Shown piece by piece: positions 1-64,000 of a DNA stretch of 64,000 nt; position 1 is the first letter of the stretch, and each line of letters begins with the position of its first letter. Below the pieces are notes generated by a model. It was not told where the DNA came from. It did no database searches and saw nothing but the letters and a program-made list of their open reading frames with translations. A program made the translations under genes and the position numbers. The stretch is from Frateuria terrea. Lineage in GTDB: Bacteria; Pseudomonadota; Gammaproteobacteria; Xanthomonadales; Rhodanobacteraceae. The stretch covers positions 1 to 64,000 of the forward strand of contig NZ_FOXL01000010.1 of the NCBI RefSeq assembly GCF_900115705.1, read 5' to 3'.

Positions 1-1377
1 GTCACCCTGTTCGGCACCGGCTACGTTGGCCTGGTCACCGGTACCTGCCTGGCGGAGATGGGCAACCACGTGCTGTGCGTGGACGTGGATGGAGCCAAGG
101 TCGCGCGCCTGAGGCAGGGCGAGGTGCCGATCTACGAGCCGGGCCTGGCGCCGATGGTCCGGCGCAACCACGAGAGCGGCCGGCTGGACTTCACCACCGA
201 GGCGGAGCCTGCGGTGCACCACGGCGAGGTGATCTTCATCGCCGTGGGCACGCCGCCGGACGAGGACGGCAGCGCCGACCTGCGCTACGTGCTGGAGGTG
301 GCGCGCAGCATCGGTGCGCACCTGAGCCGCTACGCGGTGGTGGTCAACAAGTCGACGGTGCCGGTGGGCACCGCCGACAAGGTGCGCGCGACGATCGCCC
401 AGGCGCTGGCCGAGCGCGGCGCGGTGATCCCGTTCGACGTGGTCTCCAACCCCGAGTTCCTGAAGGAAGGCGACGCGGTGGAGGACTGCCTGCGGCCGGA
501 CCGCATCGTGATCGGCAGCTCCAGCGAGCGGGCGATCGGCGTGCTGCGCAAGCTGTATGCGCCGTTCAACCGCAACCACGACCGCACGGTGGTGATGGAC
601 GAGCGTTCGGCGGAGCTGACCAAGTACGCGGCCAACGCGATGCTGGCGACCAAGATCAGCTTCATGAACGAGATCGCCAACATCGCCGAGCGGGTCGGCG
701 CGGACATCGAGCAGGTGCGCCGCGGCATCGGCGCGGACCCGCGCATCGGCTATCACTTCATCTATCCGGGCGCCGGCTACGGCGGCTCGTGCTTCCCCAA
801 GGACGTGCAGGCGCTGGAGCGCACCGCACGTACGGTGGACTACGACGCGAAGCTGCTGGGCGCGGTCGAGGCGGTCAACCACGCACAGAAGGGCAAGCTG
901 TTCGAGCTGATCGAGCGGCACTACGGCGGGGCGCTGAAGGGCAAGACGGTGGCGCTGTGGGGGCTGGCGTTCAAGCCCAACACGGACGACATGCGCGAGG
1001 CGTCCAGCCGGCGGCTGATGGAGCAGTTGTGGGCGGCCGGCGCGAAGGTGCGGGCGTTCGATCCGGAGGCGCGCGCGGAGACGACGCGCATCTACGGCGA
1101 GCGGGCCGACCTCGCGCTGTGCGAGGACGCCTACGCGGCGCTGGAAGGGGCCGACGTGCTGGCGATCGTGACCGAGTGGAAGGCATTCCGTGCGCCGGAC
1201 TTCGCGCAGATCCGCGACACGCTGAAGGACCCGGCGATCTTCGACGGACGCAACCTGTACGACCCGGCGCAGGTGGAGGAGGCGGGGCTGGCCTATTACG
1301 GCATCGGGCGCGGGCGTTCGCTCGCTTCGGTCTGCGTGCCTGCGGCGGCCTCGCTGCGGTCGGCGGCCAGCGCCTGA
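1..1377 (+). CDS. ugd: UDP-glucose 6-dehydrogenase, 5' end cut by window
   Basis: Oxidises UDP-glucose to UDP-glucuronate with two NAD+, supplying uronic acid for surface polysaccharide. The window opens about two codons into the gene: the first visible residues are [14 protein letters not shown], the N-terminal Rossmann loop, so only the initiator region is missing. The catalytic cysteine motif GGSCFPKD is present with Cys near visible codon 264, and the C-terminal UDP-binding domain ([15 protein letters not shown]) is intact. About 458 codons are visible, normal for the family plus a short Ser/Ala-rich tail. It is the first visible gene of the exopolysaccharide locus, so GlcA is a likely constituent (inference). 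The start lies outside the window. Confidence 0.95.
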
Positions 1378-1403
1378 CCTGGGCGCACCGGCTCGCCGGG
1401 CGA

Positions 1404-1432
1404 CGAAGCGGCATCCGCCGGATGCCGCTTCG
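1404..1432. other. perfect 13-bp inverted repeat after ugd
   Basis: Arms at 1404-1416 (CGAAGCGGCATCC) and 1420-1432 are perfectly complementary around a 3-nt loop, 26 bp after the ugd stop. No T-run follows on either strand, so it is not a canonical intrinsic terminator. It may be an mRNA-stabilising or processing hairpin between ugd and the pyruvyltransferase gene. Confidence 0.6.
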
Positions 1433-1496
1433 CTCGGTCGCCGACCGGAACCATGCCGTCGTCCCAGCCCCCGCACCCCTAGCCAGGACGCTCCCC

Positions 1497-2714
1497 GTGA
1501 AACGCTTCTACCTCTCCGGACAGCGCACCTTCCGCAATCGCGGTTGCGAGGCCATCGTGCGCAGTACGGTCAACCTGCTGAAGGACCAGTTCGGCGACGT
1601 CGAAGTACTGGTGCCCTCGGTCAACATCGAGCGCGACAGCGCGCAATGGCCGGATGCCGCCGACTGCGGCGTGCGCCTGGTGCGCGCCTACCTGCCGCCG
1701 CCGACACGCTACTGGGTGCAGCTGCAGAGCCTGCCGTTGCCGCTGATCAAGCGGGCCGGCTGGCCATTCCCGATGCCGCGCTGGCTGCGCCGCCAGCTGG
1801 AGAGCGTGGACGCCGTGCTGGCCGTGGGCGGCGACAATTACTCGCTCGACTACCGCATTCCCACACCGATCATGAGCGTGGACGGCTGGGCCATGGACAT
1901 GGGCAAGCCGGTGATGCTGTGGGGCGCGTCGGTCGGTCCCTTCGAGCGCGAACCGGAGTTCGTCGGGCCGGTGACGCGCCACCTGGCGCGCATGCACTTC
2001 GTGGCTGCCGGCGAATCGATGAGCCACGACTACCTGATCCACAAGCTCGGGCTGCGCAACGTGATCCGCATGGCCGAGCCGTCCTTCATGCTCGGCAAGC
2101 AGCCGGTCGACCTCAAGCCATTCTGGCCCAGCGGCGAGGGCCACGTACTCGGCCTCAACGTGAGCAGGATGGTCGAGCGCCACAAGCGGCGCGACAAGAA
2201 CGTCCACGCGGAGCTGGAAGCCTTCATCCGCCACGCGGTGAAGAAGCATGGGCTGGGCGTGCTGCTCATCCCCCACGCCGACCCGCTGCGCGACGACGCG
2301 CACGGCGGCGACGCCGAGTATATGGAGCCGCTGCTGGCGCAGCTGGCGGACCTGGGCGACGCGGTGAAGATGATGCCGAACAGCTTCAACGCCGCGCAGA
2401 CCAAATACGTCATCAGCTACCTGCGCTTCTTCATCGGCGCGCGCGCGCATCCGGTAATCGCGGCGTTGTCCAGCGGCGTGCCGACCGTTTCCATCGCCTA
2501 CAGCGTCAAGGCCTGCGGCATCAACCGCGACCTGTTCGGCAACCAGGAGACGGTGGTACAGGCGCGCAACCTGTCCGCCACCCGGCTGAAGGAATCGCTG
2601 GAGCGCCTGGTGCAGCGGGAGGACGCGCTGCGCAACCTGCTCGAACAGCGCACCGTCGAGTGGCAGCTGGCCGCGCGCGCCGCGACGGCACGCATTTCCG
2701 ACTGCCTGTGCTGA
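1497..2714 (+). CDS. polysaccharide pyruvyl transferase family protein
   Basis: Predicted member of the WcaK/AmsJ/CsaB family (PF04230), which transfers pyruvate ketals from PEP onto polysaccharide sugars. Seen: the N-terminal pattern FRNRGCEAIVRS near residues 11-22, and the C-terminal ARAHPVIAALSSGVP block followed by YSVKACGI, both typical of the fold. Length is 405 aa. The GTG start at 1497 is chosen because an AGGA element lies about 8 nt upstream and no ATG in this frame fits better. It sits 14 bp before the next glycosyltransferase, so the two are probably co-transcribed. Some family members have lost transferase activity, so the pyruvylation call is an inference. Confidence 0.85.
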   Translation: MKRFYLSGQRTFRNRGCEAIVRSTVNLLKDQFGDVEVLVPSVNIERDSAQWPDAADCGVRLVRAYLPPPTRYWVQLQSLPLPLIKRAGWPFPMPRWLRRQLESVDAVLAVGGDNYSLDYRIPTPIMSVDGWAMDMGKPVMLWGASVGPFEREPEFVGPVTRHLARMHFVAAGESMSHDYLIHKLGLRNVIRMAEPSFMLGKQPVDLKPFWPSGEGHVLGLNVSRMVERHKRRDKNVHAELEAFIRHAVKKHGLGVLLIPHADPLRDDAHGGDAEYMEPLLAQLADLGDAVKMMPNSFNAAQTKYVISYLRFFIGARAHPVIAALSSGVPTVSIAYSVKACGINRDLFGNQETVVQARNLSATRLKESLERLVQREDALRNLLEQRTVEWQLAARAATARISDCLC

Positions 2715-2728
2715 GACCGGGAGCCACC

Positions 2729-3616
2729 ATGCACGCCACGATCGCAGACAACCCGCCCGCGCCGACGCGCGCCGCCGACACCGGCCAGGCCGCGCCGGTG
2801 AGCGTGGTGGTGCCGTGCTACCGCTGCGCCGACACCATCGCTGAGGCCGTGGCCTCGGTGGCCGCCCAGCGATTGCCGCCGGCCGAGGTGCTGCTGGTGG
2901 ACGACTGCAGCGGCGACGGCACGCTCCAGCGCCTGCACGAGGTCGCCGCCAGCTATCCGCCCGGCTGGGTCAAGGTGCATTCGCTGCCGCGCAACGGCGG
3001 CCCCAGCGGCGCGCGCAACCTGGGCTGGGAAAACGCCACCCAGCCGTACATCGCCTTCCTGGATGCCGACGACACCTGGCATCCGGAAAAGCTGGCCATC
3101 CAGATGGAAGTGCTGGCGGCCGATCCGGGCATCGCCCTGCTGGCGCATGCCATGAACGTGCAGCCGCGCACGGCGCCGCCGCCGCCGGTGCGCCGCCCGG
3201 TTCCGGTGCGGGTGCTGCCGAACCGGCTGCCCTTGCTGGGAAGTCCGTTCCCTACCGCATCGATGGTGCTGCGGCGGGACCTGCCGTTCCGCTTCGACGA
3301 GCGACGCCGCCGTGCGGAGGACTTCATGCTGTGGGCGCAGATCCTGCTCTCCGGTTATCGCTGCGCCCGGATCGAGCCGGTGCTCGCGTCCTGGCACAAG
3401 CCGCCGTTCGGCGCCGGCGGCCTGAGTGGCGACATGGACGCGATGTACAAGGCGGCGATCGACGTGCGTCGCTCGCTGCACCAGCAAGGCCTCATCGGAG
3501 GCGCGCGGATGCACGTCGCCGCCGCGCTGGGCATAGCCCGGCACGCGCGCCGGCGGGTGCTCACCTATGCGCGCCGCTTCTCCAACCCCATGCCCCATCG
3601 GCGAGCCGAACCATGA
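2729..3616 (+). CDS. glycosyltransferase family 2
   Basis: A 295-aa GT-A glycosyltransferase. The N-terminal half has PVSVVVPCYR, the nucleotide-binding VDDCSGDGT stretch and the DXD-like FLDADDTW motif near residue 110, which binds the metal and nucleotide sugar. It carries EDFMLW downstream, where the catalytic Asp/Glu usually lies. It has no membrane segment and probably acts on the cytoplasmic face on a lipid-linked intermediate. The stop overlaps the next start as ATGA, so translation is likely coupled to the polymerase gene. A close paralogue lies at 13510-14397, with near-identical stretches throughout. Sugar specificity cannot be read from sequence. Confidence 0.9.
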   Translation: MHATIADNPPAPTRAADTGQAAPVSVVVPCYRCADTIAEAVASVAAQRLPPAEVLLVDDCSGDGTLQRLHEVAASYPPGWVKVHSLPRNGGPSGARNLGWENATQPYIAFLDADDTWHPEKLAIQMEVLAADPGIALLAHAMNVQPRTAPPPPVRRPVPVRVLPNRLPLLGSPFPTASMVLRRDLPFRFDERRRRAEDFMLWAQILLSGYRCARIEPVLASWHKPPFGAGGLSGDMDAMYKAAIDVRRSLHQQGLIGGARMHVAAALGIARHARRRVLTYARRFSNPMPHRRAEP

Positions 3617-4665
3617 GCCAGACCCTAGCCCTGCGCGATGCCCCCGACACCCCGTCGAACACCAATGCCCGCGTCATGCTCGGGTTCATGCTGGTGCTGG
3701 CGGTCGTCGTTATCGTCGATTTCGTGGTCGCCAACCGCGGCGACATCGGCACCGACACGTCCCAGTACGCCGGCTTCTACGAGACGCTGACCCAACGTGG
3801 CGCGATACCCAGCCGCTTCGAGCCGGTGTTCTACTACCTAAGCGTCGCGCTCGCGGCCACGCGGATGAGCTTCGCCGGCTACCTGAGCGTGATGTTCCTG
3901 GTGATGATGGGCACGGTGCTGGTGGCGACCCGGCGCTACCACGACTATCTGGACAGCGACACGCGCTACTCGACCTTTTTGGTCGCGGCGGTCCTGTTCC
4001 TGTTCATCTCGCCGGTGATGACCAACGCCACGATCAACGTGATGCGACAGGGGCTCGCATCGCTGCTGGTGTTCACCGCATTACTCGCGTTCTACCAGCG
4101 CCAATGGCGCGCGTTCGTGCTGTGGGCGCTGCTGGCGACGGGCTTCCATTACTCCTCGCTGCTGTACCTGTTCTTCGCCCCGGTACTGCTGCTCAAGCCC
4201 AAGCTGCAGCGGATCGCGGGGATCGCCGCCTTCCTCGCCTATTGCAGCGGACTGACCATGATCCTGGTCCGCGTGCTGGTGCCCGGCGTCTACACGATGG
4301 TGATGGCATACGACGCGAGCTCGACGTTCCGCGCCGGCGTGCGCCTTGACTTCGCGGTGTTCTCGCTGTTCTGGTACGTGCTTCCCTTCATGGTGGCGCC
4401 GCTGGTGCGCGAGCCGGTGCGCGAGCGGATCAACCGCAGCACGGCGATCTACCTGGTGCTCATGCTGCCGTTCTTCGCGGTCGGCTGGGGCAATTTCTCC
4501 AACCGCTACCTGCTGCCGGCCTGGCTTGCGGTGTCCATTTTCCTGGCCGCGATCTGCTGCGACAGCCGGTTCTCGCCGCTGCGCAATCCGGTCGTGCTGC
4601 GCATGGGGATGGTCGGGGCCTGCGGCGTCTTCTGCTACTACGTCACGCACGGGATCGCGCTGTGA
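3613..4665 (+). CDS. EpsG/Wzy-type polysaccharide polymerase
   Basis: A 350-aa integral membrane protein with roughly nine to ten hydrophobic segments. It shows the EpsG-family pattern: the acidic DTSQYAGFYE near residues 50-60 after the first helix, MRQGLASLLVF in the middle, and FHYSSLLYL. Such proteins polymerise repeat units delivered to the periplasm by a Wzx flippase. The start ATG at 3613 overlaps the preceding stop. This is the only polymerase candidate in the locus, so it probably sets the repeat linkage of the exopolysaccharide. Confidence 0.82.
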   Translation: MSQTLALRDAPDTPSNTNARVMLGFMLVLAVVVIVDFVVANRGDIGTDTSQYAGFYETLTQRGAIPSRFEPVFYYLSVALAATRMSFAGYLSVMFLVMMGTVLVATRRYHDYLDSDTRYSTFLVAAVLFLFISPVMTNATINVMRQGLASLLVFTALLAFYQRQWRAFVLWALLATGFHYSSLLYLFFAPVLLLKPKLQRIAGIAAFLAYCSGLTMILVRVLVPGVYTMVMAYDASSTFRAGVRLDFAVFSLFWYVLPFMVAPLVREPVRERINRSTAIYLVLMLPFFAVGWGNFSNRYLLPAWLAVSIFLAAICCDSRFSPLRNPVVLRMGMVGACGVFCYYVTHGIAL

Positions 4666-4753
4666 ATCGCCCTTCGCCCCGCCGCGCCAAGCGCCCGGCG
4701 TGCCACCCCCCTGTTGCAGACTCCCCTCGGAGCCCGTTGAGGAAGCTATTGCC

Positions 4754-6214
4754 ATGACGACTTCCACGGCCGTACTGCAGGACGTCGCTCCTCGCATCAT
4801 GTTCAGCACCTCGCCGTATCGTGGCCAGGTGGATTTCGCGCCGCTGTCCGCCGCGGCGGGCGAGCGGCCGCTCGACCCGGTGTCGATCGCCGACCTGCTG
4901 CGCAATGCGTTCGTCTATCCGCCGCACTCGATCTATCGGGACGTCAAAGTGGCCACGCTGGGCTTCGATCCCCGGCGCGACCTGCACAAGGCGCCCGAGT
5001 ACTGCTTCGACTACCGGTCCTCGCCGGCACCGGCGCGTCCGGCCGAAACGGCCGTGGACGAGGGCACGCTGCTCAAGACCTACCATCGCCTGCTGTGCGA
5101 GGCGGTGACCCGTTCGACCGCCGGCATGCAGGCGCCGTGGATGCTGCAGAGCGGCGGCAAGGATTCCAGCTCGCTCGCCATCGCGGTCGCCGAGGCGCGG
5201 CCGGATACCTGCTGCCTCACCTACCTGGGCGGGCGCGAGGAAGACGAAGTGGAGTCGGCGCGCTGGGTCGCGCATGAGCTTGGCCTGCGCCACGAGGCAC
5301 TGGTGTGCAAGCCGGCCCGCGCCTACGACCGCTACCTGGCGATGGTTCCGCACATGCCGCTGCTGTCGGCCGACTTCGCCCTGCTGTCGTATGCCGACCT
5401 GACCACGGAAGTCGCCCTGTCCGGCGGCGACGGCGTCGTCGACGGGCTCGGCTCGGACATCTATTTCGGCACGCCGGTGGATGCCAAGCGGCGCATGCTG
5501 TTCCGCATGGCCCGTGGCCTGCCGATCCCCGATGGCCTGCTCGCCACCGGCCCGCTCAGCCGCAGCTTTGTGGCCTGCTTTGCGCTGGCAACGCTCGGCA
5601 TGGACGCCTTCGAACGTTATTTTCCCGGTTCGCGGTTCAGCGACGCGGAGGTCGACCGGTTGCTCGGCCGTCCGGTGGCGGCGCAATCGCGCCAGCGCCT
5701 GCGTGTATTCCAGGAGGAGCTGGCCGGCGCCCGCACGATCGAGGCGCGCAAGCGCGTCACCCTGGCCATCGTCGAGGCCGGCGCAGGCTTCTCCAAGGGG
5801 CAGTACACCACCAGTGCGCTCGGCCTTCGCCAGGCCTATCCCTTCTGCGATGGCCAGCTCGCCGAATGGGTCTACCGCGAGGTGCCCGACACCCACCTGA
5901 TCGACCGCGAAGGCCACAACAAGCCGCTGGTGCGCAAGCACATCGCGCGTCGCTTCGGCGAGTTGCCGTACGTCAGGGCCAAAGGCTGCTTCCGCTTCGA
6001 CCTGTGCGGCCTGGCCGGCGAGCGCTTCGAGCAGGTGCACGCATTCGCGCTCGAGGCGCGCGACCTGCTGCCCGGTGCCGCGCGCTGGCTGGAGACGCAC
6101 CGGGGCCACATGCGCAACAAGTTCTTCGCCTCGAAGTTCTACCTGCTGGCGGTCACCCTGCCATGGCTGCTCAGTCGCGCGCATGCCGAGGCGCAGACGG
6201 AGCCCACCGAGTGA
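4754..6214 (+). CDS. asparagine-synthase-like PP-loop protein without glutaminase domain
   Basis: A 486-aa protein whose centre carries the ATP-pyrophosphatase signature SGGKDSS at residues 133-139 and a second nucleotide-site segment GLGSDIYFG at about 231-239, the counterpart of the asparagine-synthetase GxGGDE loop. The N-terminus (about 120 residues) lacks the Cys1 glutamine amidotransferase domain of AsnB. It would adenylate a carboxylate and attach an amine or ammonia. Within this locus a uronic acid is one plausible substrate, but that is inference. It is 3 bp upstream of the beta-helix gene, consistent with one operon. Alternative: an enzyme for a non-sugar substituent. Confidence 0.75.
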   Translation: MTTSTAVLQDVAPRIMFSTSPYRGQVDFAPLSAAAGERPLDPVSIADLLRNAFVYPPHSIYRDVKVATLGFDPRRDLHKAPEYCFDYRSSPAPARPAETAVDEGTLLKTYHRLLCEAVTRSTAGMQAPWMLQSGGKDSSSLAIAVAEARPDTCCLTYLGGREEDEVESARWVAHELGLRHEALVCKPARAYDRYLAMVPHMPLLSADFALLSYADLTTEVALSGGDGVVDGLGSDIYFGTPVDAKRRMLFRMARGLPIPDGLLATGPLSRSFVACFALATLGMDAFERYFPGSRFSDAEVDRLLGRPVAAQSRQRLRVFQEELAGARTIEARKRVTLAIVEAGAGFSKGQYTTSALGLRQAYPFCDGQLAEWVYREVPDTHLIDREGHNKPLVRKHIARRFGELPYVRAKGCFRFDLCGLAGERFEQVHAFALEARDLLPGAARWLETHRGHMRNKFFASKFYLLAVTLPWLLSRAHAEAQTEPTE

Positions 6215-6216
6215 CG

Positions 6217-7326
6217 ATGCTTCCGCAAGCGCCGCGCCGCACCTTCCTGCAGCGCGCAGCCGCCCTGGCGGCCGCGACGCTGCTGGCGCCGCTGTCGCGC
6301 GCGGCCGGCGCCGCGGCGGGCGACACCGTCATCGACGTGCGCTCCAAGGGCGCGCGTGGCGACGGCAAGGGCGACGACACCGCCGCCTTCCAGGCGGCCA
6401 TCGATGCGCTGCCGGCTCGCGGCGGCACGGTCCGGGTGCCGGCGGGCAACTACATGATCGACGCGGCGCGGTCGATCGCCCTGCGTTCGAACATGCACCT
6501 GGACATGGCCGCGGATGCGCAGCTGACCGCCTTGCCCAACGCGCGCAAGCGCTACCACGTGCTGCGGGTGTGGCGTGCTCACGACGTGCGGATCACCGGC
6601 GGCCGCATCGTCGGCGAGCGCGACCAGCACCAGGGCAGCGAGGGCGAGTGGGGATACGGCATCAATATCTCCGCTTCGCGCAACGTGACCGTCGACGGCA
6701 CGCACATATCCGGTTGCTGGGGCGATGGCATGTGGATCGGCGCGCTGGGCAAGCGCGCCGCGGCGGAGCTGTCCATGGACGTGACGGTGCGCAACGTGGT
6801 GTCGACCAACAACCGCCGCCAGGGCCTGTCGATCGGGCCGTGCACGCGCGTGCGCATCCTCGACAGCACGTTCAGCGATACCCATGGCACCAAGCCGGAG
6901 GCCGGCATCGACCTCGAACCGCAGAAACAGGGTCCGACCAGCGACGTCCTGATCGAGGGCTGCACGATCACCGGCAACAACGGCTGCGGGGTGGAAGTCC
7001 ACAAGAACGTGTCCGGGCTGGTGATCCGCCGATGCACGATCCGTGACAACGCCGGCTACGGCGTGCTGGCGGTGGACATGAACGATCTGTGGGTGGATGG
7101 CAACACCGTCACCGGCAACGGCCTGACTGGCGTCACCGTTGCTGGGCGCACCCGCGACGCGAAGATCACCGGCAATACGCTTCAATCCAACGGCACCCGG
7201 TACGTGCACCGCATGCTCAAGGCGCTCGTCTCGGCCGGAAGTGCGAAAGGCAACCGCAAGCGCGACGCCGATCTGCGGATCGATGCGAACACCGCCAACG
7301 TCCGGTCGTCTGACAACACCTTCTAG
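6217..7326 (+). CDS. Tat-exported right-handed beta-helix protein (pectate-lyase-like)
   Basis: A 369-aa exported protein. The N-terminus PRRTFLQ followed by an Ala/Leu-rich h-region to about residue 30 is a twin-arginine signal. The mature part begins with a pectate-lyase-superfamily segment (GKGDDTAAFQAAIDALP) and then a ladder of N-rich beta-helix coils. Conserved with two paralogues in this window: WGDGMWIGA, NNRRQGLSIGP and AGIDLEPQKQGP. Probable role is cleavage or trimming of the polysaccharide in the periplasm or outside the cell; lyase, hydrolase and epimerase activities all occur on this fold. A GTG two codons earlier (6211) is possible; ATG 6217 is used because it sits just before the RR motif. 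Confidence 0.8.
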   Translation: MLPQAPRRTFLQRAAALAAATLLAPLSRAAGAAAGDTVIDVRSKGARGDGKGDDTAAFQAAIDALPARGGTVRVPAGNYMIDAARSIALRSNMHLDMAADAQLTALPNARKRYHVLRVWRAHDVRITGGRIVGERDQHQGSEGEWGYGINISASRNVTVDGTHISGCWGDGMWIGALGKRAAAELSMDVTVRNVVSTNNRRQGLSIGPCTRVRILDSTFSDTHGTKPEAGIDLEPQKQGPTSDVLIEGCTITGNNGCGVEVHKNVSGLVIRRCTIRDNAGYGVLAVDMNDLWVDGNTVTGNGLTGVTVAGRTRDAKITGNTLQSNGTRYVHRMLKALVSAGSAKGNRKRDADLRIDANTANVRSSDNTF

Positions 7327-7370
7327 AGCGCGGAAACCGATCCGCCCTGCGCCAACAAGGACCCGTTTCG

Positions 7371-8546
7371 ATGAAGTTCGTCTTCTACGCCAATACCGAC
7401 TGGTATCTGTACAACTTCAGGCTTTCCACCGCGCGGCGCCTGCAGGCCGATGGCCACGAAGTGGTCATGCTGTCGCCACCGGGCGAGTTCGGCGACCGCT
7501 TTGCGGGGCTCGGTTTTCGCTGGATCACGCTGCCGATGGACCGCGCCAGCCTCAACCCGCTGCGCGAGGCGATGACGCTGCGGCATCTGGTACGCGTGCT
7601 GCGCCGCGAGAAGCCGGACCTGCTGCACAACTTCACCGTCAAGTGTGCCGTCTACGGCGGCGCGGCCGCGCGGATGGCGCGAGTTCCGGCCACCGTCAAC
7701 GCGGTCGCCGGCATGGGCTACGTCTTCACCAGCAACGATCTCAAGGCCCGCTCCCTGCGGCCGGTGGTGCGCGCGCTGATGCGCGCCACGCTCGATCACC
7801 GGCGCTCGTTGCTGGTGCTGCAGAACCCCGACGACGCGGACATCTTCCGCCGTGCACGACTGGTGGCGCGCGACCGGGTGCACGTCATCCGCAGCTCCGG
7901 CGTCGATACCCGACGGTTCCAGCCGAGCTCGATGTCCGGCCGCGACGGCAGGCTGCGCGTGCTGCTCGCGGCGCGCCTGCTGTGGGAGAAGGGCATCGGC
8001 GAGTACGTCGAGGCCGCCAGGCTGCTCAAGGCGCAGGGCCGCGACATCGAGTTCGTGCTCGCCGGCTCGCCCGATCCGGGCAACCCGCGTTCGGTCGATG
8101 GCGAACAGGTGCGGCGCTGGGCCGAGGAGGGTGCGATCACCTGGTTGGGCCATGTCGAGGACATGCCTGCGCTGCTTGCCACCATCGACGTCATGGCGCT
8201 GCCCAGCTACTACCGGGAAGGTGTTCCGAAGAGCCTGATCGAGGGCGCGGCCGCCGGCCTGGCGCTGATCACTACCGACCAGCCGGGATGCCGCGAGGTG
8301 GTCACGCGGCATGGCTTCGACGGCCTGGTGGTCCCGCCGCGCAGCGCCGAGGCGCTGGCCACGCTGATCGCGCGGCTCGACGACGACCGCGAATTGCTGG
8401 CGCGCCTGGGGGCGAAGGCGCGCGAGAAGGCGATCGCGGAGTTCGACGAGCGCTCGGTCATCCAGCGCACGCTGGATGTCTACGAGCGCCTGCTCGGCAC
8501 TGATGCGCCGCGTGACTCGATGCAGGTCCGGCTGCCGAGCGCATGA
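7371..8546 (+). CDS. glycosyltransferase family 4
   Basis: A 391-aa GT-B glycosyltransferase. The N-terminal acceptor domain begins MKFVFYANTDWYLYNFR. The C-terminal donor domain has LLAARLLWEKGIGEYV near residue 190 and the family-4 segment PSYYREGVPKSLIEGAAAG near 280, which holds the E-x7-E type retaining active site. It probably adds one sugar of the repeat unit. It follows the Tat beta-helix gene by 44 bp and ends the first + strand operon. Its stop codon abuts the terminator of the opposing gene. Confidence 0.9.
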   Translation: MKFVFYANTDWYLYNFRLSTARRLQADGHEVVMLSPPGEFGDRFAGLGFRWITLPMDRASLNPLREAMTLRHLVRVLRREKPDLLHNFTVKCAVYGGAAARMARVPATVNAVAGMGYVFTSNDLKARSLRPVVRALMRATLDHRRSLLVLQNPDDADIFRRARLVARDRVHVIRSSGVDTRRFQPSSMSGRDGRLRVLLAARLLWEKGIGEYVEAARLLKAQGRDIEFVLAGSPDPGNPRSVDGEQVRRWAEEGAITWLGHVEDMPALLATIDVMALPSYYREGVPKSLIEGAAAGLALITTDQPGCREVVTRHGFDGLVVPPRSAEALATLIARLDDDRELLARLGAKAREKAIAEFDERSVIQRTLDVYERLLGTDAPRDSMQVRLPSA

Positions 8547-8576
8547 AAAAGCGCCGGGCGGCGAACTGCCCGGCGC
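8546..8576 (-). terminator. intrinsic terminator of the beta-helix gene at 8619
   Basis: On the - strand a GC-rich hairpin (GCGCCGGGC arm, 8551-8576) is followed by TTTTT (8546-8550). It ends transcription of the convergent beta-helix gene. The + strand has no U-run after the stem, so it works in the - direction only. Confidence 0.8.
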
Positions 8577-8618
8577 AAGGTTGGAGCTTTCAGGAGAGCC
8601 GTCCGGCTGCCCCTTTTT

Positions 8619-9779
8619 TTACTTCCTGGGCGACAGCGTGTTGGCGGTCTGCGTGATGGCCCGCGTGTTGCTGCCGATCTGGATGTCGCGGGAGGTGGCG
8701 CCACCGGCTCGGGTCGGCGAAACGTAGCGCGTGCTGTTGTACTGCAGGGTGTTGTTGTGGATCTTGGCGTTGTGCGCCGTGCCGCTCATGCCCACGCCGG
8801 CCAGGCCGTTGCGCGTGGCGTGGTTGCTGCCCAGGTCGAACGGACCACCGGCGACCGCAAGCACGCCGAAGCCGTAATTGCTGGCCAAGGTGTTGTTCGC
8901 GATGGTGATACCGGTGATGTTGGCATGCAGTTCGATGCCGTTGCCGCGGTTGCCCGAGAACGTGTTGTGCTCCAGGCGGATGGTGTCCACCGGACCCTGT
9001 ACGCCCGGCTCGATGTCGATGCCGGCCTGGGGCTTGGTGCCGTTGGTGTTCTTGAACGTGCTGTTGACGATGTAGACGTGCTGCGAGGGACCGATCGATA
9101 GCGCCTGGCGGCGGTTGTTGTCGGAAACCAGCCCGTTGACGGTGATGTAGTTCGAGCGCACCAGGTTGTGCAGGCGCGTCGCGCCGGCGGCACCGATCCA
9201 CACGCCGTCGCCCCAGAAGTTGGAGACGTGGACGTTGGAGATGACGACCTGGCTGGAGCCCGAAACGTTGATGCCGTAGCCCCACTCGCCAGTGCGGCCC
9301 TTGTGCCTGGTGCGGTCACCGAGCAGCTTGCCGCCGACGATACGCACGTTGTTCACCTTGAACGCCTGGATCAGCTCGTAGCGGGACGAGCCATTGGGGA
9401 TCACCTCGAGGGTGGCGTTGGGGTCCATCTGCAGCTTCGTGTGCGAGCGCAGGCTGATCGACTTCAGGGCGTTGATCATGTAGTGCCCGGCCGGGATGTA
9501 GACCGTGCCGCCGGAGGAGGGGAGCGCGTTGATGGTGGCCTGGATGGCGGCGGTGTCGTCGTGCGAACCATTGCCAAGCGCGCCCTTGGTCTTGACGTTG
9601 ATCGTGCGCGAACCGATCGAGACGCCCGGGTTGGCATTCCACCAGTTGGAAGCGGCAGCAGGAAGTGCCACGGCAGACAGTGCCAGCGACGCTACAGCAA
9701 TCATCAAGGGGTTCTTCTGGAACTTGCGCTTGGCGGTGGCCGGCTTCGCCGAAAACTGGGTGTCGTGTAGATTCATCAT
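8619..9779 (-). CDS. secreted right-handed beta-helix protein (paralogue 2)
   Basis: A 386-aa protein. The N-terminus is unusual: about 22 polar and basic residues, then KNPLMIAVASLALSAVALP and an AAA cleavage region, an extended Sec-type signal. The mature protein starts with SNWW. It shares HDDTAAIQATINALP, WGDGVWIGA, NNRRQALSIGP and AGIDIEPGVQGP with the genes at 6217 and 12015, and is closest to 12015. It is monocistronic with its own terminator. The start can be 9779 or the next Met at 9776; a GAGAAGG element lies upstream. Probable polysaccharide-active enzyme or extracellular binding protein; substrate unknown. Confidence 0.8.
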   Translation of the reverse strand: MMNLHDTQFSAKPATAKRKFQKNPLMIAVASLALSAVALPAAASNWWNANPGVSIGSRTINVKTKGALGNGSHDDTAAIQATINALPSSGGTVYIPAGHYMINALKSISLRSHTKLQMDPNATLEVIPNGSSRYELIQAFKVNNVRIVGGKLLGDRTRHKGRTGEWGYGINVSGSSQVVISNVHVSNFWGDGVWIGAAGATRLHNLVRSNYITVNGLVSDNNRRQALSIGPSQHVYIVNSTFKNTNGTKPQAGIDIEPGVQGPVDTIRLEHNTFSGNRGNGIELHANITGITIANNTLASNYGFGVLAVAGGPFDLGSNHATRNGLAGVGMSGTAHNAKIHNNTLQYNSTRYVSPTRAGGATSRDIQIGSNTRAITQTANTLSPRK

Positions 9780-9796
9780 CAGGGGTTGACCTTCTC

Positions 9797-9812
9797 GTCA
9801 CATGAAAGTGAC
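9797..9812. promoter_or_regulatory. inverted repeat GTCAC-N6-GTGAC upstream of beta-helix gene
   Basis: A short perfect inverted repeat lies 18-33 nt upstream of the ATG at 9779. Position and symmetry suit an operator or a 5'-UTR hairpin. It does not match the CRP consensus, whose arms have the opposite orientation. Confidence 0.25.
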
Positions 9813-10200
9813 GCGAACGATGCAGTGTCATCACAGTGGTAACAAGCTCAACCATTGGGTACGGTTCATGTACGTACTTACGGACGTTTTACGTATGCCT
9901 GCGCAAGGTCTTGCCGTTCCGTCGGGCGCGCGGCGCAGAGGCGAAATCCGCGCCTCGAAATAAGTCACGAAGTGCGCGGCATTCGCAGAACGATCGTCAC
10001 GACGAAACGCCGAGCCCGTTTACCGCTGCTTGACGTGCCTTGCGGTCCACTGGGGAACCGCCTGAAGAACGCGCATCCCCTAAGCGGCACCGAGCCATCC
10101 TGGCATCCGACCCGCGCCCGTGCGGCGCGCACGTACGACCTTGCATGAGTCCTCGCTCCGTGGTGCCGGATGGCGCGTATTCCGTACCAGGCGCGTTGCC
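9813..10200. other. divergent intergenic region, no gene seen
   Basis: This 390-bp region separates the - strand beta-helix gene from the + strand tyrosinase. Short open frames here have no recognisable domain or ribosome-binding site. A stretch rich in ACGT/TACG near 9868-9895 is the only local pattern. Promoters for both flanking genes should lie here, but no convincing -35/-10 pair was found. Confidence 0.5.
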
Positions 10201-10202
10201 AT

Positions 10203-10208
10203 GGAGGA
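10203..10208 (+). promoter_or_regulatory. Shine-Dalgarno of the tyrosinase gene
   Basis: GGAGGA lies 7 nt before ATG 10216. It decides the start, since in-frame upstream starts (10120, 10201) would place the Tat motif too far inside the protein. Confidence 0.75.
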
Positions 10209-10215
10209 TGGATTC

Positions 10216-11631
10216 ATGATCTCGAGAAGGCGTTTCCTGCAATCGTCGGCTTCGCTCGCTTTACTGCCCCTGTTGCCGCGGGTAGCCACGTCCACCACGA
10301 GCGTGGCCGTACGCCAGAACTGGCAGGTCTTCTGCACCGGGCCGACCTTCCAGTCGATGGTCAACGGCGTTCGCGCGATGCGCAGCATCAACGACACCAC
10401 GAACCCGGCCAGCTGGGCCTACTGGGCCAACGTGCACAAGAACTTCTGCCCGCACGGCAAGCCGTACTTCCTCGCCTGGCACCGGGGGCTGCTGTTGCGC
10501 TTCGAGGGCTGGCTGAGGAAGGCCTCTGGCGACGACGCGCTGGTGCTCCCCTACTGGGACTACTACACCCAGCCGCAGATGCCGCCGGAGTTCCTCGACA
10601 CGACCTCTTCGCTGTACCGCAAGGGGCGCACGGGCAGCGACGTCACCGCGGCGCTCAGCCTCGATCCGTTCGCCGACAGCGTGGTCAACTTCCCGCGCGG
10701 CATGGACAACGCCTTGGAGCCGATCATCGAGGCCCGGCCGCACAACCCGGTGCACAACCTGATCGGTGGCGTCATGGGGCAGGTGTCGGTGTCGCCGTGG
10801 GACCCGATCTTCTGGGTGCACCACGCGAACATCGACCGGTTGTGGGCGGCCTGGGTCAAGGCGGGCAACGGGCGACAGATGCCGGCGGCATCCGATCCGT
10901 ACTGGACAGGTTCGTTCCAGTACGGCAGCGCGATCAAGCCGGTGCCGCGCTCGTGGACGATCTCCACCACGCACCAGTACCTCAATTACCAGTACGACGA
11001 CGAAAGCATGCCAAGCTCGCTTCCGTCGTCTGGTTCGTACATGTCCCGCTCGTCCTCGTTCGCCGCGGCAGGCTCGGCGCCGCTCAAGCCGGCCACGGTG
11101 CAGACCATGGCCATGGGCACGGCACGGCCGCTGGCGCTGGACGACCGCTCGATCAACGTGGACGTGGCACTGTCGGCGCAGGACACCAACCGCGTGCGTT
11201 CGATGCTGCTCCAGCCTGCGGCCAGCAAGACGGCTGCCGCCGGTGCCTTGCGGCTGGTCCTGGACGGGGTGCAGACCACGGCGCTGGGCGACCAGGGTGG
11301 TTATTTCTACAAGATCTTCGTCAACCTGCCGGAGACGGCTGGCGTGCATCCGGCCGAGCAGACCTACCTGCTGGGCATGGTGGGCCCGTTCGAGATCAGC
11401 GTGGCCCAGATGCAGGCTGCCATGAAGGGAAAGGGCATGCAGGGGATGGATGCAGGGCACGGCAAGCAGGATGCGCAGTTCGTGTTCCCCATCAGCGACA
11501 CCCTGCGGCGCCTGGCTCCCATGCAACTGGACAAACTCAGCATTTCCTTCGTGCGCGCGGACGGCGGCAGGCGTCCACCCAAGGGCGACACGATAAGGAT
11601 CAAGTCCTTCCGGGTCGTGGCCGATAACTGA
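10216..11631 (+). CDS. Tat-exported tyrosinase (type-3 copper polyphenol oxidase)
   Basis: A 471-aa copper oxidase that would hydroxylate monophenols and oxidise o-diphenols to quinones. The N-terminus SRRRFLQ plus a Leu-rich stretch is a strong twin-arginine signal, so the folded protein is exported. The CuA region includes FCPHGKPYFLAWHRG. CuB includes HNPVHN and DPIFWVHHANIDRLW, so six His ligands appear available. The last 150 residues resemble the C-terminal beta-rich domain of plant-type polyphenol oxidases and may shield the active site. It is flanked by two beta-helix paralogues and has its own terminator. Melanin formation or quinone cross-linking of matrix are possible roles (inference). 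Confidence 0.9.
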   Translation: MISRRRFLQSSASLALLPLLPRVATSTTSVAVRQNWQVFCTGPTFQSMVNGVRAMRSINDTTNPASWAYWANVHKNFCPHGKPYFLAWHRGLLLRFEGWLRKASGDDALVLPYWDYYTQPQMPPEFLDTTSSLYRKGRTGSDVTAALSLDPFADSVVNFPRGMDNALEPIIEARPHNPVHNLIGGVMGQVSVSPWDPIFWVHHANIDRLWAAWVKAGNGRQMPAASDPYWTGSFQYGSAIKPVPRSWTISTTHQYLNYQYDDESMPSSLPSSGSYMSRSSSFAAAGSAPLKPATVQTMAMGTARPLALDDRSINVDVALSAQDTNRVRSMLLQPAASKTAAAGALRLVLDGVQTTALGDQGGYFYKIFVNLPETAGVHPAEQTYLLGMVGPFEISVAQMQAAMKGKGMQGMDAGHGKQDAQFVFPISDTLRRLAPMQLDKLSISFVRADGGRRPPKGDTIRIKSFRVVADN

Positions 11632-11661
11632 TGTAGCGGCCGTCTTTCCCTGGACATTCCG

Positions 11662-11693
11662 AAGGGCGTCGTAGCGATACGGCGCCCTTTTTT
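11662..11693 (+). terminator. intrinsic terminator after tyrosinase
   Basis: AAGGGCG (11662-11668) pairs with CGCCCTT (11683-11689) and is followed by a T-run ending at 11693, 31 bp after the tyrosinase stop. Confidence 0.75.
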
Positions 11694-12014
11694 CGTGTGC
11701 GGCGATCGGCGCCGGCGCCGTAGCCGGATGCAGTGGCACACGGCGACCCGGTCGCGTCGCGTCCCCGCGGCCAACGGGCATGTCGTGACGATGTCAGGCG
11801 CCTGGCTGTGGGTTCGCCAGGCTTTATGTGATGCGGGTCTCGCCCGGTAGCGCGGGCTACGCGGGCCACCGGCCCCCTTTTGCCAACCTGGTCATAGATT
11901 CGCCAGCAGGGGGCTTCTGTCGAGCTTGCTTAGCTACGTGATGATCGCGCATTTTTTGCGTGAGCTTCGCGTGACGAAGCCTTACCCGACACAAGCCTGA
12001 GATCCTGCCTAACC
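11694..12014. other. intergenic region before beta-helix gene, no gene seen
   Basis: This 320-bp region holds no supported ORF. The last 80 bp before ATG 12015 are relatively AT-rich around CATTTTTTGCGTG and probably contain the promoter. No clear -35/-10 pair is assigned. Confidence 0.45.
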
Positions 12015-13202
12015 ATGAACACTCTCGTTAAGAATCAGAAGCTTGCCGCTTCCGTCCGCGCTGCTGCTCCGGTCAAGAATTTCGTGAAGAAGCCGTTGAT
12101 GCTGGTCCTCGCCGGCGTGGCCCTTTCGGCGGCTGCCGCCCCCTCGTTTGCGACCAACTGGTGGAGCACCACCCCGCAGAACGTGCAGGGCCCGACCACC
12201 ATCGAAGTGCGCAGCAAGGGCGCGCTGGGCAATGGCGTGCACGACGACACTGCCGCCTTCCAGGCCGCCATCAACGCGCTGCCCGCCAGCGGCGGCACCG
12301 TGCACGTGTCGGCCGGCCACTACATGATCGACGCCACCAAGACCATCAAGATGCGCTCGCACACCCGCCTGCTGATGGACAACGGCGCCACGCTCGAGGT
12401 CATTCCCAACAGCGCCGAGCGCTATCGCATGATCCAGCTGTGGAAGGTGACCGACGTGCGCATCGTCGGCGGCAACCTGGTGGGCGACCGTGCCAAGCAC
12501 AAGGGTTCCACCGGCGAGTGGGGCTTCGGCATCTACATGGCCGGCGCGACCAACACGGTCGTCAAGGCGGTGAAGGTCTCCAACTTCTGGGGCGACGGCA
12601 TCTGGATCGGCGGCGCAGGCTCGACCCGTACGCATGACCTGGTGCGCTCGGAAAACGTGACCGTCATCAGCGTGGCCTCCAGCAACAACCGCCGCCAGGG
12701 CCTGTCGATCGGCCCGGCCCAGCACGTGTATGTCGTCAACAGCGCCTTCGGCAACAGCAACGGCGCCAAGCCCGAAGCCGGCATCGACATCGAGCCGCAG
12801 ACCCAGGGCCCGGCCAACGCCATCCGCCTGGAGCACAACACCTTCTCCGGCAGCCGCGGCAACGGCATCGAGATGCACGACAACATCTCGGACGTGACCA
12901 TCACCCGCAACACGATCACCAAGAACTACGGCTTTGGCGTATACGGCAGCTCCTCGCCGTCGATCACGATGACTGCCAACAGCATGACGCAGAACGGCCT
13001 GGCCGCCGTGGCCGTGAGCGGCAAGTCGCACGACTGGTCGATCACCGGCAACACGCTGAAGTACAACAGCACCCGCTACTCGTCGCCGACGTCGACCGGC
13101 GGTTCGCTGGCCCGCGACCTGCAGATCGGCACCGGCACCTATGCCATTTCGGTGTCCAACAACGTCTATTCCAACGCGAAGTACAACACCTACACGCACT
13201 GA
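12015..13202 (+). CDS. secreted right-handed beta-helix protein (paralogue 3)
   Basis: A 395-aa protein paralogous to 6217-7326 and 8619-9779. It has an extended N-region of about 25 residues, then KKPLMLVLAGVALSAAAAP and mature TNWW, the same layout as the protein at 8619. Shared blocks: HDDTAAFQAAINALP, GDRAKHKGSTGEWGFGI, WGDGIWIGG, NNRRQGLSIGP, AGIDIEPQTQGP and TLKYNSTRYSSPT. Its N-rich coils are the usual right-handed parallel beta-helix. It is monocistronic with a strong terminator. No catalytic motif is decisive: it could be a lyase, hydrolase or epimerase, or a structural protein of the matrix. Confidence 0.82.
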   Translation: MNTLVKNQKLAASVRAAAPVKNFVKKPLMLVLAGVALSAAAAPSFATNWWSTTPQNVQGPTTIEVRSKGALGNGVHDDTAAFQAAINALPASGGTVHVSAGHYMIDATKTIKMRSHTRLLMDNGATLEVIPNSAERYRMIQLWKVTDVRIVGGNLVGDRAKHKGSTGEWGFGIYMAGATNTVVKAVKVSNFWGDGIWIGGAGSTRTHDLVRSENVTVISVASSNNRRQGLSIGPAQHVYVVNSAFGNSNGAKPEAGIDIEPQTQGPANAIRLEHNTFSGSRGNGIEMHDNISDVTITRNTITKNYGFGVYGSSSPSITMTANSMTQNGLAAVAVSGKSHDWSITGNTLKYNSTRYSSPTSTGGSLARDLQIGTGTYAISVSNNVYSNAKYNTYTH

Positions 13203-13221
13203 ATGCCCGGTGCGGATTCCG

Positions 13222-13251
13222 AAAGGGGCAGCCTTGGCTGCCCCTTTTTTT
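13222..13251 (+). terminator. intrinsic terminator after beta-helix gene
   Basis: GGGGCAGCC pairs with GGCTGCCCC around a 2-nt loop, followed by eight T residues. This is the clearest terminator in the window. A similar left arm follows the stop of the paralogue at 8619. Confidence 0.9.
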
Positions 13252-13509
13252 GTTGCCGGCGTCCCGACCCGTCGCACGGCCCTCATGGCCGCTGCACTTC
13301 GCAGTTCCGCCTGCGCGTTGATGCGCCCGTCACCGGCACTGCCGACAGCCAGGGTGATGAAAAGCGCACGCCGCATCCAAACGAGGTACGCAGTCCACGG
13401 TTTCTGCGCGTACCCGGCCCAGAACAAATGGATGAGCCCGGATCGTTTGACGGTGCTTTGATGCCGTCTCAACGATGCTTGTCGTCCGTCATGCAAGGAC
13501 GACACCGCC
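13252..13509 (+). other. intergenic region before second GT2 gene
   Basis: This 258-bp region has no supported gene. No in-frame ATG exists upstream of the GTG start at 13510, and no clear promoter hexamers were found. Confidence 0.4.
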
Positions 13510-14397
13510 GTGAATGCCCGGGATCGCTCTGAAGCCATTTTCGATGCAACGGCGCCCCCGGGGAAGCGGGCCCCGGCCAAGTACGCGCCGGTGAGCGTGG
13601 TCGTCCCGTGCTTCCGCGCTGCTGCCACGCTGGATGATGCGGTCGCCTCGATCGCGGCCCAGACTCTGCCGCCCGCCGAAGTCTTACTGGTGGACGACGC
13701 CAGCGGCGACGACACGCTCGACGCGATGCGCCGCATCGCCGGGGCCTACGGCGAAGACTGGATCAAGTTGATTGCACTGCCTACCAACGGTGGGCCCTCG
13801 CGCGCGCGCAACGCCGGATGGGAGAAGGCCCGACAGCCCTATGTCGCCTTCCTCGATGCCGACGACTGCTGGGGGCCGCAAAAGCTGGAACTGCAGATGG
13901 CGGCCATCCACGCCGACCCCGACATCGCGCTGATCGCACACCAGATGCTGGTGCGGCCGCGCGGCACGCCGGTTCCCGTCCCGCAGAAGCCGGCGCAGGC
14001 CCGCATCGTCGGGCGCGGCACGTTGCTTGTGCGCAACCCGTTTCCCACCGCTTCGGTGGTATTGCGCCGGGACCTGCCGTTCCGCTTCGACGAGAACTTT
14101 TCGCACTCGGAAGACTACCTGCTGTGGTCGCAGATCGCGTTGTCCGGCTATCGCTGCGCCAGGATCGAGCAGGTGCTGGCGATCTGGAACATGCGGGAGA
14201 ACGGCGCCACCGGCCTCAGCGACAACGTGGTCGCCGTTCATCGTGCCAGGCGCGACCTGCGCCGCAAGCTGCTTCGCCAGGGCCTGCTGAGCCGCAGGGA
14301 GTACGTGGTAGCCACTACCGTCGGCATGGCGAACTGGGTTCGTCGCGGCTTGCTCCATCGCCTGCGCCGGCAGGGTCTTTCCCGCCCGCGCCCGTAG
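13510..14397 (+). CDS. glycosyltransferase family 2 (paralogue of 2729-3616)
   Basis: A 295-aa GT-A enzyme with PVSVVVPCFR, VDDASGDDT, the metal-binding FLDADDCW and the downstream SEDYLLW block. It is strikingly similar to the protein at 2729-3616 along its whole length, which suggests duplication within the locus. GTG 13510 is the start: no in-frame ATG lies upstream and AAGGA is about 10 nt away. The next gene follows after 86 bp on the same strand. The specificity may differ from the paralogue, as the mid-region around the acceptor site has diverged. Confidence 0.88.
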   Translation: MNARDRSEAIFDATAPPGKRAPAKYAPVSVVVPCFRAAATLDDAVASIAAQTLPPAEVLLVDDASGDDTLDAMRRIAGAYGEDWIKLIALPTNGGPSRARNAGWEKARQPYVAFLDADDCWGPQKLELQMAAIHADPDIALIAHQMLVRPRGTPVPVPQKPAQARIVGRGTLLVRNPFPTASVVLRRDLPFRFDENFSHSEDYLLWSQIALSGYRCARIEQVLAIWNMRENGATGLSDNVVAVHRARRDLRRKLLRQGLLSRREYVVATTVGMANWVRRGLLHRLRRQGLSRPRP

Positions 14398-14483
14398 CGG
14401 TTGCGGGCGCCGGCAGCAATCCACGGCCGCATGCGCGGCATGTCGTGAAGTTGACGCCTGCCATTGCAGGCGGGAGAAGTCCC

Positions 14484-15485
14484 ATGGGACACAAGGTAGA
14501 ATCGATGGACCCGGCTTTGTGCACCATTCCCTCGGAAAACTTCTGGAAGGCCCGGGAAGCTGCAGGCGACAAAGTCACCAGCTCAGCGATGAGAAAGGTC
14601 GCCCGGCGCGTGTTCTATTCGCTTCCCGACGCGCTGTTCTATCAATACAAGTATTTCTCGATCCACGGCAGGCTCTGCAATTTCAGGAACCCCAAGCGGT
14701 TCTCTGAAAAGATCTTCCATCGCATGCGCTATCCGTCGCCTGTCTTTACCCAGCTGGCGGACAAGCTTGCGGCGCGGGATTACATCGCCGAAAAGGTCGG
14801 GCCGCAGTACCTGGTGCCGGTGCTGCTCTCCTGCGATGCGGTAACGCCCGAAACGTTCGACAGCTTGCCGCAGTCCTTCGTGATGAAGTCCACCAACGGC
14901 TTCTCGCAGGTAAAGATCGTCCGCGACAAGAGCCAGGAAGACCTCCGCAAGCTGGCCGATCTGGCCAACGCGTGGCTGGCCTCCTGTTCGGCGTTCAAGA
15001 GCCGCGAAAAGCACTACCTGCGGATTCCGCCGAGGATCGTGTTCGAGCAGTCGCTGCTCGATGGCGGCCATGCTCCGGACGACTACAAGTTCAACGTCTT
15101 CAATACGCCCGGGCGGGAGCCGTTCGTCTTCATCCAGCATATGCACGGCCGTTTCGTGGACCTCGAGCAGAAGCTGTACCTGGACGACTGGTCGCCCGCA
15201 CCGTTCAAGCTGGAACTGCCCCTGCTCCACGAGAGCGCGGCGTCGGTGGGAAAGGTGGAACAGCTGCCTGAAATGCTGACCCTGGCGAGAAAGCTGGCCG
15301 AACCATTCGGCTACCTGCGCGTCGATTTCTACGTTCACTGCGGCCGCATCTACGTCGGCGAACTGACCGTCACCCCCGGGGCCGGCACTTACGTGTTCGT
15401 TCCGCAAACCTGGGACAGGGAGCTGGGCGACCGGTTCGGCTGGCCGGAGGCCGGCGCGAGTTGCGAGGACAGCTACCGGGCGTGA
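14484..15485 (+). CDS. TupA-like ATP-grasp protein
   Basis: A 333-aa protein of the TupA-like ATP-grasp family (PF14305) found in capsule and teichuronopeptide clusters. Visible blocks: FSEKIFHRM near residues 73-81, LADKLAARDYI, FVMKSTNGFSQV (nucleotide-binding loop), IPPRIVFEQSL, PDDYKFNVFN and LRVDFYVHCGRIYVGELT, which carries the Mg-ATP ligands. It probably ligates an amino acid or carboxylate substituent to a sugar, by analogy with TupA. A GGGAG element precedes ATG 14484. It matches the C-terminal domain of the fusion protein at 26288-28666 closely, so the locus has two such ligases. Confidence 0.85.
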   Translation: MGHKVESMDPALCTIPSENFWKAREAAGDKVTSSAMRKVARRVFYSLPDALFYQYKYFSIHGRLCNFRNPKRFSEKIFHRMRYPSPVFTQLADKLAARDYIAEKVGPQYLVPVLLSCDAVTPETFDSLPQSFVMKSTNGFSQVKIVRDKSQEDLRKLADLANAWLASCSAFKSREKHYLRIPPRIVFEQSLLDGGHAPDDYKFNVFNTPGREPFVFIQHMHGRFVDLEQKLYLDDWSPAPFKLELPLLHESAASVGKVEQLPEMLTLARKLAEPFGYLRVDFYVHCGRIYVGELTVTPGAGTYVFVPQTWDRELGDRFGWPEAGASCEDSYRA

Positions 15486-15678
15486 GCGAGCGCTCGGGGG
15501 CGGCTGGCCGGATCCGTGGTCGCCGCCCGCGGACGATAGCCATCGGCCGTTCCGGACGATAAGACGCAGTGCGTGTGGCCCACAGCGGCAACGCCAATCT
15601 CGAACGACCATGCCAGTGTGGCCGGCACGCCGGCCTCACTTGATCCCGGCCACGCTCCCTCACCGCGACCGGCAGGCG

Positions 15679-17214
15679 TCAGGAGGCCTGTCGCTTGCCC
15701 GCCCCCGCCGCACCGGGGCGCAGATCCTCGGCCATGGTCAGAAACTCGCGCAGGTGGGCGCGACCGGACGCATCCACCAGCCAGGCGGCGAGATAGAGGC
15801 CTGCGTAGAGGAGCGCGTCCACGATGACGACCCAGGCTGCGGACCAATGCGCGGTTGCAGGATGGATTCCCCACAGCACCACTGCCGCGCCAATGGAGGC
15901 CAGGGCAGGGCGCGCCAGCGTCCTGGCCGTCGAGCGCAGGTCGACCGGGGTGTCGCGGTATGCATTGAGCAACCCGGGCACTATCAGCAGTACGCGGGTG
16001 GCACTGAACGACACGGCGATGCCGAAGGCCCCCCAGGGAAGACCCGCATAGAAGGCGGCCAGCGTGATCCCGGTGGAGACGAGCTGCCAGCGCAATTGCC
16101 GCTCTGCGTAGCCCAGCGCCAGGTAGACCCAGCCCGCTGCGATGTTGAAGGTGCCGATGAACGCCGCCACGCCCAGTGCCTGGAAGAGCGGTACGGTGGG
16201 AAGCCAGCGGTCGCCCAGCGCCAGCTTGATGAGCGGCTTGGCATCCACGAACAGGAAACACACGGTCGGCATGCCGACGAATACGATCGCGCCCAGCGCG
16301 CTGTAATAGAAGCGGGCGAACCGCCTGGGCTGGTCCTGCAGGCGGGCCAGTACCGGCAGCATCACTGCGGTGAAAGGCGCATTGATCTGCTGGATCGGCA
16401 GCAGCAGCAGGCGATAGGCGAGCGTGTAGAAGCCCAGCGCCGCATCGGACACGTAGCGGCCGATGAGGATGTTGTCCACGTTGCGGCTGGCGAAGTTGAG
16501 CACGGTCGAGCCGCTCTGATTGGCGCCGAGCTTCACCATCGGCCGCACCCCGCTGCCGCGGCGCGGCAACCCCGGCAGCCAGCGGCAGAAGCCGTAGAGC
16601 GTCGCCAGTGTCACCAGCGCATTGGCGTACTGCTGCACGACGAAGGCCCAGTAACCGGCGCCCATCCACGCGCTGATCACCGCGGCAATGAAGCCCGCGA
16701 GCAGCGCCAGCACCTCGCCACCTGCTTTCTGGGTGAAGCGCATCTGCCGCTGCAGCAGCGCCCGGTGCTGTACGCCCAGGCTGTTGATGAGCACCACGCC
16801 GGCCATGCCCACGCCGATCCACAGCACCCTCGGATCCCGGTAGAACCAGGCCATGGCGGGGCTGAGCGCCGCAACGACCAGGCCGATCGCCAGGCCCAGC
16901 GCACCATTGAGCCAGAACAGCGTGCTGACCTGCCCGTGGTTGATCTTCACCTGCTGCACGGTCGCCAGCGACAGCCCGCCCGACTGCAGCACGGTGATGA
17001 AACCGGTGAGCGCAATGGTCTTGCCGTACACGCCGAAGTCCGCAGGGGCGAGCAGCCGCGCCAGCACCGCCATGCCCGCCAGCTGCAGGACGAAGCGCGC
17101 AGCCTGGCTGGACAGCGTGACCGCTGCGCCGCGCACGCTGCGCCCGCGCAGATCCCTCTGCAGATGCTCGGTCTCGAACAGCCGGTGGTGGGCGCTGATG
17201 TCCGTGTCACTCAT
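15679..17214 (-). CDS. Wzx-type lipopolysaccharide/exopolysaccharide flippase
   Basis: A 511-aa MOP-superfamily transporter (Polysacc_synt_3, WzxC-like) with about 12-14 hydrophobic segments. Seen: the N-terminal QAARFVLQLAGMAVLARLL, then APADFGVYGKTIALTGF, and ASRNVDNILIGRYVSDAALGFYTLAYRL in the middle, a hallmark of this family. It flips undecaprenyl-linked repeat units across the inner membrane. It is transcribed away from the next GT operon. It is one of two flippases in this locus; the other is fused to an ATP-grasp domain. Confidence 0.88.
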   Translation of the reverse strand: MSDTDISAHHRLFETEHLQRDLRGRSVRGAAVTLSSQAARFVLQLAGMAVLARLLAPADFGVYGKTIALTGFITVLQSGGLSLATVQQVKINHGQVSTLFWLNGALGLAIGLVVAALSPAMAWFYRDPRVLWIGVGMAGVVLINSLGVQHRALLQRQMRFTQKAGGEVLALLAGFIAAVISAWMGAGYWAFVVQQYANALVTLATLYGFCRWLPGLPRRGSGVRPMVKLGANQSGSTVLNFASRNVDNILIGRYVSDAALGFYTLAYRLLLLPIQQINAPFTAVMLPVLARLQDQPRRFARFYYSALGAIVFVGMPTVCFLFVDAKPLIKLALGDRWLPTVPLFQALGVAAFIGTFNIAAGWVYLALGYAERQLRWQLVSTGITLAAFYAGLPWGAFGIAVSFSATRVLLIVPGLLNAYRDTPVDLRSTARTLARPALASIGAAVVLWGIHPATAHWSAAWVVIVDALLYAGLYLAAWLVDASGRAHLREFLTMAEDLRPGAAGAGKRQAS

Positions 17215-17502
17215 ATGAAAGGGGGGCTCTGGGAGAGGGAAGCAGGCTCGGCTGCTGCCGAACCACCAACGTTCCGTGAGTTGGCGTGAATCGTTCGTCT
17301 ATCGGCGAGGCGCCGATCGGCTTTCGTACAGCTTGCGCGGGGCGCGGCGACGGATCGCCTGTTCGGCGCACGAACGACCGCCGCGCACGAAAGAGTCTGC
17401 GTCGCCTACGCCTGCTTCACCATCGATTGCGAATGATTGTGCGATCAGGCCGAGCCCGCCAGCGAACGTGAAGAACGGGTGCCCGCGCGGGCCGGCAGGC
17501 AC
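17215..17502. other. divergent promoter region, flippase / GT2-sulfotransferase operon
   Basis: This 288-bp region separates two divergent transcription units, so promoters for both should be here. No terminator, repeat or ORF with support was seen. The last 90 bp are relatively AT-rich around ATCGATTGCGAATGATTG. Confidence 0.4.
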
Positions 17503-18474
17503 ATGAGTGGAGGTGTCGTGGTACCGGATCTGACCATCGTCATTCCTTCCTACCGGTCGGAGCGCTGGGTGGCGCGCGCCATCGGCTCCGCGCTGGAGGA
17601 GGGGACACTTGCGCAGAACCTGATCGTGGTCGAGGACGGCGTCTTCGATGGCACCGCCGACGTGGTGCGAGGCTTCGAGGGCGTGCGCCTGGTGTCGCTC
17701 GAGCGCAACCTCGGCGCGCCGCATGCGCGCAACCTTGGTTTGTCGATGGCGACGACGCGCTACGTGATGTTCCTCGACGTGGACGACTACGTTGAAAACG
17801 GACTGCTGCGCGGCCTGGTCGACCGGCTCGACCAGGAGAGCGCCGATCTCGCCATCGGGCCCTGGCGCTACGACGGCAACGGCAGCGAGCGCCGTGTGCT
17901 GCGTGTTCCCGTCGCGCTGGACAATGGCGAGCGCATCTTCCGCTGGAAGGTTTCGCGGGAGTTCTTCCCGCCGTGCTGTGTCGCCTGGCGCGCCGAGAGC
18001 CTGCGCGCGATCGGCGGCTGGGACGAGCAGCTGCGCAAGGACCAGGATGGCGAGCTGGTCATCCGCGCGCTGACCCGCGGGCTGCGCGTTGCCGTGAGCA
18101 CCCAGGGCAACGGCGTGTACTGGCAGCACCACTCGCCGCATCGAGTGCACCACGCGCATCCGGAGCACGTCATGCATGCCGCCGAGGTGACCTACCGGCA
18201 AATCCGCGACTGGGTGGATGCCTGCGCAGCCCCGGCCCGCGAGCGCTATCGGACGGAGCTTGGCCGCTATTGCTGCAAGACGGCCTGGATCGCGTACTCC
18301 CGCGGCGACGACGAGGCCGGTGCGCAGTGGAGCGGCCGCGCCCGCAAGCTCGGCTTTTCCCGGCGCGGCTACAACACCAGCAGCGCGCTGCTGGCGGCGC
18401 TGTTCGGCATGCGCATGTCCTCGCGCATCAAGACGCGCGGCATGAGCATCTACCACCGACTCGCGCATCGATGA
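17503..18474 (+). CDS. glycosyltransferase family 2
   Basis: A 323-aa GT-A glycosyltransferase: LTIVIPSYRSERWV at the start, ARNLGLSMATTRYVMF, and the metal-binding DVDDY near residue 90, followed by GGWDEQLRKDQDGEL, the acceptor/catalytic segment. It differs clearly from the two paralogous GT2 proteins of the locus. The start is uncertain: ATG 17503 is used, but GGAGG at 17509-17513 sits 4 nt before GTG 17518, which would give 318 aa. Its stop overlaps the first sulfotransferase start as ATGA, making it the head of a GT-sulfotransferase-cysDNC run. Confidence 0.87.
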   Translation: MSGGVVVPDLTIVIPSYRSERWVARAIGSALEEGTLAQNLIVVEDGVFDGTADVVRGFEGVRLVSLERNLGAPHARNLGLSMATTRYVMFLDVDDYVENGLLRGLVDRLDQESADLAIGPWRYDGNGSERRVLRVPVALDNGERIFRWKVSREFFPPCCVAWRAESLRAIGGWDEQLRKDQDGELVIRALTRGLRVAVSTQGNGVYWQHHSPHRVHHAHPEHVMHAAEVTYRQIRDWVDACAAPARERYRTELGRYCCKTAWIAYSRGDDEAGAQWSGRARKLGFSRRGYNTSSALLAALFGMRMSSRIKTRGMSIYHRLAHR

Positions 18475-19463
18475 ACGCCGCCGTGTCCCGCGTGCCGCCG
18501 ACGCAGACGCCGCTTGACTTCCCGGGCCAGCGCCGGGGGCCACATCCCGTACTCGCCCATGGCGGGAACCGGACCCGACCCATGGATGGAAACATGACCG
18601 AGCCTGTACGCCGGTTCCTCAGTGAGCTCCCGCACCCGCTGCGGCGCGCCAAACGCTTCGGCCGCAGCTGGGTGCGTTTCTGCCAGCACAGGACGGCCAG
18701 CATATTTCCGCGGCCGGTGATCATCGGCGGCAGTCCGAACGCGGGAACCACGGCAATCGCCGCATGGCTTGCCAAGGCCGTCGGGACCGAGTCCAGCAAC
18801 GACCCGTTCTGGCGCGTCGCGCACTACGACGCGCAGGGGTTCCTGCTGCCTGACATCCTCGAGGGGCGACTGACCGCGGGCCAGTTCGTGGACCGGTTCG
18901 GCGCCTACTTCCAGGCCGAGATCGTCAAGGACCCGGATTTTGCGTTCCTCTACCGGCAGCTGAAGGAGCGCTTTCCGCAATCGAAACAGGTGTTCGTCGT
19001 GCGCGACCCCCGCGACAACATCCGCAGCATCCTTCATCGCCTCGGGATCCCTGGCGACCTGAAGGAGCTCGACCCACGCGATGGCTACGTCCCGGCCAGC
19101 CGGCAGCGCTGGCGGGCCATCTTCGAGGGCCATGGCCTGGGCATCACACGGGGCAACTACGTCGCGCGGCTGGCGCAGCGATGGAGCCTGGGCGTACGCA
19201 GCTACCTCGACGCGCGCTCATCCATCCACCTGGTCCGCTATGAGGACGTCGTGGCCGACAAGACCGGCGTGATCGAACAGTTGGCCGACGATCTCGACAT
19301 GCCGGTGGTGGCCGACATCAGCGGCGCGGTGGACGGATCGTTCCCGCTGCGCGGCGGCCACCACACGGCGCTGGAGACCTTCTTCGGTGCCGCCAACCTG
19401 CGCTCCATCGAAAACCTGTGTGCCGACGGCATGTCGGCGCTTGGCTACGGCAAGGAACCCTGA
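18471..19463 (+). CDS. sulfotransferase (first of a pair)
   Basis: A 330-aa PAPS-dependent sulfotransferase. The 5'-phosphosulfate loop is GGSPNAGTTAIAAWL at about residues 86-100 and the 3'-phosphate site is VFVVRDPRDNIRSIL at about 174-188, both characteristic. ATG 18471 overlaps the GT2 stop; internal Met codons at 18582 or 18594 would give a family-length protein without the odd 40-residue N-terminus. It is followed 3 bp later by a second sulfotransferase and then by cysD-cysNC, the genes that make its co-substrate. Likely acceptor: the locus polysaccharide (inference). Confidence 0.87.
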   Translation: MNAAVSRVPPTQTPLDFPGQRRGPHPVLAHGGNRTRPMDGNMTEPVRRFLSELPHPLRRAKRFGRSWVRFCQHRTASIFPRPVIIGGSPNAGTTAIAAWLAKAVGTESSNDPFWRVAHYDAQGFLLPDILEGRLTAGQFVDRFGAYFQAEIVKDPDFAFLYRQLKERFPQSKQVFVVRDPRDNIRSILHRLGIPGDLKELDPRDGYVPASRQRWRAIFEGHGLGITRGNYVARLAQRWSLGVRSYLDARSSIHLVRYEDVVADKTGVIEQLADDLDMPVVADISGAVDGSFPLRGGHHTALETFFGAANLRSIENLCADGMSALGYGKEP

Positions 19464-19466
19464 GCC

Positions 19467-20570
19467 ATGAACTGGAACTCGCTCGCAGACCGCGACGGCG
19501 GACAAGGGCGCCCGTCCGGCGGACCTGTGCCCATCCCGGCTGCCGGCAGGGACCCGCGCGGTACGCCGCCGGAAACTTGCCAGAGCCCTTCGGGCGAACG
19601 CCCGCCGGTATTCCTGCTCGGCTCGCACAAGAGCGGCAGCAGCCTGTTGCGCAGCCTTCTGGACGGCCATCCGGAACTGGCGGTGCTGCCGAAGGAAACG
19701 CACCTGTTCCAGTTCACCGACCACTGGGTGAACTACCGCCGTCGACGCAACCTGCCGCACGGGCTCGAGGGCAACGAACTGGTCGAACGGATGCTCGACC
19801 AGATCCGCCTCGATACCCGCCCGGGCAACCCGTATGCGGACGCACCGGGCTTCGCCTACCGCATGGAAGTGCTCGAACCGCGCCTGCGCGCCCTCGATCC
19901 GACCGACATGCCGGCGTTCTTCATGGGCTACATGCGCGCGGCCTATGAAGCCGCAGCCGGCACGCCACCGCGCGATGGGTCCATGCTGGTGGAGAAGTCG
20001 GTGGAACACGCCGAGTTTGCCTACGTCCTTGCGCGCTATTTCCCCGGCGCGCGCTTCATCCACATCGTCCGCAATCCCTATGCCACGGTGGTCGCGCTGC
20101 GCCGCATGCTGCAGGCGAACACGGGGAACTTCCCCTATCTGTGGCCGATGGCGTGCTCCCTGCACAACTCCTATCACCACCTGTTCACCAACCGGCTGGC
20201 GGTACCCGATTACCTCTGCATCCGCTTCGAGGACTTGCTCGGCCACATCGCCGCGACCATGCGCCAAGTGGCTTCGTTCCTGGACATCGACTACCTGGAC
20301 CTGCTTACGCGGCCCACCTCGATGGGTGAGCACTGGCAGGGAAACAGCACCAGCAACGAAGCTTTCGGCGGCGTCTCGCACAAGCCGTTGGAGGCGTGGA
20401 AGGCGCAGATCACCGATTACGAGATCGCCCTAGCGAATATGGTCGCCGGCCCAGTGCTGGAGGATTTCGGCTACGAACGGCTCGAGGCGCGCCATCCTTC
20501 ACGGCGTGCCAGGCGCGAACGAGCCAAAACCTATCTCGCCAACCGATTGGCGCTTTCGCTCGGAATTTGA
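19467..20570 (+). CDS. sulfotransferase (second of a pair)
   Basis: A 367-aa PAPS-dependent sulfotransferase unrelated at first sight to its neighbour beyond the fold. The 5'-PSB loop is LLGSHKSGSSLLRSLLDGHP at residues 50-69 and the 3'-PB motif RFIHIVRNPYATVVAL is at about 196-211. The first 45 residues are low-complexity Gly/Pro-rich. It starts 3 bp after the preceding stop and ends 125 bp before cysD. Two adjacent, divergent sulfotransferases suggest sulfation at two positions or on two sugars. Confidence 0.88.
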   Translation: MNWNSLADRDGGQGRPSGGPVPIPAAGRDPRGTPPETCQSPSGERPPVFLLGSHKSGSSLLRSLLDGHPELAVLPKETHLFQFTDHWVNYRRRRNLPHGLEGNELVERMLDQIRLDTRPGNPYADAPGFAYRMEVLEPRLRALDPTDMPAFFMGYMRAAYEAAAGTPPRDGSMLVEKSVEHAEFAYVLARYFPGARFIHIVRNPYATVVALRRMLQANTGNFPYLWPMACSLHNSYHHLFTNRLAVPDYLCIRFEDLLGHIAATMRQVASFLDIDYLDLLTRPTSMGEHWQGNSTSNEAFGGVSHKPLEAWKAQITDYEIALANMVAGPVLEDFGYERLEARHPSRRARRERAKTYLANRLALSLGI

Positions 20571-20613
20571 ATCGCGCTTGCGGCCGATATAGCTGGCGCG
20601 CATAACGGGAATC

Positions 20614-20642
20614 TATCAATTTCTTTCACGGCGCCATATCTA
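20614..20642 (+). promoter_or_regulatory. candidate promoter upstream of cysD
   Basis: In the 119-bp gap before cysD, a locally AT-rich stretch contains TATCTA (20637-20642) as a -10 candidate. The hexamer 17 bp upstream is weak. It would allow cysDNC to be expressed apart from the sulfotransferases. Confidence 0.22.
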
Positions 20643-20695
20643 AAGTCCCAGCATTGCCGACTTTGGCGTCTTCACACGGACAAGGAAACATGCCC

Positions 20696-21682
20696 ATGGC
20701 CCTGGCTGCAATTCCGGATCAGAACGGCACCCCGCGCAGCGACGCCGCAGCGCGCGCCGGCGCTGCCGACATCCAGTCACTCGCCACTTCATCGCATCTG
20801 AAGCGGCTGGAAACCGAGGCTATCCACATCATGCGCGAGGTGGCCGCGGAATTTGCCAACCCGGTGATGCTCTACTCGGTCGGCAAGGATTCCTCGGTGC
20901 TGCTGCACCTGATGCTGAAGGCGTTCTACCCCGCGCCGCCGCCGATCCCGATGCTGCACGTGGACACCACCTGGAAATTCCGCGAGATGATCGCCTTCCG
21001 CGACCGCCGCGCGAAGGAGACCGGCTGCCGTTTGCTGGTGCACACCAACCAGGAAGGCGTGGCGCAGGGGGTGAACCCGTTCAGCCACGGCGCCACCGTG
21101 CATACCGACGTCATGAAGACGCAGGCGCTCAAGCAGGCGCTCAACCAGTACAAGTTCGACGCGGCCATCGGCGGCGCGCGCCGCGACGAGGAGAAATCGC
21201 GCGCCAAGGAGCGCGTGTTCTCTTTCCGCAACGCGCAGCACCGCTGGGATCCGAAGAGCCAGCGCCCGGAGCTGTGGAGCCTGTACAACACGCGCATCCA
21301 CAAGGGCGAGAGCGTGCGCGTGTTCCCGCTGTCGAACTGGACGGAACTGGACATCTGGCTCTACATCTACCGCGAGAACATCGAGGTGCCCTCGCTGTAC
21401 CTGGCCGCCGAGCGGCCGGTGGTCGAGCGTGACGGCCAGCTGATCATGGTCGATGACGACCGCATGCCGCTCGAACCCGGCGAGGTGCCGCAGATGCGCA
21501 AGGTGCGCTTCCGCACGCTCGGCTGCTACCCGCTCACCGCGGCGATCGAGTCCGAGGCCGACACGCTGCCAGCGGTGATCCAGGAAATGCTGATCGCGCG
21601 CACCTCCGAGCGGCAGGGCCGCATCATCGACCAGGATGCCTCGGCCTCCATGGAAAAGAAGAAGCAGGAAGGGTATTTCTGA
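20696..21682 (+). CDS. cysD: sulfate adenylyltransferase subunit 2 (ATP sulfurylase small subunit)
   Basis: A 328-aa PP-loop enzyme that forms adenosine 5'-phosphosulfate from ATP and sulfate together with CysN. The PP-loop [12 protein letters not shown] is at about residues 61-72, and the family blocks [30 protein letters not shown] and LGCYPLT are intact. ATG 20696 is preferred over 20690 because AAGGA at 20682-20686 then has 9-nt spacing. Its stop overlaps cysNC as TGATG. No cysH, cysI or cysJ is nearby, so this copy probably feeds sulfation rather than, or as well as, assimilation (inference). Confidence 0.95.
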
Positions 21683-23583
21683 TGGATCTTAAGACCACCG
21701 ACAGCCAGTCGAGCGCCGCCGTCACCGCGATCGACGATTACCTGCAGCGCCACGAGACCAAGAGCCTGCTGCGCTTCATCACCTGCGGCAGCGTGGACGA
21801 CGGCAAGAGCACCCTGCTCGGGCGCCTGCTGTACGACACCAAGCTGCTGTTCGACGACCAGCTCGCGGCGCTCGAGGGCGACAGCCTGCGTCACGGCACG
21901 CAGAACGGCGAGCTGGATTTCGCACTGCTGGTCGACGGCCTGGCCGCGGAGCAGGAGCAGGGCATCACCATCGACGTGGCCTACCGCTTCTTCAGCACGG
22001 ACAAGCGCAAGTTCATCGTTGCCGACTGCCCGGGGCACGAGCAGTACACGCGCAACATGGCCACCGGAGCGTCCACCGCGGACCTCGCCGTCGTGCTGGT
22101 CGATGCGCGCAAGGGTCTGCTCACGCAGACCCGGCGGCACACCTACATCTGCGGGCTGCTTGGCATCCGCCACGTGCTGCTGGCGGTCAACAAGATGGAC
22201 CTGGCCGGCTACGCGCAGAGCACCTTCAAGCGCATCGAGAGCGACTACCGCGTGGTCGCCGCGCAGATGGGCATCGAGCACGTCACCGCCGTGCCGCTGT
22301 CCGCGCTGCACGGCGAGAACGTCTCCAACCGCTCTCAGGCGATGGGCTGGTACAACGGGCCCAGCCTGCTCGAGCACCTGGAGACGGTGCAGGTCGAGCG
22401 CGCCGTGAGCAAGCTCGGCTTCCGCATGCCGGTGCAGTGGGTGTGCCGGCCCAACCAGAATTTCCGCGGTTATGCCGGCCAGGTGGTGGCCGGTGCGATC
22501 GCCCCGGGCGACGAAGTGGTGGCGCTGCCCAGCGGCGTGCGCTCTCGGGTGGCGCGCATCGTCACGCCCGATGGCGACCTGCCGCGCGCCGTCGCCGGCG
22601 ACGCGGTGGCGATCCAACTCGAGGACGAGCGCGACATCAGCCGCGGCGACGTGATCGCGGCGATCTCCTCGCCGCCGCAGGTGGCCGACCAGTTCGCCGC
22701 GCACGTGCTGTGGATGGACGGCGCCGCATTGCTGCCCGGCCGCCCTTACTGGATGAAGATCGGCGCGCGCCTGGTCACGGCGCAGGTGACCGAGATCAAG
22801 CACCGCGTCGACGTGAACACGCAGGAGAAGCGGCCGGCCAAGCGCCTGGAACTCAACGAGGTGGGCTATTGCAACCTCGGCCTGGACCACGCGATCGCGT
22901 TCGAGTCGTACGCCGACTGCCGCGAGCTCGGTGCGTTCATCCTGATCGACCGGCAGACCAACGCCACCGTCGCCGCCGGCACGCTCGACTTCGCGCTGCG
23001 CCGCGCCGACAACATCCACTGGCAACACACCGACGTCGACCGCACGGCCCGTGCGCGCATCAAGGGCCAGACCCCGGCTTGCCTGTGGTTCACCGGACTG
23101 TCCGGCTCGGGCAAGTCGACCATCGCCAACGTGGTCGAGAAACGCCTGCACGCGATGGGCTACCACACGTACATGCTCGACGGCGACAACGTGCGCCACG
23201 GCCTCAACCGCGATCTGGGCTTCACCGAGGAGGATCGCGTGGAGAACATCCGCCGCGTTGCCGAGGTGTCGAAGCTGATGGTGGACGCGGGACTGATCGT
23301 GCTGGTGTCCTTCATCAGCCCGTTCCGCAGCGAACGCGGCATGGCGCGGCGGTTGTTCGAGAACGGCGAATTCCGCGAGGTGTTCGTCGACACGCCGCTG
23401 GAGGTGTGTGCCGAGCGCGATCCCAAGGGCCTGTACGCGAAGGCCCGCGCCGGCCAGATCAAGAACTTCACCGGTATCGACTCGCCCTACGAGCGTCCGG
23501 AGCAGCCCGAGCTGCACCTGCAGACACAGGGGCTGGCCGTGGACGAGCTGGCGCAGCGGGTGATCGATACCTTGCTGGGATGA
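21682..23583 (+). CDS. cysNC: bifunctional sulfate adenylyltransferase subunit 1 / adenylylsulfate kinase
   Basis: A 633-aa fusion. The N-terminal GTPase (CysN) has GSVDDGKST near residues 38-46, [12 protein letters not shown] and NKMDL, and couples GTP hydrolysis to APS formation. The C-terminal APS kinase (CysC) begins near residue 465 with the P-loop GLSGSGKST and makes PAPS. The start overlaps the cysD stop, so translation is coupled. PAPS is the direct donor for the two sulfotransferases encoded upstream. A strong terminator follows. Confidence 0.96.
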
Positions 23584-23670
23584 GATGGAGGCGGGAACCT
23601 CCCGGCCGTAGGCCGGGTAGGCGCCCCACGGCGAGGCTTCGGGACGTCTTGGTCTTGCCGAGGTGACATC

Positions 23671-23719
23671 AAAACCCCGGCGCATCTCCGATCCAACGGA
23701 GGTGCGCCGGGTTTTTTTT
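23671..23719. terminator. bidirectional intrinsic terminator after cysNC
   Basis: A long hairpin with arms around AACCCCGGCGCATCTCCG and CGGAGGTGCGCCGGGTT has an A-run on the left and eight T on the right. It ends the cysDNC unit and could also end the convergent sulfotransferase gene. Confidence 0.88.
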
Positions 23720-23892
23720 GCTCGACGGTGCGGTAGCCACGTTCCCGAACACAGCAGGCGTTGCCTGCCAAAGCAAAGCGAGCGGCAAGCGGTACGCCCG
23801 GACCCGTGAGCGCGAGGGGGCGGTTGAGGCGGCGCCATCCATGGCGTCGCCCGGTCCTCCGTGGTCGGCGCTATCCGGCAGCCGCCGTTGCT

Positions 23893-24789
23893 TCAGTTGG
23901 CCGCGAGCGACGAACCACGTGCCGGCGTGCCGCTGGCCAGCTGGATGGGAGCCTGTTCGTCAGGGTGTTCCCTCATGCTCGGGACCGCGTAACCGAATTT
24001 CTCCACGACCAGCCTGTCCCAGTAGTCGATCAACTGCTCCGACGGCGCGTCGTAGTAGTAGTCGAGTTTCCGCTTCCGGCTCGTGGTGTTGGTCTTGGGA
24101 CGGGAGAGCACTTTCGCTTCGGTCGCCGGGGAGAACTCGAATCCGGCGCTCTTGAGTGCGTCCAGCAGATCGGATTCCAGGTGCTCGTTGCGCACGAAGT
24201 AGTCGATGAAGCAGTTGCTTGCCTCGTAATCGGTCAGCTGGTCGCTGGTGGCGATGGCATTCAATGCATCCATGTTGCCTTTCTTGCAGGCGAACGTCTT
24301 CAGGTAGCTGTAGGTCAGGAAGCCCGTGACCTGGCCCACGCCGGATTGGGCATAGCCCTCGACGTCCGGACGGAATTCCTTGTCGTGCATCATGTGCAGC
24401 CATTCGCGGAAGGCGCCGGGGTCGTTGACGTCCTGGTAGGTGCGCCTCCATTTGTCCGCGATCCGGTTGGGCCGGCTTTGCAGGAGTTCGTGAACGGCCG
24501 ACAGCGGGTTCGTCCTCCAGCCGCGGCCCTTGAACTTGATGCCATGCTTGGTCACGTTGCCGAACACCGTGCCCTTGCGGTGGCAGCCGAAGGCCCACAG
24601 CGAGACGTACCAGTCCCACGGGTCCCTGACCGACCCCAGGAAGATCCTCCCCTCGGAAAACAGGCGCCGGCTCGCCTGGTTGTGCTTGCCGACCAGTCTT
24701 CCACCCACGAGCTCGTCGAGCAGGTCGCGGATGTGCGTGCATCCGGTTTTCTGCAGCTCGAGAAAAACGATTCTGTCCGATATGAACAT
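23893..24789 (-). CDS. sulfotransferase-family protein (third)
   Basis: A 298-aa protein with a sulfotransferase-like P-loop at the very N-terminus (LELQKTGCTHIRDLL, residues 10-24) and GSVRDPWDWYVSLWAFG at about 52-68, matching the 3'-PAPS site of the Sulfotransfer_2-like group. The remainder is charged and helical with no membrane segment. ATG 24789 is the start: GGAG lies about 8 nt upstream and the motif begins at residue 10, whereas an upstream frame start at 24876 has no such support. It lies convergent to cysDNC across the terminator. Acceptor unknown, presumably the same polysaccharide. Confidence 0.75.
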   Translation of the reverse strand: MFISDRIVFLELQKTGCTHIRDLLDELVGGRLVGKHNQASRRLFSEGRIFLGSVRDPWDWYVSLWAFGCHRKGTVFGNVTKHGIKFKGRGWRTNPLSAVHELLQSRPNRIADKWRRTYQDVNDPGAFREWLHMMHDKEFRPDVEGYAQSGVGQVTGFLTYSYLKTFACKKGNMDALNAIATSDQLTDYEASNCFIDYFVRNEHLESDLLDALKSAGFEFSPATEAKVLSRPKTNTTSRKRKLDYYYDAPSEQLIDYWDRLVVEKFGYAVPSMREHPDEQAPIQLASGTPARGSSLAAN

Positions 24790-24829
24790 GGCTTCACTCC
24801 GTTTCGTCACATCGTGGGCGGCTGTACGG

Positions 24830-24845
24830 TTGCACGGGCGTGCAA
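24830..24845. promoter_or_regulatory. 16-bp palindrome upstream of third sulfotransferase
   Basis: TTGCACG and CGTGCAA form a perfect 7-bp inverted repeat with a 2-bp centre, 41 bp upstream of ATG 24789. It is shaped like a dimeric-regulator operator; the regulator is unknown. Confidence 0.35.
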
Positions 24846-24986
24846 AGAACGACGTTTCCCCGACAACCGGATGCAACCCTTCTTTTTGGGACTTCCGTGC
24901 TCTTGCGCAGGCCTTCCGGACGCCGATGATGGGCCGGCCTGCCGGCGCATCGGGGCCGGGCGGCCCACGCGAGAGACTCTCCTATA

Positions 24987-26291
24987 TCAAGCGGCCGATC
25001 CGCGTTCCTCCGGCTCGAGCGCGTGCGAGTGGGCGACCGGCTGGTAGGTGGACGCATGGCGGTCATAGATGGTTTCCAGTCGTGCCACGCAGTCGCGGAT
25101 ATCCATGTTCTCCACCATGTGCTTCCGCCCGCCAGCGCCGAACCGGGCGGCCAGTTCGTCGTTGCCCAGCAGGGCCGCAAGGCCGTCGCGGAGGGCGGCC
25201 ACGTCCTTCTCGGCATGCGCGAAGCCGGTGCTGCCGTGGACGATGCCCTCGTCGGCACCGCCGCGCGCGGAGGTGATCACCGGTACGCCGGCAGCCTGGG
25301 CTTCCAGCAGCACGATGCCCAGGCCCTCGGCGTCACCGTTGCTCGCGGTGATGCTCGGCAGGCAGAACACGCGCGCGCGGTGCAGCCGTTCACATACCTC
25401 CCCTGGCGAGAGCGAGCCGGCGAATTCGACACGCACGCCTAGTTGCTGGGCCAGCGCGCGCAGCCTCGGCTTCTGCGGACCATTGCCCACGATCACCAGC
25501 CGCGCCTCCGGGAAGCGCTCCTGCACCTGGCTGAAGGCCTCGATCAGGTACTGGCATCCCTTCTTTTCCACCAGGCGGCCGACGAAGAGCACCTCGTTGC
25601 GCTGCGCCAGCGGCAGGCCGCCCGGGACGAAGCGGCGCGTGTCCACGCCGATGTGGTTGACGCTGATCTTCCCGGCGGGAATGCCGACCTCGATCGCGCG
25701 CTTCTTGATGGCGCGCGACACGGCGATGAAGTGCACGCGCGGATCGCGCGCGATAGCCAGCAGGCCCTTCGGATAACCGCGCAGGACGAAGCCGCCGCGT
25801 CCGGACTCCCACCACTGGCGGTCCGTATGGATGTCGTAGCCGTGCAGGGTGACCAGCACCGGCAGGTCCAGTTGCCGCGCCACCGGCCAGATCAGGTATG
25901 CGTCGGTGCCGAAGTGGACGTGCAGCAGTTGCGCCCGTTCGGCGCGCAGCCGCGCCAGCTTGTTCGGCGGCAGCGTCGCCAGCCGGGTGCTGGCCCGGGC
26001 CAAGCGGTGGAGCAGCCGGTTGCGGAAACCGACCAGGCGCACATCCAGCTCGTCCAGCGGCAATCCTGCGGGGAGAAGCCGCTCGCCGACCAGCACGCCG
26101 TGCCAGCGCACAAGCATGCGCACCTGCTCGCGGATGAAGGTTTCCGAGTAGGGCAGAAGGTCGCCCTTGTACACCAGTATCTTGCGCGACTGTCGCATGG
26201 CGTCGGTTTGGCCTGGTCGTGCATGGCACGGCCGGCTGCCGTCCTGGCTACCGGGCGGGCGATCGTTGTGAATGGATGGCGTTGGCATCAT
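24987..26291 (-). CDS. glycosyltransferase family 4 (WcaL-like)
   Basis: A 434-aa GT-B enzyme resembling colanic-acid-type glycosyltransferases: LVYKGDLLPYSETFIREQV, HVHFGTDAYLIWP, LVTLHGYDIHTDRQWW, donor-domain VLFVGRLVEKKGCQYLIEAF and the EGLGIVLLEAQAAGVPV segment with the E-x7-E active site. The start at 26291 overlaps the upstream stop (ATGATG), with GAGGGG just upstream; Met at 26198 is an alternative that removes a 31-residue leader. It ends the - strand operon that contains the flippase-ligase fusion. Confidence 0.88.
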   Translation of the reverse strand: MMPTPSIHNDRPPGSQDGSRPCHARPGQTDAMRQSRKILVYKGDLLPYSETFIREQVRMLVRWHGVLVGERLLPAGLPLDELDVRLVGFRNRLLHRLARASTRLATLPPNKLARLRAERAQLLHVHFGTDAYLIWPVARQLDLPVLVTLHGYDIHTDRQWWESGRGGFVLRGYPKGLLAIARDPRVHFIAVSRAIKKRAIEVGIPAGKISVNHIGVDTRRFVPGGLPLAQRNEVLFVGRLVEKKGCQYLIEAFSQVQERFPEARLVIVGNGPQKPRLRALAQQLGVRVEFAGSLSPGEVCERLHRARVFCLPSITASNGDAEGLGIVLLEAQAAGVPVITSARGGADEGIVHGSTGFAHAEKDVAALRDGLAALLGNDELAARFGAGGRKHMVENMDIRDCVARLETIYDRHASTYQPVAHSHALEPEERGSAA

Positions 26292-28666
26292 TGCCCCTCG
26301 ACCGTGCCCGCGATGGCGGCGTAGTCGCGAGACGAGCGGTTGCCTCTCGAGGCGGAGTCCGACGTGGGACCCTCAGGCCAGCCGAACCGCTGGCCAAGCC
26401 AGAGGTCCCAGTCGCGCGGCGCGAACACGTAGTAGCCGGCACCAGGAGTGAGCGTGAGTTCACCTATATAGATGCGCCCGTCATGCACGTAAAAATCCAC
26501 CCTCAGGTAGCCCAGTGGCTCGGCCAGGGTGGTCGCCAGCTTCAGCATTTCCTCCAGCAGCGGCGGGCGCGGACTCAGCGCGCCGTGGCACTTCTGGTTC
26601 TGCAGCTTGAACGGCGCGGGGCTCCAGTCGGCCAGGAACAGGTCCTGCGTCAGGTGCACGAAGCGCCCGCGCATGTACTGGATGAACACGAACGGTGCGC
26701 GCTCGCCGCCCGGATTGAACACGTTGAACTTGTAGTCGTCCGGCGGATTGCCGTCTTCCAGCAACGCCTTCTCGAACAGGATCCTCGGGGGGATCGCGCG
26801 ATAGTGCTTCTCGCGCTTGCGCACGGTGACCCCGCCGTCCAGCCAGCTGTTGGCCAGGGTCGCCAGCGCCTCGAGGTCTTCCTGGCGCTTGTCGTGCACC
26901 ACGTAGACCTGCCCCGCGCTGTGGTTCGACTTCATCACGAAGGTGTCGGGAAGGCGATCGAACGTATCGACGCAGACCCGCTCGCAAGAGTGGTAGAGCG
27001 GCACCAGATACCGCTCGCCCACGCGATCGGCGATATAGCCACGTGCAGCGAGCTTGTCGGCCAGGCGCGAAAAGAAGGGCCGCGGATGCCGCATCCGATG
27101 GAAGATCTTTTCCGAGAAATACCGGGGACGCCTGAAGTTGCAGAGGCGGCGGTGGGTAATGAAATACCTGTACTGGTAGAAAATCGGGTCAGGCAGATAG
27201 GCCAGCAAGCCGGCCAGTTTCTCCCGCGTGCTGGAGCGTTGAGTGGTTGTCATAGACGCCTTGTCATGTCTCGGGGCGTCATCTGCGGCGCTCCCCGGCA
27301 CGGCCAGGCCGGCGGTCACGCTGGCCCTGCTTCCTCCACTGCAGGCTAACGTTGCCGAAATCAACGCGGCGTTAAGTACGGCGCCGGCCAGGCTGAACCC
27401 GGCCACCGCCGCCACGTCGCTGTGGAACCAGGCAAAGCCTGCGTAGATGGCCGCTGCGCGCAACACCACGCTGCCGATTTCGTAGACCAGGTAGAAGCCC
27501 TGCAGGGACAGCGTGGCGATGGCGGCCACGCTGGGGCGATTGAGGAAACCAAAGAAGAGCCAGATGGCTAGCCAGCGCGCGTACTCGCCGGTGGGCGCCC
27601 AGGCTGCACCAAACACCCAGCGGAACAGCGATGGGCCGGACACCGCCACCAGACCGAACGGCACGATGCCGGCCACGGCGAGCAGGCCGGTGCCTTTGAG
27701 CAACAGTCGGCGCAGGTCCGCGCCGTGCCGCGCGGCTTCGGTGAAGCGCGGATAGAACACGTCGCTGACGGCTTTGCCGATGAGACGGAAGGGCATGGAA
27801 AGCACCGTCCGCGCGAGCGTGTAGAAGCCCGCTGCGCTGGTGCCGAACAGGCTGGCGAGCATGACCACGGGCAGGCCCTGGGCCGCGGCATTGAGCCCGA
27901 TCTGCGGCGCGCGGTAGAGCGCGAAGTCGCGATGCCGGCATGCCAGCTCGCGCAGCGACGTCTGCCCCGGCCCGGCACGGCGAAACAAACTTCCACGCAT
28001 GCCGGACGCGAGCATCGTCGCATACAGCCCATTGCCGAGCGTGGCCAGTACGACCAGCGTGGCGGCAAGCGGCTGGACGAAGCCGGCCACCGCCTTGGCG
28101 CCATTCATCAGCAGCGACTGCAGCACGGCCACGCGCGCGGTCAGGGTGAACTGCTTGGTGCGGATACGCCACTGCTCGACCACCTGCAGGCAGGCAGCGA
28201 GGAACATCGCCGGCCCCAGCCATGGCAGGAAAGGTTCGATCGCCTCAAGCTGCAGCAGCCTGACCAACGGCCCACCGACGACGAATACCGCCAGTTCGAC
28301 CAGCACCGAGCTGGTCAGCGCGATCGCCACGGACAGCCACGCCAGCCCACGGGCATCGCTTTCGCGCGCCGGCAACACGATGGCGATGGGATAGCTGAGC
28401 GCCGCGATCGGACCGATGACGCCCAGCAAGGCGGTGAAGCTGCCCAGGACGCCGAAGGCGGCCGGGCCATACTGGCGTGCGATCAGCGGCGCGCAGGCGA
28501 CGGTGACCGCTTGAGCGGCGGCCGTGCCGGTCGCCACCGCCGCAACGTTGCGCAGGAAACGGCTGCGGCTCAAGCGGTACAGGTGATGTCGCCAGCCAGG
28601 CACTGCCGATGTGATGGGCCGGCCCGCAGCGCTGGTCTGCATGGCCAGGCCGGGTTTGCTGGTCAC
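26288..28666 (-). CDS. fusion: Wzx-type flippase + TupA-like ATP-grasp ligase
   Basis: A single 792-aa frame. Residues 1 to about 450 are a MOP-type polysaccharide flippase with about 12 hydrophobic segments (FGVLGSFTALLGVIGPIAALS; later LFGTSAAGFYTLARTVLSMP). Residues from about 472 are a TupA-like ATP-grasp domain: FYQYRYFITHRRLCNF, YFSEKIFHRM, FVMKSNHSAGQV, PDDYKFNVFN, LRVDFYVHDGRIYIGELT. No stop separates them. An internal ATG at 27253 with AAGG nearby could still give a free ligase. GTG 28666 is chosen since AGGGAG lies 8 nt upstream; ATG 28726 and 28642 are alternatives. The fusion would tie substituent addition to translocation of the lipid-linked unit (inference). Confidence 0.82.
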   Translation of the reverse strand: MTSKPGLAMQTSAAGRPITSAVPGWRHHLYRLSRSRFLRNVAAVATGTAAAQAVTVACAPLIARQYGPAAFGVLGSFTALLGVIGPIAALSYPIAIVLPARESDARGLAWLSVAIALTSSVLVELAVFVVGGPLVRLLQLEAIEPFLPWLGPAMFLAACLQVVEQWRIRTKQFTLTARVAVLQSLLMNGAKAVAGFVQPLAATLVVLATLGNGLYATMLASGMRGSLFRRAGPGQTSLRELACRHRDFALYRAPQIGLNAAAQGLPVVMLASLFGTSAAGFYTLARTVLSMPFRLIGKAVSDVFYPRFTEAARHGADLRRLLLKGTGLLAVAGIVPFGLVAVSGPSLFRWVFGAAWAPTGEYARWLAIWLFFGFLNRPSVAAIATLSLQGFYLVYEIGSVVLRAAAIYAGFAWFHSDVAAVAGFSLAGAVLNAALISATLACSGGSRASVTAGLAVPGSAADDAPRHDKASMTTTQRSSTREKLAGLLAYLPDPIFYQYRYFITHRRLCNFRRPRYFSEKIFHRMRHPRPFFSRLADKLAARGYIADRVGERYLVPLYHSCERVCVDTFDRLPDTFVMKSNHSAGQVYVVHDKRQEDLEALATLANSWLDGGVTVRKREKHYRAIPPRILFEKALLEDGNPPDDYKFNVFNPGGERAPFVFIQYMRGRFVHLTQDLFLADWSPAPFKLQNQKCHGALSPRPPLLEEMLKLATTLAEPLGYLRVDFYVHDGRIYIGELTLTPGAGYYVFAPRDWDLWLGQRFGWPEGPTSDSASRGNRSSRDYAAIAGTVEGQ

Positions 28667-28868
28667 TCGGAGAACTCCCTCGGAAATGGCGCGTTCGCGG
28701 GATCCCCGCACGCTGCTGTCGAGCACGCTGGCAAAAAAACTAGGTGCGATCGGGTGGATGGGCTGTGAAGCGGCGGGCAGTGAACCGACGCGCTGAGGCT
28801 TCCGTCACACCATGCGCAGCAGTGGTCGCGCATGTGGTTTCCGGCGAGTCCTGCCTTGCCCGCACGCT

Positions 28869-28904
28869 GACGCGTAGCCGACGTTGGTTCGTCGGCTACG
28901 CGTC
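28869..28904. repeat. perfect 15-bp inverted repeat
   Basis: Arms GACGCGTAGCCGACG (28869-28883) and its exact complement (28890-28904) flank a 6-nt loop, in the 297-bp gap between the fusion gene and the WecA-like gene. It is 60 bp past the WecA-like stop on the - strand. No T-run follows on either side. The rest of the gap holds no supported ORF. Confidence 0.7.
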
Positions 28905-28963
28905 GAGTGCTGGCTGGTGCGCTGTCTACGCCAGGCCGGGGAATCGGCAGCAGTGGATCCGAT

Positions 28964-30148
28964 TCATTCCGCCGCCGCGCCGCGCTTGGATCCGTCATCC
29001 GGCCGCCGTCCCAGGCCGGCACGGGTGGGCTTCTGCGGGAAGGCGAGGACGCGGGCGCTGGTCAGCATGCCATGTGCCGTATGCACGGGGGCGGGCGCGG
29101 GCAGGGGACGCGGAGCCGGCCCTTGGGCCTGCTGGCGCTGCCACACACGGTTGGTGGTGGTGACGTAGATGAGCGTCAGCGCGCCGAAGGCGAGCAGGTT
29201 GCTGCCGGGCGCCAGCGAGTGGGTGAGCATGCCCGTCAGCGCCAGAACGATCGCCAGCATCACCAGCGCCACCAGCGTGGTGCGCGGTCCCAGGCCGGCG
29301 CGCAGCATCATGTGGTGGATGTGGCCGCGGTCCGGCTTGAACGGGCTCTTGCCCTCGCGGATGCGGCGCACCATCACCGCCAGCGTGTCCAGCACCGGCA
29401 AGCCGACGCACCACAGCACGTCGATCGTGGAAAGCTCGTTGTCGGGCACGCTCTGGCTGAGGTGGATCAAGGTCCAGGCCAGGATGTAGCCGACCACCAT
29501 GCTGCCGGCGTCGCCGAGGAAAATCTTCTTCCCCACCAGGCCCAGGTTTACTGCCAGGTAAGGCACCAGCGCACCGGCCAGGAGTACCAGCACGATCACG
29601 CCAGGCCACTGCGGCTGGCCCTGGTACATGATGATGGCGCCGATGCTGACCAGGGCCAGCGTGCCAGCCAGGCCGTCGATGCCGTCCATCATGTTGAAGG
29701 CATTGAGCAGACCGATCACCGCGATGACCGTCAGCGGAATGCCGAACACGCCCAGTTCGAATTCCTTGCCGAAGAGATGGCCCAGCGTGTGGATGTGAAC
29801 GCCGGTCACCGCGACCATGGTCAGTACCGCGGCGGTCTGCACCAGCAGCCGCGTGCGCACGCTCAGGTCGAAGCGGTCGTCCAGCGCGCCCACCACCGCC
29901 AGCACCGCCGCCGTGGCCAGCAGCGTGCTGGTGAACAGGTGCGCCTGGCCGTCGACCACCGCACCGGCAAGCACGCCGATGAATGCCGCCAGGCCCCCGA
30001 TCAAGGGGATGTGGCCTACGTGATGTTTGCGTTCATCCGGACGATCCACCAAGCCCCAGGACTCGGCGAATCGATACAGGATGGCGATCGCCAGCGACGA
30101 AACGCAGGCGGCCGTCAGACATGCAACAAGTATCCGGGAGTACTGCAT
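28964..30148 (-). CDS. WecA/MraY-family undecaprenyl-phosphate sugar-1-phosphate transferase
   Basis: A 394-aa polytopic enzyme that starts repeat-unit synthesis by moving a HexNAc-1-phosphate from its UDP-sugar to undecaprenyl phosphate. Seen: DRPDERKHHVGHIPLIGG at the first cytoplasmic loop, GALDDRFDL, the catalytic Asp-rich NAFNMMDGIDGLAG, GDAGSM, and the DRGHIHHMML histidine motif, all in family order across about 11 helices. The cytoplasmic C-tail is Pro/Ala-rich. ATG 30148 gives a hydrophobic start; 30163 is an alternative. It is the only initiating transferase in the window, so the exopolysaccharide probably begins with GlcNAc or a related sugar. Confidence 0.88.
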   Translation of the reverse strand: MQYSRILVACLTAACVSSLAIAILYRFAESWGLVDRPDERKHHVGHIPLIGGLAAFIGVLAGAVVDGQAHLFTSTLLATAAVLAVVGALDDRFDLSVRTRLLVQTAAVLTMVAVTGVHIHTLGHLFGKEFELGVFGIPLTVIAVIGLLNAFNMMDGIDGLAGTLALVSIGAIIMYQGQPQWPGVIVLVLLAGALVPYLAVNLGLVGKKIFLGDAGSMVVGYILAWTLIHLSQSVPDNELSTIDVLWCVGLPVLDTLAVMVRRIREGKSPFKPDRGHIHHMMLRAGLGPRTTLVALVMLAIVLALTGMLTHSLAPGSNLLAFGALTLIYVTTTNRVWQRQQAQGPAPRPLPAPAPVHTAHGMLTSARVLAFPQKPTRAGLGRRPDDGSKRGAAAE

Positions 30149-30394
30149 AGTGGCTAGTCCCATCGTCCTGATTGGGCCATGCCGCAGGCGGTTCTTTCCC
30201 ACCAGTTGGCACGGCACCACCCGCGTTAGCAGGCAAAACCGGATATCCCCGTTCCCTGGCCCCCGTGAGGAGGCTTCCGGCAAGACTAGGCAGGCACCAG
30301 TGCAATTGACGTCAATGGGAGACAGGCGCCGCCGGCCTGCAAGGAAGGCGCCGCGGGCCTGTCCCGGCCGCTTGGCGATTCAGTGAAGAATCAG

Positions 30395-32236
30395 TCAGCG
30401 GAACAGCAGATTGATCATCACCAGCGTGGCCACCAGCATCGCCAGCGTGAGCGGCACGCCGACGCGCAGAAAGTCCTTGCCGCGGTAGCCGCCGGGGCCA
30501 GCCACCATCATCAGGGCCGGGTGGCCGGAGCTGAGCAGGAAGGTGTTGGACGAGGATACCGCGACGATCAGCGCGTACGCTGAAGGGTTGCCGCCGGTGG
30601 CCACCGCCACGCTGATCGCGATCGGCACCATCATCACCGTGGCGCCCACGTTGGACATGACCTGCGAGAACAGCAGCGTGAGCACCGCCAGGCAGGTCTG
30701 CAGGATCCATGGCGAGGCGCCGCCGAGGTGGTTGAGCACCTCCTGCGCCAGCCAGGCCGCGGTGCCGGTGGCGTCCATCGACCAGCCCAGTGGAATGAGA
30801 CAGGCCGTGACGAAAATCGTCTTCCAGTTGACCGCCTTGTAGGCCTCGTCCATGTTCAGTACGCCGGTCAGCAGCATGCCGATCGCGCCGGTCATCATCG
30901 CTACCGACAGGTCCAGGTGGGTGAACAGCGCCAGGCACTTGGCCAGCAGGAAGAAACCCACCGCCTGCCAGATCTTGCCGGGGCGCTGCTCCTCCTTGGG
31001 AATGTCGGTGACGACCACCAGGTCCTTGTCCTCGGTCGCCAGCGCCAGGTCGCGCCAGCTCGAGTGCAGCACCAGCGTGTCGCCGGCGCGCAGGCTCACG
31101 CCGCGCACGTCGTCGCGGAACACCTGGTCGCCGCGGTTCACCGCCAGCACCGAGATGCCATAGCGCTTGCGCAGGCGCAGATCGCCCACGCTCTGCTTGA
31201 GGAAGCGCGATGACGGCGGCAGCACCGCCTCGGAGATGCCCGCGCGGGTCGGGTTGAACAACTCGCCCAGCTGGCGCATGCGCGGCGAGACCTTGCACAG
31301 CTGGTTGTTGGCGAAGCGGCTGATCTCCTCGCGTGGCGCCAGCACGCCGAGCACCGAGCCGACCCAGATCACGTAGTCGACCGGCGGCGCCATGCGCGCA
31401 TCGTTGCCGCTCTTGATCGCCAGGATCAGTGGCGCGCCATGCAACTGCTCCACCTCGCCGATGCTCATGCCGACCAACGGGCTTTCGGCGGTGACGGTGA
31501 GCTCGGCCGTCTCGCCGCCGATGCCGTAGGTCTCGGCGAAGTAGCTCTCGGTGCGGCCGGGGGTCACCTTCAGGCGTTCGTCCTCGCGCTCGGGCAGCAG
31601 CTTGCGGGCGAACAGCCAGAAATATCCGATGCCGAGCAACGCCAGCACCAGGCCCACCGGGGTCACGCTGAACAGGCCGAACTTCGGAATGGTGTGCGCG
31701 CCGGGCGGCAGGTTCGCGTTGGCGCTGGCGATCAGGTCGTTGAGAACGATCAGCGGCGAGTTGGCGATCAGCGTGGTGTTGGTCGCGGTCAGGATGCAGA
31801 AGCCCATCGGCAACAGCAGCCGCGAGATCGGCACGCCGGTGCGCGCGGACAGGCGGCTGGTCACCGGGATCATCAGCGCGGCCAGCGCCTGGCTCGGGAT
31901 CACCGCGCTGAACAGGCTGGTGACCGAGTTGATCACCACGCCCAGCCGCGATTCCTTGCCGCGCGCCATGCGCATCACGAAGCTGGCGGTCAGCGAGAGC
32001 ACGCCGGCGCGGTCCAGTCCCGCGCCCATGATCATGATCGCGATGATTGCGATCACCGCGTTGCCGGCGAAGCCGTTGAATACGCGGTCCGAAGGAATCA
32101 GCCCGGTCAGGCCGATCACCACCACCACCAGCAGCGCGACCATGTCGGCGCGGATCCATTCCAGCACCAGCATCAGCATGGTGAAGCCCACCAGCCCGAG
32201 TACCAGGATCATTTCGGGGGTGAGCGCGAGGGCCAC
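30395..32236 (-). CDS. SLC13-family anion permease with two TrkA-C domains
   Basis: A 613-aa inner-membrane transporter of the DASS/SLC13-like group. Hydrophobic N-terminal helices (MILVLGLVGFTMLML, VVVVIGLTGLIP) and the substrate-site loop TATNTTLIANSPLIVLNDL are visible. Two central TrkA-C (RCK-C) domains follow: EVEQLHGAPLILAIK and RKRYGISVLAVNRGDQV. C-terminal helices include a second symmetrical loop with SNVGATVMMVPIAIS. Substrates in the family include sulfate, dicarboxylates and other anions. Its position near a sulfation locus makes sulfate possible, but this is weak inference. The start is uncertain: GTG 32236 or ATG 32212. Confidence 0.82.
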   Translation of the reverse strand: MALALTPEMILVLGLVGFTMLMLVLEWIRADMVALLVVVVIGLTGLIPSDRVFNGFAGNAVIAIIAIMIMGAGLDRAGVLSLTASFVMRMARGKESRLGVVINSVTSLFSAVIPSQALAALMIPVTSRLSARTGVPISRLLLPMGFCILTATNTTLIANSPLIVLNDLIASANANLPPGAHTIPKFGLFSVTPVGLVLALLGIGYFWLFARKLLPEREDERLKVTPGRTESYFAETYGIGGETAELTVTAESPLVGMSIGEVEQLHGAPLILAIKSGNDARMAPPVDYVIWVGSVLGVLAPREEISRFANNQLCKVSPRMRQLGELFNPTRAGISEAVLPPSSRFLKQSVGDLRLRKRYGISVLAVNRGDQVFRDDVRGVSLRAGDTLVLHSSWRDLALATEDKDLVVVTDIPKEEQRPGKIWQAVGFFLLAKCLALFTHLDLSVAMMTGAIGMLLTGVLNMDEAYKAVNWKTIFVTACLIPLGWSMDATGTAAWLAQEVLNHLGGASPWILQTCLAVLTLLFSQVMSNVGATVMMVPIAISVAVATGGNPSAYALIVAVSSSNTFLLSSGHPALMMVAGPGGYRGKDFLRVGVPLTLAMLVATLVMINLLFR

Positions 32237-32390
32237 TAGCGAGCGTCCAGGAAGGGCTGGTGGTGGAAGCGGATGGGATTGTGCAGTGGATGCCTCACGC
32301 GGCCGGGCCCGTCCCTGTTTGCCCGCCAGTATAAGCGGCACGTTGCAGTGGCTGGTGAACCACGGGCTTGCGCGGTGACACATTCTTGAA

Positions 32391-32440
32391 CCCTCGCCCC
32401 TCTGGGGGAGAGGTCAGGGCGAGGAGCCGGGGCTCGCGGG
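32391..32440. repeat. REP-like palindromic repeat, copy 1
   Basis: CCCTCTGGGGGAGAGG hairpin followed by the tail GGCGAGGAGCCGGGGCTCGC. It is one of several related intergenic elements in this window (39771, 42327, 42405, 47180, 47291, 58366). It lies in the 308-bp gap between the permease and trmB; nothing else was seen there. Confidence 0.65.
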
Positions 32441-32544
32441 TCGCTTGATCGAGCAAGGCTGTTGGAAAGCCTCGGACGATGAGGCCGAGGCAAGCGCAAC
32501 CCCTCACTCCGAGCCTATCCCCGCAGAGAAGAAGGAGCAGCGCA

Positions 32545-33279
32545 TCACGCCCTTCGATAGAGCAGGTCCCAGACACCGTGTCCGAGCTTCAGCCCGCGCC
32601 GCTCGAAGTGCGTTTCGATGCGCCAGGCCGGCTTCTCCGCATACTGGCCGGGCGCGATGGCATTGCGCCACGCGGGTGCGGCTTCCATCACCTCGAGCAT
32701 GTGCTCGGCGTAAGGCTGCCAGTCGGTGGCCAGGTGCAGCAGGCCGCCTGCCGCCATGCGCGAGGCGAGCAGCGCGACGAACTCCGGCTGCACGATGCGC
32801 CGCTTGTTGTGCCGCTTCTTGTGCCAGGGATCCGGAAACCAGATGCGCGCCTCGGCCAGCGCGCCCGGTGCGATCTCGTGCTCGAGCACTTCGACCGCGT
32901 CGTGTTTGTAGATGCGCACGTTCGCCGCCGCGCGTTCGGCCAGCGCGTTCATCAGCCGGCCCACGCCGGGGCCGTGCACCTCGACGCCGATGTAGTCGCG
33001 CAGCGGATCGTGCTCGCTGGCCCAGGCCAGCGCCTCGCCGTTGCCGAAGCCGATTTCCAGCACGCGCGGGGCGATGCGGCCGAAGCGGGCGTCGAAGTCC
33101 TGCGCGGCACCGTGGTAGTCGATGCCGAAGCGTGCCCAGTGCGCATCGAAGGCCCGCTGCTGCGCCGGCGTCATGCGGCCCTCGCGCAGCACGAAGCTGC
33201 GGATGCGGCGAAGGTGCGGGGGGCGGTCGGGATGTTCGGACGGGTCGGTCACGGCGTGCGCCTGGATTGCGGGGGACAT
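32545..33279 (-). CDS. trmB: tRNA (guanine-N7-)-methyltransferase
   Basis: A 244-aa SAM-dependent enzyme that makes m7G46 in the variable loop of tRNAs. The SAM site [14 protein letters not shown] and the signature [19 protein letters not shown] are both present, and the C-terminus LLYRRA is typical. The N-terminus [21 protein letters not shown] is an acidic extension common in this group. Start 33279 is chosen because it gives the usual length; no strong ribosome-binding site is visible. Confidence 0.95.
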
Positions 33280-33326
33280 GGCGCTTGCGAAGGTCGCGCC
33301 ATGTCGCGGGGCGGCGCATTGTAGCG

Positions 33327-33347
33327 GCGGCGCCGCGAGGGCGCCGC
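33327..33347. other. GC hairpin between DUF6600 gene and trmB
   Basis: GCGGCGCC and GGCGCCGC form a perfect 8-bp stem with a 5-nt loop just after the stop at 33356. No T-run follows, so a factor-independent terminator is doubtful. Confidence 0.4.
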
Positions 33348-33355
33348 TTCCACGA

Positions 33356-35578
33356 TCAGTGCTGTGGATCGAAGCGATGCGCCGGCTCGTGCCGGGGATG
33401 CGGCGCGGGCGCCTGCGACTGCGCGGGTTGCGCCTGGCGTGGCGGCGGCGCTGAACGCTGCATGGGCGCCGCGTGCGGCATCGGTCGCATCTGGCGGAAG
33501 TCCGGCGAGCGCTGGAAGCGCGGCGGCGGGGCTGCCGCGCGGGCGTGCAGTTGCGCGTCGAAATCCGGCGCGCGCAGGTGCGCCGGCTGGGTGGGGCGGT
33601 CCATGCCGCGTACCGGCGATGGACGCGGCATGGGCTCGCGCCGTGCGTCCTCGATGCGCGCCGCGCGGGCACGGGCGTCGAAGTCCGGCGCACGCTGGAA
33701 GCGCGGGCCGGCCTCCGCGTCCGGTCGGCGGACCGGAGTGCGCGATGCATCCGCACGCTCGAAATGCGGCACCTGCGGCAACGTCGGTGCCGCCCGATCG
33801 CGATCGGTGCGGGCGGTGGAGATGAAACTCACGCCCGGGCGCGGCTGCGCGGGCTCGCCTGCCTCATGCGCACGCACGAAGCGCGCCGAGCGCAATTCGC
33901 CCGGCCGCAGCGGCATCTCGCGCGGCGCCATGCGAGCGGGTACGCCTGCGGTGCGGACGTCGCGCCCGCCGGCCTGGATCGGGACGCGGGGCGCTTCCCG
34001 TGCCTGGCCGAGGCCACGGGCCGGGACGATGCGCGCGACTGCCGGGAGCGTATCGGCATGCGGGCGCAGCACGCGCACGTGCGCCGGCGCCGCCAGCGGC
34101 CGGGCGTGGGTGGCGCGGTCGGCCACCAGTTCGGCACTGGGCGCATGCCGTGCCACCACGGCGCGACGAAAACCCTGTGCCGGCAGCGCGCCAGCGCGCG
34201 GCGGACGCGGCGGCGCGAAGCTGTGTGGCGTGGGTTTCGGCGTAGCCGCGCGGCCGAGCAGCCGGGCGCCGCCGAGCTTGTCCGGATCGATGTTCAGCCG
34301 ATGCCGCTGCACGCGGTCGGCGTTGGCAAAATTGCGCGCCGGCACGGCGGTGAAGCCGCGTGGTCCCTTGCCGTGCAGCGCACGCACCGGCGGCGCGATG
34401 CCGCGGTGCCAGTCGCGGTAGCGGCGGTCGACGCGTTCGCTGACCGCCCGGTCGCGCATGTGGATGTTGGTCACGTTGATCCGCGTGTAGTAGCGACGGC
34501 TGCCGCGGTACCACGGGTCGTAGACGTCGCCCGGTCCGAGCGGGTACCAGCCGATCGGGGCGCCGCTGCCCACCGACGCGCGCCAATGGCCGCCACCGAC
34601 GAACGCGACCAGCGCCGGCGCATACACCGGGCGCCAGCCGATCGGGCCGGGCACCCAGCACCAGCCGCGGCTGCGCCAGGCCCAGCGGCCGTAGTGGTAG
34701 GGCGCGAAGCCCCAGGGCGCATCGTCCACCCAGGTCCAGCCCCACGGGCCGACCCAGGCCCAGTGGCCGTCCCGGTAAGGCGCCCAGCCGGTGTCGACGT
34801 GCGCCGGGTACCACACCTGCCCGTACTCCGGATCGCTGCTCCAGTCGCCGTACCGGTCCAGGTCCTGGTAGCCGATCACGTCGTCGGAAACGTAACGGCG
34901 CGAGTCGGAATCGGCGTAGCGCCGATCGCGCTCGTCGCTCCAGGCATCGAAGTCGTCGCCACCGGCGAGGTCTTCCACGGCGACGTCGGCCAGCGCGGAG
35001 TCGGCGAAGCGGTAGCTGCGGCCGGCGACCACCAGCCGCTGCGCATCGTTCTGGCCGTACACCGTGGCGTTGCCGTCGAAGGCGGTAATGCGGGTGGCCT
35101 GGCCGTCGGCCCCGACGTCCACGCGGAAGCTGCCCGGGTGGTCGACCACCAGCGCCACGGTCGGCGTGTCGATCTCGTAGCTCTGGCCTTCGTCGAGCTG
35201 GCGCACGGTGAGGCTGAGCGTGCCCTGGGTGAGCTCGAGCTGGGCCAGCTGGTCATCCAGCTGCAGGAAGCCTACGTCGGTGCCGCCGTCCAGGCGCAGG
35301 GCGGCGCCGTCCAGTTCCAGTTCGGCGCGCGCGCCGGTGCTGCTGGACAGCCGGTCGCCGGTGGTCAGCGGGCGGTTGATGCCGGCTTCGCCCCAGTCCT
35401 GCGCGCCGGAAGGCAGCAGGCCCACATCGCCTTCCATATAGGAAAGGCGGGCGACCCGGTCCGGCGGATCGCCCGCGGTATCGGCCGCTGCCTGCGCCGG
35501 CAGGACACCGGCCGCGCACAGCAGCAGGGTGGCGGCGCAGGCGCGCCAGAGGAGCTGCAGTTTCGAAGGTGCACGCAT
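33356..35578 (-). CDS. secreted FecR/DUF6600-like protein with repetitive C-terminus
   Basis: A 740-aa exported protein. The signal peptide is [22 protein letters not shown]. Next comes a FecR-like domain ([35 protein letters not shown]) followed by an aromatic region with repeated WxW units ([35 protein letters not shown]), the DUF6600 pattern. The last 300 residues are Pro/Arg/Ala-rich and repeat motifs such as [20 protein letters not shown] and RFQRSPDF. Function is unknown; a cell-envelope or surface-assembly role is plausible. ATG 35578 is chosen: GGAGGA lies 7 nt upstream and the signal peptide begins there. Confidence 0.8.
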
Positions 35579-35800
35579 GGGATTTCCTCCGCCGTGTCCT
35601 CGCGATAGAACGGCCAGCCTCACGAGGCGATGACCGATTATGGGCCGGCCGCCCACTGCGCAACGGCCGGGTGGGCCGACGGTTCAGCCGGCCGCCATGT
35701 GCGGTTCATGCCCGGTGCGGGCAGGGCATGAACCGGATCGTCGCCCGAGCAAACCCCGTTCCCCAACTCCCGCTTCCCGGGTTACCATCAGTGGCCACAA

Positions 35801-35874
35801 GCGGGTGTAGCTCAATGGTAGAGCTGTAGCTTCCCAAGCTACTGACGAGGGTTCGATTCCCTTCACCCGCTCCA
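35801..35874 (+). tRNA. tRNA-Gly (anticodon CCC)
   Basis: A 74-nt cloverleaf: acceptor stem GCGGGTG/CACCCGC, D-arm AGCTCAATGGTAGAGCT, anticodon stem GTAGC/GCTAC with loop TTCCCAA (CCC at positions 34-36), T-arm GAGGGTTCGATTCCCTT, and an encoded TCCA end. It reads the glycine codon GGG, useful in this high-GC genome. Confidence 0.95.
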
Positions 35875-36111
35875 TTCCGCTCCCGGTCTGCAATCGGCCG
35901 TATCGGAGCATCGGGTGGGGACCGCTCGGGCTGCGCCGGAAGCGGGCGATTGGCAGATGTCCGTCCTCGTTCCGTGGAAAGCATTCATGCCCGACAGAGG
36001 CGAACACGGTGGCCACTCTTCCGCCCTACCTCGAACTGGTCGGCGGTTGACCTCACGTTCGCTCCACCTGGCCGGTGGAAGGTGACGGGCTTTCCACTCC
36101 GTGCCCAGCCC

Positions 36112-36603
36112 ATGACAGACCTGATCACCCTTGGTTGGCGGGAACGCCTGGCGCTGCCGCAGTTGGGCATCGGCATGCTCAAGGCCAAGCTCGATACGGG
36201 TGCGCGCTCGAGCGCGCTGCACGTGGATGCGCTGGAGGCCGTCGAGCGCGACGGCGCCACCTGGCTGCGCTTTTCGCTTACCCTCGGCCGGCACCAGCGC
36301 CGCGTGGTGCGGTGCGAAGCGCCCGCGTCGGGCCGGCGGATGGTCACCGACACCGGCGGGCACGGCACCGAGCGCTGGTTCGTGCGCAGCGAGGTGCTGC
36401 TGGCCGGCGAGCGCTTCTCCATCGAGATCAGCCTTACCGATCGCCGGCACATGCTGTTTCCCATGCTGCTGGGCCGCAGCGCGCTGCTCGGGCGCTTCGT
36501 GGTCGATCCCTCGCTTTCCTACACCCTGCCACGTCCGCAACCCGCGTTCGCCGAGCCGGCGCTGCGGCTCGTCCACGAACGCCACCACGGCCAGTGCCCA
36601 TGA
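36112..36603 (+). CDS. rimB: RimB-like retropepsin-type protease, RimK partner
   Basis: A 163-aa protein of the family once called ATP-dependent zinc protease (PF05618), now described in Pseudomonas as the aspartic endopeptidase RimB that trims RimK-added glutamates from ribosomal protein S6. The catalytic motif is [11 protein letters not shown] at residues 28-38, followed by [15 protein letters not shown] in the C-terminal half. The stop overlaps the rimK start as ATGA, so the writer and eraser are translationally coupled. ATG 36112 is chosen as the only Met in frame close to the domain. Confidence 0.88.
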
Positions 36604-37478
36604 AGATCGCGATCCTCTCGCGCAACACGCGGCTTTACTCGACCCGTCGCCTGGTCGAGGCCGCGCGCGAACGCAACCACGTGGTGCGCGTGCTCGACCC
36701 ACTGCGCTGCTACGTCCGCATTGCCCCGGACAACGTGTCGATCCGCTACAAGGGCAAGGCGTTGCGCGAGATCGACGCGGTGATCCCGCGCATCGGCACC
36801 ACCACCACCTTCTACGGCACCGCCGTATTGCGCCAGCTGGAAATGATGGGCGTGTACACACCCAACTCCTCCGACGCCGTGCTGCGCGCGCGCGACAAGC
36901 TGCGTGCCCTGCAGATCCTCGCCTCGCACGGGCTGGACATGCCGGTGACCGTGTTCGGCGACAACCCGGACGACACCAACGACGTGCTCGCGATGCTCGG
37001 CGAGCCGCCGCACGTCATCAAGCTCAACGAAGGCAGCCAGGGCACCGGCGTGGTGCTGGCCGAGAAGCGCAGCGCCTCGCAGAGCGTGATCGAGGCCTTC
37101 CGCGGGCTGTACGCCAACTTCCTGGTGCAGGAGTTCATCGCCGAGGCCAACGGCAGTGACCTGCGCTGCTTCGTGGTCGGCAAGAAGGTGATCGCCGCCA
37201 TGCAGCGCGAAGCCAGCCCCGGGGACTTCCGTGCCAACCTGCACCGCGGCGGCAGCGCGGTGAAGGCGACCCTCAGTACGGAGGAAAAGCGCATCGCGAT
37301 CAGGGCCGCCGGCGCGCTTGGCCTGGGGATCGCCGGCGTGGACCTGCTGCGCTCCAGGCGCGGCCCGCTGCTCCTGGAAGTGAACGCCTCGCCGGGCCTG
37401 GAGGGCATCGAGACGGCCACCGGCGTGGATGTTTCCGGCCATATCATCCGGCACCTGGAGGAGCAGGCGGGCGCCTGA
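36600..37478 (+). CDS. rimK: ribosomal protein S6 alpha-L-glutamate ligase
   Basis: A 292-aa ATP-grasp ligase that adds glutamates to the C-terminus of ribosomal protein S6. Seen: MKIAILSRN at the start, [19 protein letters not shown], the ATP-binding [16 protein letters not shown] loop, [16 protein letters not shown] and [15 protein letters not shown] with Mg ligands. Length matches E. coli RimK. It follows rimB by overlap. The downstream two-component gene pair is separated by 302 bp with its own promoter features. Confidence 0.93.
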
Positions 37479-37549
37479 GCTTTTCTTCACGCCCGCGGCA
37501 CTAGAACGGGCGCGCCGGGCCTGTCGGTTAACAGGCGCGTGAGCCGGGA

Positions 37550-37582
37550 TTAACTGCACCGTAACCGGACGGGCCCTATAAA
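37550..37582 (+). promoter_or_regulatory. PhoP-box-like direct repeat with TATAAA -10
   Basis: TTAAC and GTAAC half-sites lie about 11 bp apart (37550-37565), followed after 11 nt by TATAAA (37577-37582). An 11-bp direct repeat placed at the -35 position is the architecture of OmpR/PhoP-family activated promoters. The next genes encode such a regulator, so autoregulation is likely (inference). The rest of the 302-bp gap has no supported ORF; another TTAAG pair lies at about 37735-37755. Confidence 0.42.
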
Positions 37583-37780
37583 GACTCCACTGCAATGTGC
37601 TGGCGCCGGCCTTGGGTCCGGAACCGGCAGATTCGGTATCGGGGCAGTAAGCTTGGGCCCAGGTGCAGCGACGCGAGTCGGGCATCTGGGCCTTTTTATT
37701 GGCCGCAGCAGCCGGCCGCCCGTACGGCAAGCTTGTTAAGCTTGCTTCCTTAAGCGGGCCAGTGGCCTTTGGAGTGGCGC

Positions 37781-38467
37781 ATGCGTGTCCTTGTGATCGA
37801 AGACAACAGCGATATCGCGACCAACATCGGCGATTACCTCGAGGACCGCGGCCACGTGGTCGACTTCGCCGGCGATGGCGTGACCGGCCTGCACCTGGCG
37901 GTGGTGCACGATTTCGACGTGATCGTGCTGGATCTCACCCTGCCGGGCATGGACGGCCTGGACGTGGCGCGCAAGCTGCGCCACGAGGCGCACAAGCAGA
38001 CTCCGGTGCTGATGCTGACCGCGCGCGACGCGCTGGAGCAGAAGCTCACCGGTTTCGAGTCCGGCGCCGACGACTACATGACCAAGCCGTTCGCGCTGCA
38101 GGAACTGGCCGCGCGCCTGGAAGTGCTGGCGCGCCGTGGCAAGGGTCCGCAGAGCCGCGTGCTCAAGGTGGCCGACCTCACCTACAACCTGGACACGCTC
38201 ACCGTCAGCCGCGACGGCAAGTCGATCCAGCTGAACCCGATCGGCCTGAAGCTGCTGCAGGCGCTGATGGAGGCCAGCCCCTCGGTGGTCACCCGGCAGG
38301 ACCTGGAGCAGCGCGTATGGGGCGAGGAACTGCCCGACAGCGATTCCCTGCGCGTGCACATCCACGGCCTGCGCGCGGCGATCGACAAGCCGTTCGACAA
38401 GCCGCTGATCCACACCCGCCACGGCATCGGTTACCGCATGGTCGAGCCGGATGCTGTCCAGGCGTAA
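37781..38467 (+). CDS. OmpR/PhoP-family response regulator
   Basis: A 228-aa regulator. The receiver domain has the acidic pair near residues 8-9 (VIEDNSD), the phospho-acceptor Asp in VLDLTLPGMDG at about residue 51, and the Lys in MTKPFA at about 102. A winged helix fills the C-terminus (VVTRQDLEQRVWG, DSLRVHIHGLRAAID, GIGYRM). ATG 37781 is chosen; GGAG is 6 nt upstream. It overlaps the histidine kinase gene by 17 bp, so both are translated together. A PhoP-like direct repeat lies 200 bp upstream. Confidence 0.92.
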   Translation: MRVLVIEDNSDIATNIGDYLEDRGHVVDFAGDGVTGLHLAVVHDFDVIVLDLTLPGMDGLDVARKLRHEAHKQTPVLMLTARDALEQKLTGFESGADDYMTKPFALQELAARLEVLARRGKGPQSRVLKVADLTYNLDTLTVSRDGKSIQLNPIGLKLLQALMEASPSVVTRQDLEQRVWGEELPDSDSLRVHIHGLRAAIDKPFDKPLIHTRHGIGYRMVEPDAVQA

Positions 38468-39749
38468 GCTGCGGTTCCGCCTGATCGTCTCCTTCGCGCT
38501 GTTCGGCTTCGGCCTCAGCGCGTTGTTTGCGTTTGCGGCGCTGAACATCCGTTCGCGGGTGGAGGACCAATTGGTCAACTCCAGCCTGATGGACGATGCG
38601 AAGTACGCCAACCACTTCGCCCAGGAGCATCCGGACGCGCCCGGTCCCGGTTCGCGCCTGCTGACCGGCACGACCAAGAGCGACCGCACGCTCTACAAGC
38701 TGCCGTTGTCGTGGCAGAACCTGGCCAACGACAACGGCGTGCACGACATCATCGAGCAGGGCGAAGACGGCAAGCGGCATCACTACAAGCTGGCCGTGTA
38801 CCGCGAAAAGGGCATCATCAGCTTCGTCCGCTACGACGTCACGCGCGAGGAACTGGGCAAGCAGCAGCTGCTGATCAGCGTGATCGGCGCGGTGTTCCTG
38901 TTCGGGTTGCTTTCGCTGGTACTGGGCCTGTGGCTCTCGCGCAAGGTGTTGAAGCCGGTCAGCGAACTGGCCGCTCGGCTGCGCGACTTCCGCAAGGCCG
39001 GCAAGGCCGAGCCGCTGGCCCCCCACTTTGCCGACGACGAGGTGGGCGAGTTGGCGCTGGCGCTGGACGAATACGCCGCGCGGCTGACCGCGATGGTCGA
39101 GCGGGACCGCGAATTCAACTCCGACGTCAGCCACGAGTTGCGCACGCCGCTGGCGGTGATCGCCAGCACCACCGAACTGCTGCAAGGTTCGCCGGACCTC
39201 ACCGACAAGCTGCGCGAGCGGCTCAAGCGCATCGAGCGCTCTTCGCGCCAGGCCACCGAGCTGATCGAGGCGTTGCTGCTGCTCTCGCGCGCCGAGCGGC
39301 GCGGGCCCACGCGCGGCGAAACCACCGAAGTGGCCAAGGTGGCCGCCGACGTGATCGAGAGCCAGCGACCGCAGATGCGCGACAAGCCGCTGGACATCGA
39401 GCTGACGGTGAACGAGGCGGTGAGTGTGAACGCGCCGGCGTCGGTGCTGTCGGTCGCGCTCACCAACCTGATCGGCAACGCGATCAAGTACACGCTCGAA
39501 GGCATGGTGCGGGTGGAGATCGGCAGCGGCCGCATCGAGGTGATCGACACCGGCCCCGGGATCAAGCCGGAGGACGCCGAGCGGCTGTTCCAGCGCGGCG
39601 TGCGTGGCGAGGGCGCCGGCGGCAGCGGCGCCGGGCTGGGGCTGGCCATCGTGCGCCGGCTGTGCGACCTGTACGGCTGGCAGGTATCGATGCGCCCGCG
39701 CAGCGGTGCCAATGGCGCCATCGCCAGCCTGGTGTTCGAACCCGCCTGA
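38451..39749 (+). CDS. sensor histidine kinase
   Basis: A 432-aa transmembrane kinase and cognate of the preceding regulator. Two transmembrane helices (about residues 11-31 and 143-164) bound a periplasmic sensor region of about 110 residues. Then come a HAMP-like linker, the HisKA motif SHELRTPLAVIAS with the phospho-His near residue 226, and HATPase N (NLIGNAIKYT), G1 (DTGPGI) and G2 (GAGLGLAIV) boxes. The N-terminus MLSRRKLRFR is positively charged. The signal is unknown; PhoQ-like envelope stress or cation sensing is a guess. Confidence 0.92.
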   Translation: MLSRRKLRFRLIVSFALFGFGLSALFAFAALNIRSRVEDQLVNSSLMDDAKYANHFAQEHPDAPGPGSRLLTGTTKSDRTLYKLPLSWQNLANDNGVHDIIEQGEDGKRHHYKLAVYREKGIISFVRYDVTREELGKQQLLISVIGAVFLFGLLSLVLGLWLSRKVLKPVSELAARLRDFRKAGKAEPLAPHFADDEVGELALALDEYAARLTAMVERDREFNSDVSHELRTPLAVIASTTELLQGSPDLTDKLRERLKRIERSSRQATELIEALLLLSRAERRGPTRGETTEVAKVAADVIESQRPQMRDKPLDIELTVNEAVSVNAPASVLSVALTNLIGNAIKYTLEGMVRVEIGSGRIEVIDTGPGIKPEDAERLFQRGVRGEGAGGSGAGLGLAIVRRLCDLYGWQVSMRPRSGANGAIASLVFEPA

Positions 39750-39770
39750 TCGTCAGCTGGCGGAGGCCCG

Positions 39771-39828
39771 CTCCTTCTCCCCTCCGGGGAGAGGGTCGGG
39801 TGAGGGGCCGGGGCTCGCGGAAAAGCTC
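39771..39828. repeat. REP-like palindromic repeat, copy 2
   Basis: Hairpin CTCCCCTCCGGGGAGAGG followed by GGGTGAGGGGCCGGGGCTCG. Nearly the same layout as copies at 32391, 42405 and 47180. It lies between the histidine kinase stop and the ilvE terminator. Confidence 0.75.
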
Positions 39829-39840
39829 GTGACCCAAAAC

Positions 39841-39868
39841 AAAAGGCCGCCCGGTTGGGCGGCCTTTT
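39841..39868. terminator. bidirectional intrinsic terminator (kinase / ilvE)
   Basis: AAAAGGCCGCCC and GGGCGGCCTTTT form a perfect 12-bp stem with a 4-nt loop. It serves both convergent units. Confidence 0.9.
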
Positions 39869-39907
39869 CGCTCCGGTGAGCCAAAGCCCGGCGACGCCGC
39901 ACTCCGC

Positions 39908-40828
39908 TCAGACAGGCTCCAGCCAGCCCCATTGGTCGTTGGTACGCCCGTCGAACAAGCCGAAGTACAACTCCTGCAGCCGCCGCGTCACACGCCCGGC
40001 GCTGCCGTTGCCGACCTGCTTGCCGTCGATCGAGCGGATCGGCGTGACCTCGGCCGCGGTACCGCACATCAGCACCTCGTCGGCCAGATACAGGTACTCA
40101 CGCGGCAGGTCGCGCTCGATTACCTCGATGCCATCCTCGCGCGCCAGCGTCTTCAACGTATCGCGCGTAATACCCGTAAGAATCGATGCGCTGGCCGGCG
40201 TGGTATGCAGCACGCCGTCGAAGACCAGGAACAGGTTCTCGCCCGCGCCCTCGCTGAGCAGGCCTGTATTGGCCAGCGCGATACCCTCGCCGAAACCGAG
40301 CCGGCGCGCCTCGCGCGCGATCAGCTGGCCGGAAAGATAGTTGCCGCCGGCCTTGGCGCCGGCCGGGATGGTGTTGGGCGCGAAGCGCTGCCAGCTCGAC
40401 ACGCAGGCGGTGATGCCCTGTTCCAGCGCCTCCGGCCCGAGGTACGGGCCCATCGGCCAGGCCGCCACGGCGACGTCGATCGGTGTTTCCGCCGAGAGGC
40501 CGAAACCGCCCAGGCCGCGATAGGCCACCGGGCGCAGGTAGGCCGCGGTCAGGCCGTTCTTCTTGATCACCTCGCGGCAGGCCGTGCCCAGCTCATCCTG
40601 CGAGCAGGGCAGCACCATGTCATAGATCCTGGCCGACTGGTACAGGCGCTTGAGATGGTCGGTCAGGCGGAAGATCGCCGCACCGTCGGGCGTGGCGTAG
40701 CTGCGGATGCCTTCGAACACGGAAGAGCCGTAATGCAGCGCATGCGACATCACGTGGGTGGTGGCTTCGCGCCACGGCTTGATCGCGCCGTTCTGCCAGA
40801 TCCACTCGGGGTATTGCTGCGCCATCAC
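39908..40828 (-). CDS. ilvE: branched-chain-amino-acid aminotransferase
   Basis: A 306-aa class IV PLP enzyme that transfers amino groups between Glu and the ketoacids of Val, Leu and Ile. The PLP lysine motif AKAGGNYLSGQLIA, the family block GLLSEGAGENLFLVFDG and the N-terminal HYGSSVFEGIRSY are all present, with length equal to E. coli IlvE. It begins a - strand row with a DUF4124 gene and metF upstream. A bidirectional terminator follows. Confidence 0.95.
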   Translation of the reverse strand: MMAQQYPEWIWQNGAIKPWREATTHVMSHALHYGSSVFEGIRSYATPDGAAIFRLTDHLKRLYQSARIYDMVLPCSQDELGTACREVIKKNGLTAAYLRPVAYRGLGGFGLSAETPIDVAVAAWPMGPYLGPEALEQGITACVSSWQRFAPNTIPAGAKAGGNYLSGQLIAREARRLGFGEGIALANTGLLSEGAGENLFLVFDGVLHTTPASASILTGITRDTLKTLAREDGIEVIERDLPREYLYLADEVLMCGTAAEVTPIRSIDGKQVGNGSAGRVTRRLQELYFGLFDGRTNDQWGWLEPV

Positions 40829-40885
40829 GATTCTCCTTGCAGGGGACCGCTCATGATAGCGCCGGGCGCCATCCCCCGCGCGTGC

Positions 40886-41383
40886 CTACGGCCGGCGCAG
40901 CCACAGGCAACCGGCATGCGGCTCGATAGCGAACCGCGTGTCGCCGCTGCCCTCGCCAGGGTCCACCGCCGTATGGACGACCAGTTGCGAACTGCCATCG
41001 TCCGGCAGCTCGATGCCGACCAGTGGCCGTTGCATCAACGCGGCCAGTGAGCGGATGTCCGCCACCGCGGCGTGCTCGCCGTAGCCGGCCCAGAGGATCA
41101 GGCCGGCCAGGCGATTGGGATCGCGATTGGCAAAGGCGTCGACCACCGCCGCGCGCAACTCCTCCGCGTCCGCCGCGCAGGTAGTGGCCGGCGGGCGTAG
41201 CGAGGGCGCGGCATCGGTGCCTGACGAGGGCGGTGCAGGCGTCGCCTGCAGGTTGGCGCACGGCTGGTCGGTGAACACCGGGTGGCCATCGGCAGCAATG
41301 CAGTGGTAAATGGGCGTCTGCGCCCGTGCGGGCACGGCGATCAGGACCAACAGCAGCAGGGCGGCGAGGCGCAGCGTCGACAT
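40886..41383 (-). CDS. DUF4124 domain-containing exported protein
   Basis: A 165-aa exported protein. The signal peptide is LRLAALLLLVLIAVPARAQ and the mature N-terminus PIYHCIAADGHPVFTDQPC is the DUF4124 pattern, with a conserved Cys pair. The rest is acidic and Ala-rich and ends CLWLRRP with another Cys, so disulfides are possible. Start 41383 is chosen because the signal peptide begins there and it avoids overlap with metF. Function is unknown; many Xanthomonadales genomes carry several DUF4124 proteins. Confidence 0.7.
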   Translation of the reverse strand: MSTLRLAALLLLVLIAVPARAQTPIYHCIAADGHPVFTDQPCANLQATPAPPSSGTDAAPSLRPPATTCAADAEELRAAVVDAFANRDPNRLAGLILWAGYGEHAAVADIRSLAALMQRPLVGIELPDDGSSQLVVHTAVDPGEGSGDTRFAIEPHAGCLWLRRP

Positions 41384-41414
41384 CGGCCGAGCATAGCCGC
41401 CCGGCGAGCATGCT

Positions 41415-42239
41415 TCAGTGCAGTTGCGCAAGCACCGCTTGCGTAGCCCTGGCTCGGTTCAGCGTGTAGAAGTGCAGCCCCGGCGCGCCGCCCTCGAGCA
41501 GACGCCGGCACAGCTGCGCCACCACCTCGGCACCGAGTGCGCGGATCGACTCGGCATCGTCGCCGTGGGCCTGCATGCGCTTGGCGATCCAGCGTGGAAT
41601 CTCGGCGCCGCAGGCATCGGAGAAGCGCTTGAGCTGGCTGAAGTTGGTGATCGGCATGATGCCCGGCACGATCGGCACGGCGACGCCCAGCCGGCGCACG
41701 TCGTCGATGAAGCGGAAATACGCATCCGGGTTGAAAAAGTACTGTGTGATCGCGCCGTCGGCGCCCGCATCGACCTTGGCCTTGAAGTGGGCGAGGTCGC
41801 GCAGCGCATCCTCGGCCTGCGGATGGGTCTCGGGATAGGCCGCCACCTCGATGCGGAAATGCTCGCCCGAGTGCTCGCGGATGAAGGCCACCAGCTCGGC
41901 CGCATAGCGGAAGTCGCCCGGCGATGCCATGCCCGAGGGCAGGTCGCCGCGCAGCGCCACGATGCGGCGGTAGCCGGCCGCGCGATAGCCTTCCAGCAGC
42001 GCGGCGATCTCCGCACGCGTGCCGCCCATGCACGACAGGTGCGGCGCCACCGAAAGGCCGTGTTCGCCATGCAGCCGCGCCACCGTGTCGCCGGTGTAGC
42101 TCAGCGTGGAACCGCCCGCGCCGAAGGTGACCGAGACATAGTCCGGCGCGTATGCCTTCAGCACCTGCGCGGCGCGGTCGAGCTGCGCGCGCTGTTCGTC
42201 GGTCTTGGGCGGGAAGAATTCGAAGCTGATGGCCGGCAT
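41415..42239 (-). CDS. metF: 5,10-methylenetetrahydrofolate reductase
   Basis: A 274-aa FAD enzyme that makes 5-methyl-THF for methionine synthesis. Family blocks: [52 protein letters not shown], and [17 protein letters not shown]. It lies 276 bp downstream of ahcY on the same strand, so the two activated-methyl-cycle genes are neighbours. The gap contains two REP-like repeats and the ahcY terminator, which makes read-through from the ahcY transcript less likely. Confidence 0.95.
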
Positions 42240-42326
42240 CGGGCGGAGTCCCTGTGGTGCGTGCCGCGCATCTTATACGTTCATCGCGATGAAGCGATAG
42301 ATGGACCGGCGGCTTCGTCGCCAGAG

Positions 42327-42362
42327 CAGCCCTCACCCAATCCTCCCCCCCGCGGGAGAGGG
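42327..42362. repeat. REP-like repeat, inverted copy 3a
   Basis: A reverse-orientation copy: CCTCACCCAATCCTCCC, then CGCGGGAGAGGG. It pairs with copy 3b 42 bp away in opposite orientation, a BIME-like arrangement. Confidence 0.6.
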
Positions 42363-42404
42363 ATCAACGCGGCCGGCCGCCGGGTGCTCGGTGCGCCATC
42401 GACA

Positions 42405-42464
42405 GGCTCCCTCTCCCCTCCGGGAGAGGGTGGGGGTGCGGGGCGGGGCTTGCCGGAAGTTGAG
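42405..42464. repeat. REP-like repeat, copy 3b
   Basis: Hairpin CTCTCCCCTCCGGGAGAGG with tail GTGCGGGGCGGGGCTTGC, matching the copies at 39771 and 47180. It lies directly before the ahcY terminator. Confidence 0.72.
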
Positions 42465-42467
42465 CCG

Positions 42468-42494
42468 AAAAAAAGGGCCGCATCGCTGCGGCCC
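42468..42494 (-). terminator. intrinsic terminator of ahcY
   Basis: On the - strand GGGCCGCA pairs with TGCGGCCC around a 4-nt loop and is followed by seven T, 22 nt past the ahcY stop. Confidence 0.9.
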
Positions 42495-42515
42495 CATTTC
42501 GCGAAAGCGGATCGC

Positions 42516-43955
<1,440 letters not shown>

Positions 43956-44008
43956 GCTTGTCTCCGGTTCTTTGGGGAACCTGCGCCGGTGCGGGCGAAG
44001 GTCCGCAT

Positions 44009-44080
44009 GGGTGAGCGCCGTTGCTGCACATGTCCGCCGAGCCTGGCCGTCGCACGACGGTCGCAGCGCCCCTCGGTGGG
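44009..44080 (-). promoter_or_regulatory. SAH riboswitch upstream of ahcY
   Basis: On the - strand the leader holds the conserved blocks of the S-adenosylhomocysteine riboswitch in order: CCGAGGGGCGCTGCGAC, a small hairpin (CCGTCGTGCGACGG), CCAGGCTCGG and ACGGCGCTCACC. The CCGAG/CTCGG pairing and the GCGC-containing pseudoknot are both possible. It lies 54-125 nt before the ahcY ATG, the classic position; this element turns on ahcY when SAH binds. Confidence 0.9.
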
Positions 44081-44094
44081 CACGAAAGGGAGGC

Positions 44095-44100
44095 ATTATA
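44095..44100 (-). promoter_or_regulatory. -10 hexamer of the ahcY promoter
   Basis: A perfect TATAAT on the - strand lies 14 nt upstream of the riboswitch, so transcription would start just before the aptamer. The -35 region is weak (CCTGCA at 44118-44123). Confidence 0.65.
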
Positions 44101-44231
44101 ACGTGCCACCGGCCCCATGCAGGCGCGGCGGCAGGCGCGCGCGACCGTGCACGAAACCCTCTCGCGCCGTTCATCGTGTTGCACTGCATCATCCTGCGGT
44201 AGTCTTCACGGACGCCCACCGGAGGATCCCC

Positions 44232-46976
44232 ATGGAAGCCAGCCGCGACGTCGACTACCTGCCGCACGACGGTCCCCTGCGCGAGGACGTCGGCAGGCTC
44301 GGCCGGCTGGTCGGGCTGATGCTGGCCGAGCAGGGCGGCGAGGCTTTCTTCGAGCGCGTCGAAGCGGTACGCCAGGCCGCCATTCGGCGTCGCCGCGAAG
44401 GCGAACCCGTGGCCGCGCTGTCCGGCGCGCTGGACGATCTGCAAACCGACGAGGCCGAGGCGCTGGCGCGCGCCTTCGCCACCTACTTCCAGGCGGTGAA
44501 CACCGCTGAGCGCGTGCACCGCATCCGCCGCCGCCGCGACTACCAGCGCGAAGGCCGCGCGCCGCAGCCCGAATCGCTGCTGGACGTGCTGGGCCGGCTC
44601 AAGGCCGAGGGCGTCGGCGCGGACGAACTGCTGGGCTGGCTCGCGCGGCTGTGGATCGAGCCGGTGTTCACCGCCCATCCCACCGAGGCGGTGCGCCGCT
44701 CGCTGCTGGAGAAGGAGCAGGCGATCGTGCGCGCGCTGGTCGACGGCTTCGACCCGGGCCGCACGCCGCAGGAGCGGGCCGAGGACGAGGACCGCATCTA
44801 CATGGCGCTCTCCACCGGTTGGCAGACCGCCGAGGCCTCGCCGGTGCGGCCGACCGTGCAGGACGAGCACCACCACGTCGGCTTCTACCTGGCCAATCCG
44901 ATCTACCGCATCGTGCCGGCACTGTACGAGTCGCTCGCCGACGCACTGCAGTCGGTCTATGGCGTAGCCACGCCGTTGCCGCGCCTGCTCGGCTTCGCCA
45001 GCTGGGTCGGCGGCGACATGGACGGCAATCCCAACGTTGGCGCGGACACCATCGCCGCCAGTCTGGCCACCCAGCGCGCGCACGTGCTGGAGCACTACGT
45101 CTCCGACGTGGCCGGGCTGGCGCGGCTGCTCAGCCAGACCGAGGGGCGGGTGGCGGTCGATGCGCAGCTCGCCGCGCGCCTGGCCGATTACCGCGAACGT
45201 TTCCCGCAGGCCGCCGCGCGCATCCGGCCGCGCCATGCCGACATGCCCTACCGCTGCCTGCTCACCCTGATCGGCGCGCGGCTGGAGGCGACCGGGGAGA
45301 ACGATCACGCCGAAGGCTATGCCTCGCCTGCGGAACTGCTCGACGACCTGCAGCTGATCGACCGCAGCCTGCTCGCCCACCGCGGCCTGCATGCCGGTGC
45401 CTATGCCGTGCGCCGGCTGATCTGGCGCGTGCGCACTTTCGGTTTCCACCTGGCGCGGCTGGACGTGCGGCAGGACTCGCGCGTGCATGACGATGCGCTG
45501 GCCGCGCTGCTGGGCGACGACGCATGGCCCGACCAGCCGGCGGAGGAGCGCGCACGGCAGCTGTCCGCCTATGCGGCGGGCCAGGCGCGCTTCGCGATCG
45601 GCCACGCCGAAGTGGTGACCGGCCTCTACGACGTGTTCGTCACCCTGGGCGATGCGCGCCGGCGCTACGGCAACGACGCGATCGGGCTCTATGTCATCAG
45701 CATGGCCCGCTCGGCGGCTGACGTGCTCGCCGTGCTGGCCCTGGCACGCTATGGCGGCCTGGTGGCGCCCGTCGCGTCATCCCGTGTTTCGCCGGGCGAC
45801 GAAACTGGCAGCTCGGTACCGCTCGACATCGCGCCGTTGTTCGAAACCATCGACGATCTTGTCCATGCGCCAGCCACGTTGCAGGCGCTGCTCGGCGACC
45901 CGGTCTACCGGGCGCACCTGCAATCGCGCGGCGACCGCCAGTGGGTGATGCTCGGCTACTCCGACAGCGGCAAGGACGGCGGCACGCTGGCCTCGCGCTG
46001 GGCGCTGCAACGCGCCCAGGTCGAACTGCTGGAGGTGGCGAAGGACGTCGGCATTCGCCTGGTCTTCTTCCACGGCCGCGGCGGCTCTGCCAGCCGCGGC
46101 GGCGGCCGCATGGCGCCGGCGCTGATGTCCTCGCCGCGCGGCTCGGTCGCCGGCGTGCTGCGCGTGACCGAGCAGGGTGAGGTGATCCACCGCAAGTACG
46201 GCATCCGCGCACTGGCCTTGCGCAATCTCGAGCAAACGGCAAGCGCCGTGCTGCGCGCGTCGCTGCGCCCGCGCGAGGAGGAACCGCGCGAAGCAGCCTG
46301 GCGTGAGCGCATGGAGGTGCTCGCCGCGTACAGCCGCCGGCACTACCGCGCACTGGTCGATCGCGAGGGCTTCGTCGATTATTTCCGCAGTGCCACGCCG
46401 ATCGACGTGGTCGAGCGCATGACCCTCGGCTCGCGCCCGGCCAGCCGCCGCAGCATGCGCGGCGTGCAGGACCTGCGCGCGATTCCCTGGGTATTCGCCT
46501 GGACCCAGTGCCGCTCGATCATCACCGGCTGGTACGGGCTGGGCAGCGCGCTGGAGCAGGGCGCCGCCGACTTCGGTGAACCGGGGCTCATCGAGATGGC
46601 GCGCGACTGGCCGTTCCTCGCCAATGCGCTGGACGACGTGGCGATGGTGCTGGCCAAATGCGACCTGGACATCGCCGAGGCCTTCTCGCGCCTGGCCGGC
46701 GACCTGCACGCGCCGTTCTTCGCGTCGATCGGCGAGGAATTCGAGCGCACCCGCCGCTGGCTGCTCAAGCTCAAGGGCGACGACACGTTGCTGGCCGACA
46801 ACCCGCGCCTGGCGGTCTCGATCCGCCTGCGCAATCCCTACGTCGATCCCATGAGCCTGTTGACCGTCGACCTGCTCGAGCGCTGGCGCGCCGGCGGCAG
46901 CCAGGACGAGGCGCTGCTGCGCGCGCTGGTCGCCTGCGTCAACGGTGTTTCGCAAGGCTTGCAGAACACCGGTTGA
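44232..46976 (+). CDS. ppc: phosphoenolpyruvate carboxylase
   Basis: A 914-aa enzyme that carboxylates PEP to oxaloacetate, an anaplerotic step. Family blocks: [18 protein letters not shown] with the catalytic His, [46 protein letters not shown] (catalytic loop) and the C-terminal QGLQNTG. Start ATG 44232 is set by GGAGGA at 44221-44226. It is divergent from ahcY across the riboswitch region. A degraded kinase fragment lies directly downstream. Confidence 0.96.
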
Positions 46977-47153
46977 GCCTGCGCCAGCGACAATCTGTTC
47001 GTCCCGTTTTTCACCACCAAGCCGGGTGGTTCCGGCATCGGCCTGGCACTGGCACGGCAGATTGCCGAGGCGCACGACGGCGGGGTTGCATTGACGGTGC
47101 GCAGCGATGGCCAGCCAGGCGCGCTGGCGTGCCTGTGGCTGCCGCTGGGCTGA
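46977..47153 (+). pseudogene. histidine-kinase C-terminal remnant
   Basis: Right after the ppc stop, in the same frame, a 58-codon stretch reads SDNLFVPFFTTKPGGSGIGL then ALARQIAEAHDGG and ends CLWLPLG with a TGA at 47151. These are the F and G2 boxes of a histidine-kinase ATPase domain (NtrB-like group). The N, G1 and HisKA boxes are absent and there is no start codon, so it is a decayed gene end, not a working protein. Its in-frame position with ppc is probably chance. Confidence 0.8.
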
Positions 47154-47179
47154 AAATCGGCTGAAACCGGGCTTCTGCG

Positions 47180-47236
47180 TCCTCTCCCCTTCGGGGGAGC
47201 GTTGGGTGAGGCGCCGGGGGCTCGCGGGGAAGTCGA
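47180..47236. repeat. REP-like repeat, copy 4
   Basis: Hairpin CCTCTCCCCTTCGGGGGAGC with tail GGTGAGGCGCCGGGGGCTCG and then AAGTCGAG. Faces the inverted copy at 47291. Confidence 0.75.
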
Positions 47237-47290
47237 GCTTTGCGCTCTACGAAACGCACACGCAGGCCTGCGGGTGGGATCTTTCGCAAG

Positions 47291-47331
47291 AGCGGCCCCT
47301 CACTCCAGCCCTCTCCCCGGGGTGGAGAGGG
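47291..47331. repeat. REP-like repeat, inverted copy 5
   Basis: Reverse orientation: GCGGCCCCTCACTCCAGCC then CTCTCCCCGGGGTGGAGAGG. With copy 4 it makes a BIME-like pair after ppc. It continues into AGAGGGAGCAAAGGC, repeated at 47378. Confidence 0.68.
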
Positions 47332-47367
47332 AGCAAAGGCGTGGGAGTGCAAGGCTCAGTTTGACCC

Positions 47368-47383
47368 CCCTCTGGAAAGAGGG
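47368..47383. repeat. small palindrome next to uup 3' end
   Basis: CCCTCT and AGAGGG around GGAA, followed by GAGCAAAGGC as in copy 5. Probably a partial relative of the REP-like family. Confidence 0.45.
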
Positions 47384-47399
47384 AGCAAAGGCTGGAGGC

Positions 47400-49292
47400 T
47401 CAGCCCTCCAGTTCGCTCCAGCGCGAGTAGGCGCTGTCGAGTTCGGACTGCAACCGGGCGAGCGCTTCATTGGCCTGCACGATGGCCGCGCCATCCTGCT
47501 GAAAGAAGGAAGGCTCGTTCATGGCCGCGCTGCGCTCGCCGATCTGCGTTTCGAGTTGCTCGATGCGCAGCGGCAGCTGCTCCAGCTCGCGCTGGTCCTT
47601 AAAGCTCAGCTTGCGCTTGGCCGGGGCAGCTGCGGGCGCGGGCGCCGGAGCTGGAGCCGCGACCGGCGCGGATGGGCTCTTCGCCGCGGCAGGCACCGGC
47701 GTGGCGGGCCGCTGGCGCAGCCAGTCGCTGTAGCCGCCGACGTATTCGCCGATCTGGCCATCGCCCTCCAGCACCAGCGTGCTGGTCACCACGTTGTCGA
47801 GGAAGGCGCGGTCATGCGAGACCAGCAGCAGAGTGCCCGTGTAGTCGGTCAGCAACTCCTCGAGCAGCTCCAGCGTCTCGACGTCCAGGTCGTTGGTCGG
47901 TTCGTCCATGACCAGCAGATTTGACGGCTGTGCGAAAAGCTTGGCCAGCAGCAGGCGGTTGCGTTCGCCGCCGGAGAGCCGGGTGATCGGGGCGCGCGCC
48001 CGCTCGGGCGAGAACAGGAAATCCTGCAGGTAGCCGATCACGTGCTTGCGCTGCCCGCCGAGCTCGATGTACTCGCGGCCCTGCGCCACGTTGTCCAGTG
48101 CGTTGAGCCGCTCGTCCAGCTGCACCCGATGCTGATCGAAATACGCAATCTGGATGCCGGTGCCGAGCTCCACCGTGCCGCGCTCGGGGATGAGTTCGCC
48201 GAGCATGATCTTCAGCAGCGTGCTCTTGCCTGCGCCGTTGGGGCCGATGATGCCGATGCGGTCGCCGCGCATGACGGTGGTGGAGAAATCGTCGATCAGC
48301 ACACGCCCGCCATAGGCCTGGTGCACATGGTCGAGCTCGATCACCTTCTTGCCCGACGCCTGCGCGCTGGCCAGTGTCATCTTCGCGTTGCCGACCAGCT
48401 CGCGCCGTTCGGCACGCTCGCGGCGCAGCGCCTTCAACGCGCGCACGCGGCCTTCGTTGCGGGTTCGCCGGGCCTTGATGCCCTGGCGGATCCACACTTC
48501 CTCCTGCGCCAGCTTCTTGTCGAACAGCGCGTTGGCCTGGGCCTCGGCGTGCAGACGCTCCTCGCGCCGGCGCAGGTAGTTGTCGTAGTCGCCGGGCCAG
48601 TCGGTGAGCGCGCCGCGGTCGATCTCGACGATGCGGGTGGCCAGCGCGCGCAGGAAGCTGCGGTCGTGGGTGACGAACACGATCGAGCCGTCGAAGGACT
48701 TCAGGAACCCCTCGAGCCAGCCGATCGCCTCGATGTCCAGATGATTGGTCGGTTCGTCCAGCAACAGCACGTCCGGCTTCTGCACCAGCGCCTGCGCCAG
48801 CAGCACGCGGCGCTTCATGCCGCCGGACAGCGCGGCGAAATCGGTTTCGCCGGGCAACTCCAGGCGCACCAGCACCTCGTTCACCCGGCGGTCAAGGTCC
48901 CAGCCCTGCCGTGTCTCGATCTCGTGCTGCACCTCGCCCAGCACTGCGAACGAGTCGTCCGAGTGCAGGCCGGCGGCCAGCAAATGGTGGTAGCGCCCCA
49001 GCAGCCGCCCCAGGTCGCCCAGCCCTTCGGACACCACATCGAACACCGAGCCGGCGGTCGACTGCGGCACTTCCTGCGCCATCCGCGCCACGATGACGCC
49101 GTTCTGCACCCTCACTTCACCATCGTCGGGTTGCAATTGACCGGCGATCAACTTCATCAGAGTGGATTTCCCCTCGCCATTGCGGCCGACGACGCAGACG
49201 CGTTCGCCGCGCTCGATCGACAGGTCGACATCGGCAAGCAGAAGGGGGCCGCCGATGCTGAAATCGACGCGCTGCAATTGGATCAGGGACAT
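47400..49292 (-). CDS. uup: ABC-F ATPase, Uup family
   Basis: A 630-aa soluble ABC-F protein with two nucleotide-binding domains: Walker A GRNGEGKST near residue 37 and GPNGAGKST near 345; signatures LSGGMKRR and LSGGERNR; Walker B LLLDEPTNHLD and LVMDEPTNDLD. An Ala/Pro linker is followed by a C-terminal coiled coil (KRKLSFKDQRELEQLPLRIE), the Uup-type DNA-binding region. Family members act on ribosomes or on DNA structures. It is divergent from the GT4 gene across five tandem repeats. Confidence 0.95.
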   Translation of the reverse strand: MSLIQLQRVDFSIGGPLLLADVDLSIERGERVCVVGRNGEGKSTLMKLIAGQLQPDDGEVRVQNGVIVARMAQEVPQSTAGSVFDVVSEGLGDLGRLLGRYHHLLAAGLHSDDSFAVLGEVQHEIETRQGWDLDRRVNEVLVRLELPGETDFAALSGGMKRRVLLAQALVQKPDVLLLDEPTNHLDIEAIGWLEGFLKSFDGSIVFVTHDRSFLRALATRIVEIDRGALTDWPGDYDNYLRRREERLHAEAQANALFDKKLAQEEVWIRQGIKARRTRNEGRVRALKALRRERAERRELVGNAKMTLASAQASGKKVIELDHVHQAYGGRVLIDDFSTTVMRGDRIGIIGPNGAGKSTLLKIMLGELIPERGTVELGTGIQIAYFDQHRVQLDERLNALDNVAQGREYIELGGQRKHVIGYLQDFLFSPERARAPITRLSGGERNRLLLAKLFAQPSNLLVMDEPTNDLDVETLELLEELLTDYTGTLLLVSHDRAFLDNVVTSTLVLEGDGQIGEYVGGYSDWLRQRPATPVPAAAKSPSAPVAAPAPAPAPAAAPAKRKLSFKDQRELEQLPLRIEQLETQIGERSAAMNEPSFFQQDGAAIVQANEALARLQSELDSAYSRWSELEG

Positions 49293-49307
49293 CCGCCGAT
49301 TCTAGCC

Positions 49308-49377
49308 GATACGTTCTAGACGATATGTTCTAGACGATACGTACCTGGCGATACGGTCGAGCGGATACGTTCCAGCG
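49308..49377. repeat. five 14-bp tandem repeats in the uup/GT4 divergent region
   Basis: Five contiguous degenerate units start at 49308, 49322, 49336, 49350 and 49364: GATACGTTCTAGAC, GATATGTTCTAGAC, GATACGTACCTGGC, GATACGGTCGAGCG, GATACGTTCCAGCG. Phase is exact at 14 bp. They lie 16 bp upstream of the uup start and 67 bp before the GT4 start. They may be regulator-binding sites or a slippage-prone minisatellite. Confidence 0.85.
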
Positions 49378-49443
49378 GACTGCGGCGCGCACAGTCTTTT
49401 AACGCGCCCGCCACCTCGGAGGCTTCGGGCGCCGAGGATATTC

Positions 49444-50520
49444 ATGCGCATTGCCCAGATCGCCCCCCTTTGCGAGTCCGTGCCGCCACGGCTTTATGGC
49501 GGCACCGAACGCATCGTCGCCTGGCTCACCGACACCCTGGTCGAGCTCGGTCACGACGTCACCCTTTTCTCCAGCGCCGATGCGCGCACGCGTGCCGAAC
49601 TGGTGGCGGTGCGCGACCAGGCAATCCGCCTCGACCCGGTGCAGCAGAAATCCGAGCTGGCCGCGCACTTGTCGATGCTGCAGGAAGTGCGCCGCCGCGC
49701 CGACGAGTTCGACGTGCTGCATTTCCACGTCGACATGCTGCATTTCCCGATGTTCGAGGATTGCGCCGGGCGCACGCTGACGACCCTGCACGGCCGGCTC
49801 GACCTGAAGGATCTCGGCGAGGTGTACCGGCGCTGGCCCCACTATCCGCTGGTGTCGATCTCGCACGACCAGCGCCAGCCGCTGCACTTCGCCAACTGGG
49901 CGGGCACCGTGCACCATGGCCTGCCCGAGAGCCTGCACCGCCCGCATCCGCGGCCGTCCGGGGGCTACCTGGCCTTCCTCGGGCGCATATCGCCGGAGAA
50001 GCGGCCCGACCGTGCCATCGCGATCGCGCGCTTGAGCGGCATGCCGCTGAAGATCGCGGCCAAGGTCGACCTGGCCGACCGCGCCTATTTCCGCGAGGAA
50101 ATCGAGCCTCTGCTGGACGATCCGCTGGTGGAATTCATCGGCGAGATCGGCGAGGCCGACAAGGAGCGCTTCCTGGGCAATGCGGCGGCGCTGCTGTTCC
50201 CGATCGACTGGCCCGAACCCTTCGGCCTGGTGATGATCGAGGCGATGGCCTGCAGCACCCCGGTGATCGCCTGGAACTGCGGTGCGGTGCCGGAGGTGAT
50301 CGACGAGGGCATCAGCGGCTTCATCGTCGGCAGCGAGGCCGAGGCGGTGCAGGCGGTGCGGCGACTGCCACAGGTCGACCGCCATCAGGTACGTGCCGCG
50401 TTCGAGCGGCGCTTCTCGGCCGAAATCATGGCCAGCAACTATGTGGATCTCTACGAACGACGTTGCCGCGTCGCGCCGGCGCTGCCGGCCTGGCCGGTGG
50501 CCCGGGAGGCGACACGATGA
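49444..50520 (+). CDS. glycosyltransferase family 4, paired with debranching enzyme
   Basis: A 358-aa GT-B enzyme: IAQIAPLCESVPPRLYGGTER at the start, HFHVDMLHFPMF, FLGRISPEKRPDRAIAIA in the donor domain, and PEPFGLVMIEAMACSTPVIA with the E-x7-E motif. It is coupled to the next gene by an ATGA overlap. That pairing with an amylo-alpha-1,6-glucosidase is widespread in proteobacteria; the GT probably uses a glucosyl or mannosyl donor, but the acceptor is not known. Confidence 0.88.
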   Translation: MRIAQIAPLCESVPPRLYGGTERIVAWLTDTLVELGHDVTLFSSADARTRAELVAVRDQAIRLDPVQQKSELAAHLSMLQEVRRRADEFDVLHFHVDMLHFPMFEDCAGRTLTTLHGRLDLKDLGEVYRRWPHYPLVSISHDQRQPLHFANWAGTVHHGLPESLHRPHPRPSGGYLAFLGRISPEKRPDRAIAIARLSGMPLKIAAKVDLADRAYFREEIEPLLDDPLVEFIGEIGEADKERFLGNAAALLFPIDWPEPFGLVMIEAMACSTPVIAWNCGAVPEVIDEGISGFIVGSEAEAVQAVRRLPQVDRHQVRAAFERRFSAEIMASNYVDLYERRCRVAPALPAWPVAREATR

Positions 50521-52649
50521 GCGAAGCGACGCAGGACGACGAAACCCCTTCGGCCGGCACCTCACGCGGGCAGTACTCGTTGAAGTCCGGCGATACTTTC
50601 GTCGTCTGCGACGCCTACGGCGATATCCGCGGCGATGCCAGTGGCCTGTTCCACAACGACACGCGCATGCTGTCGCACTTCACCCTGGACCTGGGCGGCA
50701 AACCGCCCTCGCTGCTCAGCGCCGCGATCAGCCACGACAACGTGCTGTTCACCGCCAACCTCTCCAACAAGCCATTGCCGCCGATGGGCGAGCGCGCCAC
50801 GCCGCAGGGCGTGATCCACCTGCAGCGCATGCGCTTTCTATGGGACGCGCGCCTGTACGAGCGCATCGCCTGCGTCAACTACGGCGACAGCGAGGTGCAG
50901 GTGACGCTGGCGCTGCGCTTCGGTGCCGACTTCCGCGACATCTTCGAGGTGCGCGGCACGTCGCGGAAGAAGCGCGGCACGTTGCACGAACCGAAGGTCG
51001 GCGAAACGTCGGTGGCGCTGCGCTACGACGGCCTGGACGGGGTCACGCGCTGTTCGGTGATCTGCCTGTCCACGTTGCCGGACCGGCTGGACGGTGATTC
51101 GGCCGAACTCAGGCTGGTGCTGCCGCGCCTGAGCAACACCGAGCTCTATGTCGAAATCGGCCCGGATCACGCGCAACCCAGCCGCGAGCGCTTCCGCGCC
51201 GCCGCCGCCAAGGCACGCCGGGCGATGCGCCGGCGCCGCGGCCATGGGGCTCGCCCACGCAGCAATGCGCGGCTGTTCAACGCCTGGCTGGAGCGCTCGC
51301 GCGCGGACATCGCCTTGCTGGTCAGCGAATTCCCCACCGGGCCGTACCCTTGCGCAGGCATTCCCTGGTTCGCCACGCCGTTCGGGCGCGACGGCATCAT
51401 CACGGCGATGCAGCTGCTGTGGCTGGACGCCAGCCTGGCGCGTGGCGTGCTCGGCTACCTCGCCGAGCACCAGGCACACGAGACCTCGGCCTTCCGCGAT
51501 TCGGCGCCGGGCAAAATCATGCACGAGACGCGCAAAAGCGAAATGGCCGAGCTCGGCGAGGTGCCGTTCGGCCGCTACTACGGCGGCGTCGACACCACGC
51601 CGCTGTACGTGATGCTCGCCGGTGCCTATGCCGAGCGCACCGGCGACGAAGTGTTCATCGACAAGCTTTGGCCTGCGCTCACTGCCGCGATGGGCTGGAT
51701 CGAGCGCACCTGCGACAAGGACCCGCACGGCTTCCTTACCTACGCTCAGGGCGAGAAGGGCGGCCTGCTCAACCAGGGCTGGAAGGACAGCGAGGATTCG
51801 GTGTTCCACGCCGACGGCACCATCCCGCCGGCGCCGATCGCGCTGGTGGAAGTGCAGGGTTACGTCTATGCCGCGCTGATCGCGATGGCACGGCTGGCCG
51901 AGCGGCGGGGCGACGACGACGCCTCGGCGCAGTGGCGCCACCGCGCGCTCGCCATGCGCAAGGCGGTGGAGGAGCTGTTCTGGGACGAGGAGATGGGCAA
52001 CTACGGCATCGCCCGCGACGGCAACGACACGCTGTGCCGCGTGCGCGCTTCCAACGCAGGCCATTTGCTCTATGTCGGCCTGCCCAAGCTGTGGCGAGCG
52101 CGGAAGGTGATCCGCCAGTTCCGCTCGGCGCCCTTCGACAGCGGCTGGGGCGTGCGCACCCTGGCGATGCAACAGGCGCGCTACAACCCGATGTCCTACC
52201 ACGACGGCTCGGTGTGGCCGCATGACGTGGCCATCTGCGCTGCCGGCATGGCGCACTACGGCGAGCGGGACGATGCCGTGCGCCTGCTCGGCGAGACCTT
52301 CGAGGCGGCCGTGCATTTCGGCATGCGCCTGCCCGAACTTTTCTGCGGCTTTCCCCGCGCCACCGGTGAGCCGCCGATCGCCTACCCGGTCGCCTGCCTG
52401 CCACAGGCCTGGGCGGCCGGTTCGGTGTTCATGATGCTGCAGGCGTGCCTGGGCGTCACCGTCGATGGCCGCCGCGGCGAGGTGCGCATCGACCGCCCGA
52501 GCCTGCCCGCCGGCGTCGACCGCCTGACCCTGCACAAACTGGACGTGGGCGGCGACAGCATCGACCTCGGCTTCGAGCGGATCGGCTCGCGCACCGTGGC
52601 ATTCCGGGCCGGCGGCTCGGCAGACGTGCGGATCCTGGCCAAGGTCTAG
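50517..52649 (+). CDS. amylo-alpha-1,6-glucosidase (glycogen debranching enzyme family)
   Basis: A 710-aa protein. The N-terminal GDE_N_bis-like domain has DTFVVCDAYGDIRGDASGLF and NDTRMLSHFTL. The C-terminal (alpha/alpha)6 glucosidase region has AGIPWFATPFGRDGIITAMQ, GGVDTTPLYVML, QGWKDSEDSVFHADG and YHDGSVWPHD, with acidic catalytic candidates. It probably removes alpha-1,6 branches from glycogen or a similar glucan. ATG 50517 overlaps the GT4 stop. The family is often misannotated; a role in compatible-solute or storage-glucan turnover is possible. Confidence 0.88.
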   Translation: MSEATQDDETPSAGTSRGQYSLKSGDTFVVCDAYGDIRGDASGLFHNDTRMLSHFTLDLGGKPPSLLSAAISHDNVLFTANLSNKPLPPMGERATPQGVIHLQRMRFLWDARLYERIACVNYGDSEVQVTLALRFGADFRDIFEVRGTSRKKRGTLHEPKVGETSVALRYDGLDGVTRCSVICLSTLPDRLDGDSAELRLVLPRLSNTELYVEIGPDHAQPSRERFRAAAAKARRAMRRRRGHGARPRSNARLFNAWLERSRADIALLVSEFPTGPYPCAGIPWFATPFGRDGIITAMQLLWLDASLARGVLGYLAEHQAHETSAFRDSAPGKIMHETRKSEMAELGEVPFGRYYGGVDTTPLYVMLAGAYAERTGDEVFIDKLWPALTAAMGWIERTCDKDPHGFLTYAQGEKGGLLNQGWKDSEDSVFHADGTIPPAPIALVEVQGYVYAALIAMARLAERRGDDDASAQWRHRALAMRKAVEELFWDEEMGNYGIARDGNDTLCRVRASNAGHLLYVGLPKLWRARKVIRQFRSAPFDSGWGVRTLAMQQARYNPMSYHDGSVWPHDVAICAAGMAHYGERDDAVRLLGETFEAAVHFGMRLPELFCGFPRATGEPPIAYPVACLPQAWAAGSVFMMLQACLGVTVDGRRGEVRIDRPSLPAGVDRLTLHKLDVGGDSIDLGFERIGSRTVAFRAGGSADVRILAKV

Positions 52650-52759
52650 CCATCCTGCTCAAGGGAAGGACCGGGGCCGCTGAAAGCCGCCTTGCGCGCA
52701 ATGTGATTCCTCCGTGAATTCGGCGCCATAATGGACGTCCGGACCCGGGGGGAGTCGCC

Positions 52760-55618
<2,859 letters not shown>

Positions 55619-55843
55619 TGCGCCCGGGGTGCGTTTCCGCATGCGACGAGGGAAGCCCCCACGGGACGCCCCGCCGGTGGTGCGAAGCGAAGCAGTACTT
55701 GGAAGCACCCGCCAGGCGGGCTCGACAGGACGCGTTGCACAACCTCGCCACAAAAGGGCGGAACAACAGCCATTTGCACGACCAACTTATGGCTTTTCGG
55801 TGGATATTGAAGCCGGCCTGGATTAAGGTCTGCTCTACGTGAC

Positions 55844-56923
55844 ATGACGTCGTCGTCGGCGGCGGGGAATACCGGTGTGAGTCCAGAATCGTTTTCGTCC
55901 AGCCGCCTCGGCGCCCTGTTGGCCATCACCCTGTTGTGGCTGGTCGCCAGCGTGGCCCACGCCGGCCAGGCGGCCATCGTGGTCGACGCCACCACCGGGC
56001 GCGTGCTGGGCCAGGTCAACGCGGACGAACAGAACTATCCGGCCTCGCTGACCAAGATGATGACTCTCTACCTCACCTTCCGCGAGCTCAAGGCCGGCCG
56101 CCTCACCCTCGAAGACAACCTGCCGGTGTCCCGCTGGGCCGCCGACCGGGAACCGAGCAAGCTGGGCCTGCGCCCGGGCCAGACCATCACGGTGCAGGAC
56201 TGCATCCTGGCGATGGTGACCAAGTCGGCCAACGACGCGGCTACCGTGGCGGCAGAAAGCATCGGCGGCACGGAAACGGGTTTCGCCGATATGATGAACG
56301 CCCAGGCGGCACTGCTGGGCATGGCCGGTACGCACTTCGACAACGCCTCAGGCCTGCCCGATCCGAGGAACGTGTCCACCGCGCGCGACCTGCTGACGCT
56401 CGCCATGGCGCTCTACCGGGACTTCCCGCAGTACGCGCACTACTTCTCGACCACGCAGTTCACCTTCGAAGGTCGCGTGGTGCACGGCCACAACCACCTG
56501 ATGGACCGTTACGACGGCATGGATGGGCTGAAGACCGGCTACACCGCGGCCTCGGGTTTCAACCTGGCTTCCACCGCCGTGCGCGATGGCCATCGGCTGT
56601 TCGCCGTGGTGCTGGGCGGACGCACGGCCAACAAGCGCGATTCGTTGATGGCCAGCCTGCTCGACGCCGGCTTCGAGCAGAGCGAAGCGGCCGCTGCGTT
56701 GGCCGCCGCGGGCCAACCGCCTACCGGCGTGGCCCACCGCGTGCTGGCCGCGCTCTCGCCGATCGCCAGCGCCGAGGCCGATCCGGCGCCCGCTTCGGCA
56801 CCGCGGCGTGTGAAACACCGCGGTGCCGCCCGTCGCTCCGGCCACCGCCCGCACCATCACGCGGCCAAGCAACTTGCCGATCGCAAGTCGAAGCGGACGA
56901 CCTCGAAAGGTAGCGACGACTGA
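55844..56923 (+). CDS. D-alanyl-D-alanine carboxypeptidase (peptidase S11)
   Basis: A 359-aa periplasmic penicillin-binding protein that trims peptidoglycan stem peptides. The signal peptide (about residues 22-40) is LGALLAITLLWLVASVAHA. The three active-site motifs are SLTK (68-71), SAN (128-130) and KTG (230-232). The usual PBP5-type C-terminal domain is missing; instead there is a basic Arg/His/Lys-rich tail from about 305, which may bind the membrane or cell wall. ATG 55844 is the first Met. A bidirectional terminator follows. Confidence 0.92.
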   Translation: MTSSSAAGNTGVSPESFSSSRLGALLAITLLWLVASVAHAGQAAIVVDATTGRVLGQVNADEQNYPASLTKMMTLYLTFRELKAGRLTLEDNLPVSRWAADREPSKLGLRPGQTITVQDCILAMVTKSANDAATVAAESIGGTETGFADMMNAQAALLGMAGTHFDNASGLPDPRNVSTARDLLTLAMALYRDFPQYAHYFSTTQFTFEGRVVHGHNHLMDRYDGMDGLKTGYTAASGFNLASTAVRDGHRLFAVVLGGRTANKRDSLMASLLDAGFEQSEAAAALAAAGQPPTGVAHRVLAALSPIASAEADPAPASAPRRVKHRGAARRSGHRPHHHAAKQLADRKSKRTTSKGSDD

Positions 56924-56954
56924 GGTTGCCGTCGGCCGCATGGCAGCAGACGGA

Positions 56955-56986
56955 CAAAAAAAACCCGCGGCGAGCCGCGGGTTTTT
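56955..56986. terminator. bidirectional intrinsic terminator (carboxypeptidase / metK)
   Basis: AACCCGCGG and CCGCGGGTT form a stem with a 4-nt loop, with an A-run on the left and TTTTT on the right. It serves both convergent genes. Confidence 0.9.
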
Positions 56987-57003
56987 GTTGACCAAGGGTG
57001 CGC

Positions 57004-58215
57004 TTACCTGCGCTTGCCACCCAGCCCGGCGTCGGCGCGCAGCGCCTCGGCCTTGTCGGTCTTCTCCCACGAGAACGCGGTGAAGGTGCTGCCGTCGGCG
57101 GCCTTCATCTCGTAGGGCTGGCGGCCGAAGTGGCCGTAGCTGGCGGTCTGCTGGTACATCGGGTGGATCAGATCCAGCATCTTGATGATGCCGTACGGGC
57201 GCAGGTCGAAGTGCTTGCGGATCAGCTTCTCGATCTTCTCGTCCGCGATCTTGCCGGTACCGAAGGTGGTCACCGAAATCGAGGTCGGCTCCGCCACGCC
57301 GATGGCGTAGGAAACCTGCACCTCACAACGGTCGGCCAGGCCGGCGGCGACGATGTTCTTGGCCACGTAGCGCGCCGCATAGGCGGCCGAGCGGTCGACC
57401 TTGGACGGATCCTTGCCCGAGAACGCGCCGCCGCCGTGGCGGGCCCAGCCGCCGTAGGTGTCGACGATGATCTTGCGGCCGGTCAGGCCGCAGTCGCCCA
57501 CGGGGCCGCCGATCACGAACTTGCCGGTCGGGTTGATGTGGAATTTGGTGCCCTTGTGCAGCAGCTTCGCCGGCAGCACGGGCTTCAGGATCTCCTCGCG
57601 CACCGCCTCGACCAGGTCCTTCTGCTTGATGCCCGGGTCGTGCTGGGTCGAGAGCACGACGGCGTCGATGGCGACGGCCACGTCGTTCTCGTAGCGCAGC
57701 GTCACCTGACTCTTGGCGTCCGGACGCAGCCACGGCAGCGGGGAGTTCTTCTTCTTGCGGATCTTGGCCTGCTGCTCGACCAGGCGGTGCGAGTAGTAGA
57801 TCGCCGCCGGCATGAAGTCCTTCGTCTCATTGGTGGCGTAGCCGAACATCAGGCCCTGGTCGCCGGCGCCCTGTTCCTCGGGTTTCTTGCGGTCCACGCC
57901 CTGGTTGATGTCGGGCGACTGCTTGCCGATCAGGTTGAGCACGCCGCAGGTAGCGCCGTCGAAGCCGACGTCGGAGGAGTCGTAGCCGATGTCCAGGATC
58001 ACCTTGCGGGTCAGGCCCTCCAGGTCGATCCAGGCGGAAGTGGTGATCTCGCCGGCGACGATGGCCACGCCGGTCTTCACCATCGTCTCGCACGCCACGC
58101 GCGCGCGCGGGTCCTGCGCCAGGATGGCGTCGAGGACGGCGTCGGAAATCTGGTCGGCGACCTTGTCGGGATGGCCTTCGGAGACCGACTCGGAGGTGAA
58201 GAGGTAGTTGCTCAT
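57004..58215 (-). CDS. metK: S-adenosylmethionine synthetase
   Basis: A 403-aa enzyme that makes SAM from methionine and ATP. Seen: [20 protein letters not shown] with the ATP-site His near residue 17, the catalytic [22 protein letters not shown], the P-loop-like [18 protein letters not shown] and [13 protein letters not shown]. With ahcY and metF it completes most of the activated methyl cycle in this window. An AAGGAAGG element precedes the start. No known SAM riboswitch motif was seen in the 48 bp upstream. Confidence 0.97.
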
Positions 58216-58365
58216 CGCGGGTTATATCCTTCCTTTCGGATACAGAGATAAAGAAGCCGCGCATGATACACGCGGCCGTGGCAGATTGCAGGCCAGCGTA
58301 CTACCCAGGGGTGAAGGTTTCATACCCGTTCAGGCGGCGGACGGCTGGACGGCTAAACGTGCGCC

Positions 58366-58393
58366 TGGCTCCCTCTTCCCGGGAGAGGGCTCC
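58366..58393. repeat. REP-like repeat, partial copy 6
   Basis: CCCTCTTCCCGGGAGAGGG palindrome without the long tail. It lies in the metK-dusB gap. Confidence 0.5.
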
Positions 58394-58406
58394 TATCGGC
58401 GAGAAG

Positions 58407-59393
58407 TCAAGCCGCGGCACGCCGCAGCTCGCCGAGACCGGCGAAGTACTCGGCGGTCAGGCGCAACTGCTCGCCGGCGCCCTCGGCCCGGTTGACCACA
58501 TGCCGGAACGCGACGTTCTCCGGCCGATCCTTGGCATACCACCCCAGATGCTTGCGCGCGATGCGCACACCCGCGTGCTCGCCGTAGAAGGCGTAGAGGT
58601 GTTCCAGGTGGCCGAGCAGGATCGCGGCCACCTCGGCAGGCGTGGGCTCGGGCAGCTTCTCGCCGGTGGCGAGGTAATGGGCGACCTCGCGGAAAATCCA
58701 TGGGCGCCCCTGCGCGCCGCGACCGATCATCACTGCGTCGGCGCCGGTCACATCGAGTACGTGGCGGGCACGCTCGGGGCTGGTGACGTTGCCGTTGGCG
58801 AGCACCGGGATACGTACGGCGGCCTTCACCGCGGCAATGGTGTCGTACTCGGCCTCGCCCTCGTATTTGTCCGCGCGCGTGCGCCCGTGCACCGAAAGTG
58901 CGGCGATGCCGCTGTCTTCGGCGATGCGCGCGATGCTCAGGGCGTTCCTGTGTTCGTGATCCCAGCCGGTACGGATCTTCAACGTCACCGGCACCTCGAC
59001 AGCGTCGGCCACCGCCTTGCAGATGCGCGCCACAAGCGGCTCGTCCTGCAACAGCGCCGAGCCCGACCATACGTTGCAGACCTTCTTGGCCGGGCAACCC
59101 ATATTGATGTCGATGATCTGCGCGCCATTGGCCACGTTGAAACGCGCCGCCTCGGCCAGCATGCCCGGGTCGTAGCCAGCGATCTGCACGCTGACCGGCT
59201 CCGGTTCGCCGGCGTGATCCATGCGGTGCAGCGACTTGCGGGTGTGCCAGAGCTTCGGGTCCGCGGTGGTCATCTCCGACACGGCCAGCCCCGCGCCGAG
59301 CCGTTTGCACAGCAGGCGGAAGGGCTTGTCGGTGACCCCGGCCATGGGCGCGAGCACCACGGGCGGGTCGATGCGGTACGGGCCGATCTGCAT
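58407..59393 (-). CDS. dusB: tRNA-dihydrouridine synthase B
   Basis: A 328-aa FMN enzyme that reduces uridines in the tRNA D-loop. Seen: IGPYRIDPPVVLAPMAGVTD, the catalytic NMGCPAKKVCN with its Cys, VTLKIRTGWDHEHRN and IGRGAQGRPWIF. The pattern with GCPAKK followed by SGSALL fits DusB. In many gammaproteobacteria dusB precedes fis; here the next - strand gene is metK, so the fis linkage is absent. Alternative: another Dus subtype. Confidence 0.93.
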   Translation of the reverse strand: MQIGPYRIDPPVVLAPMAGVTDKPFRLLCKRLGAGLAVSEMTTADPKLWHTRKSLHRMDHAGEPEPVSVQIAGYDPGMLAEAARFNVANGAQIIDINMGCPAKKVCNVWSGSALLQDEPLVARICKAVADAVEVPVTLKIRTGWDHEHRNALSIARIAEDSGIAALSVHGRTRADKYEGEAEYDTIAAVKAAVRIPVLANGNVTSPERARHVLDVTGADAVMIGRGAQGRPWIFREVAHYLATGEKLPEPTPAEVAAILLGHLEHLYAFYGEHAGVRIARKHLGWYAKDRPENVAFRHVVNRAEGAGEQLRLTAEYFAGLGELRRAAA

Positions 59394-59417
59394 CCTGCCA
59401 TTGTATCGCCGCCGCTT

Positions 59418-59607
59418 CTACGAGCGGGGTGCGGCCCCGGTCGCGCGCTCCGTGCGTGCCCGCCAGAACAGCAGGCCCGTCACCAGGAGGAACCGCGGCA
59501 GCAGCCCGGAGGCGATCACGACGGTGCGCCAGACCGGTCCGGTGGTACCCGCATGCAGCGGATAGATCGCGTTGCGCCAACGCTCGGCATGGACTGTGTC
59601 AGGAGAA
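59418..59607 (-). pseudogene. PepSY-type membrane protein C-terminal remnant
   Basis: On the - strand a stretch reads RWRNAIYPLHAG, then TTGPVWRTVVIASGLLPRFL, then LVTGLLFWRARTERATG, and ends at a TAG (59418-59420). This is the final helix and tail of a PepSY-associated membrane protein, a siderophore-linked reductase family. No start or upstream domain remains: the neighbouring symporter gene ends at 59608. It is a decayed fragment. Confidence 0.68.
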
Positions 59608-60876
59608 TCAAATGCCTGCCTGGTGACCCAGGTTCGCCCGCGCCGCGTTCTCCGGGATGTGCTCGTGGCGAAAAAGGATCACGAACAGCACCGCCACCAC
59701 CAGTGCATATCCGGCGAAGGTCAGCCAGATGCCGTGCCACTGCAGGGCACCGTCCGTAGCGGTGAAGAAACGCTCGATCACCTGGCCGCTGATGGAGCTG
59801 CCGAGCACCGCGCCTACGCCGTTGGTCATCAGCATGAACAGGCCCTGGGCGCTAGCCCGGATCTGCGGGTCGGCCTGGCCCTCGACAAACAGCGAGCCGG
59901 AGATGTTGAAGAAGTCGAACGCCATGCCGTAGACGACGTTCGACAGGATGATCATCCACAGCAGTTCGGCCGGATTGCCATAGGCGAAGAGGCCGAAGCG
60001 CAGTACCCAGGCGACCATGCTGATCAGCATGACCTTCTTGATGCCGAAACGCTTCAGAAAGAACGGAATGGCCAGGATGAACAGTGTTTCGGACATCTGC
60101 GAGATCGACAGCACGATGTTCGGGTAACGCACCGTGATCAGGCCCTTGTACGCGTCGACCTTGCCAAAGTCGTGCAGGAAGGTGTCGCCGTAGGCGTTGG
60201 TCAACTGCAATGCGGCACCCAGCGCCATCGCGAACAGGAAGAACACCGCCATCTTGTAGTTCTTGAACAGCGCGAACGAGCGCAGGCCGAGCACGTCGAT
60301 CATCGAGGTGTGGCGGGTGTCGCGGGGCGGGCATGGCGGCAGCGAGAAAGCGTACAGGCCCAGCAGCACGGCCGCGACGCCGGCAATGCGGAACTGCCCT
60401 GGCGACATCTCGATGTGCAGCAGGCTGATCGCCCACATCGCGGCGATGAACCCGACCGTGCCCCACACGCGGATCGGCGGATACACCTTCACGATGTCCA
60501 CGCCCTCCGACTTCAGCGCGTTGTAGGCCACCGTGATCGAAAGCGCGATGGTCGGCATGTAGAAACACATGTTGACCAGCATCACCCAGAACAGCGTGGC
60601 CGGGTTGTCGATCGAGGGCACCACGAACAGCATCAGCGCACCGCCCAGGTGCAGCACGCCGTACAGGCGCTCGGCGTTGATCCACTTGTCCGCGATGATG
60701 CCGGTGATCGCCGGCATGAACAGCGAGGCGATGCCCATGGTCGAGAAGATCGCGCCGAACTCGGCGCCGCCCCAGTGGCGGGTCTGGAACCAGTAGGCGC
60801 CGATGGTGGTGAGCCATGAACCCCATACGAAGAATTGCAGGAAGTTCATCACGATCAGGCGCAGCTTGATGTTCAT
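59608..60876 (-). CDS. nucleoside:H+ symporter-family MFS transporter
   Basis: A 422-aa inner-membrane protein with about 12 helices, of the Nuc_H_symport group (NupG/XapB-like). Seen: FFVWGSWLTTIGAYWFQTRHW, IADKWINAERLYGVLH, YPPIRVWGTVGFIAAMW, and NVVYGMAFDFFNISGSLFVE near the C-terminus, all typical. It probably imports nucleosides with protons. It is divergent from the LysE gene; the 191-bp gap has no obvious operator. Confidence 0.9.
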   Translation of the reverse strand: MNIKLRLIVMNFLQFFVWGSWLTTIGAYWFQTRHWGGAEFGAIFSTMGIASLFMPAITGIIADKWINAERLYGVLHLGGALMLFVVPSIDNPATLFWVMLVNMCFYMPTIALSITVAYNALKSEGVDIVKVYPPIRVWGTVGFIAAMWAISLLHIEMSPGQFRIAGVAAVLLGLYAFSLPPCPPRDTRHTSMIDVLGLRSFALFKNYKMAVFFLFAMALGAALQLTNAYGDTFLHDFGKVDAYKGLITVRYPNIVLSISQMSETLFILAIPFFLKRFGIKKVMLISMVAWVLRFGLFAYGNPAELLWMIILSNVVYGMAFDFFNISGSLFVEGQADPQIRASAQGLFMLMTNGVGAVLGSSISGQVIERFFTATDGALQWHGIWLTFAGYALVVAVLFVILFRHEHIPENAARANLGHQAGI

Positions 60877-61067
60877 GGCGCAAAGTCCCGCATGTGCTTT
60901 CCCCCCGCAAAAAGCCCGGGGACGAACGCCCTGGCCGCAAAGTCCGGCAGGTTAGAGAAAGGGATGCGGGTGGGCAAGGCACGGCGCAGCGCACTCTCAC
61001 CGGTCGCATGATGTTGAAGCAGCCCGGAGGCCTACACTTGCGCGTCATTCCGTCGCCCGGACCCTCC

Positions 61068-61691
61068 ATGGATCTGTTCCTCACCATCGCCATCGTTCAT
61101 CTGGTTGCGCTGTTCAGTCCTGGGCCGGATTTCTTCTTTGTCTCGCAGACCGCAGTCAGTCGCTCGCGACGCCAGGCGCTGTTCGGCGTGCTCGGCATCA
61201 CCCTCGGCATCAGCCTATGGTCGGCGTTGGCGTTGCTCGGGCTGCAACTGGTATTGCACCGGTTGGCGTGGCTGCAGCAGCTGATCGCCGTCGCTGGCGG
61301 TCTGTATCTCACGTGGATGGGCTTGCGCATGCTGCGTGGCGCCTTCGCGCCGGCGCCCGCCTTGCACGGTGGGGTCATGGCTACGCCCGGCGGCGAACTG
61401 GCCACGCTGCGCGCGGGCCTGCTGACCAACCTGGCCAATCCGAAGGTGGTGGTCTATTTCGGCAGCGTCTTCTCCGCTTTTCTGGGCGACCGCGCAGGCG
61501 CCGCTGCGCGTTGGGGCTTGTGGGTGCTGATCGTGGTGGAGACCTTTGCGTGGTTCACGCTGGTCGCCGCGTTCTTCGCGCTGCCGGCGATGCGCCGCAG
61601 CTACCTGCGGCTGGCGCGCTGGACCGATGGTTTCGCAGGCGCGGTATTCGTGGCCTTCGGCCTGCACCTCATCCTCGGCCGCCGCGCCTGA
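61068..61691 (+). CDS. LysE/RhtB-family amino acid exporter
   Basis: A 207-aa membrane protein of normal family length. The N-terminal LVALFSPGPDFFFVSQTAVS is the LysE signature; about six helices follow, with LLTNLANPKVVVYFGSVFSAF in the middle. It probably exports an amino acid or related compound. ATG 61068 begins the family sequence; a frame start at 60894 would add 58 unlikely residues. Confidence 0.9.
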   Translation: MDLFLTIAIVHLVALFSPGPDFFFVSQTAVSRSRRQALFGVLGITLGISLWSALALLGLQLVLHRLAWLQQLIAVAGGLYLTWMGLRMLRGAFAPAPALHGGVMATPGGELATLRAGLLTNLANPKVVVYFGSVFSAFLGDRAGAAARWGLWVLIVVETFAWFTLVAAFFALPAMRRSYLRLARWTDGFAGAVFVAFGLHLILGRRA

Positions 61692-61693
61692 TC

Positions 61694-62296
61694 CTACGAG
61701 TGCAGTATGCGGGCGACGCGTTCGCGCAACACCGGCAGCAACTCCTCCGCGAACCAGGGGTTGCGCTTGGTCCACAGCTGGTTGCGGGGGCTCGGGTGCG
61801 GCAGCGGCAGGACGCCACCGGCCAGGTGCATGCGCCAGTCACGCACCGTATCGGTCAGGCTGGCGCCGGCCAGCGGGCCGAGCAGGCCCACCTGCGCAAA
61901 GCGGCCGATCGCCAGGGTCAGGTCGACCTTCTTCAGCAGCGGCAACAGCCGCGGGTGCCAGGTGGGTGCGCATTCGCGTCGCGGCGGCAGGTCGGCGCCG
62001 CGCGCAGTGCCGGGGAAGCAGAAGCCCATCGGCACGATGGCCACCCGCGCGGCATCGTAGAACGCGGCCTTGTCCAGGCCCAGCCAGTCGCGCAGGCGGT
62101 CGCCGCTGACGTCGTCGAACGGCACGCCGCTCAGGTGCACCTTGCGCCCCGGCGCCTGGCTCACGATCAACAGCCGCGCAGTGGCGGAGGCCTGCAGCAC
62201 CGGACGCACGCCGTCGGGCAACTGCGCAGCGCATATCTGACAGGCGCGGATCTCGGCGAGCAGCCGGTCGAGCGGGGAGCGGGGCATGGGGAGCAT
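61694..62296 (-). CDS. uracil-DNA glycosylase family protein
   Basis: A 200-aa DNA-repair enzyme. The N-terminus has ACQICAAQL, a Cys pair; then LLIVSQAPGRKVHLSGVPFDD with the water-activating site region, GDRLRDWLG, and LPLPHPSPRNQLW, the minor-groove His motif. It belongs to the family of UdgX-like or small uracil-DNA glycosylases. The stop is 2 bp past the LysE stop on the opposite strand, so the two units converge tightly. Met at 62287 is an alternative start. Confidence 0.82.
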   Translation of the reverse strand: MLPMPRSPLDRLLAEIRACQICAAQLPDGVRPVLQASATARLLIVSQAPGRKVHLSGVPFDDVSGDRLRDWLGLDKAAFYDAARVAIVPMGFCFPGTARGADLPPRRECAPTWHPRLLPLLKKVDLTLAIGRFAQVGLLGPLAGASLTDTVRDWRMHLAGGVLPLPHPSPRNQLWTKRNPWFAEELLPVLRERVARILHS

Positions 62297-62342
62297 GAGG
62301 CGAAACGATGCATGGTAATCCTTGCTGCGTTCGCCCGCTTCG

Positions 62343-63710
62343 TCAGGGCAGCAGCTTGCCCGGATTGAGGATGCCGTCCGGATCGAAGGCGCGCTTTACC
62401 TCGCGCATCAGGTGCAGCGTCGCCGGCTGCAGCGCCAGTGGCATGAACTCGCGCTTGGCCCGGCCGATACCGTGTTCGCCGGACAGGGTGCCCCCGAGCT
62501 CGATCACCCGTGCGAAGACCGCTGCCAGGCAGGCCTGTGCGCGCTCGCGTTCGGCGGCGTCGCGCGGTAGCAGGTTGACGTGGAGATTGCCGTTGCCGGC
62601 GTGGCCGAACGTCACGACCAGCACGTCATGCTCCGCGGCCAGCTGCCGGATGCCCAGCACCAGTTCCGGCAAGCGGCTGACCGGCACCACCACGTCTTCG
62701 TTGATCTTGTCCGGCGCAATCGTGCGTTGCGCCGGCGAGAGCGCCTTGCGCGCGGCCCAGAGCTTCTGGGCTTCTTCAGTGGTGGTAGCCACGTGCAGGG
62801 ACTCCAGGCCCTCGCCGCGCGCGGCGGCGGAAACCGCATGAACGGCAGCGTCGAGCGTGTCGGGCTCGCCGTCCACCTCGATCATCAGCAGGGCGCCTGC
62901 CAGCGGTACGTCGTTACCGGCATGCGCGTGTGCGAGCTTGAGCGCAGTCTCGTCGATGAACTCCAGTGCGCAGGGCGTCACCGGCTGGCCCATGATGCGC
63001 GCCACCGCCTGTGCGGCGGTGCCGACGTCCCGGTAGGTCGCGCGCAGCGTGCGGATGGCCGATGGCCTGGGTGTGAGCTTGAGCGTCGCTTCGGTCACCA
63101 GCGCCAGCGTACCTTCCGAGCCGATCAGCAGGCGGGTGAGGTCGTAGCCGGTGGCGCCCTTGCTGGTGAAGGTGCCGCAACGGAAGCCTTCGCCGGTGCC
63201 GGCGACTGCGCGCAGGCCCAACGTGTTCTCGCGCGGGGTGCCGTACTTGACCGCGCGCGGCCCTGCCGCATTGCAGGCGAGGTTGCCGCCGATGCTGCAC
63301 CAGGGCGAGGAACTCGGGTCCGGTGGCCAGAACAGCCCATGTGGTGCCAGCGCGCGCTGCAGGTCGCCGTTGATCACGCCTGGTTCGACCACGGCCAGGC
63401 GGTTCGCCGGATCGATCCGCAGGATGCGGTTCATGCGCTCGAAGCTGGCGACGACGCCGCCCTCGACCGGCACCGTGGCGCCGGTGGTGTTGCTGCCGCG
63501 ACCGCGCGCGACGAGCGGGATGCGGTATTGGCGGCAGGCACACACCAGCGCTTCGACCTGGGTGTGCTCGGTCGGGAAAACCACGGCGTCGGGCTGCGCG
63601 TTCAGGCGCGAGTTGTCATAGGCGTAGGCGAGGCGTTCGGCCATGCCGGTGTGCACGTCATCGCCGAAGATCGATTGCAGTGCGTGGAGGAAGGGATCGG
63701 GTAGTGGCAT
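62343..63710 (-). CDS. FAD-binding oxidoreductase, GlcD/D-lactate dehydrogenase family
   Basis: A 455-aa flavoprotein of the VAO/PCMH fold that oxidises a 2-hydroxy acid such as glycolate or D-lactate. The FAD domain has VARGRGSNTTGATVP, GGNLACNAAGPRAVKYG and TGYDLTRLLIGSEGTLALVT. The C-terminal cap has VTFGHAGNGNLHVNLL and TLSGEHGIGRAKREFM. No Fe-S subunit is nearby, so it may be self-sufficient. It lies 10 bp downstream of the yraN gene, so they are probably co-transcribed. Confidence 0.9.
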   Translation of the reverse strand: MPLPDPFLHALQSIFGDDVHTGMAERLAYAYDNSRLNAQPDAVVFPTEHTQVEALVCACRQYRIPLVARGRGSNTTGATVPVEGGVVASFERMNRILRIDPANRLAVVEPGVINGDLQRALAPHGLFWPPDPSSSPWCSIGGNLACNAAGPRAVKYGTPRENTLGLRAVAGTGEGFRCGTFTSKGATGYDLTRLLIGSEGTLALVTEATLKLTPRPSAIRTLRATYRDVGTAAQAVARIMGQPVTPCALEFIDETALKLAHAHAGNDVPLAGALLMIEVDGEPDTLDAAVHAVSAAARGEGLESLHVATTTEEAQKLWAARKALSPAQRTIAPDKINEDVVVPVSRLPELVLGIRQLAAEHDVLVVTFGHAGNGNLHVNLLPRDAAERERAQACLAAVFARVIELGGTLSGEHGIGRAKREFMPLALQPATLHLMREVKRAFDPDGILNPGKLLP

Positions 63711-63720
63711 GACCGAAAGC

Positions 63721-64000
63721 TCAGTCGGCTTCGAAGGCGCCTTTCAGCCAGTGCATCTGCGCGTCGGCGGCGGGTCCGTCGTAGCTCACAACGTCGAAGC
63801 GGCAGGGACGATTGGCGTGCTGGGCATGCGCCGCCAGCCAGAGCTGCGCGGTGCGGATCAGTTTGTCCTGCTTGGCTCGCGTGACCGAGGCTGCTGCATC
63901 GCCGTGCCCCGCACGCACGCGGTAACGCACCTCGACGAACACCACTGTATCGCCCTCGCGCATGACCAGGTCCAGTTCGCCGTGGCGCGTGGTGTAGTTG
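63721..64000 (-). CDS. yraN: YraN/UPF0102 family protein, 5' end cut by window
   Basis: The visible 93 codons are the C-terminal part of a small endonuclease-fold protein. NYTTRHGELDLVMREGD, then VVFVEVRYR, are the family's ExD...VEVR-type nuclease-like motif. The rest (ITRAKQDKLIRTAQLW-like helix, CRFDVVSYDG) fits, and the stop is at 63721. The start lies beyond the right edge of the window. Function is not established; it is often near rsmI and lpoA. Confidence 0.88.
   Translation of the reverse strand, partial: NYTTRHGELDLVMREGDTVVFVEVRYRVRAGHGDAAASVTRAKQDKLIRTAQLWLAAHAQHANRPCRFDVVSYDGPAADAQMHWLKGAFEAD

Follow-up and report, generated by a model that had tools for sequence, protein, structure and literature searches.

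A flippase and a TupA-like ATP-grasp ligase in one reading frame: a probable lineage-specific gene fusion in Frateuria terrea

Introduction

In one genome of the soil bacterium Frateuria terrea, a predicted membrane flippase and a predicted ATP-grasp ligase lie in a single open reading frame. Is this a true gene fusion and, if so, how did it arise and what might its product do? We examined the locus within a 64,000-nucleotide stretch of DNA (contig NZ_FOXL01000010.1, positions 1 to 64,000; hereafter the window), starting from a prediction made from the sequence alone. The fused frame is known from one Frateuria genome, that of a single strain.

Results

A single minus-strand frame encodes a flippase followed by a ligase

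The original prediction described one 792-residue frame and left its strand unstated. The open frame exists and is on the minus strand, where positions 26288–28726 form a single uninterrupted ORF of 812 codons counted from the first GTG; the plus strand of 26288–28666 contains internal stops. Starting at the in-frame GTG at 28666 gives 792 residues, with an in-frame ATG at residue 29. Candidate starts for the flippase are thus GTG 28726, GTG 28666 and the ATG at residue 29, and the matches of relatives begin at residues 26–50.

Both domain assignments in the prediction held up in Pfam searches. The N-terminal portion (27254–28726, minus strand) is a MOP/Wzx-type flippase that matches Polysacc_synt_3 (PF13440) over residues 82–378 (42.5 bits against a cut-off of 23; model positions 2–290 of 293). 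The NCBIfam MOP flippase model PRK10459.1 scores 37.7 bits in this half, far below its cut-off of 273. MOP/Wzx-type flippases have 12–14 membrane helices and both ends in the cytoplasm. The hydropathy profile of the flippase half has 10 peaks over 1.1, and its predicted structure, a low-confidence model, suggests about 12 helices. This half is poorly modelled (block pLDDT 40–80), and in 3 of the 15 rows of the alignment behind the model 26–29 residues were misplaced, with parts of flippase tails aligned to the ligase half. From its family and the adjoining Glycos_transf_4 gene, the flippase half is predicted to move a lipid-linked oligosaccharide across the inner membrane.

The C-terminal portion (26288–27253, minus strand, stop codon included) begins at an internal ATG at 27253 and is a TupA-like ATP-grasp ligase, matching ATPgrasp_TupA (PF14305) over residues 552–781 (108.8 bits against a cut-off of 25; model positions 15–240 of 241). 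Here the model is better, with block pLDDT of at least 80 in 20 of the 21 blocks covering residues 551–760. The modelled ligase has an ATP-grasp fold: the D-Ala-D-Ala ligase 6u1k_D aligns to model residues 527–783 with Z 13.6 and rmsd 3.8 over 202 residues, in a comparison that effectively tested residues 511–785 and in which rows within 1 of this value are tied. The top Foldseek match of the model is also a D-Ala-D-Ala ligase (E 5.7e-05). When invariant columns were defined with the fused ligase excluded, it kept all 37 that are invariant in 22 other ligases and 123 of the 136 that are invariant in its eight nearest ligases, each of which misses 0–5. By this sequence measure, it is the most divergent member of its nearest-ligase set.

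The fused frame lies in a polysaccharide gene cluster

Downstream, the ATG of a Glycos_transf_1 glycosyltransferase gene (24987–26291, minus strand) overlaps the ligase stop codon; upstream lies a WecA-type Glycos_transf_4 gene (28964–30283, minus strand), which marks the same site in all five congeners. The cluster contains a second, separate flippase (15679–17214, minus strand; PF13440/PF01943) and a stand-alone TupA-like protein with a PF14305 match (14484–15485, plus strand). The latter is ~60% identical to the fused ligase, which bears out the likeness that the prediction had remarked on. The cluster also contains cysD-like and cysNC-like sulfate activation genes (20654–23583, plus strand), named from their Pfam domains, with sulfotransferase genes beside them.

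In relatives, the flippase and ligase are two overlapping genes

In four relatives, the flippase and ligase are side by side: two Frateuria congeners that have the pair at the same site (G001 and G005), Serpens gallinarum and Pseudomonas flexibilis. The adjacent pairs of genomes G1023 and G1037 are the same sequences as those of Serpens (L037) and P. flexibilis (L039) and were counted once. Gene order is the same as in the fused frame, and identity to the fused halves is 57–60% for the flippase and 55–60% for the ligase. In all four, the two proteins are encoded by two genes in which the flippase stop overlaps the ligase ATG by 4 bases (ATGA). The site in the three other congeners has the ligase but no flippase. 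Two further candidates were rejected as adjacent pairs: in G1140 more than 1 kb separates a flippase (50%) from a distant ligase (30%) on the same strand, and in G1149 a flippase (57%) has no ligase match in the 10 kb read.

As an alternative to a functional fusion, the prediction had suggested the loss of a stop codon between two genes that once overlapped, and the four pairs display just such an older state. It had also named separate genes at the same site as evidence against a fusion. Such genes occur in G001 and G005, where they document the older state without proving the frame in this genome erroneous.

Both fused halves are 55–61% identical to their counterparts in congeners, compared with about 88–94% for cysD and cysNC and 76–81% for the upstream Glycos_transf_4 gene. 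However, identity to congeners is also low, at 64–65%, for the downstream Glycos_transf_1 gene, so the divergence of the pair is not exceptional at this locus. In a flippase tree from which far outgroups were left out, the window sequence forms a clade with those of G001 and G005 (support 98/95); grouping these three with two Pseudomonadaceae sequences received 81/78, under the threshold of the tool. In the best ligase tree, the window's ligase falls outside the clade of the five congeners' site ligases (100/100). Forcing it into a clade with them gives p-AU 0.17, so such a clade is neither shown nor rejected by these sequences.

It is very unlikely that the window carries an older fusion brought in by a divergent cassette from an unsampled lineage, where it might be widespread: the low identity of both halves and the position of the ligase outside the congeners' clade would fit such an origin, but the downstream glycosyltransferase is similarly divergent, the flippase half groups with congeners' flippases and the genomes and plasmids searched (below) contain no other fusion.

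The junction carries possible traces of two genes

If two genes were joined, the older stop must have left the frame within the junction, a low-confidence tail and linker encoded at 27251–27350 (minus strand). Residues 451–490 have pLDDT below 50, and the linker is predicted to be disordered. On the minus strand, ATGA occurs at the ligase start (27253–27250) and, off-frame, at 27282–27279 and 27267–27264. Read in the fused frame, the nine codons that precede the ligase start (27280–27254) have a score of −4.26 per codon; only 4.2% of real in-frame nine-codon windows score as low, and the intergenic mean is −4.27. These codons look intergenic, which would fit a recent join or a stretch that is not translated.

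Where was the older stop? An ATGA overlap exactly at 27253, with the stop one frame off, was rejected because codon use of the tail favors the fused frame by 5–10 nats; in calibration, 12 of 5776 real 17-codon windows reached 4 nats in the wrong direction. A placement with the older stop at 27281–27279 and a short spacer after it does no worse. For this second placement, the off-frame reading is favored by 7.9, 7.4 and 4.4 nats when the slip is assumed at or above script position 90, the fused frame by 3.4–5.7 nats at positions 108–126 and the off-frame reading again by 0.5–2.1 nats at positions 135–153. Since the result swings with the assumed slip site, the codon test cannot decide this placement.

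The prediction had also pointed to the internal ATG at 27253 and a nearby AAGG. Both exist, but the Shine-Dalgarno match is no better than chance: the 20 nucleotides before the ATG pair with the anti-Shine-Dalgarno tail at −3.5 kcal/mol, and 383 of 1000 random 20-mers from the window bind as well or better. We therefore dropped this match as evidence for initiation. The ATG is better supported as the ligase's own start by the position of the LPD motif, since its D is residue 22 from this ATG, compared with residues 21, 21, 19 and 15 (LPD or SPD) from the starts in the four paired relatives. Judged from the sequence, internal initiation at 27253 is plausible.

No second flippase-ligase frame was found

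The prediction had proposed looking for the same two-domain architecture in other genomes, and among the genomes and plasmids searched only the window's own genome has it. PF14305 surveys of 233, 398 and 398 genomes (overlapping draws) and a search of 72,556 plasmid records gave no second flippase-ligase frame; two of the searches scored at most two candidates per genome. Thus the fusion is a singleton in these surveys rather than a member of a conserved flippase-TupA fusion family.

Several long frames were set aside as candidates. Those of G829 (2066 amino acids, a GT2-TupA protein), G542 (586), G847 (651 and 529) and G922 (509) contain TupA with no flippase match, and those of G1031, G1063 and G1053, read by eye, contain a flippase only. 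The G1177 candidate (1109 in the search) is a 495-amino-acid flippase frame on a 6-kb contig with no ligase match, and that of G480 (1120 in the search) reads as a 420-amino-acid flippase frame. A 780-amino-acid frame in G368 joins a flippase to ~340 C-terminal residues without a Pfam match. Frame-by-frame reading covered the candidates other than a 547-amino-acid frame in G1572.

Discussion

We conclude, with a probability of roughly 0.57, that the frame is a lineage-specific in-frame fusion of two normally separate, translationally coupled genes. By parsimony, the fusion is placed in the window's lineage, as the paired relatives keep two genes. The tail of the flippase is not conserved, and a net length change of one base there could have put the flippase stop out of frame and brought the tail into register with the ligase.

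Could the frame instead reflect a sequencing or assembly slip? In this case, the organism would have two genes and the assembled flippase tail would be off by a net base. Although we consider such a slip unlikely, a one-base length difference would be enough, and the two-gene arrangement in the four paired relatives, the intergenic-looking codons and the absence of a second fusion from the surveys would fit it. In addition, the off-frame TGA at 27281–27279 would give a tail extending ~20 residues past a shared AC motif, compared with 15–20 in the four relatives. However, no nearby homopolymer is longer than four (G4 at 27296–27293 and C4 at 27276–27273, minus-strand reading), and cysNC, cysD, the transporter gene at 30395–32383 and the Glycos_transf_4 gene each match congeners in one stretch of nearly full length, with no frameshift. 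The codon preference for the fused frame also argues against a slip in which the older overlap was exactly at 27253.

It is also possible, but similarly doubtful, that the frame is truly fused and yet mainly two proteins are made, through initiation at 27253 or cleavage of the linker, leaving the fusion near neutral. The location of ATG 27253 where the ligases of paired relatives start, the predicted disorder of the linker and the intact ligase core would all suit such an arrangement. On the other side, the Shine-Dalgarno-like match is ordinary, and the fused frame no longer has a nearby in-frame flippase stop through which the ligase could be coupled.

If the fused protein is made, what might it do? 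For the in-frame fusion that we favor, the product would be a flippase with about 12 helices and cytoplasmic N and C termini, carrying an ATP-grasp amidoligase on a flexible linker of ~30–40 residues. The ligase is predicted to activate a carboxylate with ATP, most likely that of a uronic acid in the repeat unit, and to join it to an amine. Amide formation would take place on the cytoplasmic face and precede translocation of the lipid-linked unit by the flippase; initiation at ATG 27253 may still yield some free ligase. As the prediction had proposed, the fusion could possibly couple substituent addition to translocation. A bolder and quite unlikely version is a single-chain "decorate-and-flip" machine, in which the tethered amidoligase would modify each lipid-linked repeat unit at the entrance to the flippase, restricting export to decorated units. 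Such a machine would have arrived independently, with polysaccharide parts, at the principle of MprF, and a single-base change in an ATGA-overlapping gene pair would be enough to reach it.

A fused protein that is made and works would be a natural single-chain test of physical coupling between decoration and flipping in Wzx-type pathways. The case also illustrates how small the step to fusion can be, a single net base, for translationally coupled genes that overlap by ATGA. Should the frame be an assembly slip, the locus is an ordinary operon.

How does this protein compare with known systems? In the literature searched, which was mainly open-access, no report of a flippase/TupA fusion was found among the matches listed. 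This agrees with the suggestion that the fusion may be undescribed, although a TupA fusion with a different partner has been described. Cj1438 of Campylobacter jejuni HS:2 is reported to combine a GT2 glycosyltransferase with a TupA-like ATP-grasp amidoligase, which amidates GlcA at its C6 carboxylate (PMC11800379). By this description, the two proteins are alike in that the TupA-like domain is C-terminal, behind another enzyme of the same envelope-polysaccharide pathway; they differ in that the partner here is a membrane flippase. MprF is described as joining an aminoacyl-phosphatidylglycerol synthase to a flippase (PMC8974105). The likeness is one of principle only; its domains are different and its substrate is a lipid. 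MprF also has an N-terminal membrane flippase and a C-terminal hydrophilic enzyme that adds a substituent (aminoacyl in MprF), with modification and flipping on one chain. The most likely product here, an amidoligase that faces the cytoplasm and is tethered to an exporter, is comparable with GT2-TupA fusions such as Cj1438 and with MprF. VanZ-domain proteins are reported to have neighborhood associations or direct fusions with flippases of the MviN_MATE clan and other envelope-polysaccharide genes (PMC12419801). VanZ is not an ATP-grasp ligase, but there too, by fusion or by neighborhood, a modifying domain is linked with lipid-carrier flippases. The 2066-residue G829 (L123) protein likewise has its TupA-like domain within a long multidomain chain (residues 667–906 of 2054), but lacks a flippase match. 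Finally, the paired relatives encode a homologous flippase and then a homologous ligase in the same order, as two genes that overlap by 4 bases (ATGA) where the window has one frame.

A fused flippase-ligase frame within a polysaccharide cluster

On the minus strand, positions 26288-28726 form an open frame of 812 codons counted from the first GTG; a second in-frame GTG at 28666 gives 792 residues. Polysacc_synt_3 (residues 82-378) and ATPgrasp_TupA (residues 552-781) both match above their curated Pfam cut-offs. The original prediction of a single 792-residue flippase-ligase frame at 26288-28666 therefore holds, with the strand, which it had not given, now assigned as minus. The proposed resemblance of the ligase half to the stand-alone protein at 14484-15485 (plus strand) was also borne out (~60% identity, both TupA-like). 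Together, the open frame, the two domains and this paralogue confirm the observation.

The frame is part of a polysaccharide cluster and is flanked by Glycos_transf_4 (28964-30283) on one side and Glycos_transf_1 (24987-26291) on the other. Nearby are a second flippase, the second TupA-like ligase, two Glycos_transf_2 genes and, at 17437-24876, sulfate-activation and sulfotransferase genes: cysD-like (20654-21682), cysNC-like (21682-23583) and sulfotransferase domains at 19467-20570 and within the frame 17973-19463. Since the cysD-like and cysNC-like genes are also present in the stretch read from all five Frateuria congeners, these genes suggest a sulfated exopolysaccharide in Frateuria. A 327-residue protein of the cluster (23893-24876, minus strand) has no Pfam or NCBIfam match. 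The G002 and G003 congeners carry duplicate homologues of it (48-58%) in their clusters, and each of these two genomes has three TupA-like ligases, two in the cluster and one elsewhere (loci L031 and L032; also L023 and L024). Farther along the window, a very long GTG-started frame (41418-46976, plus strand) matches PEP carboxylase at residues 954-1852 only; its first half has probably stayed open by chance, as can happen where GC content is high. A DUF6600 domain lies in the frame at 33356-35656 (minus strand).

Relatives carry the two genes separately

The fused protein was matched in all six genus genomes searched, the window's own included. Congeners G001 and G005 encode flippase then ligase as separate genes at the same site beside Glycos_transf_4, a finding that the original prediction had named as one that would tell against it, though it bears on the older state and does not show the fused frame to be an error; G002, G003 and G004 have the ligase at this site, with no flippase in between. 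The flippase is likewise followed by a separate ligase gene in Serpens gallinarum and Pseudomonas flexibilis, and in all four pairs the flippase TGA and ligase ATG overlap as ATGA, as expected from the alternative first offered, that two formerly overlapping genes were joined. Six further flippase relatives (G290, G578, G469, G433, G1149 and G1177) have no adjacent ligase match, and in G1140 the flippase and a distant ligase are set apart.

In trees built without far outgroups, the flippase half is sister to the G001 and G005 flippases (support 98/95); the branch uniting these three with the two Pseudomonadaceae has 81/78, under the tool's threshold. The ligase half forms a long branch outside the clade of the congeners' site ligases in the best tree, and a clade with them is compatible with the data (p-AU 0.17). 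Taken with the separate genes of relatives, the trees indicate that the separate state is likely older and the fusion derived. Both halves are 55-61% identical to their congener counterparts, versus ~88-94% for cysD/cysNC and 76-81% for Glycos_transf_4; as the adjoining Glycos_transf_1 gene is at 64-65%, the whole locus is variable. The fused ligase has all 37 columns invariant in 22 other ligases, but 123 of the 136 invariant in its eight nearest (other rows miss 0-5), so that its core is kept, though of the nine ligases it diverges most.

The junction

From a shared AC segment near the flippase end, the four relatives with the pair run 15-20 residues to the stop, whereas the fused frame continues for 29 residues to the internal ATG at 27253. 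Counted from this ATG, the aspartate of the LPD motif is residue 22 (15-21 in the four relatives). The flippase tail contains off-frame ATGA at 27282 and 27267, plus G4 and C4 runs, and the off-frame TGA at 27281-27279 would close a tail of ~20 residues. Codon use favors the fused frame over one ending at 27253 by 5-10 nats; between the fused frame and one ending at 27281 it points either way, depending on where the slip is placed. Scores for the nine codons at 27280-27254 resemble those of intergenic DNA, consistent with an older stop close to 27281 having left the frame recently or during assembly. For either stop placement, the smallest sufficient event is one net base of length change. This change could be an assembly slip in the window's flippase tail; however, nearby conserved genes are free of frameshifts and the junction has no long homopolymer, both of which argue mildly for a real change.

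Searches for further fusions

No second flippase-ligase frame was found in protein searches of 99, 369, 6 and 398 genomes (at most two candidates scored per genome in the 369 and 398) or in PF14305 searches of 233, 398 and 398 genomes (overlapping draws). Among 72,556 plasmid records, none of 148 matching records spans 80% of the query. Thus, the two-domain architecture, sought in other genomes as originally proposed, occurs only in the window's genome in the searches run. Among the listed PF14305 matches (14, 53 and 29), the only frames of at least 700 residues were the window's and one in G829 (L123, 4609-10809), which combines GT2 and TupA instead. This 2066-residue frame, from a small genome (0.9 Mb), has GT2, TupA-like ATP-grasp and weak DUF1796 matches, and long segments look coiled-coil-like by eye. 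A 780-residue frame in G368 (L120, 1771-4113) has a flippase followed by ~340 residues that lack a Pfam match and appear glycosyltransferase-like by eye, possibly another flippase fusion.

Discussion

How might the fused protein work? The flippase part has 10 hydropathy peaks and ~12 helices in a weak structure model. An even number of helices, read with the topology of the flippase family, would place the ligase in the cytoplasm, on the side with ATP. There, its likely role would be to amidate a uronic acid of the lipid-linked repeat, after which the flippase would move the unit; tethering ligase to flippase may be of benefit. A confident model of the ligase part shows an ATP-grasp fold, as in ligases such as Ddl, RimK and LysX, and a TupA-like domain of Campylobacter jejuni Cj1438 forms an amide on the glucuronate C6 carboxylate (PMC11800379).

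The fusion is a singleton whose closest paired relatives have ordinary separate genes. Among the papers listed in our literature searches there was no description of a flippase-TupA fusion, in keeping with the suggestion that it may be undescribed. Comparable arrangements are known: Cj1438 joins a TupA-like ligase to a glycosyltransferase (PMC11800379), MprF combines a flippase and a modifying enzyme in one chain (PMC8974105), and there is a report of VanZ domains next to flippases or fused with them (PMC12419801).
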